Of a DNA stretch of 64,000 nt, positions 1 through 64,000 are shown piece after piece; the stretch's first letter is position 1, and each line of letters begins with the position of its first letter. The stretch comes from Ceratodon purpureus (Eukaryota; Streptophyta; Bryopsida; Pseudoditrichales; Ditrichaceae), in contig CM026425.1 in NCBI GenBank assembly GCA_014871385.1, positions 17,068,637 to 17,132,636 of the forward strand, read 5' to 3'. The position numbers and the translations under genes are program-made. The notes below the pieces were generated by a model. It was not told the DNA's origin and did no database searches. It saw only the letters and a list, made by a program, of their open reading frames with translations.

Positions 1-412
1 ATTAACGCGATGGCACCTGGTCGACGTCACTGTTAACGCGATGTAACGTAGTTGTACAACATAGTGATAAACAAGCACAAACAGGTGAATGAATTTCTCA
101 TGAACTGTGACGCAAAAAATTAGATAAAGCCATAGTCATATTAAGCCGGAAGTCGGTGAAATATGTTTACTGAATAACTCATATATCCGTCTATGCCTAA
201 GTTTGCTAGCTGTAGAGGGCAAATCCCAGAAAGTCAACACAAGGGACTAAGATGAAGAGAAGACACATCTCTGACCCAAAAAACGCAACAGAATGTCAAT
301 TCAGGGCGGGGTTGTCCAGGAGTCTGAGAAACTAAAGCCAATGTGTAGTAAAATATCACCAAGGTCTGATCCGCTACACAGTGCTACATCGTGCGCCAGT
401 AGCATCTGACAC

Positions 413-874
413 CTAGTTCAGTGCGGTAACTGATCCCTCGCTGGCACTCAAGAAAACAGAGGTGGTAGCGTCGAAGTGGGTCTCCAGAGAAGAACACTCG
501 CTGGCACTCAGGTAAACAGAGGTGGCAGCGTCCAAGTGGGTCTCCAGAGAAGAACAGTCGGAGGTTCTGAATGAGTACGACCAGGGCTTAGATTCTCCGG
601 TGTCTTCGGTGACATTGTCCAGGAGAATTGGATGTGCAGGTGCTGATCCGCGGGTACTCTTGGAGTCATGATACTGCTGTAAGAAGTCTACGAAATGGAT
701 GCCGGTCGCCTTTCCCAGTGACTCCACCTCCTGGTAACAAGGATCACTCCAACAGAATTCGTTAGAAAATGTAACAAACGACGCAAGGGCTGGGAGATTC
801 GGGAGCTCAATGCCTTGTGTTTGCTTTCGCAAATGAACCTCGGCCAACCAACTAAAAAAAACATGCTTGTCCAT
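413..874 (-). CDS. Hypothetical 153-aa ORF inside the CACTA element
   Basis: This minus-strand open frame starts with ATG at 874 and has no recognised domain. Its C-terminal third is built from a 60-bp tandem duplication (438-557), so the protein repeats a 20-residue block rich in Ser, Thr and Ala. Amino acid use looks plausible for coding sequence, but there is no homologue I recognise. It could be an exon of a second CACTA gene (CACTA elements often carry a TNPA-like gene) or chance. Confidence 0.3.
   Translation of the reverse strand: MDKHVFFSWLAEVHLRKQTQGIELPNLPALASFVTFSNEFCWSDPCYQEVESLGKATGIHFVDFLQQYHDSKSTRGSAPAHPILLDNVTEDTGESKPWSYSFRTSDCSSLETHLDAATSVYLSASECSSLETHFDATTSVFLSASEGSVTALN
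438..557. repeat. 60-bp tandem duplication
   Basis: Two adjacent 60-bp copies (438-497 and 498-557) differ at only a few positions. The unit length is a multiple of three, so the overlapping minus-strand frame stays open. Confidence 0.85.
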
Positions 875-2218
875 TTCCTAGCAGAAGCAGAGGACGCTAA
901 GCTCGGAGCCAGGAGGACAGAATGCCAACAGTGTCTGAGATTAAAAAAACGGCCTCTCTGGTGACTGAGGAATCTGCGGAGTCAGATGTTTTTGCACACC
1001 CCGATCATAGGTAAGACCCTCTCATTACAAGAGTTAGAAGGAAGGAGATGTGGCTGTCAAATTCAGTACTGAAAAAGGCGACCTCATGGAGGACCTACCG
1101 GTTTTCCCTTGATGGATATTGTACTGGCATTGCATATCTCTCATTTGCGTGAAAACACTCTTGCATGCGTCGGAGGTGATTGAATTGGAAGTATGGGAGT
1201 CACAAACAGAAGCAGTACTAACTACTGATGAGTACTGAACTAGCTAGTACAGCTGCACAGGGCTAGGATTACTTGCCCGAAATCTGAACGTACATGCAAT
1301 CTAGTGACTTGATAGCCGGTACCATGCGTACATGCAATCTATTCACTTGATTCCAGATACTCTTTGTACAAAGACTTTGTATGATCACAAAGTCGTTCGC
1401 ACATGTGGAATGTGCAATCCTAATACCTAGATTAGAACATGAGACTTAGTCATATAGCTCTGTCGAACTGTTTTGTGTACAGTTAAATAGGTGAGCTGGA
1501 AACCAGAGGAGGAGGAGGAGGAGGAAGACGTCTGGAGCATGTGAGACCCGTCGCGGTGTGAATCTAAGACACATGTGACAATCCTACTTAATGATTTTCT
1601 CATTCTGTGTTGCGGTGTCCACTCAATTTGAATAAACGCGATATGAAGTCATCTACTGTCACAGGTTACTAAACTCTGCGTCTCCTTTAACGTAATCTAC
1701 CGTCACTCCTGACGTGATAGAACCTTATCGCAACGTCATGCAGAACGGGACGTAACGTGATAGTTAACGCTTTAGTCCAGAAAATCTAACTCAAAGTAGG
1801 ACTTGATTGCCATTGAAATGGACTACCGTGGTGGCGATGGTTGAACGAGTCCGATTGCAAGCATTGAACCTCGTACCTATTTTTGCCAAATTTGCCATGA
1901 GCTTTGAATTATGGTGTCCGACATGTGAATACAATTCGGTTTGACACGTGGATTCGGGTCATTGAGACTGGATTCTTGGACACACACAGCGAACAGGCCT
2001 CCATAAACCCAGGTAGCAACCCCAATCTCCACTTAGTACGAACTTTATTTGATGAAGATGTGACCAATATTACCTCATGCCACTGCTTTCGTTGAATAGT
2101 CTTAGTACGTCTTGCATGCGTCATTATTTTCCGTCACTGGAAACGCAATCTAACGTAATGTAATGCTATCAAGACATCACATGCCGTCACGTGAAACGCG
2201 ACATAAACCTTTCAGGTT
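875..2218. other. CACTA internal non-coding sequence
   Basis: I see no convincing gene here. The stretch contains scattered partial copies of the GTCAC/AACG motif (for example around 1690-1760 and 2133-2199) and a short GGA-rich run near 1506-1527. The two overlapping frames at 1904-2124 are on opposite strands of the same DNA and show no coding evidence. Confidence 0.5.
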
Positions 2219-2707
2219 ATGGGTGACCAGAAAACGGACCGCTGCCGTCAAAGTCCGCAAGATACAAGCAGTTGGGGGTTCTCTGATGAGGAACACGAAG
2301 TTTGGACTCCGACTGCGGAAGAGTGTGAAGTAATCCTTATCCTCTCAAATCTAGACAAGTATTTGACCCCCCCTGAAAGGACGGAGGCTGTGATCACTGA
2401 GGCTGAAAACATACGAACCTTGAATCCTTTGCGTCTGGGCCCGTATTGTGAGCTTCGCAGGTCCCGGAACATTCCTAGGATTGCAAGTCGGAGTTGGAAG
2501 CCGAAAATGACCAGACCGGTTGCTTCAAGGGCAATGAAACGCATAGCCAATCCATACCTAGGCGCCATCGGGGACGGGAAGATGTACGTGTCGCAGTTGC
2601 CCAAGCGTTCACCGATACCAACATCTTCAGCGACACAGGAGACTGATATAGCAATCACCCTTGAAGATCACGAAGGCTGGGACAAATTAGACTACTCCGT
2701 TGACTGA
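2219..2707 (+). CDS. Hypothetical 162-aa ORF upstream of the CACTA transposase
   Basis: The ORF begins at ATG 2219 and ends with TGA at 2705-2707. It is hydrophilic, acidic near the N terminus and basic in the middle, and has no domain I recognise. It is flanked on both sides by GTCAC/AAACGC motif clusters (2133-2199 and 2925-2991), which occur elsewhere in non-coding parts of this element. It may be an exon of an accessory CACTA gene on the same strand as the transposase. Chance cannot be excluded. Confidence 0.35.
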   Translation: MGDQKTDRCRQSPQDTSSWGFSDEEHEVWTPTAEECEVILILSNLDKYLTPPERTEAVITEAENIRTLNPLRLGPYCELRRSRNIPRIASRSWKPKMTRPVASRAMKRIANPYLGAIGDGKMYVSQLPKRSPIPTSSATQETDIAITLEDHEGWDKLDYSVD

Positions 2708-3106
2708 TCCAAACAGTGCTGGATTCATGAGCGGAAGTAGGGCTATCAAATCGGCAGCCTGTGATATGCATTACTGGCAACAAACGTACCGTCGTCTACG
2801 GAGCCCCTGAAAATGGCAACAGTGCTTTGGATATATGTTCTCACTACGTCAGATGTGTCTCGCTGCTTCCGTCATAGAAAATGTGTTGTGACATAATGTA
2901 ACATCTACAGAGACGTCATGTCACGTCACATGAAACGCGATATATGATTCTGTAGCGTCTTTGCGCGTCATCGTGTATGTCACGTGAAACGGCATATAAC
3001 GCATTCTAAAACGCGTTCTACTATCACTTTAAACGGACCTTACGGTGAAGTGCACATGCGTAAATTACATCATTAGCTGCATGGAGTCCGCGTCCTAATC
3101 TATCAC

Positions 3107-6100
3107 ATGGCCTCCTGTGCAGAAATGGCGTTCAACGCTGGAAAACGCAAGTGGAGATCGACTGAGGAGATAATTCACCATCACGAACTTCAATTCGCTG
3201 CAAGCACGGAGGTTCCTATAACGAGGTGGTCATGCCCATGCACGTACTGTCACGGAGGCCGACGCTTGCCTGTGCGAGCAATAACTAAGCATCTGAAATC
3301 TTATGGACGCGACCCATTTCTGTACCGCTCTATGATTGGAGGAGATCCCCCAGAGGGGTACCCGGAGGATGGAGCGTGGTACCACAGCGATGAGGAGTGG
3401 ACGGTAGACAATACTGATGGCCGCAATGAAGAGGTTTTTGAGCATCTTCAACCCGAAGACACAAGTGATGATCCGCCTGGCCACCACGATGTTCATAAGC
3501 AGTTTGAGGACGCTCTGCGAACCGCTGAAGAATTACAGGAGATTGCGCAAGATTCTGAGAATAGGCCCAACGATGACACTGATGAAGCAGACTTCGCAGA
3601 TAGCACAGTCGAGGCATTGGAGTTACTATATTCGGAGGCCTCACATCCAGTGTATGCAGGTAGTTCTGTAAGCCTAATCTCAGCAGTGGTTGTCATCATG
3701 ACACTGTGCACGACGCATGGGGTGAGCAACGCATTTGTAACTGAGCTGCTTCATTATCTGTCGGCGGAGCTTCTTCCAAAGGGAAACGTCTTGCCTGCGA
3801 AGCACTACAAGGCAAAGATAATGCTGCAAGCACTCGGACTAGCGTACAATGTTATACATGCTTGTCCTGCAGGTTGCGTTCTATTTCGTGGAGAGCACGC
3901 GGACTGCGAATCATGCCCCCGCTGCGGGAAAAGCAGATACAGAGAAGGTACTATGTGTCACTTGGAACGTAGTGTATGTCATACGGAATTTCACTATGTG
4001 TTATCCGTAACGCACCTTATGTTATCTGTGACTTAGTTTTCTACATCTGTAAGTCAGTATACGTCATTGGAAACGTGGCAATGTCATGAGTAACTCAGTT
4101 TATGTCATTTGAAACGCACTTTATGTCACCATTAAGAATGCATTCATGTCATCTTAGACGCATTGTTTGTGTCATGTGTCACACAATTTGTGTCATCTGT
4201 AACGTGATGTAGTGTTCTCTGTATCTGTATGAAGGTACGAAGACAGCACCGACGAAGGTTGTAAGGCACTTTCCCCTTATTCCGAGGCTGAGGCGCATGT
4301 TTGGCTCTCCTGCAATTGCAAAGCTTCTGAAATGGCATTCAGAGCGTGTGGTGACCACAAACGGGGATGGCGAGCCCGTAATGGACTCCGTAATCGACAG
4401 TCCCGCTTGGAGACACATTGGAGTCATAGATCCCACGTTTCAAGCTGAGAATCGGAACGTGCGCATGGCACTGTCACTTGATGGACTGAACCCTTTTTCG
4501 GTTCGTAGTACGTCACATTCAACGTGGCCTGTTCTCTTAATAATTTACAATCTACCGCCGTGGTTACTCACAAAACGCTTTTTCATCATGCTGAGCATTT
4601 TAATTTCGGGCAAGGAGTCACCGACGGACAAGAACATAGATGTTTTCATTGCGCCACTCTTGGAAGAATTGCATGCCCTCTGGGGAGGCGTACCAGCCGT
4701 GGACGCTTCAGCAGATCCAGCGGAGAGGCCCTTCACACTCCGTGGCCTCTTATTATGGACAATTTCAGATTTTCCCGCTTACGGATTGATTTCAGGACAA
4801 CAAACAAAGGGCTATAGGGCTTGCCCAGTTTGTGGTCCGAACATTGTTTCCAGAAGTGCGAGGGGTCCTAACGGCCAGAAGATAGTGTACGTAGGTGCAC
4901 GCCAGCGTCTTCCGGAGGACCATGCATTCCGTACCGATATGCGATTCAACGGTCTTGAAGAGAGAGGTTGTTCATGTTCAAGGATGACAGGCAACGATGT
5001 CCTGCAATTTGCACAAGAAAGGGAGGCGTACATTGCCTCCGGTGGCCGGGCAGATGGTCCAGGCGATCCTGTGAGGAGGCACGGAGTGAAGAGAATTTCC
5101 GCGCTTTTCTCCCTTCCATATTGGAAGGTTTGTGCCATGCCGCTCATCACTTTTTATTTTTGCTCCAATCGTCGATACGTTTAAGTGCAAGAGATGCTTT
5201 GTAACGTGAAACTCTGTTATCCCGTGTCACCACGATGTCTTTAAATGATGAACCTGTGACATAGAGTACCGTCACTTTAAACACTGAACAACGTTAAAAC
5301 CTGTCAACCTATGTCACTCGAAAACGTCCCTTTCTGTCATCCCACAGAAACATGTAGAATTTTCGAATTTTGACCGTAGCCGTCAATGTGGTGCAGGACT
5401 TGCTGATCAGGCATACCCTGGACGTCATGCATTGCGAGAAAAACCTTTGTGAAAATATAATAAAGACTCTGTTTGGGGAGACTGACTTTCCTCGAGGACG
5501 CATGGACTTCAAAGATATGGGAGTGAGGTCTAACTTATGGTTGAGACAGACTGACGGCAGAGACGGCCGGCTATTCATGCCACACGCACCTTATGTTCTC
5601 CCACCACAAGCGAAGACTGACATGCTAGCCGTAATAGGATCGACGAAGGTGCCACAGAATTATGCAGGCGCCATTCACAAAAGGGTGTCTGAAGGAAGAT
5701 TGAGATTTCTTAAATCCCATGACTTTCACATCCTAATGCAACAGGTAAGCAAATTTCAATTCTTCGTTGCTACTATGTTTAAGTTGACCTACTGAATGTG
5801 TATCAGCTATAGAGATACATGCAATATGTTACTTCCTGTCAATGGAATGTTTTAGTTAACACTTTAGCACGTTCCTTCGTGTTATGCTAATTTCCTCGGA
5901 AACGCAGTGTAACGTTACTTGAAATGTGAGTAACGTACCTTTGACGTCAGAACATGTTGTTGCCTGTTATTTTAAACTTGCACTCCACGCAATTCCACGT
6001 TACTGGAAACAAGGGGTAACCCAGGTTGAAGACAAAGCACGTATGCAGATTCATGTCCCTTGAAAACAATGAGGCGTCTTGTACCTTTCTGTAGTATGTA

Positions 6101-7799
6101 AACAGAATATTAATTCCGTACTTTCTGACATTCTATTGAACTCTCTTTTTGGCATTTGCAGATACTACCCGTGTCACTGAGGAATGTCGATATGAATCGC
6201 GAAGTCCGGACCTGCATCATGAGAGTCAGCAGGGTATTTAGGCGTTTGTGCAGTCGCACAATCAACCCGGCCAAAGAACAGGAGTGGGTTGCAGACGCAA
6301 ACGAGACACTCTGTATGATTGAGCGCGAGTTTCCTCTAGGTTCAATGGTCATCATGGCGCACCTTCTTGTGCATCTCATGGAGGAGCTATTTCTATGCGG
6401 CCCAGTTCAGAGTCGTTGGATGTATCCAATGGAGAGATACATGAAGACACTGAAGGATTATGTGCGTTCGTACGCTCGGCCCGAGGGTTGCATGGCAGAG
6501 GCATACTCTATGGAAGAAACACTTGGATTCTGCTCAGAGTATATGGAACGTTACGGCGCTACGTCCCGCAGAGTGTGGGACGCAAATGAAGAGCAGGCAA
6601 TGCACGATGAAATGGTGGAGGGCAAGGGAGTAAGGCGACTGCTGTCCCGCACTCTTCGTGGATGGATTCACAACTTTGTAATCACGAACGCCGCCTCACT
6701 TCAACACTACAGACGGTGCCACCCTAAACTATAGCTGTGACCCTTCCCTGTTTTTTTTCCCCTTCATGTGTCGACGTCCATAAACATGATGTAATGTCTT
6801 TAGAAACACGATTCTACGTTAACGTCACCGGAAATCATGTTAACATCCGTTAAACTGTGTCACTGCGTACACTGTTTCCCTTAAATCTAACGCAACGGAT
6901 GTTCCATGTCTTCATAATTGCGCACTTCAGAGCATACGAGGGGGAACAGGAGTCTAGGTCGTCTCTACGCCGCCAGCGCCATCGTGGAAGACCTCCTCGA
7001 AGGGGACGGAGGCCCTCTAATACGCCTTCTGAGCTGCGGGCATTGCCAGCCTTTTCAGATTGGCTGACTGCCGCGGTTGCCACCGACCGTGCCACTGGCT
7101 CCAGGCGCGTCGACCAGACCACGTTCGATTTGTCGAGGCCTCCATCATTTATTGCAACCGCGTATCGGTCAATGAAGGCTTATGGCATGCACTTTCGTTG
7201 CCGCTCAGTCGAAGCTTCAAACACCACCATGGACAGTGGAGTGCATGCATCCTTCACAGATGATGGAGGAGCAGAGACAGAGGAGTACGTGGGCCATGTT
7301 GAAGAAATACTCGAATTGGACTACAGGCGTACGTGCGTCGTAGTTCTTGTCTGTTCCTGGGTTAAAGGAAGACTAGGAGGTGCTGCTCCTACAATGAAGC
7401 GGGATGAACACGTTACACGGGTTCCTTTCCGTGAACTTCGCAGATCAGTACAGAGCACCTCTTGGTCCCCAATCATTTGCTTTTCCCATTCATGTGCAGC
7501 AAGTGTTTTTTGCGACCGACGACGGGCCGTGGAAGGTGGTCTGCAAGGTTGATGTTCGAGGCAGCCGTGGAGGTCGCGCCTTTGCACAAGAAGAGGACGA
7601 CGCAGATGCACAGATCACCGGCCTTTTGTCATCACGTGCCAATAACATTGGCACCAGCAGGCCCGAATCTTCAGACTCGGAGGAGTTCATAGTAAACGGG
7701 TCCTTTGTAGAAAGGCACATGGTTGGTCCCCTAGCAGCGGACACTGACGATGAGGAAGCGGACCACCTCCTCGGCGATTCATCAGATAGTGAGCATTGA
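3107..7799 (+). CDS. CACTA tnp2-type transposase, five exons, frameshifted in the last
   Basis: The gene encodes the DNA transposase expected to excise and insert the element. I place exons at 3107-3947, 4235-5127, 5397-5744, 6162-6715 and 6931-7799; donor and acceptor phases agree at every junction. Exon 1 holds a Cys-rich zinc segment (CESCPRCG) after an acidic stretch. Exons 2-3 match the Transposase_21/tnp2 catalytic region, including VVRHFPLIPRL, the ALSLDGLNPF block, LPYWK and IRHTLDVMHCEKN. Exon 4 matches DUF4218 (HLLVHLMEELFLCGPVQSRW, YARPEGCMAEAY). Exon 5 matches DUF4216 (GHVEEILELDY, HVQQVFFATDDG), but its two halves lie in different frames, with the shift between about 7395 and 7425. 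The C terminus is acidic. The frameshift suggests this copy is inactive unless it is a sequence error. Confidence 0.8.
3950..4234. repeat. Intron array of roughly 22-bp CACTA motif units
   Basis: The first transposase intron consists largely of about ten degenerate units of roughly 20-23 bp, each starting near TATGTCAT and continuing to AACGCA. Clear units include GTCATTGGAAACG at 4063-4075 and GTCATTTGAAACGC at 4104-4117. The same motif occurs at both sides of the gene and in other introns (for example 5313-5326). Confidence 0.7.
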
Positions 7800-8768
7800 C
7801 CCTTCACAGATTTGATGTCAAATGACTGTAAATGATGTTTAACGTAACGCAGTTCCACGTGTAATGAACAGCACTTGTCGTTTTTAGTAACGTTCACAAC
7901 GGAATGCATGCTAAAGCTACGTTAAGATTGACATGTGAACGTCAAAAGTACTGTAATAGTTACGAATTTGTTCATAGTGACGCTATCACGTTAAACCTAC
8001 GTACAGTGTGTCACGTTCACGTTAAAACCATGTCAATAGTGACACTTCCACATCAAAACATTCAGCAATGCATCCGACGTTTAAGTTAACGCGCGCGTCA
8101 ATTAGACGCGTTTTTGTGTCACTCAAAACGTGCGCGTCACTATTGACTCCCCCTAGGACATAGACCCCGTGAAAACCTAGCCGCCACGTCATCCCTACCT
8201 TACATGCATAGTGGACACGTCAGCCACGTCCATATGTTTCTTGAAACGCAGTGTGACGTGTTTTTATGTCATCCTAAACGCGAGCGTCACTGTTGACACC
8301 CCCTACGATGTAGCCTATAGACAACCTAGCCGCCACGTCAGCAGAACCTAAACTCTAGACCAACGTTTTTAATAACGCAGTTGAACGTCTCTCATGTCAC
8401 CCTAAACGCCCTCCACGTTAAAAGAAACGTGCTGACGTGGGATGAGACTAAATTCATCCATCACTAAACTACCCTGAGGTAAAAAACTCCCCGGAAAAAT
8501 TACTTTCCACAAAGCAGAGCTCTGTCAAAGTTGACGCGTCCTTGTCTCCCATTGTTATCTTTAACGCTGAAGCGTCACTTCAAAATTCAAGTTGACACTC
8601 TTTGACAGAACCCGTTAAAACGACGTCAAAAGTGACGCATGCATGTTAAAACGTTTAACGCGCAGTATGTTTATTTGGATCACTTTTCCACACTAATTTC
8701 CATAAGTCCAGGTTTACGTCACTGTTGACGCAGTTTAACGCAGGACAGAATGCTGTTCTGCTCTAGTG
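7800..8768. repeat. Right subterminal repeat region of the CACTA element
   Basis: This gene-free stretch holds many copies of the element motif in direct and inverted orientation, including 8268-8281, 8396-8409 and 8718-8731. It ends with a short inverted repeat, CAGAA...TTCTG, just before the TAGTG terminus. Such a region normally binds the CACTA-encoded TNPA-like protein. Confidence 0.65.
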
Positions 8769-8790
8769 AGAACTTAAGGATGATTATAAG

Positions 8791-8878
8791 TTCACCGTCG
8801 ATTCATCAATGTCTGGATTCTGATTCACCGTTGATTCACCAATGTCTGGATTCTGATTCACCATTGATTCACCATATT
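8791..8878. repeat. 33-bp tandem repeat, about 2.7 copies
   Basis: Units at 8791-8823, 8824-8856 and a partial unit at 8857-8878 share the core ATTCACC and GTCTGGATTCTG. They lie directly outside the inferred CACTA right end. Confidence 0.85.
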
Positions 8879-9284
8879 ATAAAGGAAACTTACTTGGCAC
8901 ATGGAGATGCTGAGGTCACGGGCGGTTAATGACGCGGACGCTTGTTTCCCATCTCTACAGGCAGAGCTTAGGCGAACGTCCTCAACCTTGAGGCAATTCA
9001 CCGGACTGACGTGCAGTCGAAGGCGCACAAGAGCTGGAATTTTTATTCCGCAGTGCGATCGTCTGAGTGTCGTAAGTATAATCTTCCTATTAATAGTCAT
9101 GGATCTTCTTTCTCTACTGTATCACCGAACTCATTGTTTTCCACATAGCAAAAATCAGGACTCGAAATGACGAGAATGCCATCACACAGATCAGTTATAT
9201 TTACTACGGCTGAAGTGAAAATCGATAGAATATGTACCTCGCAATCCGCTAGACTAATGGTGTAGCTGATCGTCGTATTATATT

Positions 9285-9363
9285 TGTCCTCGTAGCCTAC
9301 AGCGGCGTCCTACAATTCGAGATCAGTATTTTCGTCCTCGTAGCCTGCAGCGGCGTCCTACAA
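9285..9363. repeat. Spaced direct repeat of about 30 bp
   Basis: Two copies (about 9285-9314 and 9332-9363) share CCTCGTAGCCT and CAGCGGCGTCCTACAA. A second, looser duplicate pair lies at about 9554-9590 and 9714-9751 (shared GATGAAC and GTCGTCACGCC). No gene is evident between 8880 and 9890. Confidence 0.7.
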
Positions 9364-9995
9364 CGTAAGACCTCGTAAGTCGCTAACCTCATAAGTCGCT
9401 ATCTAGAAATCATGGAGATTGAAATTGAAAACATAAACCATGAGATAAATCATGGAGAAGTTTTATCACGGAATTCGGTTAAGAGCAATGAGCACAACAC
9501 CTTCTCCACATAAACGAATGGAAGATGACTTCGTCAACAACATCATCAACTAGATGAACATCGTCACGCCTTCGCGGTCAAGCGAAAGCATGAAAGTCCA
9601 ACGCCACTCTGGACATTCTATTAATGAGTAAACAACGTCTTCTGTTGACATAGATGAATTACCATCAACACATGCTAAATTATTAGAACACTCGGGACAG
9701 ATCACATCAAACGGATGAACGTCGTCACGCCTGTCGCGGTAGAGTGAAGCGGTCGGAACTTGAGGAGGCGACAATCACGAACAACGCACCCGGAAGTACA
9801 TCAGAATGAGACTCGTCGATAAATGATGAAAAAATGTGAAGTTCGTTAGAGAATAACTGGAGAGTGTCGATGAATGAGCGCGGAAGTGGATGAATGATGT
9901 CCTTGTGGAAGGAAGATGGAGATGTGGAGAGGAAGGGGAGGGAGTGTTTTGGCAGCAGCGGTGGGGGAAGGGAATTGCAGACAGAATTACTAGCG

Positions 9996-12520
9996 ATGGA
10001 GGTAGCGGACTTCGCATTCCTGTTCGCCTCGGAGCGCTCCAACCTCCACTGCGACTTGCTGCGCCTCATCTTCGCCCGCCTCTCGCCCCCGCTGCTGGCG
10101 AGAGTGGCCTGCGTGAGCCGCACCTGGCGCACTGTGGCGACGGACCCCGCTGTGCTAATGGGCTGCTTCAAGGCGGACTGGAAGCTGCGGGAGGTTGTTG
10201 GCGTGTTGCCGGGTCGGAATTTCTTCGCCCGCGGGATGCGTCAGTTTGCGATTTCGCATCCGTTGCAGCGGTGGGACACCGTGGATAGCTTGGCCGTGAA
10301 GTATGATGTGGAGGTCAGTAATTCACTTTGTTCTGTTTCTTGGGGTTTTGCGGTCCGTAATTGTGTGATTTTGGAGTGGTTTAGCGTTTTGATCGCGTAT
10401 TTATGGTTTGTGCTGAGTGTAGATTTCGGGAATTTTGGAGAGTTTGAGTTTGTGATGATTTCTTGTCACCGACTCCAGTGATTGTTCGTATGTGGTTGTA
10501 GTAAACCTCAATTTCTTGCATCGTGTTATGAAGCGCTGTGTAAGGAGGATATTGCTCCTTTTGGTGTTTACTGCGTTGTATAATTAGTACCTTTTCTTCA
10601 TTGAATTCGGACGAATTAGTTACTTTTACTTATAGATTTCTACAGTTTTAGAATGTTTGGTTTGAGGTGAGGAATTGAGGATTGGAGTGACTTTGATGAT
10701 TTAGACTTGTTTATTGGAGAAATGCCGATTCTAGCGACTGAGGCTTGTTGCATTATAGAATAGAAGGAGATTGGAACCTATATGTAGTGCGAGATTGGAA
10801 ACCTCTGAACCTATTCGTGTCCATTGGGAATCATTTTTCTCTTTTGATTTATTTATAATGAGTGATTGTGATGGTTAGAATGGAAATCGTAGTAGTATTA
10901 TTAAAGAGAGGTTTTAGGGCGTTACGATATGGTTAACGAGCCTGGATGCTTGTGAGGGTTCAGCAGTTTTGAGGGCGGTTAACGGACTACTGTAGTGCTC
11001 TGTTATTCATGTGTATAATATGTAAGTATGTTCTGTCATTTGTAAGTGCAAAATGCCTAGCTATCTAATAGCTCTAGGGTTGATTAAATTCACTTTATTT
11101 TTAGGTTAAAATTAATATGAGAATAACGTGACTGGGGTTTTGCATGACTCGGATGAATCCACAGGCTACTGAGATTAGAAATCTCAACAACATGAGCAGC
11201 GACCATGATATTCATCGTCGCAGAAGGTTATTGATACCAGTATTGAAGCCGGAACTTCTGGTCGGAAAGACATGCTACATAGAGTCTGATGAACACGCAA
11301 AATGCGAATTGGCAGTGTTGTACTTGCGTGGGGAATCAAATAGCTCGAAGGGCGCTCGAAGGAGTGAATGGCATACGATTAAAAAGACTTCGGTGTTAGG
11401 GGACTCTAGAGTTGCTGGAAATGATACTTTACGTCATGCAAGCAGTTCAGCTGGCACTAGCACTTTGTGTGCTAACGCAATTCCAGATGTAGCTGCTGAA
11501 ATAACAGCAGCAAGGGGTGCTTTGGCAGGGTTTGACATGGGAAGAGGTATGGATGAGTTCAGGCCTTCTGCAAGCGTTCAAGAAAAGGGCAAGTTTGTCA
11601 AAGGTGATGAAATCAAAAGTGTGCCCATTCGAAGGGTCGAGGAGAACGTTTCAGGCTTGACGGATGATTTATGGAGGATGATCTTGGAGTGCTTGCCAGT
11701 CACTACTCTAGGGCAGGCTGCATGTGTGTGTCGCCTATGGCATTCTATTGCAACTGACCCTGCCACTTTGGCATCAGCATTCATGGCTCCTTGGAAATTG
11801 AAGGCGGTCGTTGGAAGGCCAATGTCCAAAAGTTTCTGGCGCGGTCAACTGGGACAGCTTGCTATATCTCATACACTGCAACGCCAGGACACAATGGCAG
11901 GCCTAGCCGTGAAGTACGGAGTTCAGGTAAATCGATTCTTTAATATGCCATTTTAGGCTCTAACAGAAGACCTTGCCTATGAATCCGAACAGTACATAAA
12001 CATTTGCGATCTAATTAAGGGACAACTTCCGTGCAAATGGAATGCGCTTTTGACTTGCTATGAATTGGTGGGAGTGATCGTAATGATTGTCTTGTTTCTT
12101 TCTTAGCGTCTTGTGTAACAGTTGCGAAACTTTGGTATCATGGAACAGGTTCCAGAGATTCGAAGGGTGAACAATATGATGAGCGACCATGGCATTCATT
12201 CGCGGGAGCGTTTACTCATTCCTATATCTCATCCTGAGATACTTGCAGGACAAACCTGCTTTATTGAGGTGGACGTCTTCGCCAAACGCGAGGTAGGAGT
12301 CGTTTATCTGGACGGCTCCAAACCTAACTTGAAGGAATCTGCTCGTGTTGCAGAGAAGGCACAACACAGGTTAAAGAAGGAAGTTATGGAATCGTTGAAG
12401 AGGAGCCTGAAGGTTGACGACAGCACTGCACAATATTATTTCTCTCTTGATAACGGTGACCTTCGAGGTGCCTTACAGGAGTTCAGCGAGGATCTCCAGT
12501 GGGAACGCGATGCACAATGA
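9996..12520 (+). CDS. Double F-box/LysM protein (F-box-LysM twice in one chain)
   Basis: F-box proteins act as substrate adaptors of SCF ubiquitin ligases, and plants have a small family that joins an F-box to one LysM module. Here exons 9996-10313, 11165-11926 and 12149-12520 join in phase 0 to give 483 residues. F-box 1 lies at about 17-55 (LHCDLLRLIFARLSPPLLAR) and LysM 1 at about 85-132, split by intron 1. A Ser/Thr-rich linker follows. F-box 2 lies at about 270-310 (LTDDLWRMILECLP) and LysM 2 at about 338-387, split by intron 2 at the same codon. The C terminus resembles a small helical UBA-like end. The repeated exon-intron pattern points to tandem duplication followed by fusion. An upstream in-frame ATG at 9894 is possible; 9996 gives a normal N terminus. 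Confidence 0.85.
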
Positions 12521-13833
12521 GATTGCTCTGCATCATTGAACGGGTTTCAATCTTTGCAGATGGTACTTTGATGCACCTGTTTCCAATGACAGCAATTGGA
12601 GATCTGTATTTCATCATACTGTAAATACCATTCAAAGTACTCGTGTACAGTGTACATATTTATTTGATGGCCATTTTCGTCAACTCAGAATGTAGTGTTG
12701 GTGCAAGTAGGCTGGTGCTATACCAATGTTAGCTTTGAAATGAACCGATGCATACTGTGAGCCATATCACAGAATCCATGCTGCGAAATCTCCAGGGGTT
12801 AGAATCTTATAAGACTTCAATGCTTGATCCACGTTCTGTTCCTTCACTGATAGAAATGGAGGTGAATTCCTTTACTATTCTGGCCGCATCTGGCACTTTG
12901 AGAACCAAGTACACCTCATTCGAAAATAAGAGCCTTCTCTATCCCCCCTGATATGCTCCAGTGGGGGATCATGAATGATGAAACATGCTTCTATTTCTGG
13001 TGCTACACACTTCAGGCTTGTACAGTACACTCAAACCCACTCTGAAAGCTCTTACACGCTTCGAACAAAAGGAAATCGACCATAATCTCAGAGCTCGGTA
13101 GTGCAAAATATATAAATTGTTTCCCTCCAAGGTTTTAATTCTTCTACAAATAGTGGGAGAAGCAAACGTCTCAATGCTTACATCATGATTTTGTTAACTC
13201 AACACCCCTATAGTCTATGTCAAAATTACTATAAATCACTGTCTGTAGTTGGGTAAATCATTGATTAATAAGTAGTTGTATGATTGCTTGTGTGAATATT
13301 CTTTATATATATTTTTAATTAAATAACCTAAATCATAACCTTCTTTGGCCATATCTTGCTCCTAGCAAGTTACAGGTTAGTGAAACAAGTTCACCCTTTC
13401 TTTCAATCTAACAACGATATTTTAGTGTTAAAATGTAAAAGCTGTTATTTATGCCATTCAATATTGGTGCTATATACCAATATATAAATCATTTACATAT
13501 GTGTTTGAGTTAGCTTGTGTATTAATTTCCTAACCTAACATTTTTAATTTTTTAATTCGTGTAGGGCTTAGATTTGTGTCATCCCTTATCCCCACAAAGA
13601 TTCTTCTTTGATATTCAAATAATCTATTGGATTACATTGTCAAAGTAAAATAAAAGAATTGCTGGAAGTAAAAGTGAGGTAGAATTTTAAAGTAAAAGTG
13701 ACTTAAAACTAAGTATAAGAACAATTATCATATTCAAATCACATATTATCTTTCAAGTTTTTTGATACATATGAAGGAGCCAAAACTCTGAACATCCAGT
13801 TTTACTTTCCTTAATTTACCCTTAAACCGGCTC
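12521..13833. other. 3' untranslated and intergenic sequence
   Basis: AT-rich sequence follows the F-box/LysM gene. I see no supported gene; the short open frame at 12748-12951 has no recognisable domain and probably belongs to the 3' region. Confidence 0.5.
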
Positions 13834-13840
13834 TATAAAT
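13834..13840 (+). promoter_or_regulatory. TATA box of the dirigent gene
   Basis: TATAAAT lies 32 bp before the ATG at 13872, in GC-poor upstream sequence. If used at the normal distance it leaves a very short 5' leader. Confidence 0.5.
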
Positions 13841-13871
13841 TGCTTCCAATACTTTTTTGGGGTGCATCAAT

Positions 13872-14405
13872 ATGGCTTCCTATCCAGCATTCAATATCAT
13901 GTATGTCATGTTTTTTTTAATGTTGTTTGTGCCAACTTCAATTGCGGCAACACAAGCAAAAAGAGAACAAATTGCACTGGACTTTACAGTGCATGAGATT
14001 CAGTCAGGACCAAATGCAACCCTCTTGATGGCTTCAGGGACGGGAGGAATGGGGACTGTGACTGTGTTTGACAATACAGTGCATGAAGGCGAAAACCCGG
14101 ACACGAAGCTTTTGGGCAGAGCAACAGGGTCTGGCATGGTGACAACATTGGATGGCATGAATGGAGGTTTACAAATCCAAAGTCAAATTTCATTTGGGGA
14201 GGGATCAATGTACAACGGGTCAAGCATTTTATTCACGGGCACTGTATTTACCCCCATGGTACCATGGGAGGTTGTAGTCGTAGGGGGGACGGGATATTTC
14301 CGCGGCATCCGGGGGTATGCTTATGTTGAGCCTGGAACAAGTTCTCCTCCTGTAGACACATTCAAGTGGAGCGTCCGAGCTTGGAAATGGACCAAACAAG
14401 TATGA
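13872..14405 (+). CDS. Dirigent family protein
   Basis: Dirigent proteins are secreted eight-stranded beta-barrel proteins that direct the stereochemistry of phenoxy radical coupling (lignans) or related reactions in the cell wall. This single-exon gene gives 177 residues, the usual family size. The first 25 or so residues form a hydrophobic signal peptide ending near SIAA. The dirigent fold follows, with family blocks GTVTVFDNTVHEGE, LLGRATG, FTGTVF, VVVGGTGYFRGIRGYA and a C-terminal aromatic strand. The start at 13872 is the first ATG; the frame extends 15 bp upstream only through a TTG codon. The gene has its own TATA box and no close neighbour. Which dirigent subfamily it belongs to, and its substrate, cannot be told by eye. 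Confidence 0.92.
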   Translation: MASYPAFNIMYVMFFLMLFVPTSIAATQAKREQIALDFTVHEIQSGPNATLLMASGTGGMGTVTVFDNTVHEGENPDTKLLGRATGSGMVTTLDGMNGGLQIQSQISFGEGSMYNGSSILFTGTVFTPMVPWEVVVVGGTGYFRGIRGYAYVEPGTSSPPVDTFKWSVRAWKWTKQV

Positions 14406-14785
14406 GTAGAAACAATAACTATATTTGACCAAGACCCGAGCTCCTTTTATTGTTGTAGTAGCAAATTTTTCTTTTATCACCATACATGTATATGCATATT
14501 AAATTGAAAATTAAACAAAATTTCACTAATTAAATATATATTTATAAATTTTTAATTTAAAATCAACTTTATAAAATTGCATAACTGTTCTGAAAATACA
14601 TTATTCTAGGTTTGTTAATAACACAAATCCAAACCATTATTCATTTCATTTGAATGGAGAATAATTTCACTGTTTTCTATTTAACCTTCTATGGGCCAAA
14701 TACCCAACATGGTCATTAAACATGTGCTTAAAATTTTTCTGAGATTTATACAATTTGGATTTCAAGTGTACACAATTTGAGTAAG

Positions 14786-15377
<592 letters not shown>

Positions 15378-15386
15378 GAGAAAAGT
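15378..15386. repeat. MULE-A target-site duplication, left copy
   Basis: GAGAAAAGT here is repeated exactly at 24009-24017, immediately outside the opposite inverted repeat. Nine base pairs is the typical MULE target duplication. Confidence 0.95.
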
Positions 15387-15713
15387 GGATCTCTGTATTC
15401 TAGTCCTACGAGCGTTCTGCGGGAGGCCCGCGCGGGCTGCGCTCGCCCTCGGGCAGCCCGAGTCCGCCCATGTCCCGAGACCCCCCCCGCTGGGTCTTCC
15501 GAGCCCCGTTCCCGACCCGCGACTCCCTCCCGACGAGGCTTCTCCGTCCGTCGTCCCGTCCTCCGTCGCGCTCCACGTCGGCTGCTGACTCACCTCCCCC
15601 CCGCGAACAGTGGATCTCCCGCCCCGACCCCCTCCCTTGCTGGAGCCCTACCACGCCCATTCTCTTCCCTCCTGCCGCCGTCGCGGAGCTCCGCCCTGCT
15701 GCAGCGCCGTGCT
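15387..15713 (+). repeat. MULE-A left terminal inverted repeat
   Basis: The 327-bp GC-rich repeat matches the reverse complement of 23682-24008 with no difference I could find. The promoter of the transposase gene probably lies in or just inside it. Confidence 0.95.
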
Positions 15714-15780
15714 GCAGCTTGAGCCCGTGAACGTCCTGGACACCATGTGACCGTAGGTAGACCGCGTCCTGGAGGCAGCC

Positions 15781-18700
15781 ATGGAGGTAGATGTCGTGGA
15801 CCTGGCTGCGGAGCACAATCCCTTCGTCGTAGACTGCACAGGGAGCCCATGTTGTCCGTCCCCGGAGTGTTCTGTACCTGAATCTGCGGATGATGATGAT
15901 GGGGAACACAGCAGGGACAGGAAAGCTGCCAGGACGGAGGGAGGTGGGAGGGTTCGCCAGAGTACTCTGGAAAAATTGCGTGCGAGGCTACAGATCCCAC
16001 CGGATGGGCATTTTGATCGGACTGATATCGCTTGGGAAGGGAGAACAAACCAAGGTCGGGGTCGATTTAGGGAAACTTATCGGGCGATTATTCCCTGGGA
16101 CAGATTGGGCGACTTCGTTGAAGGAGAGCAGAGCATGAGGGATTTCCCATGCACTTTCAATGAGGTTCCCACATCTGGTCACAAATTAGGGCAAGCTGAG
16201 AATGCGAAAGAGACAAGCTTCCTTCAGAAAATAAAGTAAGTTACCCCTGCACTTCATTGTTAGTCTCACTGTAGGTATTTGACATACGAGATGTTAGGAG
16301 GTGTGTCCCAGGACAGGTTTGTGTTTTAAATTTCCACCACCCGCATTGACGGTGATTGAGATTGTCATGGAACAGCTTCCACTGCGAGCACGGACCCCTT
16401 GACAAGACGGGTGAGGTCAAAAGAGAGGTCGACAAGATATTTGCAGGTGCATTAAAAAAAAAATTATCAACAAATCAAAAAACTGCTAGAAAGCGAGTTG
16501 AGAAGCAGGAAAAGAAGGCAGCAAAGGAGGCTGCGAAATTGGCAGCCGCTGAAGCAAAACGGCTGAAAGCTCAGAAAAAGGGCAATCATCTCACTCTTCC
16601 ACCAGAGGTTGTATCAGAGGATTCAGGAGATTCAGATGCTGAAGAGGGGCGTCCTCGCTTCCAGGACGGCGTTCCTGTACCAGCGACGGTTGGGCCTGGG
16701 AGGCAACGTAGGGCGGGTAGAGTTCAAGCAGGTATGACTTCAAAGCGCGGTTGTCAATGTAATTTTGTAGCGAAGCAGCTATACATGGATAGTAGCCTTT
16801 GCGAAATACAATACCATAATATGAATCATGTGAACAGCCAAGGGAAGCCCTGTCATGGCAGTAGTTTCGCAGGTTTTAGGCACTCTTTAGGAGCTAGGTT
16901 GTCCTGGAGGACTAGACACTGGATTAGATCCATGCTTGCACAAGGTTTCTCTCCGGCACAGGTTATGGCCTTCCACAAGAAGTAAGTGTGGGAGTGCGCC
17001 ATGGCGAATAGACCTTGTACCAGAGACACTTTTATTATGCCCCATGACGTATACAATTTGAGCAAGAAGAGAGCTGCACAATTATGGCAGAAGCACCCGA
17101 AAGATCCCCAGAGTGTAAGAATGTGGAAGGAAGAGAATGAAGAGTCTGTTTTCCATTACAACGAATTTGGGAACATCAACTTGAATGAGGCTGCACCCAC
17201 AGCTGAAGAAGAGGAAGCCCCTTTCTGTCTTGGAATCCAGACGCCATGGCAACTGGACATGATGCTTAAGTACGGTCATAAAAGACAGGTGGCTATGGAT
17301 GCAACATTCGGTACCAATGAACCCAAGGTCAGTACATATTGCTCCAGGTCAATTATTTCTTAACCGGTTATTTCTGTGCTGATTGGAACCGATTTATTTT
17401 TATTATAACAATCCTTATGTTCAGTTCATGTATATTAACTTCTTAAAAGACGACTGTTTCTGTTCCAGTATCCATTGTACACTGTCATGGTATTTGATGA
17501 ATGGGAGAACGGGATTCCTGTTGCATTCGTCATCGTCGGCAAGTCCAAGGAAAAAGATGTTAAGCCTTGGCTCGAGAAGTTAAATGCCCGGTGTCGAGCC
17601 GTCCAACCGGACTGGGAGCCGGGTTCCTTCATTGTTGACAACGCCCAAGCTGAGATAAACGCAATATCGTGAGTTCATAACTCTTTGAATACTTTAGGGT
17701 GTTTTCTCTTCATTAAGTTAGACTTCCAACACTTGTGGGCGAAATTTGACAGTGCTCCCTTCGTGGTGCAGGACCGTATGGCCGACTCTGCCTATTATGT
17801 TGTGTCTTTGGCATGTGAGAAAAGCCTGGAAAGAGAATGCTGTCCAGAAAATTAAGGACGACACTCTACGTGTCCAGGTTCTGAAAGCAGTTGAAGAAAT
17901 CATGTACTCACCCGATTTGGCAGATGGAGAAGTCGCAGTTCAGAGGGCGAGACAGAAGATTGCGGGATTACGGGAAAAATTCCCTGCAGCCGAAGCATTT
18001 GTGTCATATTTCGAGGAGACTTGGAGTGGGAAAACGTCTATGTGGATTACTGGTAACAGGAATTTTCCTCACTGCGGCCAGGACACTAACGCAGCGGTTG
18101 AGTCTTACCATGCTAACTTGAAGTCGATTCTAACTCAGACTAGACAGAAGCTCAGTGGACGGAGAATGGATTGGTTAATATATCATTTGATAGGAGATGT
18201 TTTAACGCATTATTGGTACGCAGTTCAATGCAAACTTTATGGATTCATAAAAAACAGGAAAGCGGAAGGAATAGTAGCAGGAGCCGTCCTAAGGGCGCGT
18301 GAGATTCCAGATGACTACGTATCCATATACCCGGATGCTCAAGACATTGCACTGGTGGTCTCGGTCAACAATTACCCATCAGTCTGGACTGTAACCTGTC
18401 CGGATTCCGTTTGGGCCCAATGTGACTGCCCTATGGGCAAGAGAGGTAACATTTGTAAGCATTGTGTAAAGGTTTTTAAATCTCTACATCCTGACGTCGA
18501 GGACGCCCTCATTATAAGACATGCAGGTACTCTTAAAGGGACTATTGAATCGGGTATGGACAACTCTTGCCTGGACGCGTTCGCAAGTGGTAGGACGTTG
18601 GATAACGAAAAGGAGGACGATAAGGAAGGGGGCGCTAGGACACAATCAGTTGCCCCTAACGGAATGTTCAGGGAGTTTCTTGCAGAAGTTAAAGAGATCG

Positions 18701-18945
18701 AACAACTAGTTACCCAGGACAGAACTCTAACGGCTTTTGCCTTAGCACAAGTTAGAGCTACGAAGGGAAAGATTTTTGAAAGACAGGCTAAATCTCTAGC
18801 CGGTCTGCTTCATCCACTTTCTCAGCCAAAATTTCATTCCGGAGAGTGTGACAACAACACTAGACGGCATCCTAGTTTTCTGGAGAGATCAAGACATAAG
18901 GGGGGGAACGTTGGGAAGAAGAAGAAGGTTGACTCCGGTAGCTGA
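15781..18945 (+). CDS. MULE-A transposase (DDE, SWIM zinc finger), in-frame stop
   Basis: This is a MURA-like transposase that would cut and integrate the element. Exons 15781-16235, 16376-17327, 17469-17668 and 17772-18945 join with matching phases to 927 codons including stops. In order come a short acidic N terminus, a conserved FHCEHGP block, a Lys/Ala/Glu-rich segment, a zinc-type N-terminal DNA-binding region (CQCNF, then NHVNSQGKPCHG), and the RNase H-like core with D460 (MDATFGTN), D526 (IVDNAQAEINAI) and E646 (NAAVESYH). A SWIM finger follows (CDC...CKH, about 753-766) and the tail is basic. Codon 355 (16983-16985) is TAA. MULE-B aligns through this point without a gap, so it is probably a nonsense mutation. 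The stop overlaps a GTAAGT donor; a 42-nt in-frame intron to 17023 would remove it, but that is shorter than usual plant introns. Confidence 0.88.
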
Positions 18946-19827
18946 TTGAAGCTTGCCTAAGATGTTATTTAATTCCAGTAATGCAAGATCTGCTGTGTCC
19001 TAAGTCGACTATATTGATGTTCACTTTGGTTCTTAACTTTCCCAGGACACTGTAATACACTGCGGGTAATGATAATGTCATGGTTTTGGGTACGATGTGT
19101 TTTTTTTTTTGTTGGACAAGCCTGTAGTCTTTGCGGACGTACTGTTATGTGGTTATCTTTTTTTTTTTATCCCTTCTGTCAATTTGTTTCTCCTTTAGGT
19201 TCTAGACGCACCCAGTTTATGACTGTTGCCCTTCATATTTTTTGTGTTCCAAAACGGTATTTCTTCTTTATGTTTCCATTTGTCCTCTTATTTTTCTCCG
19301 TTCTGTTTACCCTGAAATTATATTTTTTTATCTTTCTTTCGATTTATTTTTCCCCTTCCTCTCTGTGATGCTTCATTCCTCCAATTACTCTAGCTGCACT
19401 GTATCCATCCAGTGCTTAACTCCGGCGCCCTGGGTGCGTCCTGGAGTACTTTCAAGACACGTTCAATTTTCTTTACTGTACTAGCACTGGAGGCTCTCTG
19501 ATTACCTCTCGTCCTATTCCATCTTCCTTTCGTTCATTTATTTTTTGTTTTCCATTTACTTTTTTTTGAAATTTTTTTATTTCATATGTTCTCTTCTTCT
19601 TATTAATTATTGTATGAGACTGTTTATTTCTTGAAGCGTTTTTTATTTTTCTTTTTTAGGTTTTCATATTTCTCACTAACTGGTTATTATTATAAATTTT
19701 TGGTAATTTCTTTTCTTTTTATTAATTATTGTTTCCGACTTTTTATTTTTTTAATTTTTAATTTTTATTTTTTTAATTTATTTTTATTTTTCCGAGATTT
19801 CACACTATTTTTTTTCTTTTTCAAATT

Positions 19828-19876
<49 letters not shown>

Positions 19877-20245
19877 CTTTCTTTTAATTTTTTTTAAAAT
19901 TTTCACAGTATCATTTTGCAATTTTTTTTTTTTTTTCGTTTTTTCTTTTTAATTTCGCAGCAAATCCATTACCCCTCACGTATGGCTGATACCGTGTTGC
20001 TCTGATCGCTAGCAGTTAACAAGAACTGGGACAATGCAATGTAAGGCATACGTAAAGGAAATACTATGACGATGAGGAGTTCATAGGACGATGAGCAGAT
20101 CACCTCGGTGCTACAAAATGGCAAATGTTCGTTGAAAAAAAAAAACGGCAAACTCTACAAACTGCTGTCCTTAAATCTACTCTGTCTTATTCCCCTCTAA
20201 CTACAGCCTACTCCTACTGTACCATAAACCCACATCCGAGGTCAC
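18946..20245. other. T-rich spacer between convergent MULE-A genes
   Basis: No gene is evident. From about 19090 to 19950 the plus strand is extremely T-rich, with an uninterrupted T run at about 19830-19876. Two copies of the MULE-A heptamer lie at 19042 and 19438. The stretch probably holds both polyadenylation regions. Confidence 0.7.
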
Positions 20246-23200
20246 TCAGCTAAGCTCTACAGCGTAGGGGTCGTCAAGTTGTCCTTCCACCACTTCGCCG
20301 TCATGCGCCTCCGTAGCTCCAGATGTCTGTCCTGTCTCTGCCACGGTCCGAACTTCTGGGTTCTGATCTTCCGGAGCTTTCCCCTTCCTGACTGTTTTGT
20401 CGCCCCCGTCACCCCCCTCGTCCATGGAGTTCCCGTGGTCGCCCTGTGTTAGCCCCCCTAAGTCACCCACCCGAGCGAGAGCTTCCATCGTGCAAAGGAC
20501 TTGCGATGCACCGAACTCTGGGACGTCGAGTCCCGCCAAGTCCGCCAAGCGTACCTCGTCAGTTTCACGTCCTCCCTCGGGCTCCTTAGCTGTCCAGGGG
20601 TTAAGCTTAGAGAAACAAAACCGCATAGAGACGTTACGGAGCACCATCATGGCCTGACTGACATCGTCCGGAACTATGTCATACTCACCAGTCCAATCCA
20701 AACAGCCAAGGGCGTACTCCAGATCAACTCCCTCCCGCAGCAGCATTACTCTCCAGAATGACTCCAAAGCCTGATCACGACGTTCCTTGGATGCCTCCAA
20801 CCAGAGAACACGGAGGTCGTTCTCTTTATCCAGGGCTAGCATGTCCTTGCACGCCCTCCAGAAACAACGGCGCGTCCATGACCTCGCTGTCTCCACGATG
20901 TCTTCGAATCCAACGCCCGTCCTAGTTACCGCCATGAATTCTTCGAAGGCAGTGCACGTCGTGTCCATTGTCGGGAACAGAAGCAAACCCAAGGTCGGCA
21001 AATCATTCATCGCGAACTTGACCTGGGCCATACGCTCATACAGAAATGGAACAGAGACGCCCACACGAGGACAAATCATAGGGGCCTCCACGCCATTTTC
21101 ACGGCGGCTCCAGAGCTTTAGGGCTCTCACGAGGGGGGGGACTGGCGTCATACCTGCCTGAGTTCGACATTCGGCCCTTATCCAGGTTAGGACGTCCTGA
21201 AACTCTACCTCGTTGTGCTTGCATGGCAGAGTCAGGAAGCCGGGGACGGGTTTCTCCATGAGGCGCTGAAATAGAGGGGACCAGTCCCAAACCTTGGCTT
21301 CCTCGTTCACCAGGAGGCAGCGGTCGTATTTATCAAGTGCCGCCTTCACAAACTGCGCGCGCTGCGCCAGGACAGCCTCGATCGCATTCTGCCTTGCCTC
21401 GTTCTGCTCTTGGTACGTGTAGACGTCCCTGTGGTGAGCAAGAAATGCGTCTATCTCCATGCGCATGAGAGTTTCGTTTTTTTTTCCTGAATCCGTCCAG
21501 GCACTGCTTCGCGGCTTCGTAAACAGATTGGGGGAGACCGTCCTGAACCCCCGAAATGCACGCAACACATTACGAACAAAGACTAATTCTACCGGAACTG
21601 AGCATGAAGAACAGAACTGAATGTGCGATAAACGGTACTCAAATTGTAGGAGCAGCGGAACTTACTCTTATGGCGGGATCCAAGGTGAAAGCTCCCCACG
21701 CATTAAAGATTTTTCTCCCCAATAATCCGTTTGCGTGCAGTGTCAATATCGCATTCTTTGCCTTCTCCAGCGATGTGAGAAGGTCCAATTCGATTACATC
21801 CCCCGTCTGCTCGACTAAACTGTATAACCCCGGAGGCTTACCTGGTTTTCTGGGCTCCGGTCCGGCGTCGCTGTCTGGGTACTTCTGCAGAGCCCTCGAC
21901 TTCAACCGCAGTTCCAGCTCTGCTCTAGGACCAATGGGAGGTGGTGGCATTGTATCCAGCGGCTGCGGTCCAGGCGACAGTCTCTTCGCCGCACGAGATG
22001 CTTGTCCGGGCGTTCTGCTGGACTTCTCTCCCACTGTAGCACGCTTCGGTGGTGTCGTGCGAATTGGTGTCGTCGTCCTAGACGCACTCTGCGTCCTAGG
22101 TGTCCCGTCCTTCGGCTGTTTTCCCTTTGAAGACTGCCCGCCTACATCCCCTCCACCGATGGGCCTCTCCGCTCGTGGTGTCTTACTCCTTGCCTCATGC
22201 AGGTCCTGAAGGTGCTCAGCAACAGACTTACCAAGGTTCCTCCTCTTCATCGGAGGCTCGTCCATGAAAGCACTGTCCCCGTCAGAGGCGTCGCTACTGA
22301 GGTTCACCACGTCGTCACCGTCTACTTCTCCGACGGATGGCTCGTCTGCTGGGCGGTTCCCCCCTTTCCCTCCATTCTGCCAAGGAAGCGGCAGGTTGTA
22401 GGCTCTGAAGACGGCAGCTATCTCCGAATTCCCTTTTGCGCCATTAACCGGGAACATCTTCAGAGGACCACTCTTCTTACCGTCGTACATTGTACACAGG
22501 TCTTGCTGCCTATGCCATGCTAGCTCCGATTTGTCTACCATATCTCTATTGCAGAGACGGCAGAAAAAAGGGATCCTCTTGGACTTCGTTGCGAGTGTGC
22601 GCTGCGTCCTCCTCCACATGGCGTTCACCTCGACAACCATCCAGTCGAACTCGGACTGGCTGTAGGCCTCCCTCATCCTGGGTTTGTCGGTCCACACGGT
22701 GGTGCACAATACGACCTTCTCCTGGACACCTCGGCTGTTCTTCACTGTGATCTGCAACCCGGATAACAGTTTCGAACAGGGTAAGGAAAACTCGAAGAAG
22801 ACGACTGAATGAATAGAGGAAGACCAAAAAATGAGGAACATGATCAATGAACACTAAACAGTCCAATGCGAGTACTCACCCCTGGAACTATACCCGGCGC
22901 TGCATTGTTCAGCACCTCCTGCCCTTTCTTCCCGATTGCCTTATAGTCCAGGATAGCCGCATTCGTCCGTAGGTACTCCACTGCTTCGGCGTACGAGAGT
23001 CCGGACAGGTCCACAGCAGTCCCATTGTCGTCCTGGAGGACAACCACATTACAACCGCGATGGTGAGGATCGACAACCTAAAGCATACAACGAATGGAGG
23101 AGCACGACAACAGGAACAGCAAGGACAACAGGAACAGCATCAACTCACATGAACAGCATTAGAACCCGAACATGTGTACAGGCATATGAAGTCCTCGAAG

Positions 23201-23368
23201 ACAGTAAGAACTCTGCAAAGACACGAACAAAATGACTTGGACATGGAGGACGGGGGCATACATCGGACAAGGAAAGGCTATCTATGAAGACCACGAGCTC
23301 AGTACAGTCAGGGCGCAAAGGAGGTCGCCAGCCCGGAAAGGAGATAGTGATCTTACCCGTAGGTCCAT
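20246..23368 (-). CDS. MULE-A accessory protein, C2HC finger, no protease domain
   Basis: This gene has no known function; it is homologous to the MULE-B accessory gene. Likely exons on the minus strand are 23357-23368 (short first coding part), 22880-23032, 21666-22751 and 20246-21542; phases agree, but the 5' end is uncertain. The product, about 849 residues, contains a C-x2-C-x12-H-x5-C zinc finger (near 22490-22560), a Pro/Thr/Lys-rich disordered middle, and a conserved C-terminal region with WDWSPL (21272-21289) followed by an LPCKHNE segment and a helical domain matching MULE-B. The last exon is one base out of phase across a run of nine A (minus strand, 21477-21485): reading is protein-like in one frame before it and another after it. 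Unlike MULE-B, it ends without an Ulp1 domain. Confidence 0.72.
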
Positions 23369-23681
23369 CGCGGCTGCTAATATCCGATGCAGTGCGTAGC
23401 ACTTCCGTCCTCGCCCGCCCACGTCGCCCTGAAAGAAGAGTAGACCACAGCCGATTCCCGCTCCAAGACACAATGTACAGGATGGGGACCAATGTGCAAC
23501 TATGCACTATGAGGAAGGCGAGCGCGAGGATGACGAGGGAGGCGACATAAACACAGCGCCGGCTCTCCAACCACAGGTATCAATGCGCCGTCGCAATCAT
23601 TATTTCACACTCCATGACGGGACGTTCTACTCCTTACCAGCGTCAATGCAGCTAACTAGGACGTCTTCTCCAGGACGGGTT

Positions 23682-24008
23682 AGCACGGCGCTGCAGCAGG
23701 GCGGAGCTCCGCGACGGCGGCAGGAGGGAAGAGAATGGGCGTGGTAGGGCTCCAGCAAGGGAGGGGGTCGGGGCGGGAGATCCACTGTTCGCGGGGGGGA
23801 GGTGAGTCAGCAGCCGACGTGGAGCGCGACGGAGGACGGGACGACGGACGGAGAAGCCTCGTCGGGAGGGAGTCGCGGGTCGGGAACGGGGCTCGGAAGA
23901 CCCAGCGGGGGGGGTCTCGGGACATGGGCGGACTCGGGCTGCCCGAGGGCGAGCGCAGCCCGCGCGGGCCTCCCGCAGAACGCTCGTAGGACTAGAATAC
24001 AGAGATCC
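23682..24008 (-). repeat. MULE-A right terminal inverted repeat
   Basis: Reverse complement of 15387-15713, ending at the outer sequence GGATCTCTG read on the minus strand. Confidence 0.95.
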
Positions 24009-24017
24009 GAGAAAAGT
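24009..24017. repeat. MULE-A target-site duplication, right copy
   Basis: GAGAAAAGT, identical to 15378-15386. Confidence 0.95.
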
Positions 24018-26340
24018 GTCTTGCAATCACGGCCACCTCTACAGTCTAAAAATAGTTTGAGATTACAAAATGAGCTCTAAAACAAATCACACACATGAGA
24101 AACACAATCAAATGACTTACATCGAAGGAATAGTATATTAGAAAAGAGAAGAGCATCAAAGTTGCTACAAAACAAACCAAAATTGCAAGTTGTGGAGGCC
24201 CAATTTGGAGGTACACCATATGTGCTGCCCCACAAGCTCGGCGTCCTTGTGTAGACACAGCTCCGGAATTCGAGGTGGACAGGGCAGCACATGTGGACCT
24301 GCTGCCCTATCTACCCCCAAAACTAGAAGGCCAATCCCACAAGAGAGGGTAGCTGCCCCGAACAACAAAAGATTGCCCCGTCAGCGGTAAAGTGTGCCAC
24401 AGCGTTGGGGAGACCGTTGGGGCTCTGACCACCCGCGTGGGGCAGGCTGTCTTCACAGCTCCCCTTCCCGAAAAAGGCCCTGGAAGCGTGGCCCACGAAG
24501 TGTGATTGATCTCAGTGTGCACAGCTCAGATGGTTGCTCTCTCGTGATCTGTTTTGGGGCCATGGCTGCTTGCTCTCTCGTGATCTGTTTCGGGGCCATG
24601 GCTCATTTGTGTTCAAGGAGGTGTGCCGTGTGCTTGAGGACGGACAGACAGACAGCCAACGTCAAGGCCGGGTGAGAGCGAGAGCGCACTCCGACTGATC
24701 ATCATCACAGCTTCAAGGTAAAATACTCGCAGTGTGATCTTCGTGAGAGATCAGTGTTGTGCGTTGCGGGAGTTGATGCGGTTTGCGGTGCTGAGTCAGG
24801 TGTTCGTCGTTGTGGTCAGTGATTTGGAGTGATGAGGAGGTGAGGAGGTGAAGGTGTTGGATGTGATTATACAGTGCGCATGCATGACTCGGATTTGGGA
24901 GTTTTCTGTTCTTGACCATTTGGGTATGGTGCTGTGCGGTTGTGTGTTTGGGCTGGGTGATTTGTGTTGGTATGTCTGATGGTTTTTTATTTGGTTATGT
25001 GTCTGATGTTTTTTTTGTTTGCTGGTTGGTGGTGGTGTGCGAAGTTGTGGGGTGAGAGAGTGGGGATGATGGTCTGGTTTTTTCTGGCGGGTTAGAGACG
25101 AGTCTGTTCGTGGAGAGGGGTAATTAGAGAGTGTTTGTACGAGCGCGTTGATGTGTTTTGTGATGCCCTGCAAGTGGTAATGGCCATGAGATCGTGGAGA
25201 GTATCTGTGTTGTGTGTTTGGTGTTGGTGTTGTGATCGGGTGGATTGTTTGTGCTTTGTTTTGTGTTGTGGGTTGAGATTGTGAAACGTGCGTGCTCTGT
25301 TTCGGGGCCATGGCTGTGCTCATTGTGAAGTTGTTGTGAGTTTTGTAAGACGGATTGAAGAGTTTTTGGGTGTGTAGTAGCTATGGGCGTGGCGCTTGGC
25401 CTGTTCTGCAGGCGCTCAGCATATGTACCGCTCCATTTGGAGCGCTCAAGCAGCTCCTGAGGCGACGGCATTCGGAATTAGGTCAATTTCGGGGAGTGGG
25501 AATGGCATCAGGATTGAGATGGTTCTCTGCATTTTTGTGATTTTTTCTCTTGTGATGACGATGTTGTAGGATTGATGTTTTCAGGATTGGTTGTTTGCAG
25601 GCCCTTCCAGAGCCTGCGAGGAGTATAATTGAGCCGATTGCAAAGGCTCTTGGTTTGAAATTTATTTAGTTTGAATGTGGTTGTGCCATGTATTTTGGAG
25701 GGATTCCCTCCCTTTGCCACCATGGCTGTCCACATGGATTCACTTTTTCTGCCCCCTTTACTTGCCCCAACAAATACACGCTGCCCCCCTTCAAATGCCC
25801 CACCTCCCGGGCACACTCCAAAAAATTCCTCAAACACTGTTTTTTCACTCCCAAAACTACTGCCCATGCACACCTCCTCAACTCAAGATTGAAAAAGTAG
25901 AGTGCGCGGTATTGATCATTTCCACTTTGGAGGGCTCCCAAAATTCACCATTGTAGAATTTTGATGTGAAAAAAAGTAATTTCGATAATTTACACCATCC
26001 AGATTCTCAAAAAAAAAATTTGGATGAAAAACTGTCAACTGAATGACGGCTGCGAACGGTCGTTTAGGCGTTTAGGGGTTAAAAAACCGGTGAACAAGGT
26101 TGTTAATTCCAACCAATTGCAGACCGTCAAATACTGGGAGATGTTCGAAGTGCTGCAATGGTACTACTGCCATTATCTCTAAACTGTAGAATTCGTTAAA
26201 AGCTTGGCACAGAACTGCTGGTTAGAAGGTGATCGGTATGAGGGTACTCTCTGGAGTCATCCAAACTCAATGTCGACGACAATGGTTTATTACCGAAACC
26301 TTTGAAGCGAACAAGATAAAAACATACTTTGTGCTCTCTT
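24018..26340. other. Host sequence between the two MULEs
   Basis: I cannot support a gene here. A GT-rich block (about 24720-25590) begins at a donor-like CAAG/GTAAAA and ends at a TTTGCAG acceptor near 25600, the look of a 5' untranslated intron. The following short frame (ALPEPARSIIEPIAKALG) ends at 25667. It could be the remnant or 5' end of a gene disrupted here. Confidence 0.3.
24534..24603. repeat. 36-bp tandem duplication
   Basis: Two copies (24534-24569 and 24570-24603) share TTGCTCTCTCGTGATCTGTT and GGGGCCATGGCT. A partial third copy of the second half lies near 25292-25315. Confidence 0.85.
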
Positions 26341-26349
26341 CAGAAGATA
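26341..26349. repeat. MULE-B target-site duplication, left copy
   Basis: CAGAAGATA here is repeated exactly at 40904-40912, directly outside the opposite inverted repeat. Confidence 0.95.
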
Positions 26350-26647
26350 GGAGAACGCTAAATGCCCCGTAGGGAAGGATAGGGCGGGACGGCGCGCCTT
26401 GGCGTCCACCGTGGACTGCCACCGTGGAGGGCCCCGTTTTCCCCGCGTCACGGCTCCCGAGTAACTCCGCGTCCCGGTAACTCGAAACGCGCGTTACATT
26501 GTGACACCCGTCGACTACAACGTGACACTGAACACTGGACATCGACGTGACACAAATTTTTTTAACTGACCGTGACCCACAAAAGATGACGTCACGCCAC
26601 GTCATTCGTCTTCCACCTCCCATTAGGGACTGTCGACTAGGGTTTCC
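26350..26647 (+). repeat. MULE-B left terminal inverted repeat
   Basis: The 298-bp repeat matches the reverse complement of 40606-40903 with three mismatches (about 1%). It contains heptamers at 26501, 26522 and 26547. Confidence 0.95.
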
Positions 26648-26929
26648 ATTAGGGTTCCAGTGTTATGGTTGCCGGGTTTACATTGTTCTGTGTTCTTTCG
26701 GGTGTGCATGTAATCGATTCAGTTTTGGAACCACGTTTCCGAGTGTGTATTCGTTGCGTGCTCATCGCGTAGGAGCGCATATTGACTGGAAACCTTGAAT
26801 GTCAGTTGCGATTTGTAGTGTTTCTGTTTTGTTAATTTATTTGGGATCATTTGTGTAGGAAGAGATCGTCTGTTCTGTGTCAAGGTAGAAGTTGTTTGGC
26901 GTATTCGGTGACTCAACGTGATTGCGATT

Positions 26930-29900
26930 ATGGAGAGGGTGGATCTAAAGAGTACGTTCTTCCCTACTGCCGATGTCAAAGTCGATGACTTTGAGGTAGA
27001 CGTTGATGCTTACGATCTTCAGAAGCTTCAAGTGCAGGCCATCGAGGAACGGGTTCAAATTCCACCCCCGGGCATCTTCGGTCCAAGCGATTTGAGGTGG
27101 GATCTGGAGTATCGTCCGCCCAGGGGTGAGCACAAGAAGTCGCATACTGTCCAGCAATGTTTCGTGCCTACAAGTCGTGTTCATGACTTCATAGAGGGAA
27201 TGCAATGCGGTCGAGAGGGAGCGCAATGCAGATTCCGACCCACGAAGGAGAATCGACGTCCCAATCAAAGCCGAGATGGGCACAAGACTGCCCTTGACTT
27301 CACCCGGTAAGTTAGGTACTGTCACAGTGTATTGTTTTGCGTGTGCGTTTTCCATTACTGTGCACTCTAGGGTTTACGGGTTCTGATGGAACATTCAAAT
27401 TCTACAGCTATAGATGCGAGTATGGGCCGAAGGATTTTTCTCACATTGTGAAGCCAATTACCGAGGACTTACTGCCCAAACCGAAGAAGAAGAAACGTCC
27501 ACCTGATTGCGTCCCCGAAGGCAACTCCATTGCGCCCACACGTAAAGCACGAGCAAGGAGAGTTAAAAATCCAGAGGGGAGGAAACCACCACGCAGGTTT
27601 AAGTCCAAAACTCCTGGATGTGGTGTGGACGCGATGGATTGGATGTTGTCTGGTGCCCCTGCATTGCCCAAGAAGAGACGAGGTAGGAAATCCAAAGGAG
27701 ATGGAGCGGAGGAGAATTCAAGTGGAGACATAGTCCAGTCAGATGCGCCATTGCAGATTCCAGATCTGAATGAGATCCCTGATACTGAAGAAATTAGCGC
27801 AACACCTCCTCCGACTGTGCGGAAAAGAGGACCTCGAAAGAAGAAAGAGACTGACCTTGATGTGCAGTCCAGTGTCACCACTGACACGGCAGCACAGAAG
27901 CCGGTTAGGAGGAGGGCTGGGAAGGCGAAGGCGACTGCGGTAGAGGTGCAATTGTCCTCCACGGCCTCTGGATGCCCCGTTACAGGTGCCCTATCCTCTG
28001 ATCCCGGTTCAGTCGTTGATCCAGTGATTCCTAAGAAACGTGCTCCAAGGAAGTACGTACCTAGGAAGAAGAAGGGATCAACCCCTCCCAAGCATCAGTG
28101 TCACAATGGCGTGGAGGTGAGAATTGGAGGGCGTGAAGGGGAGGTCGTACAAGCTGCTGTCGAAAACCACGAATTCGTGGGAAGTAACTCAGTGCAACCG
28201 GCAAATGTCCCTATGGCAGAGGACCATCCCAGTGTCACAGACTGTCTTACTCCACTCCTGTCTGCGCTGTGTGTCCACGGTGATGATGTGTGCTCACAGC
28301 TGAATGTACCTGGGATACCAAATGGGGAGAATAGCGAACCGGTTCTAGGAGGGCAGCTTGGGGATATATCGATGTTGGTGAAGCAAGCCGAAGCGGAGTT
28401 CGAGAAGGAAGATTCTGGTCGTCAAAAAATAAGGAGAGACTCAAAGAAGAAGTGGGGGGGGTCGATAAAACGGGGATGTTTGGCTCAGTTCACTGTGAAG
28501 ACTCAAGAGTCTTCTTCATGCGCCACATGTGTCGGAGATATGCATACTCCAAGGGAAGCATGTGAACAGAGACGGGTTGGTTGTGCACGGCGGGATGAAA
28601 TCAGGGGATAGGAGCGCTTTCTCAGCCCATTTGTCGCCGGAAATTCGGACATTTGTGGAGGAATGCCTGCGTCGAAAAGACTCTTCAAATCAGATTATGA
28701 AGAAGCATCTGGATATGTTGAAACAATACCAGGCGGAGGGGAAGGATATAACACGGGATCTCCTGCTTACGACTAAAGACATTCGCAATATATCGGGAAA
28801 ACTGGCTCATGAAACGTACATGTTACACAAAAACGACGCGCAGAGTGTTCGAATGTGGGTTCAGAAAAATCCCAGTAAGGTCTTTTACTATACGGAATCT
28901 AATAAGGAGAAACCGGTGCCTGTCCCAGGGGAACTCACAGGGACAAATATGCCATTCACAATTGGGATACAGACGGACTGGCAGAAGAAGATGATGTTAA
29001 AACATGGCCATCGTGGGGGAATTTCAGTCGACGCCACATTCGGAACGAATGAGAAGAAGGTACTAACAATCTAAACCTGATGAACTCATTATGTTGTATC
29101 AGGCTGTAACACTGGTCGTTTCAGCTGTTGTTAACCCGTGACACTGACTTCATCGCCCTGGTTCTGGCATGTTGCAGTTTCCATTGTACACGCTCATGGT
29201 TTTCGACGAATGGCATAATGGCATTCCCGTAGCCTTCATTTTGACATCGAGGTGCGCCGAAGTCAATCTTACACCATGGATGAGAGCTTTAAATGCAAGA
29301 ATGGTCGCTGAACAACCTGACTGGAAACCTGAAGCCTTTATTGTGGATTGTGCCCAAGGAGAAATAAATGCTATAAAGTAATATTTCATACCCCATACCC
29401 GATATTTTATAAATTGTCTTCATAGGATATGTGACACTGCTTTTATTTATTGAGTGTCACAGTGTCACCACAGTATTATATATAAATGTATGTATACGAT
29501 TTTGACATCACTGTTACAATGTTACTTATATTGTGTCCAATTACTTCTACAGTGAGACGTGGCCCAATACTGCCATATTCCTATGCTTGTGGCACGTTCG
29601 GAGGGCCTGGCAGAAGAACTCATGTTACAAGATTGCTGACATCGGGGTACGAGCTGCGATCATGAAGGAGCTCGGTGAGATAATGTACGACCGGTCTTCG
29701 CCACCCGGTGCAGAGGGGAAAGATTGGGCTAAAAAAAAACTAGAGGAGCTGGAGAAAAAATATCCAAAGGAAAACGAGTTCTGGGCATATATGAAAGAAC
29801 AATGGCTAGATAAAGTGCACATGTGGGTGGTCGGTTTTAGGAATTTGAATTATTGCGGCCAGGATACAAATGCAGCCATTGAAGGGTACCACGGCTTTGC

Positions 29901-30729
29901 GAAGTCCATATTGAAGTCTGAACGGAGTAGGATGACGGGAAGAAGAGTGGATTGGTGCATTACTGCTTTGACAGAGGATGTTGTTGACCATTACTGGTAC
30001 AAGGATCTCCGAAAGGAAAAGGGTTTCGTTGACAACAAAAAGATGCAGGATACCGTCGTAGACTCCATTTTGAAGGCCAGAAACATCCCTGACACGGACG
30101 TGACACTGCCAGTGGAGGAAGGTGACACTGCGATGGTCACGTCTACGTCGCATCCACACATGCGGTACACTGTCTATAACCCGGGATCTGAGTGGGGTGT
30201 TTGTAATTGTATTTGGGCACAACGAGGGAACATGTGCAAACATCATGTAAAGGTGGTTATGATGATGAACCCCGACATAGCCGAGGGAACGATTGCACGA
30301 TACTGTGGGAGAATGGCTGGTAATGCTAATGGAGGTTTAGGGCAATTACTAACACCAAGTAGAGCCCAGAATAAGGTACCAGTTGAGGTGTATACCCCTT
30401 TAGGGGATCACACGTCGGTACCTCAAACACCAGTTACTACTCCAAGGAGGGGCCGTGTTATTGATCTTCAAGATACGCTGCGACAGCAGTTTATTCATCT
30501 CCATGAATTAGTCGATGAGGATTCTTTCCTACAGGAACACTTAGTCGCGGAGCTAAATCAAACACTTGGTCGACTACGGAGATTAAAAGTGGAGAAGAGG
30601 GAGGGGAGACTACATCCACTGGCTGGATCTCCTATGTTTGAGACCGTTGACGACGGGATGGGATTCAAGCTTCGTCGACGGAAGGACTTCCTGGAACGGG
30701 GCGGACCCTCGGTGGCACGTCGTCTTTAG
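26930..30729 (+). CDS. MULE-B transposase (DDE, SWIM zinc finger), one frameshift
   Basis: This is a MURA-like transposase homologous to the MULE-A enzyme. Exons are 26930-27306, 27408-29059, 29178-29377 and 29553-30729. Intron positions and phases equal those of MULE-A, and exon 3 is 200 nt in both. Exon 1 encodes the N-terminal block (IPPPGIFGPSDLRW). Exon 2 opens with YRCEYGP, continues through a long Lys/Arg/Pro-rich linker with AT-hook-like stretches, then the zinc-type N-terminal domain (KRGCLAQF, HVNRDG). Catalytic residues are Asp at 29030 (VDATFGTN), Asp at 29346 (IVDCAQGEINAI) and Glu at 29881 (AAIEGYH). A SWIM finger (CNC...CKHH) lies near 30199. In exon 2 the frame must shift between about 28495 and 28520, inside a CTTCTTC run, to keep the match. 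This copy may therefore be inactive, or the shift may be a sequence error. Confidence 0.88.
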
Positions 30730-31093
30730 GTATAGTTTCTCTTCAGATGCTCTGAACGGGACAGAATCCATCCAGAACGTTGCGTCACCGTCACTCTTCG
30801 TCACTGTGACACTGTTCACTAAGTCCACACTGATATGCCCTTCAATCCAGTCGATGTGGTTCTCTTTTTGTTTTCCCCCTTCGTGTACGTCCTCGGGAAT
30901 TTGTTGGGTGGCAGACATGATTCGCATAGGGTTGGTCGTCCACTGTGACATAATGGATCTTATAGTTTTTGGTCTAGGGTTACTATTACTATCTTATCTT
31001 TGGAAGAGGAGAGATATCAGCTGTGGCGGGATTGCAAGTCATGAAGGGGGCGTCGTTCATGCACAGTCATTGGAGGGTTGCGGCTATCAAGCA

Positions 31094-31333
31094 ATGGCGC
31101 GTACTGGAGGCCCATGGAAGAAGAGGAAGCAACGGAGGGACCGTTCTGATGGAGCAGTCGGCAATGGCAGGACAGACACCAATCGTGGAGGTTTTTTTAT
31201 CAATCGAGCGCAATCGGGGTGTGAAGATACCATGGCGGAAGACGGGGTGGAAGCGGATTGGGTTATGAGGCAGTTCTACTCTGGACTCGGCGAGAATGAA
31301 TGGGACAATCTGAGCAATTACAGTGCTAAGTAG
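31094..31333 (+). CDS. Small basic ORF downstream of the MULE-B transposase
   Basis: The 79-residue frame is Lys/Arg/Gly-rich at the start (PWKKRKQRRDRSDG) and acidic at the end (GLGENEWDNL). The open frame extends upstream to 30638, overlapping the transposase end in another frame. It may be a separate exon spliced to the transposase transcript, whose MULE-A counterpart also ends in a basic tail, or a small independent gene. I know no homologue. Confidence 0.35.
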   Translation: MARTGGPWKKRKQRRDRSDGAVGNGRTDTNRGGFFINRAQSGCEDTMAEDGVEADWVMRQFYSGLGENEWDNLSNYSAK

Positions 31334-32080
31334 CGTATTCTAGTGTCACATATAAATTCTTAGCTTCACTTGATCCCGCAATGTATCCTATCTGACCATG
31401 TCAGTGAATGCATATGAATTTAAATATCCTTGACACGGTTTGCTTGAATCCTGTGACACTGTCATTTAATGTGTAATGATGTCTCATTGACTCAGTGTCG
31501 ATTTCTGTGTTAAGTACATGACATCCGATTCTAGATACTCACATCATAAGTTGGGATTCAACTGAAGTTTGAAAGATGTCACAAACTCTATTTAATATTG
31601 CATACGTAAAGATGGTCGCCCATTTTCCGCAAAGAAATACCTCATACACTCCATGTGAAGATGTAAAGAAAAACCTATTTGCACGTGAGAGGGAAATATT
31701 TTGCCCTTATCTGTACAAGTACTCGTGAGTATCGGAGTTTCTTGAATTGAAAGGTGAAAGCATATGAATCAAACCCTTCTCTATTTAGCATGTACTTGAA
31801 TATCTTAACTGTTGTACGTTAGTATTATAGCCAAGTTCTGTTTAATGGTGCTTGATTATGTAAATATCATTTAAGTAAGGAATAATTAACGAGGGCAATT
31901 TCCGTAAGATACCCTTCTATGTACTCCTTAATTGTACCTGAGATATCCCGAGTGTAACGAATTGAAGATACATGTTTTATGACTAAGCGTATTATTCTAT
32001 GACGATTATAAATTGAAGCATTCAGAAATATTGTATCCTACAAAACATAGAACTCGAATTGGATGTTAAATTCCAACTTA

Positions 32081-32127
<47 letters not shown>

Positions 32128-33322
32128 TGGATTATAGAAGTAGTTAATTCCAAACATTGTTACTATTGGATATGTGTATAGGCATAAATGAATTTATCTA
32201 TACACTTACCTTTAATTTTTATATATTTCCCCTCTAAGTCCGAGGACTGTTAACATAATAATACCATGAAGATATTACTAGTTAGCGGAAAAAAAAATGA
32301 TATATAAGATTTAGATAACTCCTAAAAGAATATGCATATAAATTTACACGTCCTATGGCCTAATAAATAATAGAGTAATGTGTTCAAAAGTATATTTAAG
32401 AATTACAATTATATAAAAATACTACGAATAAAAAAACTAATACAAATAAATAAGGTCGTCCAATATCAAGCTTTTTCGCATTGTATGCAATGTGATTGTT
32501 AAACTACATCACAAATCATCACTTTACCATTGACATATAAATATTTAAGTTGTAGATTTTTTAAATTTTTTTTACATACATATAATGTAATATCTTAATG
32601 TAAAATAAATCGTTCAAACGGGTACGGAGAAATTTACATATCATGTACCAAACTGTGAATATAAAATCAGTTACGTTTCCATGAAGAAAATATTCAATGC
32701 AAAATGACAAGTAAGACATTGATAGTTTATTGAAAATAGTTCATTATAAGATATGAAGGACATTATTCGGAACATATACGCTTACAACTCACAATGTAAG
32801 AAAAAATAAATAAATTATATATTAGATTTTAAAATATATCACCATGAAAGAAACGACTTCAGAATTAATACTATAAGTATTTATTTAAAATAAAAAAAAA
32901 GCGTGACATAGACCACAATGTTAGTATACACAGTACTTACGAAATAGTGAAATTGGAAAAACCGATGTACAATGCAAAATAGGAATCAACAATTTCATGA
33001 CTGCTCATATAAGTCAGCTCGAAGAGAGGAAGAAGTACTCACTTTCCTCTTTTTATTCTCCCGACGTGACCAATCGGCAGATACACAATTTTTCCACTCA
33101 ATGTCACAATGTCACAATGTATCACGTGCTGGTTAGTGTCACAGTCTTAAGGGTATCACTATCTTAACATGATTATCCGAAACTTACGTGGCAGAGGAGT
33201 TGCTCGGTCCTCTCACCCGTCTTATTCTATTACTTCTACTCGCATACCTAGATTTCCACTTTACAACACACTAAAATGTACGTACTGATACTTACAGCGA
33301 ATTGCCTACATGTCCCTAACTG
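31334..33322. other. AT-rich spacer between convergent MULE-B genes
   Basis: No gene is evident in about 2 kb. It contains an uninterrupted T run at 32083-32126 and, near the ends, copies of the element heptamer (31343, 31453 and 33136). It probably holds both polyadenylation regions. Confidence 0.7.
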
Positions 33323-36300
33323 TCAACTATTGTGAGTACAGGATACCACCGACGTGCATCCACATTCCGTACCCTTGGTGTCGCGTTTCGGTTTCTTCCA
33401 CCTCGACTGGCCTTGTAAGAGTGTCACATAAGTAGCCTTCGGCTTCACTCCCTTGAACTGCTCACACTCCGGGAAGAGAACGACCCTCTTCTTTTCGGAA
33501 GCCTTCGACTCAACAACAAGGGGCACTGCCCTCTTCTGCTTCAAGTGAGCGTGCCCTAACGACAACACTGGAGGATATATCCGATCATTCTGAAGGGACA
33601 CAGTGCTCTGTTTGAAAGACGGAATAGATGGAGGCGTTTCACGCACAGGTAGGTCGACAAAGTCGGCCATGGTGGCTAAGAACTCCAGAACTTCTGACTC
33701 TAGCCCATCCATCTCTCTAGGAGCCAAACTAATTCTGTCGTGGATAACAGCCTATGACATGGGAAATAAAAGATTCAAGAGAGGGTCCAAAGCAAGGACG
33801 GTAGTTCTTATATACAATAAGCGTGAGTTGATGTTATGAGTACTCTCCACGTTCTACTGCTATGGGAACTTCTTCACGCCTAAAACCCTAAACCCTATAC
33901 CATATATACTAGTATCGAACTATTACTGTACGGCTTTCATGTAAATGTTCAGTGTCTAACCCTTCCGAGTAAAAAAAGAGGTTGTTCCGAACTCTATATA
34001 AGAGTCAATTAAGTTATACATTTTTTGTAGTTAAAGCTAGTTGGGAGTTTCACACAGTAAATTAAACCGTTTCACAGAACTGACTGTTTCGATACCGAGC
34101 GATAACGAGGCAGGGATCTCAATGCCGCTCTTGCACTGCATCTAATCGTCGATGTATTTGAAGACGGTAAGCTAACATAGTGTATGGAAACTACAACATC
34201 AACCATTAACCATTCAAGCATCGTATACAAAAGAACTTGCATGTACGAAGTAGTGTAATCACTAATTTTAATTAAATGTTCGGAGTTCAGTGTAGCAGCA
34301 TCTCATTCTACGACCACTGCTCCTATGTCGGCAGTCCAAGCATGAAAGTACCTACTCACTTCTTCTGTGGAACAGAGAACGGTGCCCTGAATCTAGTGTC
34401 ACGTCTGTCATTGTCTAATTCCCTAGCTAAAAGGCACAGGACTTCCATGTTTGTCTTCTTCGGTTTGAAAGGGGCCAGCAACGCAGTCTTCATCAATGCT
34501 TCTCTCCTGGTTGATGTCCACGCTCGGAGCTACTTAACATTTTACCACAGAGTGAGGTCAGAAAACTAAATAACACTATTCACAACAGTAAATAAAACTA
34601 TATGGACAGAAACTGTAATACAGAGTTCTGAGGTTGTCACCTTCAAGTACAGCATTGTATTCTTTATTGTATGGTGACCGCATTCGTATTGCCCTGATTG
34701 GAGGAGCACTTCTAGAATCACAACCGGCACATCATATGGTTCCACTCCACGTAAGGTCTGCCAGGCTCGTGAAATCCACTGAACAAAAGCTGAATGGTCC
34801 TTTTCCGGCTTATGATATTTTCCCGACTTTGATGAATCTAGGTGAACAACTTTGTCATACTGGAAAACCAAAAGTGACCAGTGGTCATGGGCCACCCACG
34901 GAACAAGAATCTCCTTCACCTGATGAACCTTGATAGGAGGAGGTGGTTTCAGAAACGTCGTTGCCCACTTCAGCAAACCCTCATGGTCCGAGAGAGGACA
35001 CCTAAATGTCGAACTAATCCGGGAGAGAGTAAACATTATCTCGTGTCTATAGCAAGAAGGGTACTGAAAATAAAGCCGGGACATGACAAAATCGACAATG
35101 TCATTTCCTAGTCGAGTCTTTGCACGTTTCAGATCTCTTATCGCCTGGAACTTCACTTCGAGCTCCTTCTGCTTCTCACTGAAGAAGATGACTTCGACCG
35201 CACCGTCCTTCTTCCCCTGACGTCCCGGTAAGGTCTGCAAGAAGTCCTCGATGTGTAAGTAATTATAAGCCTCAGCCAATGTCATGAGAGCAACATCATC
35301 AACTCGCACCATAGCACAACTCGGCCAAGGAGCTGCTGCCATGACATTGGAGACCTCATTGTCCTCAACACTTTCTGCCTCCTCATCAATCTCCTTACAT
35401 TTTTTTCCAGACCGCTGAGATAGGTTCACGAGTTCCGCGGCAGTGACCTCCAGATCGTCCTCCTCGTCGAAAGTAGCACTTAGATTCCTACATGCCGAGT
35501 CTTTCTCCACACACGTCACCTCTTGGCCGCTGTTGCCAGGTACTATGGATACGCCCTTGTAAGGTGTGCGCATGTTTGCTTCGGGGTGGCCCTTCACCCA
35601 TTGGTGAAAGCTTGGATCCTGCGAAAAGGTGGTCTCTTCCACGACCATGTCCTCTCCTGCATGAGCAGTGTTGTGGAACTGACTGAGTGTCAAAAGAGGG
35701 GTTACAACCGACGGCGAATGGTCCTCCTCTAAGATGTCGCGGATTTCAGGAAACACTGTGGGGACAGAAGTCGCTTGAGTACCCCCCAGCAAAGGTAGGA
35801 CACTGCTGTATTGTAGTGTCACAGTTGCCTCAGAACCTCTGTCCCGAGATGGAACGACCAAGTCTGGGACTTCTTGGACTCCCGTCATCGTCTCCATCGA
35901 CCGGAGGCCATCATCTGAATGTGAGTCTCCCCCCACAGCGTCAGTGACATTGATATCAGCTTTGATATTCAAATCATTAGTAACATTGACATCGTCTGTG
36001 AGAGAGATAGTCTCGGCACTGTCAGTGTCACGGGAAGGTGCTGAAACTGATTTCGAAACCACCGGAGAATGGACGGTGACACTGGCCTCTTTCTCCCCAG
36101 CTCGAATATCAGAGATATTCGAAACCTTGTTTGTGACGCTGTCGCTGTGGTCAACTGGGAACGCGACCGAAGGAGTCGTGACACTGCACCCGAGTTTGAC
36201 TACAGTTCTGTCGGATGGAACTAGGTCTTCAACCTCGACATTGTGACACTGGGTTGGGAGTGGGGGTTTACTGCTTGGGAAATGACCCGCCTCCACGTCT

Positions 36301-39300
36301 GTCACGTTCTTCTGAGCACCCTCTCCAACATGGTCAAGGATACTATCGCTCTCCTCGTCTAGGACATTAGCCTCACACCCGGGCACAGTCTGCTTCAAGT
36401 CTTCACTCTCAGTGACACTACAGAGGGATGTCTTTAGATCTACGTAACCCGTGACACTGAGTGGATGCTCCTCCGAGCCTTGTATGACCGTGGCATTTGT
36501 ATCACCTTCCCTTGTGTTCTCCAGTACATGCGTAGGGCTCAGATTCTGAATATCGGACTCAACTCTACAGTCTTCCACACCACCTTCTACCATAGGCACC
36601 AAATGAGCTTCAACCATGTCGGGCGAAGAAACTGCACCCTTCCGCAGGCACTGGTCATCTTCCACCACAACCGTGTGAGTGAACTCTTTTGAACACACTG
36701 CCCAATAGGCAGCGTCCTCCCTTTTCAATGTCCCGTGGATATCGTTGACACTCTCCTGAATCCTAAGCCTCGAAGCGGCTACTCCGGGATTCCAGTTGGG
36801 AGTGTGCAGAGTCGGGACCCAGCCGACGTCATGCTCCTCCCGTGTGCGTAGGATCCAATCCCAAGTATTCACATGCTCCTTCCACTGGTCGTGTGAAGGA
36901 TTTCCCCACACTGTGTTGAATTCCATAGCATTGCAGACTGCCAGGTCCTGTAAGGCCCTGATTCTAACCCTAGCCACCCACCCGAGCACGCTGTGAACTA
37001 AGTCCTCGCCTTCCCCGGAGTTTATCCTTTGTACTTCACCTAGAACCTTAGCTCGCAACGTTTCTCCCAGCCCGAAGGGAATTCCGGAATAAGTATACAT
37101 CCCTTCCATCATGAAGATCGACAATGCTCGATGGATGTTCATTACTAATCTGCATTCATTTCTGATGATACTGTCCGTTAACCCGTACAGAGGACAAGTC
37201 AATAATCTGTACGGCCCGTACAGACATTTGAAGAGAACTCTGAATACGTACAGAAGAGGTGTCGGGGGTAATCCTTCCATACGATGATCGCACAGGAACC
37301 TCCTGACTTGCTTTGCCTCCATGGCTGCATCACAGAATGGGGTAATAGTAACTGTCAACCATGAGGAAAACAATTTAAAATGCTACTAAACCCTATCTAT
37401 TTCAGTCCGTTTTAAATGAATCCGCCTTCGAAAAAAGTCGCAGTACTGAAATAACACTATGATCGAGTCATAGAGCAGGGATTACCATCATGTCGCCACG
37501 GTAAGGCAGGCAATTTGCTTAGGAGGTCGACGTTTGATGACAAAATGCGCCAGAGTGGGGACCAGTCCCATTGCACCTCCTTGTATAGACGGCCGTTCTT
37601 CTCCCGGAACTGAAACGTAGCCATAGCTGCTCGCTTAATCTCGGCGTCACGAAGTTCCAATCTATACGCATCTAAAGCCGCCTGATAGCGATCGAAATCG
37701 ATTCTCCACTGGACATATTCTCCTAAAGGGCGAAGATCTCCATACGGAACCCCATCCTCGACACTAAGTACAAGGGCTTCCATTGCAAGTGACACTGCCT
37801 CAATTACTGTACCAGGCAACGGAGTTCTCTTATCCCCCTACATAACCAACAACGGCTGTAATTAGTACTATAATACTAACACATGCATAAAACTTGAATA
37901 GTGCAACAAATAGTTACCACAGTAGGTGGTTCTCAGACACTAACCTTTTTAGCCATCCACCAATACGATAGGCGCATGAGGTTGTCTCTGAATTCAGATC
38001 GGTTGATGTCTTCATTCCATCTGTTCACGAATTCTTCACCACTATCACAGTCCCAAATCCAGGGCAGTGTCACCTCAGATGAAATCTCCCTGAGATGATA
38101 CAACCCGGGCATTGGTGGTTCTTCGGGGCACACAGGTGGCGGCGGATGTCGTACAACAGAGTCAGATTCCCTGCAGTGCTTGACGACGTGGTCTTTCTCT
38201 AATTCGGTAAGCATGTCTCGCCTGGCCTGGAAGTTCTCGAACGCCCTGGGGTGGAACGTAAATGGTCCAGGGCACCCCTTCCCATCCGCCCAGTACTGTT
38301 GGAGCTCGGTGACACTGCTGAAGTCGTCGTCCCAAACCTTCATACTCCGTAATTCTTCCTCAGGGGCCATCGGTGACACTAAAACGTATGGCTGAGAGGG
38401 ACTATCAGGGACAGGGGGATCGTCTCCCACATTCAGCCCACTGTGACACTGCAGACATTCATCTAGAACGTTACAGGACGTATGCCCGGTAACATCTACG
38501 TCCCCAACCTCTCCACCTATAGACTCTGTAGTGTTACCTTCACTATAGATGTCACCTACAGAATGATTAATCCCTACAGTACCAATTGTAGGGCGTCTTA
38601 AACCAAACAGAGACCCCTTTGCACCATCTCTATATCTTACAGTGAACCTATCACGTAACATATCAATGGCTACTTGTTTGTCACTTACCTCCGTCTCAGC
38701 TGACTCCCTCGCATTTTGGTTTTTCAGTGGCTTCCCCTTCTTGCGAGAGTGCTTCGGCTGCTTCTTCTCCTCTGCCTTTCGCTTCAGAGATTCTCTAATA
38801 GTAGGACCGCGTGTCTGAATGGGGACCTCCTCATCTGGCGACATTTCAACCTGCGCATTAGTGTCACAGCACATTACAGAAGTGCCACCTTCGAAGTCCT
38901 TGCGCCCTAGAACATTCTCTTTCTCCTTCATCTTAGTCTCCTGCGCTAGGGCCGTTCTTGGTGACAGTAACCTCTGTACAGCGCCCATTTGAAGGCCCAT
39001 GTTTGACCTCTTTTCTCCCCCGACATCCGTCGAATTTCTACCCACATCTCCAGTGTCACAGATGTCGCCCAGCGCACCACCTCCTTCTGCCACAGGGTGA
39101 GCATTATCCTCAATATTTGATTTCGGTGAATCACGAGGATCCGCTGTCGCACTCTTCCTAGGGCTCTTCGAAGGAGACGCCGCTGCATTGGCTTCCTTTT
39201 TTTTACCCTTCCTTGAACCTGCAACGACCCTAACCCCTTGCCTTGCCTTGCACATAAGGTCTGGCGCAGGAGGAATCTTCCCGATCACACCTCGATTCGC

Positions 39301-40412
39301 ACCTCCTTCCTGTCCACCCTCCACAGAACCTCCGTCTCCAGCCACTGCCGTCTGCCCTCCTCCATTCGCTGCGCGTTGTTGGCCGCCCAAGGGTACAGTC
39401 TTCGACAGTGGTGACGCCTTGCCCATCACCTCCACGCGCTTCCCTTCTCCAGGTTTAAAATCAGGGTACGGGAGCAACAATGCCGTACTCCCGTCCGGAT
39501 ACCTTGCACTTCCACAACCGTCGATGTAACGGTGACGATTCAGCATCATCTTATTGCTGAATTCGTTCTTCCCGCAATGAATACACACGAAGAACTTACG
39601 CGCCCCACCTTCCTTGACCCTCCCTTTACACATTGTCGCAAATTCCCTTCTCAATTCCTCTACCCTGTCCAGACTCGGATACTTCACATCATAAGCATAT
39701 TGGTAAATGACCACCCTTAGTGTCACCGGCTCAGTCGCCATGTCGGATGCCTTGTAAATCCCTGTCCGAGCACCGCACTTTGCACACCCTGAAGGAAAGA
39801 AACAAATGAATCTAAACCTATTAACTACCCCAATAACACTCCCGCAACCGCCTCGGCAGGGCACGTGATTATAAAACCAGTCCTTCTCCTCGAATTGAAC
39901 GTCGTCCCTGGCAGTAACCCTAAGTGAGCATTCGGAGGTATACAACCAAAAAAAAAAAAAACCGCGAACATATATGTACTTTCAAAGGAAAAACTGCATC
40001 AGCATAAGAGGTACAGATACCATGAACATATCATCTGCCCTAGATAATAACCCGCGAAGAGTAGACTACTGGAAGCAGATAACCCTAAACACGAAGAGCA
40101 AAAGAAAGAAGACAGTAAACCCTAAAAATTACATAGGTTTCTCACCTCGGTATGCTCCAGAATGAAAACTCGGCGCTGGACGACGTCTCCACGGAGCTTC
40201 TGCACGTAACACGCATATCAGAGATATAGACTGTTGATGATTCCATTACGATATTCAGCAATGCAGAGTGAAGGATTACACGAAATCGGTGATTGAAGAA
40301 ACCAAGAAAACTTACCTCCATAGCGACGCTGTCCGCAGAGGAGCTCCTTCCCCAACATGAAGGCGCTGCTCTCCCGCCTCACCAAAGATGTCATCTCCAC
40401 GGCCCCGGGCAT
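33323..40412 (-). CDS. MULE-B accessory protein: C2HC finger plus C48 Ulp1-like protease
   Basis: Eight minus-strand exons (40316-40412, 40146-40199, 37945-39788, 37486-37837, 34641-37324, 34360-34529, 34085-34135, 33323-33734) join in matching phases to an uninterrupted frame of about 1,887 residues. In order: a CAKCG motif, a C2HC finger (C119, C122, H136, C142), a long Lys/Ser/Pro-rich disordered region, the WDWSPL segment (about 755-760) and adjoining helical domain shared with MULE-A, an acidic Ser/Thr-rich stretch, then a C48 peptidase-like domain with H1597 (HDHW), D1612 (HLDSS) and C1664 (QYECGHH), and a basic tail. C48 enzymes such as Ulp1 cleave SUMO-like modifiers, and some plant MULEs (Kaonashi type, VANDAL) carry such domains. 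The intact long frame argues for selection on its protein. The role is unknown; DNA binding or anti-silencing is inference. The first two exons are the least certain. Confidence 0.8.
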
Positions 40413-40605
40413 AATTATGGCGCAATAATGCGCTCTTTCCAATTCGTACTGAAATGACAAAGCACACCAACTCGAGTGTAATCGATAAATCCCTAAAACC
40501 CTACAAGCTAAGAGGGAAATAACTACAAACCCATAACTCCCAATGCTAAGAAAATCGCACTTCCTCAATGACAATGCTACCGCAACGTCGAATCCACGAA
40601 ACACT

Positions 40606-40903
40606 GGAAACCCTAGTCGACAGTCCCTAATGGGAGGTGGAAGACGAATGACGTGGCGTGACGTCATCTTTTGTGGGTCACGGTCAGTTAAAAAAATTTG
40701 TGTCACGTCGATGTCCAGTGTTCAGTGTCACGTTGTAGTCGACGGGTGTCACAATGTAACGCGCGTTTCGAGTTACCGGGACGCGGAGTTACTCGGGAGC
40801 CGTGACGCGGGGGAAACGGGGTCCTCCACGGTGGCAGTCCACGGTGGACGCCAAGGCGCGCCGTCCCGCCCTATCCTTTCCTACGGGGCATTTAGCGTTC
40901 TCC
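40606..40903 (-). repeat. MULE-B right terminal inverted repeat
   Basis: Reverse complement of 26350-26647 with three mismatches. It contains heptamers at 40700, 40725 and 40746. Confidence 0.95.
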
Positions 40904-40912
40904 CAGAAGATA
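40904..40912. repeat. MULE-B target-site duplication, right copy
   Basis: CAGAAGATA, identical to 26341-26349. Confidence 0.95.
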
Positions 40913-41330
40913 CAGGTTATGTAAGAATCATTTTAAGCGACGCCTCAAATACAGAATGACTATTACGCTTTCTGAGGTGTCTCAGCTTACGAGTGTCTAC
41001 TATATGATTCCAGGAATCTCAGATCTGGATTGACTAGCAAAAATGAGCAAAGTAAGCTTTCAAAAGAATTCTGCCTAGAAAGGTGGTACGAAAATACATG
41101 AAGAGTAGCGCAGCTTTACACTCAGTAAAACAAATTGAACTCCTGAAGAGTCTATGAACAACAATTACTACGTACAGAGATTCAACATGCAGAGTAATTG
41201 GCAACTTCCGAGAGACTATTCTACTTTAGTCTATACGGTATCAGATCAATAAGAGGAGGCTAAGAGAACCGCTACTAATATCGCTAACCAAAATCTGAAA
41301 TTTCCAGGCTATTAACTTGAGATGAGAAAA

Positions 41331-43528
41331 TCACTTTGACAACCAGTACAAAAGAATCAAAATAGTGCACAGGGATGCCACAGACCCAACGATGATCGTA
41401 TCGCGAGACTTCCTTCTCCGAATAGCCGTCAGAACACCGTTTACCTGCCATTGCAATCAAAATCAGTGCACTTAATTACCAAGATACGCAACGAAGTGAC
41501 TGTCAACACTACATTAACAAAAATAGCTGATGTCCTTTCCTCCCTTACCACAATAGGATTTAAAGATTGCCAATATCAACTCTACAACCACTCTTGGATT
41601 CCACCTTCTGGTCTCTGGCTTCTAAGCACTAACATTTTAACAAATAAGCAGGAGTCATGGAACGGAAGTTCTCTAGTGAAGCGTGGAACAAAAATTTCCT
41701 GACCAAGGAAACCTCGAAACTGGGGCAAAAAACTCAAAAAGCTCACCGATGGGAGCTTGCTGCCGATGGTATTGATTTTCGATGAAATGTCACCAAATGT
41801 GGACCGTTGATATCTCAAGGCGTTGTATGCTTCGGAAGCATGGCCAATAACAGAATCCATCTGCACACAGAGCTCGACGCCGAAAAATGTCACAATCTTG
41901 TCCCAATTAAAGAGGTAAATATACAGCATTTCCATAAAACTCAAGGATTAATTAAGCTTCTTGCTTGATGTTCTGTAGAAATTGGAGCATCCTCGAAAGA
42001 GACCAAGTTTTAGGTCAGATATGAGTATTTTTTCTTTTATACTGAAGAGAATCTTTACTCAGAAACGTGCTAAAAATCTACATAAAATTGCGCTGGCTGT
42101 TAATTTCCAGGAGTGCCATAAAGTTGTCACTTATTACCTGAGCAGTGCTTCTGTTAATAGTTGCTTGTTCCCGTAGAAGAGATTGTTGTTGTAGACCGAA
42201 TTCTCCGTCATCCATGAAGGCATTTCTCTCATCACCTCTGCTGAAATGTTGCAGCAGCTCTGCGTGTTCGCGACTGGCTTTTGCATTCACACGTATCCTT
42301 GCAAACTCCTGATATAAAAATAAGCTTGACTAAATTATAAAACTGCCACGACAACTTGGCCATGTCCACTGAATACTGACGTAGTACAATTTTTGATTTT
42401 GGTACGTAAATTAGCATTCTCCAACTTCTGATGAGAGAATCAAGCCAACGTTGACTGCTAAAATTCAAGGCTCCTGAAGAACTTGGGATGTATAATTCGA
42501 TGCTATCCACTGACATCTTTTGCAAAATTATTCAAGGTTGTAGATCGGAATTAAGCGAGAGCTCACCTGACTCAATTCATGCAGAATGTTTCTGTGTCTT
42601 GCAAGAGTATGTGAAAGGACATCGGATCCTGCATTTGAAACCCAGCTCTGCATCTGCTTGTTCACTTCATTGAGTTGTTGCAGCAGTCTCTCAATCTCTG
42701 CCTCGCTCCCATCTCCTTGACCATTCTTTGGCGTTCCAACTCTGCGAAATGATGCCAGCTTCACATCAAGCTCACTTTCCAATTTTCTTGCCTGCAAAGC
42801 CACGCGAAGGATAAAATCAAAACCTCAAGACAAGAGTGTATGGACTGAACGTCAAAGCTGCACTCACAAGCAGCACCCCTGGAGGACTGCATCAATAGAG
42901 AAAATTATTGTTGTAGAATACTTGGCACCATGACACCACTCTTGACGTCCCTCCGAATCTGAAGTACGAAACAGGAATCGTCCCACCGTGCCCGTGTTCA
43001 TGTAAACCCATCACAAAATGATAATCTCGTGTAATCAGAGCATCCGCCACAAGGAGACAGTAATCTTCCTGAAATCCTCACTTGCACTTATTCAAGACAG
43101 AAAAAAAAAGGCAACTCAAGATAAAGGCCTGAACAGAAGAAGCCCAAAAGCTAATCCACGCAATCCTCAGAAAGAGAAAGCTGCTGCTCCTGCCTGGACA
43201 TCGAAACTTCATCAGCCACCTAATCCTAAAAACCTGAAGAAAGGAGGAGAATGGAAAGGCAAAAGTCTCGATGTAGAAACAGAGTGCGATAATTCTTCAG
43301 ATGTGATCCTCCCTAAACTCTCTTCTCGCAACCCTTTCAGAAACAACTTAGGTCACAAGCCCAACATCACCATCTCCCTCTCTCCCCATTAAGCTGCGGC
43401 ATTGATCTCATCACGCCACGCCAGTGCAACGATTCAAAGAACCAGGGGCTCAGATGCCCTACCTGTTTGCGTAAGTCATCCCAACCAGCGCTCCTCGCCG
43501 TGGGCGACCACCCAGCTCCCAACGCCAT
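41331..43528 (-). CDS. GOS1: Golgi Qb-SNARE GOS1 (GOS28/GOSR1 homologue)
   Basis: GOS1 is a tail-anchored Golgi SNARE that works in ER-Golgi and intra-Golgi membrane fusion. Five phase-0 exons (43463-43528, 42567-42791, 42138-42308, 41747-41860, 41331-41444) give 229 residues, close to the usual length. The first exon encodes GWDDLRKQ and the second continues ARKLESELDVKL, the conserved N-terminal start of plant GOS proteins. Helices follow (ERLLQQLNEVNKQMQSW). The SNARE helix spans about 150-195, with the central-layer glutamine at Q172 (LRYQRSTF). A C-terminal membrane anchor occupies about 208-227, ending in YWLSK. MULE-B lies beyond the 3' end and does not interrupt the coding region. The gene is divergent from the coiled-coil gene at 45 kb. 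Confidence 0.95.
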
Positions 43529-44305
43529 CGCCAGGTTGCCCTCACACCTCTGCAACCTCGGGTGAAAACCCTCGACCCCACTCCCAACCTCCACCCACGC
43601 CCCACCGCACAACACCCTCTACACAACCCCCACCATCGCCACACGCAACCCAAACTCCCAAACCTACTCCCCAAAACGCACCCCAAAACCTGCGCTATCC
43701 CACAAATCCAACGCCTTCCCGCAACCCTCTCACAACCAAACCCCACCTCCAACCTACATCACCATCACAGATCCGATCCGATCCGATTCACTTCTCCTTC
43801 CCCCAATCCGCAACACAACTCATCTCCACACCTTCAAAACCTCGCAACTTAACCCAAACCAAAACTGTCGTGCAAAAGCCTAACTCCAGAGCTCAAATGG
43901 TGCAGCCAGAAGCAATAATGAGAATGGCAAACACTGCGATGATTGCAATAATGGGCAACACTGCAACTCAGTTGTGGGAGAATCATTCACCGGCCTTGAA
44001 AGCTTGTTTGTGTGAATGAAACCCCCAACATGGGTTAAGACGTTAAGACACTACATGGTTTCCTTTTCAGTTGGAGATGGTGGTAAGGTGGGACACACGA
44101 CATGACATGACATGACATGCACCGGCATCTGGCTGTGACAGGGAGAGCGCAACAGGAGCGGTAGGTTTGCAGTGGAAGGATCTCCGTTACGTAGGTTGCT
44201 TAGTTTAGGTTATGATGTTCTGTAACGAAAGCGCCGGAGGAGTCGCCATGGCGCTGGCACGGAGGGAGGCCCACACACAGTGACCTGGGTTTCGTCTCTA
44301 TGTTG

Positions 44306-44947
44306 GTAAGTTTTGCTTCCGGATAAAGCATTGCTGACTGTTTCCTGCGCCTTCGGTGTCGGATTGGGTGACAGATTGGATTGATTCCTCGGTTCTATCT
44401 CTTCTCTGGCTTGCGTGTCGTGTCGTGGATTCGTCACCAGTTTGGTCAATTGTGGCGTCGTTTTGTGATCGTGTGAGATTTTTCTTTCGTTTTGAGAGTC
44501 GAGGTTTTGGAGAGGCGAGACGAGGCGGTTTTGATTGCTTGGAGATTGGGATTAGGATTGGTTTATGTGAGCTTTTTCGAACTTTGTGATTGGTTTGCGT
44601 TGCGAGATGTGTTTGGGAGTGTGTGTGTAGCGCTTTGTTGGAGTTTAGGACGGAATTGAGGACTGCGCTTGATGCATAATTTGTGGTTAATTGTGGATTA
44701 TTGTGAACACCTGGAGTTTCTCGATGGAGTGATCGTGAGGAGCATCATGTCTTGGTCGCCTCCGGTTTCAATTGAGCTTGTGAGGGTCATGTGAGGCGAT
44801 CAGCAAGTCATTGAGTAGTTTTCGCAACAACTTAGTCGAGACAGATGTTGGAGCCTTGTCATGAGTATGTCAGCGTCTGCAACGGATGATGTGGCTACCA
44901 TGATAAGTTGAGATTGAGAAACTCGGTAGAGTCAACCAGCTTTGCAG
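44306..44947 (+). other. Probable 5' untranslated intron
   Basis: A strong donor (TTG/GTAAGT) at 44306 is followed by GT-rich intron-like sequence and a CTTTGCAG acceptor near 44947. It lies just before the coding start at 45021. The pattern is common in plant genes, but no transcript confirms it. Confidence 0.4.
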
Positions 44948-45020
44948 GGCGGTCTCGAGGATTCGCAGCACGAAGACGCTTGTATAGGTGAGATAGCAAC
45001 ACCCAGTCTAGCGTCGGACA

Positions 45021-46758
45021 ATGCTGCAACGGCCTGGAAAACTTGTGGGCAAGGGCACATGTAAGTCATCACGGGATCATCGGATGTGGAAGGCTCTTGG
45101 TTCGAAAGGATTGTGCGAGATTGAGGAGATTGGCAAAGAAGAGGCGTTCATCAAAATGATGCAATCTCTCGAGCGGTTCATGCGATCGCATCCCGAGGTT
45201 TGGAGTGAACCATCTGTGCAGCATCTCCTTGTGGTACACTCTTTCTCACTCTTCTCATATTTTATGACATGTCTAGCAAATTTTATGATTTCGATGAGGG
45301 CGATTCCGTTGGTCATTCTTGCATATGCTCAGTGAGCAGAACTCTGTTGTCTTGCTCAGTGAAGGCTTTTGCTGTTCTAATGGCATTGTTTAGAAGAAAC
45401 CAAAAGAAAGGAGCCGCTAGTCTGGGTCCTCAAATGATCCGTCTATTGTGGTAATTTAGAAGTTGTGTAAATGCCACCACATGCTTGAATTAGTGGGCAA
45501 TCGATCCTCTCAGATCTTTCCTCTCTTGACTAAGAGTTTGCCAACCCCACACACAATGGATCAGGGGTTCAAGGTTTTCTCCAACGTCAGCGTTCGCTCC
45601 TTTAAGAATATTGTTTCTCCATTTTTTATTGATGATTAAGGTCTAATTGAGTTCTACTTTTGACTTGGAGCACAGGAGATTGCGGATACTCAGTATGCGC
45701 GTTCGGAGAACAGTGAAGCTGAGGAGCGCTTGCATACAGTAATCATGCGGATGTTATTTCCCATGGCAAAGATTATGGAGGCTGAGCAAGGTTCAATGAA
45801 AATCGAGAAACTAAAGATGCAGGAAGCGACGCTTGCTTTGCAGAGAGTTCAAGAGGAATGCCACCACGCCCTTCTTAACTTGACTATGCAGCACAATACA
45901 TCCGCAAAGTAAGCATAACCTCACCATTTGCACGGTTCTGCCAAAATTCTGGCAGTGAAAATCTTCCTCAAAAACTAGTATGTTCTACGCAGATTTCGGC
46001 CCCAAACATTCCTGATGTATATTTGTGTAGTTTCCGTGCTTCTGATGCCGAAGCAGAATGTTTGTGGAGGATTAACCCTATACCTGAAGACTTAAGATTA
46101 TTCATGTAAATAACTGTCTTTTTCTGATTTCAGAGATTTGGAGGAACTTGGGAAGGCCCTCGAGGCAAACAGGCTAGCAGCAGAGGAGGCAGGGAGAAAA
46201 CTCGCCGAGAGAGAGAATCAAATCCACCTCATGGTGCAGCAGCAACGCGACCTTGTCGTTCGCCTTGTGTGTGGAGGGCCTTCAGAATTCATTAAGTGGG
46301 CGAGAGAGGAGATTGAATCACAAGGCCTAGGAGACCTTGACAAGGAGCTTGAGCAGTCATGGTGGCCCTTCACAAGAGTGCCAGACCACAGTGACGACGA
46401 GAAGATGCTCATGGACCTCATGCCTGACCCTGAATGCTCAATTACTATCTCTTCCAAGGAAGAAGGCAGCACTTGTCAAACCCCAAACCAGGATGTCTAC
46501 AAAGACACTGATAAGGCACCTTTTGCTGTTACTTCAGTGAAAAACTTGTCGACCAAGGTGTTGTATCTGATGGTCACTGAAACATTCCGGCAGGTGGAGG
46601 AGAGCTACCGAAGTGTGAGAGGCCCTTTATCACTGCCCTCAGCTGTTGCAGGCTTCTGGATGGGTCTTGCAGGGCGCATGACATGCTTGGCCATAGTGAC
46701 GTTGTTTCCACAGGTGATGCAGAAGATTTCTACTACCTCCGAGACCACTGAGGTCTGA
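45021..46758 (+). CDS. Coiled-coil protein of unknown function
   Basis: Three exons (45021-45233, 45676-45908, 46134-46758) join with consistent phases to about 356 residues. I do not recognise the family. The N terminus is basic. Residues about 72-195 are strongly helical and Glu/Lys/Gln-rich (EKLKMQEATLALQRVQEE, then LEELGKALEANRLAAEEA), typical of a coiled coil. A Trp-rich acidic segment follows (EQSWWPFTRVPDHSDDEKM), then a more hydrophobic C-terminal helix (SAVAGFWMGLAGRMTCLAIV) that could be a membrane anchor or amphipathic. The gene faces away from GOS1 across a region with a likely 5' untranslated intron. Upstream coding exons cannot be excluded. Confidence 0.65.
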
Positions 46759-47757
46759 TACCAACACTACTCCAGGTTTCAGATGCCTACCTTATCCATA
46801 TAATGGGAAGGGCCATCATCAACAATTTTGTGTTCAGAGAAAGAGGAAATCCTTGTGGAACTGTAGAAATCACCGTTTTTTAGTGACCAACCAACGGAGT
46901 TTAAAACCTCAAATGGCTTCATGGGTTCTAACAACTGAGGCTCATCTGGTACTCAATTTTTTATATGATCGACAAATTTTCACATGTAAGTTAGCGTGCG
47001 ATTTTCCCTGAGAACCTACCTGTATATAGTTTATAGAGAAGGGAAATTGTGCAAATTTAGTTATCCGGTGACAGTTGGAGTGTGAAACTTTAATTCATAT
47101 GTGTATAAAATTCAACTATGTTGAACCGTGGTTATGCATACTAAGCTCCCAGGAAAGCACAAGCAAATTCTCATCGAGGTTCCTGTTCTCATTTGATGTC
47201 TGCTGATCAAATCAACAAACTTGCATTATATTGTATTATGCATCAAAAAATGTTGAGTTGTAGTAAGGTTCAATAAGGTATTATTGCATTCATCAATAGG
47301 CTTCTAAAACCAAATGTATCATATTTGCACCTATAAAATAGCCTAGAAAACAGAATTTTTGTTTTAGTATCTATATAAAAGTGCCGCTCCATGTCCCGAA
47401 TTCCGGTCTCACAATGCAATGCGAAAGCATTCCGAGAAACGGAACAGGAGGCTTGTCCAGACACCACTGTACAGCAATATGACCGAATATTGTAAATGAA
47501 CAAGCCACACATAGAAAAGCCAATTAAGTTTTCCAAGCGTTCTGTTTTCGATTCCCAAAAACAAGCAAATGAATCGCACATCATCTTCACGGAAGGAATA
47601 TATCAGAGCTCTACAAACTGCTTTGGCTTACGATGTAACTCAATGAACCAGCAGGAAAATAAAGGCACACCATAAATGTCACTAAGCCACAAACAGCCTA
47701 AACATCTGCCTCCCTGACTTCGCTGAGCTAAGGAGAAAATAAAAAGCTTTAACATGC
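46759..47757. other. Convergent 3' regions, no gene seen
   Basis: AT-rich sequence between the ends of the coiled-coil gene and the first enoyl-CoA reductase gene. No supported gene. Confidence 0.5.
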
Positions 47758-49789
47758 TCACAAAAACGGAGGGAAGATCACCCATCTCCGAGGGTACTTC
47801 TTCCGTCCATCTTGCCCATCGAATGTCTGCAAACAGAAAACTCAGAAGTGAGCCATAAGAAACTGAGCCTTAATGACAGATTTAAGAGGAACTCTCCAGG
47901 TAACAATTTGCAAAGCAGGTGTAATATTATTAACATAACCATGGTATCAATTGTCAAGCAAAAGGGCAAAAACAACACAAATGACATTCAAAACTCATAG
48001 AAAGGAGTAATCAATAACAACGATGCTCACCTTCCTCAGACGTTTGTGTTTCTGGAGAGCCCAGACGCTCATGATGTACCCTGCCGCTGCCAGGAAGAGG
48101 TACCCCGCTACGGTCTGAGTTGCGATGTTAAACCCAATCCACTGCCAAATCTCCGTGGTGTAATTCGCACACGTCACAAAGTTGAACAGGAATCCGTAAG
48201 GAATCTGGTACCCGCCCTTACCATCCGGAGACCTCAAATTCTTCAAAATGATGTGACAATAGAAGTTGGAGAGCTGGCTCACGACGGAAATAGCCAACCC
48301 CACGTACATTTGCTTCTCACTGACGGGAGTGTACAGAGGGTGGTTCACAAAGTATGCGATGTACGAACCGAAGATCCAGTAGTAAGCACAGTTACGGTAC
48401 ACATTAGCAATGGGAGATGTTGCATGGCTGAAGCGGTGGATGAAGAAGGTTTCGAATTCACGTTTGGCGTAATGGAAGCACCATGCGTACAGAGCGTATG
48501 TCTGCACGGGGTGAATCACCTTGCGCTCTGGAAGACCGATGTAGGTGTACACTTGGGGGAAGAAGTAGAACAAGGGGTAGATGAGCAGGGGGCCCAGGTA
48601 CTCGAAGAAGAAGAGTATCCTGTAGGATACTTGGGGGCCCAAGTCCTTGAATACCACTTGGGGAGTGTCAGAGGCAAGGGAGTCTTTCAACTTCTTGGTT
48701 GCATCTACTGGCGTGGGGCGAGTCTGGCCGGGTTGCAGTGGCAGTGTGAGTCGTTGCCTTTCGGGATAATACTTGCGGTCTGCAAGGCCATAATCACATT
48801 AGACTACGGAATGGGAAACATAAAACCATATGACCATTTACAATGAGAAACCAATCAGTACAAGGACGACATGGGATCTGCAGACGAGAGACCGAGGGAC
48901 AACACACAAACGCAGGTTCTCATTGAAGATGGAAATAATACTTACTCTTGCTCTGGATAGCCTTCTTCAAATCCTCGAGTGTTGCCTGTAGTAAATTCAA
49001 ATCAAAACAAGGAATTAGAACTGCCCCGCCGGCAATCAGAAAGCCATATTTCACAACACAAGAAATGGAATACTCTTGCTCCCACAACAGCTGAGGTCCA
49101 TACATTATTCTCGCAAGATGTTGCAGACGCAGCAACCGATCAAATGATTTCATAAAAAAACATTTTATTCCCACAAGCCGATCAAATACTGGGTACATAT
49201 TAAACACATACCCAAAGCCACCCTGCTCCAGAAGAAAAGAAACGCTCACTTCAAAACAACCGCAAGTCACACCGCCCAGGAAACCATAAACACAATAAAC
49301 AACCGCATTGCTACAACCCTGACACTCTGTTCCATAAACCCTTCTATCCCCCCTCCCTCACCAACAAACACCCAATCCCAATCGCCCAAGCACAGACCCA
49401 CATATCACCAACAATTGTAAAAGACCATCATAAACTCAAAAACACCTACCCAAAATTAAAAGTCCTAAATGCACACAAAATTACTCAAATCCCACATACT
49501 AGCTCTGATCGAAACGCTAAACACACACCGCCCAAAGAACGACACATTCACTCACATGAGAAAAAACACCAATCACTCACATTGAAGAAAAACCTCCCAC
49601 ATCTCAAAAACATCCAACACCACGAAAATATGCTGTAAAGCAAACATCCTACATTGTGAACACAGCAGAAGCTAGAGAAGAGACGACATATGGCACACAT
49701 ACCTCCTCCGAGAGCTGCACTCCGCCCTTGATGATCTCCTTGCCATTGCGACCCACCACCTGCACCAACATGGTCCTCTCCGCCCTCAT
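47758..49789 (-). CDS. ECR: Very-long-chain trans-2-enoyl-CoA reductase, copy 1 (ECR/TSC13/CER10)
   Basis: ECR catalyses the last step of the ER fatty-acid elongase cycle, reducing trans-2-enoyl-CoA with NADPH; its products feed waxes, sphingolipids and storage lipids. Exons 49703-49789, 48946-48985, 48031-48779 and 47758-47826 join in phase to 314 residues, the normal plant length. The N terminus is the ubiquitin-like fold typical of the family ([18 protein letters not shown]). A multi-pass membrane region follows, with the steroid 5-alpha-reductase C-terminal domain, HRFSH at about 157-161 and CANYTTEI with a likely catalytic Tyr near 249. The C terminus [13 protein letters not shown] matches the family end and includes an ER-type basic segment. 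A second copy lies 1.5 kb away in the same orientation. Confidence 0.95.
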
Positions 49790-51291
49790 GATGCTGATGA
49801 TGATGCTGTGGTCTCTTCTTCTTCTTCACCACCTCCACCACACTGTCTTCCAACCTCGGCCACCCTTCCTGAGCTGCAACAGAATGACAAACTGAGCTCT
49901 ACAGCTTGTGCTTCAACACAAAGCTCCCTCGACGACGACGCCGGTGACGCCAGACCTTAACTTAGGTTTACTGGCCGCGGGCTCGCGGCTGCGGTGGCGG
50001 CAGATGGGTCAGATGGGTTGCCTGGCTTTCAATGCTCATCATGTGGTAGGTGCCTGCTCTCGATCATCTGCCACTTTCGCAGTTCCGTCTCCGACTTGAC
50101 TCACTTCGAGTCGATCGTCACTCTCGGTGCTCGGAAGACATGGTTGCTATCTGATGCAACTTTGCTGCAACTTTGTGAGAACTTCACTGAACTTGGGAAA
50201 TTTTGATGTGTGTCATTTGGTTTTGTACATTGGCGTGTTTGAAAGAGATGTGATTTGGTTATTCGGTGATTAGTTCTGTAATTTGGTTATCCGGTGATTG
50301 TTATTTTATGTGGTTATTTGATATGCTTTCGATGGTGTGCAAGGCTTAGTTTCTGCTGGAAGATGTTCATTTAGATAGTTTGGAATTTTGAGTGGAGATG
50401 CGTGAAGTTTTCTTCACCTGGGTTGGGGATTTAGATCCCTGCAGGCAAATGATCCGCGCTTACTGTCTAAGCTAATTAGTGCGACAGAGAAGTGGTAAGA
50501 GGCGGGTATTAGGAAGTTAGATGCTTTGTTCTTCCTCCCTGGCAAATTGTTTCTCGTTTTTTGCAATGGTCTTATATGATCAAGTGTGGGAAAGAAAATT
50601 CAAGTGTGAAAAAAAGGATATAAAATAGGAGCTTGACATTTAAGAGTAGGTTGCCACAGTGGGTCTGAATTGCATTATTGATGCCACTCTAATGATTCTT
50701 GCCAGGTTTGTGCAGGGTGATGGAACATCGATTCATGACAATTCCTCAGGAGTTCTGCAGTGGGAATATGACAATTTCAATATTCATACGGATGTTTTCA
50801 TCATTGTTGATGTTGATGAGGTGCTTCAAGCCTCTCAATGTTGGAACTTGGAGGACAGCACATAATGACTCCCTGCTAACTTCTCCGGGTTTTATGCATC
50901 AGGGCTAGACAATATGAAACGTTGAATGGGTGATTACATTGAAATTGTTTGGCCCACAAACATGCAGATTTAAGTTTTCGTACCCTGTTTCGAGTCTAAT
51001 CTGACAACCTAAGCTAAACTCTAGAAGCAAGGCTCTTGTGTGAGGACGACCACCTAACAGATGTAGAATTCAATAACTCCGGTTCATTTTCTTAATGCGT
51101 GTGCTTATCTTCGACCTGGAAGCCACATAACACGCCTTTTGACAGCACATGAACATTGTATTAATTGGAAAACTATGTCACAAGTGGGTCCAAAACTGTC
51201 ACAAATGGAAATCATCATCGAAGCAATGTCCAGATAAGGTCGAGTTCTAAATTAGCTGCCGCTCACCCATGCTATCAAGTGACGCTTATTC
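49790..51291. other. Spacer between the two ECR genes
   Basis: It contains the promoter of copy 1 and the 3' region of copy 2. Small open frames (49908-50099, 50659-50908) show no recognisable domain. No supported gene. Confidence 0.5.
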
Positions 51292-52850
51292 TCACACAAA
51301 TGGGGGCAGGATCACCCATCTCTGGGGATACTTCTTCCGTCCTTCCAGACCATCAAACATCTGCAAAAAACAGAAAATGCAACACGTTAGCTTGCACAAG
51401 GTGCACAAGCTGTGCACAACAAGTTTCTACCAAAACATGACAATCCAAGCAAATCACATCATAATCCATGACAGTAAGACCGGTTCAACTCAAATAGATA
51501 TAGCACTGTGAGTAGTCCAATAACACAACAACTCCCACGGCGGTTAAATATGATTTGCAATTACTTGGAGAAAATTTGACAGACTGATGATGAGCAGATG
51601 TGTGGGTACATACCTTCTTCAGCCGTCGATGCTTCTGGACAGCCCACACAGTCATGATGTAGGTGGCCGCTGTTAAGAAGAGGTATCCCGCAATGGTTTG
51701 AGTGGCAACGTTGAATCCAACCCACTGCATAATCTCGGTGGTGTAGTTTGCACATGTGACATAGTTGAACAGGAACCCATCTGGAATCTGGTAACTGCTT
51801 TTCCCGTCCGCTGTTCTTAGATTCTTCAATATGACATGGCAGTAGAAGTTTGAGAGTTGGCCCACAATAGAGATCGCAAAGCCGACGTACATTTGGGTTT
51901 CACCAACAGGTTTGTAATAGGGATGGTTCACAAAGTATGCAATAAACCCTGCAAATGCCCAGTAATAAACGCAATTGCGATAAACGTTTGCAAGAGGAGA
52001 GGTTGCATGGCTAAACCGGTGCACGAAGAATGTTTCGAATTCACGCTTCAGGTAATGGAAGCACCAGGCATAGAGGGCGTAGGTCTGCACAGGGTAGGTG
52101 AATGTGCGTTCCGGGAGACCGAAGTGGGTGTAAACTTGGGGGTAATGGTAGAAGATGGGGTAGATGATCAATGGGCCCAGATACTCGAAGAAAAACAGCG
52201 ATCGGTAGGAAACTTGGGGCCCCAAGTCTTTGAATACCACTTGCGGGCGATCAGATGTGAGGCAGTCCTTCAGTTTCTTACTCCCGTCTATTGGTGTGGG
52301 CCGCAACTGTCCGGGTTGCAGAGGCAATGAGATTCTCTGTCTGTCTGGGTAGTATTTGCTGTCTGCATTGGCACGAGTAGGAACACATAAGACTCAATTC
52401 TTCGGAACGTGATCATTGATATGAGAAATAAGGAAACATAGAGAACAAAAATGGGATTCGAGGGTCTACTCACTACGTCTCTGGATGGCCTTCTTCAAAT
52501 CAGCAAATGTCCCCTGCGATTAAATTGACACATAATTTCATGTCAGAAAACGGTGTCAAAAATTCTTAACTCCACACTTTTCAAAAGGAATAACCTAATT
52601 GTGAATGAATATTTGACAAAATGGAAGTTCATGAACTTGATTGCGACAAGAGCAGTGGTATAATTCCAAAATATATATGCAGTAGCAAAATGCACAAGAA
52701 GCAGCCAACGCACAGTTTACGAAATGCACAAATGAGGCATGGGAGGCAGTGTGTGTAGCTTACATCTTCAGGAACTTCAACGCCTCCCTTAAAAATATCC
52801 CTCCCATTCCGGCCCACCACCTGAACACGCATAGACCTCTCCGTCCTCAT
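51292..52850 (-). CDS. ECR: Very-long-chain trans-2-enoyl-CoA reductase, copy 2
   Basis: This is a tandem paralogue of copy 1 with the same job in the elongase cycle. Exons 52764-52850, 52474-52513, 51614-52362 and 51292-51360 have exactly the same lengths (87, 40, 749 and 69 nt) and phases as copy 1, giving 314 residues. The ubiquitin-like N terminus, [26 protein letters not shown] and the C-terminal [12 protein letters not shown] are all present, so it looks functional. Substitutions are spread through loops and the N terminus, and introns differ, so the duplication is not very recent. Confidence 0.94.
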
Positions 52851-53669
52851 TTCTAAAACCGCTCATGCAAACCACTGGAACAAAATATTGATAATCTTAC
52901 AGTGACTTTCCGAGTGCGACAACTGAACAATATGCCACAATATTGGTGTCAGCATCCAAACACTACTACTCCCAGCAGCCAGTAGTACCTCTTCGTCACT
53001 GGTGACAAACGATGACAAGTTTCACGGTGGAATGTGCAGGGTACAACATATCTCACCTACACCATAACGCCCAGTGCAGAGCCTCCAACGAAGAGGTTAC
53101 GATCTCTCTCGAAAGCAGGCAGTACAAGTGTTGCCGGAAACACGAAAGCCCACGAGGCTTGGTAGAGCTTGGAATCACGTCCTGCAGATTAGATAATCAA
53201 CAAGACTCGGTAATCCACCGAAGACGCATCTCTACATTGAGTTTGTTATAATATCAAACACGGAACCTGGCCCAGCGTCCGAACAAAGATGTTGCAGATG
53301 CTTCTAAGTTCAAATACTTTTTCAAGGCTTCATGCAAATGCAAATTGAAGGACGGTGGACTGAGCAAACAGAATGGATGGAGAAATGAGGAACGGTGTTT
53401 TGAGAAGGTTGCATTTTCAAGGCAAGTGTCATTATCAACAGAATCTAGAAATGCTAATTTAATGTACAAAGTCAGAGACCTTCCCATTCCTCGATGTTCT
53501 GGCAGGCAACAATTCTGAAGTTTAATACACCTAGTTAGCCTGTTTCATACTAAGAGGTTGCTACCATCAACATTTTCACCTAGTGGTAGACGACGCAGTC
53601 AACTATAAATAATCTCATCCTAGCCACCTGTAGTTGGAAGATAAATCTACAGCTCAAAAATGAGATTTA
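52851..53669. other. ECR copy 2 upstream and SCY1 downstream region
   Basis: No supported gene. Short open frames on both strands lack recognisable domains. Confidence 0.5.
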
Positions 53670-56574
53670 TCATTTGGGTCCGTTTAAATTATCAACATCA
53701 TAGAATTCAATTGTCTTGTACTTCTGTGACACAAGCTCAGCTTGAACCTTTCGGGCTGTATCAGTCGCAGAGCCCACAAGGATGAGAACAGAGGTTCCTG
53801 CAAAGCCCCGGAAAGTGGGCAAATGGGTCACTCCCTCCACAAGAAACGGAGCTAAGGCCATGATGCCAAGGAAGGCCGACCCCAACACGGAAATACGTCC
53901 CAGCACCTGCACATAAGCAACAAAGGTTTCAGGATTCTTCCTTGCAAGGTTGATAATTTTCTTCCAAGGCTGATCTTCCTTGGGAGCTTCCATGAACTTT
54001 TACACATCTATAAAGTAATATTACTTTCATGACTACACTCGAAACAAAACAGCAAAGTACTAAAATGGTGGAAAGTGAAGGGGAGACGGTGTGGGCTTAC
54101 AGTTTCGATGAAGGCAGCTGTGGCTTTTCCAGGACGAACTGAAGGAATTGAAGCACCTTGGCGCTTTAATTGGTCACTCACGTCCTTAGGATCAAGTTGC
54201 AGGAATGTGTAGAAGTAGTTGAAGAATGCAATCAACAGAACGTTTGCAGGAAGGTACAAAGAGCCTGCCACAACCAACGCGAAGCACTCTCAGATAAACC
54301 GTATCGAGGACGATAATTTTTTACAGAATAGAACAGTGCCAGATTCAATGCTACTTGAATTCAAATATAAAACAGCGGTTTATAAATGTCGCAAACTATT
54401 TCAAGTAACAATAAAAAATGAAATTAAGAGCAGACGTCTGTGCTTTGCCTTGCTACGTATTCTGGGAAGTCAATTATCAGTCTCTATTACGGTATGAAAG
54501 CGATGTCAGACTACATACCAGTAGGGTAAAATGCAACAGCTGCATCCTTGAGAAAAGCGAGGCCAGTAAACCGTGCCGCTGAGGCAGGGAGGGCAAGCAA
54601 CGACGAGGAGAAAATAATCGGCATTACACCAGAGCTGTTAACCTGTGATTACCAACAAATAAAAAACTAAATTCAGTCTTCAAATTCTGAAGTCAGAATA
54701 CTTAAAGTCGAAGTTGATATTACAAACCATCAATTATACCAACCTTAAATGGAAGATATGCAGCTTTTCCTAACCCCTTGCTGCTGGCTTTAAACCTAGA
54801 GGCGTAGTTGATGGGAATTTTCCTCTCGGCCTCCTGTAACAACCATAGTAGACAGTTAATACTCCTAGAGCTGGTAGCAGTGAAAGCTCAGTGAAAGACA
54901 GCAACTCAGAAACTGGATACTCGTAAAAAGGAACAAACCCCTACCTGAACATACACAATGCCCAGCACAAGCAGCAGAAAAGCCCCAATACTGCCCGCTA
55001 ATCCGGCATAGTTCCCATCGGTAACAGCTTGGGCTACAGTGCGACCTATGGACGAAGGAAGATACGAAACGATGTTGGTGAAAATGAGTAGCGATGTGCC
55101 ATTGCCAAGCTTCAAATCTGAAATCTTCTCCCCGATGAGCATGGTGACCACAGCTCCAAGTGTAAGAGCTGCCACTGCTGAGAACGCCCACTCCACAGAG
55201 AAGTCGGTCACATAAGGCCTGATGTACGTCACTTGCCCAACTGCCTGTCAACCACCACAATAAGAATGCTTGCCAAGGTAAGAATCCACAACTTTGTTTG
55301 ACGATTTTGCATCGAGTAAATTGAACTTCCAAACATACTTGGCAACATTTTTCACAACCTATTCCCTGAACTCTTCTTCTCACTCAAAAGATAAACCCTA
55401 AACCTTGTCTGTTGATGAAAATCGAATGCCAGAAATGGAGGAAAAACGTCATAATCGTGAGTGCAGTACTCCAACAGAGCCACATTATTCAAGAGTAGTG
55501 TAAATGTACATGTGAGGATATAAATCTCAAGCTCACCTGGACGATACCGAAGGCGACTGAAGCATACTTGGTCCATTGCAGCACCTTCTTCCGCCCAGCC
55601 TCGCCTTCCTTCTTCTGGAGATCCTGCAACTTTGGGAACACGGTTCCAAGGAGCTGCACCACAATTTGGGCATTGATGAACGGGACAATTCCCAACGACG
55701 CTATACCCAGACGGCCAATGCTTCCTCCGGAGAAGGTGTCCAAGGTTCCTAACAGGCTGTTGGAGTCGATGCTCCCTTGGAAGGCCGAGCGGTTCACTCC
55801 CCACAGAGGCACGTAAGTTCCAAGCCTGGATAAGACCAACCATCCCAGCAAGAGCAGGAACTTCTCAGGTAACTTGCCCTTGAAAAAATCGCCAAAATCC
55901 ACACTCTTATCCTCCATCGCCGCTGCACACAACCACCCAAACAAACAAGAGCAGTGTCAATTCAGTCCTAACCAAGCCCATGTCTAGGTTTAGAAACCGA
56001 TACCACATTGCAGAACGCAGTGACTAATTGCAGAAACAAATGCCAAATTGTCCTTCCAATCATCTCCCCAGCAATAGAGTCAATTCATTCAGGAGAAGCA
56101 TAACTCAACCAGTCTCTGCACCATGGAATTCTCTATGTCTACATCATGGCTGGAGTAATCCCATTCATAAAAGCCATGCTACCAAGAGCGCGCACGCACA
56201 CACACACACACACATACTGGCAGTGAAGATTAATGAATTGCAATTGAGACAAGACCTGCTGAGCCTCTGGACGAGCTCCCAGACTTGGCCATCATCAAAG
56301 CATTCTGAATCGCATTCCATGAAAATCCCGGCGCCTCATCCGCTTCCAGGCCCAAAGGATCAAACCTCCAGTCTCCATCCGAGCTCTGCTCCCTGTCCAC
56401 CGCAAGCGCTGCCCTGCACCCCAACGCATGCCTGCCCCTGCACGGCCTCACCTGGAAGCTCCTCCCCACATCCAAACCCCGCACGCGAGTCCCACGAAAC
56501 GACACAGCGCTGCCCAATGCTACTCGGCTGGCACCAGTTGCCAGGACAATCCCCAACACTGACGCCATCGCCAT
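53670..56574 (-). CDS. SCY1: Plastid protein translocase subunit SecY (SCY1)
   Basis: SCY1 is the channel of the thylakoid Sec translocase, which inserts and exports unfolded proteins with SecE and SecA. Exons 56256-56574, 55537-55922, 54945-55244, 54744-54833, 54519-54642, 54101-54264 and 53670-53906 join in matching phases to 539 residues. The first 100 or so residues are Arg/Ser/Ala-rich, fitting a plastid transit peptide. The SecY core follows: GDFFKGKLPEKFLLLLGWL (first helix), the plug and second helix (LDTFSGGSIGRLGIASLGIVPFINAQIV), LGNGTSLLIFTNI, the cytosolic loop EAERKIPINYASR, KVNSSGVMPIIF, KRQGASIPSVRPG and RGFAGTSVLILVG. It ends in the plastid-type tail ATDTARKVQAELVSQKYK. The start at 56574 is the first ATG; a second follows at 56568. 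Confidence 0.95.
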
Positions 56575-56684
56575 AACTTCCAATCCTCTCCTCTTCTCCT
56601 CGACTTGCAACTACCTTATTCCTCCATCACCAACCTCTTCTGCTCCAAAATCCTCTCCACCTCGGAGCTCCCGGCATTGCTTTC

Positions 56685-56833
56685 CTGTTGAGAAAAGCTT
56701 CCCACATTGGGAGGTTTTTCTGTGGATGAGGCTGCCATACTCATACCCTCCTTAGTATCTCAAGGGTATGTGCCATACTCATACCCTCCTTAGTATCTCA
56801 AGGGTATGTGATCCTACCCATCTCGTTCTCCAA
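56685..56833. repeat. Direct repeat with internal hairpin units, copy 1
   Basis: About 149 bp starting TGTTGAGAAAAGCTTCCCAC recurs at 57588-57751. Each copy contains two tandem units with CATACCCT and AGGGTATG, an 8-bp inverted repeat around a 13-bp loop. Internal order differs slightly between copies. Confidence 0.9.
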
Positions 56834-57587
56834 GTAATTTATTTGTGTTTGCAACATGGCTACAAAGAATTTAATAAAATTAGATTGAATTTTGAATACA
56901 ATTGTAAATTTAAAGAGAACATATCTTTTAAAAAAAATAGGCTATATAATAGTATATAAAATTAAATATATCTCTTTATAAGAATTTAAGATAATTACAC
57001 ATTTAGATTATGTATATTCATCTAAAATATAATTTATTTATTTTTTAATAAAATGTATGGTCTATTGAAATTATAATTAATAAAATAAAATAAGTAAATA
57101 AGTAATTTAAAATATCTAATGTATAAAAAGATTTACATAGATATATATATATATATGTTTTAAATTTCTCTAATTAAAATATTTTAAAAATATTTTTATG
57201 AATTCAAAACTTCTAAACCAATATAACTTTCAAGTGTATTTATTTATAAATTGACTTATTTTAGAATATAAGATTTAAACATCATACTATTTTTTATATA
57301 ACAAAAGTCATTTGAAATTTGTGTGATTATTGTATAAAATATTGTTTAAATTTTACCTTTGTTTTTGCTACTAGTAAGCACCTGTTCAAACTATTTTTAT
57401 TGATGTAATGCATTGTATAAAAAGCACAAAAATTTTGGAACCATACAAAGATAATAAAAACAATGTGGTGTAAAAGCAACAAAACAACAGTTCCATTCCC
57501 TCTCATTTGAACAATTAGGTGAAGTAGTTTACACTTTTGTTTTATTTATTTTTGAAGAGTAGATTTTTGATAATTCCATCTTTGATT
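56834..57587. other. AT-rich interval between the direct repeats
   Basis: About 750 bp of very AT-rich sequence without a gene. With the flanking direct repeats it could be a short non-coding LTR-like or composite insertion, or simply an intergenic spacer. Confidence 0.4.
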
Positions 57588-57751
57588 CTGTTGAGAAAAG
57601 CTTCCCACATTGGGAGGTTTTTCTGTGGATGAGGCTGCCATACTCATACCCTCCTTAGTATCTCAAGGGTATGTGATCCTACCCATCTCCCATACTCATA
57701 CCCTCCTTAGTATCTCAAGGGTATGTGATCCTACCCATCTCGTTCCCCAAG
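57588..57751. repeat. Direct repeat with internal hairpin units, copy 2
   Basis: About 164 bp matching 56685-56833, with the 3' part (ATCCTACCCATCTC) also duplicated here but single in copy 1. Confidence 0.9.
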
Positions 57752-57842
57752 GGCATGAACCCACCATCGTGTCTCCCCTTCTCCTTCATCGTTCAGAATA
57801 TTCACAACACGTAGTGTTTGCTGGAAATCTTTCCTTTGCGGG

Positions 57843-57850
57843 TTAGGGTT
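57843..57850 (+). promoter_or_regulatory. Telo-box (TTAGGGTT)
   Basis: The telomere-repeat-like element is common near transcription starts of plant housekeeping genes. It lies about 420 bp before the DUF866 coding start. A donor-like GAGCAG/GTTTGT near 57899 suggests a 5' untranslated intron after it. Confidence 0.4.
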
Positions 57851-58268
57851 AAGTTTCTCCATCGCACTTCAATTCGAGCTTCGTGCTTCACTGAGCAGGT
57901 TTGTATTCTTCTTCTTTCAGATCCAGCTTCTGAGACTACTCTGTGCAATTGATGAATGGCGATGTCATGTGTGTGTTCACTTTGTTTCACGATGGATTGT
58001 GATGCATCCTTCGAAATTGTAGCATGGTTATGTTGAATTGGTGGTTTGGAGGATCTAGGAATGTCATAGTATGGTTATGCGTTTGGGAGAAAGAGTGGAT
58101 GAGGGTTTTGGGCATGGTGGATCGCATCATGGAGTTTTGGTGGGGTAGAGAGGAGGGGATTTCGTTGCAAGTTATTTGGGTGTGGGTTAGTTGCACATCT
58201 GAATTGGGGGATGGATTGGGATGGGACAGGGTTGTGGTTGGTTATTGAGAACGGAAGAGTCAGGAGCT

Positions 58269-59425
58269 ATGGTACTTCTGTTGCTGGAAGTCAAGGCGGA
58301 GCTCGAGAGCATCACCAACTTAGTTCCAAAGGGAGGCTCTGATGGGTCAGAGTACACCTTCTTTTTCAAGGTAACCTTCTTTCGATCTCAGGGCTCTGTA
58401 GTTTGGCTCTGCAGTCCAGTCTGGGTGGCTGTTTACTTGAGAACGATGTGATCGTGCTTGTCTCAGAATCCCGGTGGTGTTTATGGGGTTGGACTAGAGT
58501 GGTTTTTGAGGGTTGTCTATTGGAGAGCTGATTGGGGTTTAATAGCTTTATTCTTGATGGCGTGTGGTTGTGTGGACTGGACAGATCAAGTGCGGAGGAT
58601 GCGGTACAGTGAGCGATAAGGAGACGTCCGTGACACCATCAGAGCTCTATGACATCCCTAAGAGCAAAGGCTCGGCCAATCTGGTGCAGAAGGTGATCCT
58701 CTACTGGCCATCAATGGGACTGTGCAAAAATGATGCTCTGTTTTTTCACGAAGTTTGCATGGTGACATGTTTTGAGACTTCTTTTTAGTCAGGGTTTCGC
58801 AGTTCACTTTGCCTCTTGAATTTTGGCATCAAGGGTGGAGCATGACATCAATGACCTGTTGAAATTGGGATTACGATGGAACTTACACCTTATCATGTTA
58901 GTAGCTGGAGCACTATTTTACTGTTGGGATCTTATTCTTGTTGACCTAATATTCGATTTCTTTTTGTATTTTGTGCAGTGCAAGTTCTGTGACAAGCAGG
59001 GGAACATCACAGTGGTACCCGGACGGGACAAGCCTTACACTTTCGAGGACAGTGAAAGCGGCAAATTTGTTCCTATTGGATGTTTCGACTGCCGAGGCAT
59101 TGAAACTGTCGAGTTTTCGTTCAGAGATGGCTGGGCTGCGGAAGGGGTAAATACAATTGATTATTTCGAGTGGTCAGTCGTATTTTGAAAATAGTGCTTT
59201 TCTTTGAAGACATTGTTAAATGCAGAAGATGCACAAAGTTGGATTGTTGAAATATGTGTTTCACTCATGTCAGTGAGATGATTTGTTTCTTGGTGGATGC
59301 AGTTGACAGGCACGAAATTTGTAGACATTGATCTTTCTGACGGGGAGTGGTCGGAATATGACGAGAAGGCAGCAGCGTCTGTGGGCATTTTGAACTTAGA
59401 GCATCGGTTTGTTGTGACAAAGTAG
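58269..59425 (+). CDS. CXXC zinc-binding protein, DUF866 family (C1orf123/CZIB homologue)
   Basis: This is a small conserved eukaryotic protein that binds one zinc ion; its cellular role is poorly known. Four phase-0 exons (58269-58370, 58585-58692, 58979-59146, 59303-59425) give 166 residues, like the human protein of about 160. The conserved N terminus (LEVKAELESITNLVPKGG) leads to the first zinc pair C37-G-G-C40. SKGSANLVQK then precedes the second pair C71-K-F-C74. Conserved GCFDCRGIETVEF, DGWAAEG and DGEWSEYDEKAAASVGI complete the fold. The start at 58269 is chosen because the family N terminus begins there. The gene diverges from SCY1 across the repeat-bearing spacer. Confidence 0.95.
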
Positions 59426-61655
59426 GCACCACCACTTCTGGGCTCTGAAATGTTCACCTCCTCCTGAGCAAGTCCACACCAGTAAAATTCTGGTTCTCAT
59501 TTCTTTGTAAGTATGTATTTCTAAATGAGGAAGTCATTTTTCTGGTGAGGGAACATAGTCTTGTCATGGAATTTGCATATGCTATGTTGGATTTCATTGA
59601 CAGCACTTTTGAGCTGCAATCGAGCGCCTTTCTCGAAGTGGTTCTGGTTAACGATTTGCAGAAGCACTTGAGACCCAAAGTGTTTGAGACGTGGCTATGA
59701 ATGGATCTAGGTCATTGATGTCGTGCTCCACCCTTGATGCCCTGTGGTTTGTGAAGTTCTAGTCCTTAGTTACTGGAGAATCTCGCGTCCTCTGCATTAC
59801 CCCATTCCCATCACCGTTATGAAGCACTCAAATCGAAGATGGTAATCTCAGCATTGCATTGTGTTGGATGTGGAATTCAGGTTACTCGAGTAATCTCTAG
59901 TGTACTCAATCTCAAATTCAGTCTTGGTTTTCTCGTTTGTGTGGTGGAGGCCAGGATTAGTTCGCGGCTCGGTGAGGATTACGAGATGGTTTGTATTTCT
60001 ACGTGAAACAATGTTTTTAACATAATGGTGGTAATTTCTGTAAGTATTGATGGTGAGGTATAGTTGGCCTGGTACTATTATTTGGAGCATGAACAATGTT
60101 AGAGCTGAAGACAAGCGATAGAGTGCAACCTGAGATCTCAGGGTAACCATAACTGTACCAAATACTCTCTTGTTTGAATGATTGTTTTTAATTTCTCTAG
60201 CATTTTGATTTGGAGTATTTTACAATTTTCTGGGTAGGCTAACAATGGTGACCTAGATTTTTGCATGCTGACAATTTTAGGTGACTGGTTTTGCATCACC
60301 CATTCTAATAAGTTTATTGGAGTTTAAAGCTCATTGTAGGCGGCTTTGTAGAAAGGATAGATACATTTATTGTCAGGATTGAGAAAAGAATAAGAATAGG
60401 AAATAGTGGCAAAGAAGGTGCAAGAAGACCATAGTTTCTGTACGTACAGAGGTCGATCTAATTATTCTTGTCCCGGTAAGCCGCGTACTGTAGTTATGCA
60501 GTGGAGTATTAAAATACTGCACCTCTTGATCAACTATTGAAAATGAACTACTGTGTACATTTAACATTCTTAGTGCTTAACTTGTTACTTTATAAATTTG
60601 GAAATAAATCATTTATTTTATATTTAATTTGATGCTCTAAATAGTACACAGTCTTTGATCAAGTCTAAGTGGCGACTGCCAGTTCTAGAAACAACACATT
60701 CCACTATTCAATTAGAATAAAATTAGGCTTTGAAGGTCATTGTGATGTAATATTAGTTCCCATTAAATGTATTTTTATTTGTCACTTGGTAGAATGTGCC
60801 ATGTTCCACGTCTAACGTTGATTTATTTACACCCTTTCATGACTCTTTTCAGGATACGTACAAATTCACTGAATCGTAGGTTTGACTTTCTCACAAGTAG
60901 CAATCATTTACGAAGGTCAGTAACTTTAACCTCGTCCAAAGTATCCCAAATATTTGTCTTCATTAGCTTTCGAGGGTGATCCAGAATATGTCTTCATGTT
61001 CATGTCTACGAAAGTTTTCTCCAGTATTAAGCATGGCTCGCAATCTTAAACATTCCACAGGTGTCTGCAATTTCCTCTCGGCTTGTTCTTCAAATCATGA
61101 TGTCATGATACCCATCCTAAACTCGGTTTGCCTCCTCTTCACAGGGCACATATATACGCACATTTGCTTTGACGTAACAAGTGTTCCATTTTTGAGTGTA
61201 TGCGTGCTGTTGACAAGTTTCATTCATTCTAGAGAATGCAACGATCGAGGGTGGCAACTCTGACCTTGAAAGATGGCACAAGATCACCCAAACTGCTGTG
61301 TCGAGCAACCATGAATAGCTGGATGGGAGGACGAGAAGCAGCAGTACAAGGCAAGGCGAGTACAGAAGCGGATTCCCACAGGAAGAATTAGCAACGTGGG
61401 GAGCTTCAAGATGTTCTGGCCTGTTTGCATTCACACCTTTGCCCTCGTGGTTGTAATCTTGTCCGTGCCATCCAACAACAATGAACCAAGAAATCAGTGA
61501 TTTTGGCTAGATCAGCTAAAAGTCCCTTTCTGTTGAATCCTATGTTGCACCTGATACTCCAGGTCAAGTGAGGACATAGACGACTCACTCATCTGGACAG
61601 GTTACTTTCTGAGGAGCTACAGGCATGGGTTGTGGGAATGTTGTTGGTGGCATAA
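59426..61655. other. Intergenic region before the receptor kinase
   Basis: It contains the DUF866 3' region and the presumed kinase promoter. Several short open frames on both strands show no recognised domain. Confidence 0.5.
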
Positions 61656-64000
61656 TGGGCCGAGACCTAAGCATTGTAGTACTCCTTGTGATCTTTGGTA
61701 TTCCTGTGTTGCATGATGCTGCCCCTCTTGTACTTTCACCCGACTGGATGGTGATCAACGATCCCAAGTCAGGGCAGCCACAGGCTTGTACTATCGACTT
61801 GTGTTTTGTGAACATTATCTGTTCTGAAGGTAGCTTCTCTTTTGGCTTTGCCAGGACCTCTGATGAACTTTCAGTGCTTGCAATTGCCTTCATCGGATAT
61901 GGAAACATTGGCCAGCCCATTATCGAAGTAGTCTGGAGCGCGAATAGGAACTCTCCGGTGAAGGACAATTCAACATTAAGTTTGAGTGATGGGAATCTGG
62001 TGCTGCGCGACAAGGATCAAGCCACTGTGGTATGGTCTACCGAGCTGCCTCCAGGCAAGAACATAGCCAGGCTTGAGATGCAAGATGGTGCGTACAGCAA
62101 CACTTTGATGATGGATGCAAACATGCAAACTTTGGTATCGCCTGTCGGAAACCTGGTCATGAAGGATGCTGATAACCAAACATTGTGGGAGAGCTTCAGT
62201 TATCCCACCGACACCCTTATGCCGGGGCAGATATGGACAAACGGAATGTCCCTGATAGCTGGATCATCAATTACGAATGGTTCCGAAGGGAGCTACGAGA
62301 TAGTCATGGAATCTAAAGCGCTTGTGCTGTACACCACTCTGGGCAGCCCTTCAGGTTTTCAACCATACTGGATGTCCCCACAAAGGTACTCTCTGGACGA
62401 ACTCTATCGCTCAGAAGCCAACAGTACAACCGCACACATTGGGAGAGCTATGGATGCCAATGGTACAATCCCGGGTATTGATCAATTTATGTATTTCCGC
62501 ATTGTGATATGCAACAACGATAATTGTTCTGAGAATTTCCCTGCACATATTGGTTTTGTTGGTCCACAAATTCCGATCTATTATTTCCTCAGACTAGACT
62601 ATGATGGAGTGCTCCGCTACTATTATTTTGGGAAGGAGACCCTGTCGTGGAATCAGGTTACTTCTAATAACACCATTGCATGCTTGCATCCTGTATCTTG
62701 CGGACCTTACGAAATTTGCAGTACCAACGGTCCAAATCTTATCGGTAACAACTGCAGGTGCCCATTTGGAGAACCAGGGGTTGCACCCAACGTCCAACAT
62801 CAGAATGCTTCCAACCAGCATAACTGTAATCCAGGATGGAACACAACATCTTGTATGGTTAAGAAAGTGATCAATGGTTCTGACTCTATCATTGATCTAC
62901 TTGAAGTCCAAGATGTCAGCTATTTCCGAAACCGATACGATCTGGATGCAGCACTTCTGAATGGTTCATCACAGGAATGCAAAAAGCTGTGCTTTAACGA
63001 TTGTTCTTGTGCAGCTGCCTTTTTCTGGAGTGGCTCCACGATTGATCATTCAGCATGCTTCTTGGTTTCTGAGCCGCTTCTGAGCATGTACACAACCTCA
63101 TTTGTGCCAGCGGATGAGTTACCTGAAATTGGTGGCCAATACTCGGCGTTCATCAAATACATCCGGAAAAAAGATCACCAAAAGAAGTTGAGTGCATGGA
63201 AATTGGGCGTCATCATAGCATGTGGAGGACTGCTCTTGCTCTCAGTGAGCACATGTGTGATCATCGTGGTAATGGAGAAAAATCAGCTTCTGGAATTATT
63301 CCCAGATATTCCACCCACAACGTTCTCCTTCAAAGAGCTGGACATTGCAACCAAGCACTTCAGCAAGGTCCTGGGCGAAGGTGGCTTCGGCACCGTCTTC
63401 GAGGGTGTCCTTCCAAGTGGGAAGAAGGTAGCGGTGAAAAGACTTGAAGGATCGAATCAGGGAGAGAAGGAGTTCACAAGTGAGGTAGAAACGGTTGCTC
63501 TAAACCACCAACACCTTGTGCGTCTTTGGGGATTCTGCTCCGAAGGCGCCCACCGAATGCTTGTCTATGAATGCATGAACAACGGCTCTTTGGATCGGTG
63601 GCTATTCCGAGAGGCGTTCTTATGTTGGGCACATCGGTATCAGATTGCGATAGACACAGCAAAAGGGCTATCCTACTTGCACCAAGACTGCAGACATACG
63701 ATCATACACCTTGACGTGAAGCCACAGAACATCTTGTTGGATGATCAGTTCCATGCAAAGGTGGCAGACTTCGGCATGTCCAAATTATTTGATGATTCCA
63801 ATAGGACCGAGGTCATGACAGGAATGCGTGGGACTCGGGGATATCTAGCACCGGAGTGGCTCCTCCACGAAGGCATCACTGTGAAATGCGATGTGTATAG
63901 CTACGGGATGGTGTTGTTGGAGATTGTGAGCGGGCGCAAGAACATGGACTTGAATGCAGGCCCTGAAAAGTATTACTTCCCTGCTTGGACAGTTCAAAGA
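61656..64000 (+). CDS. G-type lectin S-receptor-like Ser/Thr kinase (SD2-5-like), 3' end outside window
   Basis: This plasma-membrane receptor kinase presumably senses an extracellular ligand and phosphorylates cytosolic partners. One uninterrupted frame runs from ATG 61656 to the window edge (781 codons seen); another in-frame ATG at 61626 is possible, but 61656 directly precedes the signal peptide (LSIVVLLVIFG). Next come a bulb-type lectin domain (WSANRNSPV, LSDGNLVL, LWESFSYPTDTLMPGQ), a Cys-rich PAN/EGF-like region (CGPYEICS, CKKLCFNDCSCAAAFF), a transmembrane helix at about 515-540, and a kinase domain with GEGGFGTV, VAVKRL, DFGMSKL, GTRGYLAPEW and DVYSYGMVLLEIVSGRK. The catalytic loop reads HLDVKPQN: the Arg of HRD is Leu, so this is a non-RD kinase, a class often linked to immune receptors. 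Lack of introns is typical of this subfamily. Confidence 0.95.

Follow-up and report, generated by a model that had tools for sequence, protein, structure and literature searches.

An exact 8-bp word repeated through the exons, introns and ends of a moss MULE, and its possible role as an address for anti-silencing

The transposon MULE-B of the moss Ceratodon purpureus carries the exact 8-bp word AGTGTCAC at 32 sites, against 0.60 expected from 300 dinucleotide shuffles, and the evidence supports the conclusion that this array is kept by selection at the DNA level. We lean towards the view that the word serves as a family-specific address along the interior of this TIR-MULE, which the product of its second gene (gene 2) would read to bring about anti-silencing. 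Coordinates refer to the window, i.e., the whole 64-kb stretch of DNA that was analysed; the array was read from the DNA of one copy, and relatives were compared as proteins.

Structure of MULE-B and its two genes

MULE-B is a TIR-MULE. Its left TIR of 299 bp (26350..26648, + strand) has three mismatches to the right TIR (40605..40903, − strand), and the 9-bp target-site duplication that, with long TIRs, characterizes MULEs is present as CAGAAGATA, identical on both sides (26341..26349 and 40904..40912). Because of its 299-bp TIRs, the element was not filed as a VANDAL, a type without long TIRs. The transposase gene (26930..30729, + strand) has about five exons (26930-27308, 27371-28503, 28505-29060, 29178-29378 and 29554-30729, + strand, with junctions placed by eye) and one frame shift near 28503, and DDE blocks and a SWIM finger (C-x-C..C-x-H) can be recognized by eye in its product. 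This transposase is of MULE type, with 122 related proteins at E <= 0.001 (120 of them listed), several of which, such as P0002 and P0006, have a precomputed PF10551 assignment, P0002 being a Ceratodon purpureus protein with 85% identity over 60% of the query; one MULE-B exon matched Pfam MULE (PF10551) itself with an E of 0.0093, below the cut-off. The transposases of MULE-B and of MULE-A, a neighboring element, are 35% identical over 382 columns. No relatives of the locus were found among viral contigs, in which one stretch matched the search pattern, or among bacterial and archaeal contigs, in which 24 stretches did.

Gene 2 (33323..39945, − strand) comprises several exons (~39783-37933, 37819-37457, 37373-34630, 34515-34379 and 33727-33323, − strand, junctions by eye), and its product is laid out as an N-terminal C2H2-like finger, a long variable middle and a C-terminal Ulp1-type domain. 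The predicted Ulp1/SENP-type cysteine-protease domain (34644..35330, − strand; residues 148-376 of the modelled stretch) harbors no motif copy, and its catalytic residues H297, D312, Q358 and C364 are in place in the model; by predicted fold and catalytic His/Asp/Gln/Cys it belongs to the C48 (Ulp1/SENP) peptidases. Peptidase_C48 from Pfam had no match in the MULE-B copy itself, and the gene-2 alignment, searched against PDB sequences, had none up to E 1. The finger match in the MULE-B copy is below the Pfam cut-off (13.9 vs 27 bits, E 0.044), the best among relatives has an E of 0.0012, and the structure prediction for the finger region (pLDDT 42.6) was not used. The search for gene-2 relatives, which scored only the candidates with the most words in common, yielded at least five. 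No Pfam match to DUF1985, the VANC domain, was obtained in gene 2, in eight relatives of its C-terminal part or in five of its N-terminal part, with HMM scans that miss distant relatives. By BLASTP alone, the second genes of MULE-A and MULE-B are weakly similar (E 0.022 and 0.013); profiles of the gene-2 N-terminal (finger) region had no match in MULE-A, and no Ulp1 domain was detected there, though MULE-A has a motif of its own.

An exact word along the whole element

The preliminary description of this DNA had listed 36 copies of GTGACAC/GTGTCAC in MULE-B, and all 36 coordinates were found to be exact, with none missed in 26350-40903. Its guess that a random sequence would hold about two is borne out by 300 dinucleotide-preserving shuffles of MULE-B (mean 2.28, maximum 8), and the k-mer count against dinucleotide shuffles that it had proposed, run within the window, showed strong enrichment of the motif in MULE-B. 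Chance or composition as the source of the array is ruled out by the dinucleotide shuffles. Most copies do extend to CAGTGTCAC (22 of 36, against 0.13 expected from 300 dinucleotide shuffles), and the 36 lie, as had been claimed, along the whole transposon and not just at its ends, with 30 in the interior and six in the TIRs.

Inside the element the 8-mer is kept exactly: all 30 interior copies are AGTGTCAC, in both orientations and with no variants tolerated, where 0.57 would be expected. AGTGTCAC is the top interior 8-mer (z 30.2, best of 60 shuffles 6.9), and the top two interior 7-mers, AGTGTCA (z 17.9) and GTGACAC (z 16.5), are both parts of it, in rankings from which A/T/C/G runs of four were excluded. 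The A of AGTGTCAC is absent from two of the three copies in each TIR. Counting one TIR, the 33 sites are divided 15 and 18 between the orientations. No flank is common to the sites and a repeat search returned no family of longer units, so that a longer repeat unit or tandem duplication was rejected.

By class, 22 of the 36 sites are exonic, six are in TIRs and eight are in other non-coding sequence, the exonic ones being read in five frames. The TIRs are the most densely occupied (10 per kb), with their three copies spaced by 21 and 25 bp; those of the left TIR, at 26501, 26522 and 26547, read GTGACAC, only 26522 being AGTGTCAC, and those of the right TIR start at 40700, 40725 and 40746. Five copies are coding in the transposase gene, three of them in a variable linker of the protein (27872..27878, + strand, read SVT; 28098, QCH; 28232, SVT) and two on the − strand in 30100..30128 (30100, read VTL; 30122, read GDT). 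Four are intronic (29138, 29431, 29454 and 29462, within 29138..29468), three are located 3′ of the transposase gene (30806, 31343 and 31453, within 30806..31459), and an additional non-coding copy is found at 33136. Gene 2 has 17 exonic copies, including seven within about 640 bp (35816..36457), all where exon 3 encodes a variable stretch of the protein, and seven in exon 1 (38067, 38309, 38373, 38443, 38861, 39053 and 39720, within 38067..39726).

Within the 64-kb window, the word is dense in MULE-B and rare elsewhere. The host DNA to the right, in which about two copies had been noticed, holds exactly two in 23.1 kb (3.2 expected). MULE-A (15387..24008; 8.6 kb, identical 327-bp TIRs and 9-bp duplication GAGAAAAGT) has 0 copies of GTGACAC/GTGTCAC and no AGTGTCAC. 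It has a dispersed word of its own, YGTCCTRG, chosen post hoc after the MULE-A k-mers had been viewed, which occurs 17 times against 1.0 expected (maximum 6 in 300 shuffles, TIRs and a T-rich stretch excluded); Y precedes 18 of the 19 GTCCTRG sites, none of which lies in the TIRs, and the best single 7-mer of MULE-A (z 6.2) does not rise above the best of 60 shuffles (6.3). A search for relatives nearer MULE-A than MULE-B found none with a query partly out of frame, a result without weight. Eight further motif copies, not mentioned in the preliminary description, are present at 3955-8116 (1.4 expected in 3000-9000) in a CACTA element, where they occupy other contexts, one of the eight being AGTGTCAC. 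One word common to all elements was rejected, given the 0 copies of MULE-A and the different contexts in the CACTA element. As separate observations, 7-mers (only) also exceed shuffles in the CACTA element, and in 52.5-64 kb the 8-mer AGGGTATG reaches a z of 9.6 (7.1 in shuffles), which stems from direct repeats.

Selection on DNA and traces in relatives

That selection acts on DNA rather than on protein, as first proposed in the preliminary description, is concluded from synonymous shuffles, codon choice at SVT, QCH and VTL, and an echo of the word in relatives' proteins. With protein and codon usage held fixed in the shuffles, coding GTGTCAC occurs 21 times against 2.74 expected. The exon readings SVT, QCH, VTL and DT, depending on frame, were confirmed, and most of these tripeptides are spelled with the motif (SVT in 7/8 cases, QCH in 3/3, VTL in 5/5 and [CRSG]DT in 4/6). 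The synonymous shuffles and codon choice rule out a protein-driven signal.

The echo was sought in the variable parts of relatives' proteins, in two sets, with homologous contexts collapsed roughly and positions common with MULE-B retained; of the 120 listed proteins, the 14 with the anchor pattern found more than 80 residues in supplied the linkers analysed, the others being excluded. Among all tripeptides, QCH, which the motif encodes in one frame, comes second and first, VTL is not raised (ranks 319 and 57), RDT is fifth in one set and does not occur in the second, and GDT is unseen in one and 699th in the other. In raw counts with kin uncollapsed, for which the relative sets were sorted by hand, VTS is commoner than SVT in the transposase set (28 vs 23). 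Among 2500 random 8-mers, AGTGTCAC ranked fifth and second, one of the 'better or equal' words in each set being AGTGTCAC redrawn; the remaining three in the first set are AAGAAGAA, CCACTTCT and TTCTTGCG. Also raised, less than AGTGTCAC, are CACTGTGA (z 4.2 in one set), AGTGTGAC (z 2.6 and 4.2) and AGTGACAC, which contains GTGACAC (z 2.0 and 4.6).

What might read the word

Binding of the array by an element-encoded factor is plausible, and the gene-2 product, with its C2H2-like finger and Ulp1-type domain, is the best candidate. We infer that a protein, the gene-2 product, binds AGTGTCAC, with anti-silencing as the outcome. In the mechanism that we propose, a protein made by the element would recognize the array; its likeliest reader, the gene-2 product, would bind the word through its N-terminal finger region, and the Ulp1-type domain might free silencing factors of SUMO (or of a related modifier). 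Only DNA rich in the word would be released from silencing, i.e., the family's own copies. A single finger is usually too little to specify 8 bp, which counts against this mechanism, as do the sub-threshold finger match, the lack of Pfam matches to DUF1985 and Peptidase_C48 in this copy, the mostly exonic placement of the sites in both orientations, the occurrence of a motif in MULE-A without a detected Ulp1 domain, and the unevenness of the echo.

Alternatively, the transposase itself might bind the word, with interior copies that aid synapsis or that titrate or auto-regulate the transposase. TIR binding by MURA-type transposases is established, and each TIR holds three copies, at the highest density of any site class. 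However, the A found in all 30 interior copies is missing from two-thirds of the TIR copies, the word of MULE-A is absent from the TIRs of MULE-A, and 30 interior sites would not be expected in an element whose transposase cuts at bound ends; we consider this explanation unlikely, though still a serious one. A host factor, whether one that regulates transcription or one recruited to silence the element, appears less probable again: plant factors with TGAC/TGTCA cores exist, but the motif is not enriched in the right-hand host DNA, exons are filled with sites in five frames, the neighboring MULE-A has a different word, and a site used for silencing by the host should decay rather than stay exact. 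Slightly more doubtful still is self-recognition at the DNA level for a purpose apart from anti-silencing, for example marking for replication, as a repair template or for target immunity. The exactness without tolerated variants speaks for it, and bacterial DNA uptake and Chi words resemble an exact array more than ordinary regulator sites do; nevertheless, MULEs are not known to us to have a system of this kind, and the Ulp1-type domain would suggest a link to chromatin more than to DNA repair. Causes at the level of protein or mutation (favored SVT, QCH, VTL and DT peptides, codon bias, or spread by slippage or conversion) are highly improbable, being contradicted and largely refuted by the synonymous shuffles, codon choice and unrelated site flanks, although protein constraint may add to the signal at PEPVTL, GEVTLPW and DVTLP, positions conserved in several relatives.

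Returning to anti-silencing by the gene-2 product, a broader version can be put forward tentatively, with rather more doubt than confidence: MULEs of land plants might have used, well before flowering plants, a per-family exact 8-bp code in exons and introns, superimposed on the genetic code, read by an element-encoded finger-SUMO-protease that removes SUMO-dependent silencing from the family's own copies, and sufficiently old and strictly maintained to have left the QCH and SVT traces in proteins of diverged relatives. In the literature found, sequence-specific transposon anti-silencing is described for VANDAL-type MULEs of flowering plants, and a limited literature search found no moss case in print. 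If true, such anti-silencing in a moss would push the strategy much further back in land-plant history, or else imply more than one origin. The exonic sites are an unusually clean instance of DNA-level selection overlapping coding sequence; the system offers a test of local silencing release by a tethered SUMO protease, and the 8-bp word a handle for finding its reader protein.

Comparison with known systems

The subterminal repeats of CACTA (En/Spm) elements are bound by an element protein and crowd near the ends. Like them, the MULE-B word is short, element-specific and present in many copies; unlike them, it runs through the interior, including exons.

The closest precedent found is the VANC/KIU anti-silencing of Arabidopsis VANDAL MULEs, whose VANC systems are described in PMC5735166; the preliminary description had not drawn this link. 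In that paper, VANC21 acts with VANDAL21 (Hiun) and VANC6 with VANDAL6 in Arabidopsis anti-silencing systems, and the VANDAL words, YAGTATTAY and AGTTGTCC/AGTTGTAC, are 8-9 bp long and dense in the family's own copies (PMC5735166). These systems share with MULE-B the presence in a MULE of a second gene beside that for the transposase, a dense own-family word with different words in related elements, and, between VANC proteins and the gene-2 product, the combination of conserved domains with long variable stretches. The VANDAL words and AGTGTCAC can be aligned post hoc as AGTNNYMC. The VANC21 motifs are reported there as mostly non-coding, in arrays of one orientation (PMC5735166), whereas the MULE-B word is largely exonic (22/36) and in both orientations. 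MULE-B also differs from VANDAL elements in its long TIRs and in its host, a moss instead of Arabidopsis, and its accessory protein differs from VANC in having a finger and a predicted Ulp1-type domain and no DUF1985 by Pfam.

MULEs with Ulp1 domains are known in melon, Arabidopsis and rice (van Leeuwen 2007, cited in PMC13317346), and they share an Ulp1-type domain with MULE-B. KIU, compared here by its published description, is likewise a MULE accessory gene with an Ulp1-type domain, and the KIU system is said to recognize motifs of its own kind; non-TIR MULEs are reported to have captured it around the time of the monocot-eudicot split. On that account, gene 2 is either older than the KIU capture or an independent case.

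An Exact Word Dispersed Across MULE-B

MULE-B (26350-40903), a TIR-MULE with a transposase gene and a second gene (gene 2), had been described as holding 36 copies of GTGTCAC/GTGACAC where chance predicts about two, with about two more in the DNA to its right. All 36 listed sites are present, with no extra copy in the element; dinucleotide shuffles give 2.28 GTGTCAC (maximum 8, n = 300), and 23 kb of right flank hold 2 copies. The longer forms AGTGTCAC and CAGTGTCAC occur 32 and 22 times, against 0.60 and 0.13 in such shuffles. When interior k-mers were ranked, single-base runs excluded, the word stood far above every other 7- or 8-mer (8-mer z 30.2, shuffles ≤6.9), the best non-overlapping 7-mer being the telomere-like AACCCTA (z 9.5). 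AACCCTA/TAGGGTT words lie at 26630-26660, 33875-33895 and 40075-40130 (12 in MULE-B, 1.0 expected). To the right, at 47995-52327, are two tandem host genes (DNA 75% alike over 300 nt); the one scanned matches Pfam Steroid_dh (E 8e-27).

With one TIR counted, an A stands directly before GTGTCAC in 31 of 33 cases; one base further upstream there is C (21) or T (9). Both exceptions to the A are TIR copies; all 30 interior copies read AGTGTCAC. Its 24 one-letter variants together occur 15 times, about the background level (a second-order model predicts 13.8). The array inside the element is therefore exact and ends sharply at 8 bp. Copies face both ways (15 and 18, one TIR counted), at irregular intervals of 8 to 1683 bp. 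By our own exon calls, 22 copies are coding (2.5 per kb), 6 lie in TIRs (10 per kb) and 8 elsewhere (1.6 per kb). The AT-rich stretch at ~31.5-33.0 kb (GC 24-35%) has none; this motif-free segment between the convergent genes (31500-33050) may be a nested insertion or a spacer that has decayed. The transposase has a frame shift at 28500-28510, yet the TIRs differ at just 3 of 299 bases; the shift could be a defect of recent origin, an error in the assembly or a sign of unusual expression.

Selection on DNA and Trace in Relatives

The proposal that selection acts on DNA rather than protein was borne out: synonymous shuffles of 8823 nt of coding sequence, preserving protein and codon usage, leave 2.74 GTGTCAC (maximum 8, n = 500) against 21 seen. 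Peptides that the word can encode are mostly spelled with it (SVT 7/8, QCH 3/3, VTL 5/5, [CRSG]DT 4/6), where codon use predicts 5.5% for SVT, 16% for QCH and 6% for VTL. Protein-variable parts contain 7 of 7 copies in the 935-aa ORF of gene 2 (449 of 935 residues) and 5 of 7 in the 669-aa ORF (540 of 669).

A trace of the word was sought in the protein sequences of relatives, namely variable linkers of 14 transposases and variable parts of 13 gene-2 predictions. Among 2097 linker tripeptides, QCH ranked second (5 seen, 0.07 expected) after DLN, and SVT sixth (12 against 2.08); among 2499 in gene-2 parts, QCH ranked first (5 against 0.11), RDT fifth and SVT sixth. RDT was absent from the linkers; VTL (ranks 319 in linkers, 57 in gene-2 parts) and GDT (unseen, and rank 699) were unremarkable. 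Raw QCH counts agree (8 against at most 2 for any permutation; 5 against 0 in the other set); in the transposase set before collapsing kin, VTS (28) exceeded SVT (23). In 32 land-plant SWIM proteins (22,385 residues) serving as a control, QCH occurred once, SVT twice and VTL once. QCH and SVT are readings of one 8-mer in different frames, and no protein-level reason for their joint rise is apparent. Back-translation gave 2.18 against 0.38 ± 0.12 and 1.95 against 0.41 ± 0.14 for AGTGTCAC, above 200 of 200 shuffles in both sets. Neither set showed a rise for MULE-A words or AGTTGTCC of VANC6; AGTATTAC of VANC21 reached z 2.3 in one set and 0 in the second. Three further words rose less than AGTGTCAC (z up to 4.6). 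In the gene 2 alignment, three relatives keep QCH at one place (CLQCHSGL in MULE-B), with differing adjoining residues.

Words of Neighboring Elements

The word is absent from MULE-A (15387-24008), 2.3 kb away, which has identical 327-bp TIRs, its own perfect 9-bp duplication and dispersed YGTCCTRG. The transposases share 35% identity in their C-terminal part. The second gene of MULE-A distantly resembles gene 2 in its middle region (E 0.0026-0.0082, the best non-self match among 799 segments); searching it with the N-terminal profiles of gene 2 gave no match. Y precedes 18 of 19 GTCCTRG sites, and coding sequence holds 11, against 2.54 in synonymous shuffles (maximum 8, n = 500). Two neighboring MULEs thus bear different words, AGTGTCAC and YGTCCTRG, the case for the latter being weaker and post hoc.

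Eight GTGTCAC/GTGACAC copies at 3955-8116 sit, in contexts unlike those of MULE-B, in a CACTA element (1-8760; tnp2 transposase E 3e-65, DUF4218 E 1.5e-30). That element is rich in CGTTAAA, ACGTTAC and AGTGACG (7-mer z up to 7.4, ≤5.9 in 60 shuffles), perhaps a third element-specific word; its 8-mers do not exceed shuffles.

Candidate Readers and Known Systems

An exact, selected DNA word spans the whole of MULE-B and has left a trace in relatives. Most likely, it would be read by an element-encoded protein, as VANC21, an Arabidopsis VANDAL anti-silencing protein, is described as reading YAGTATTAY (PMC5735166), and this reading would most likely mark the family's copies apart from the remaining genome. 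The best candidate is the gene 2 product, with its finger region and predicted Ulp1-type domain, which we propose might desumoylate silencing factors along the element. Against it count the weak call of the finger, the difficulty of specifying 8 bp with a single finger, and the search of the MULE-A second gene, which found no Ulp1-type match. The main rival, binding of the word by the transposase, is opposed by the differences between TIR and interior copies in MULE-B and by MULE-A TIRs that lack the MULE-A motif.

Some VANDAL MULEs are reported to have Ulp1 within VANC (KIU; PMC13317346). MULE-B has TIRs and is therefore not classed as VANDAL; nor is its system classed as VANC, since its words are not mainly non-coding, the VANC domain DUF1985 was not found and binding by its reader is putative. 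It is said to work like VANC. The principle of an element word with its own reader is already known from VANDAL MULEs; new are the TIR element and its probable moss host, the placement of the word in exons and in both directions, its strictness, and its trace in the proteins of relatives.
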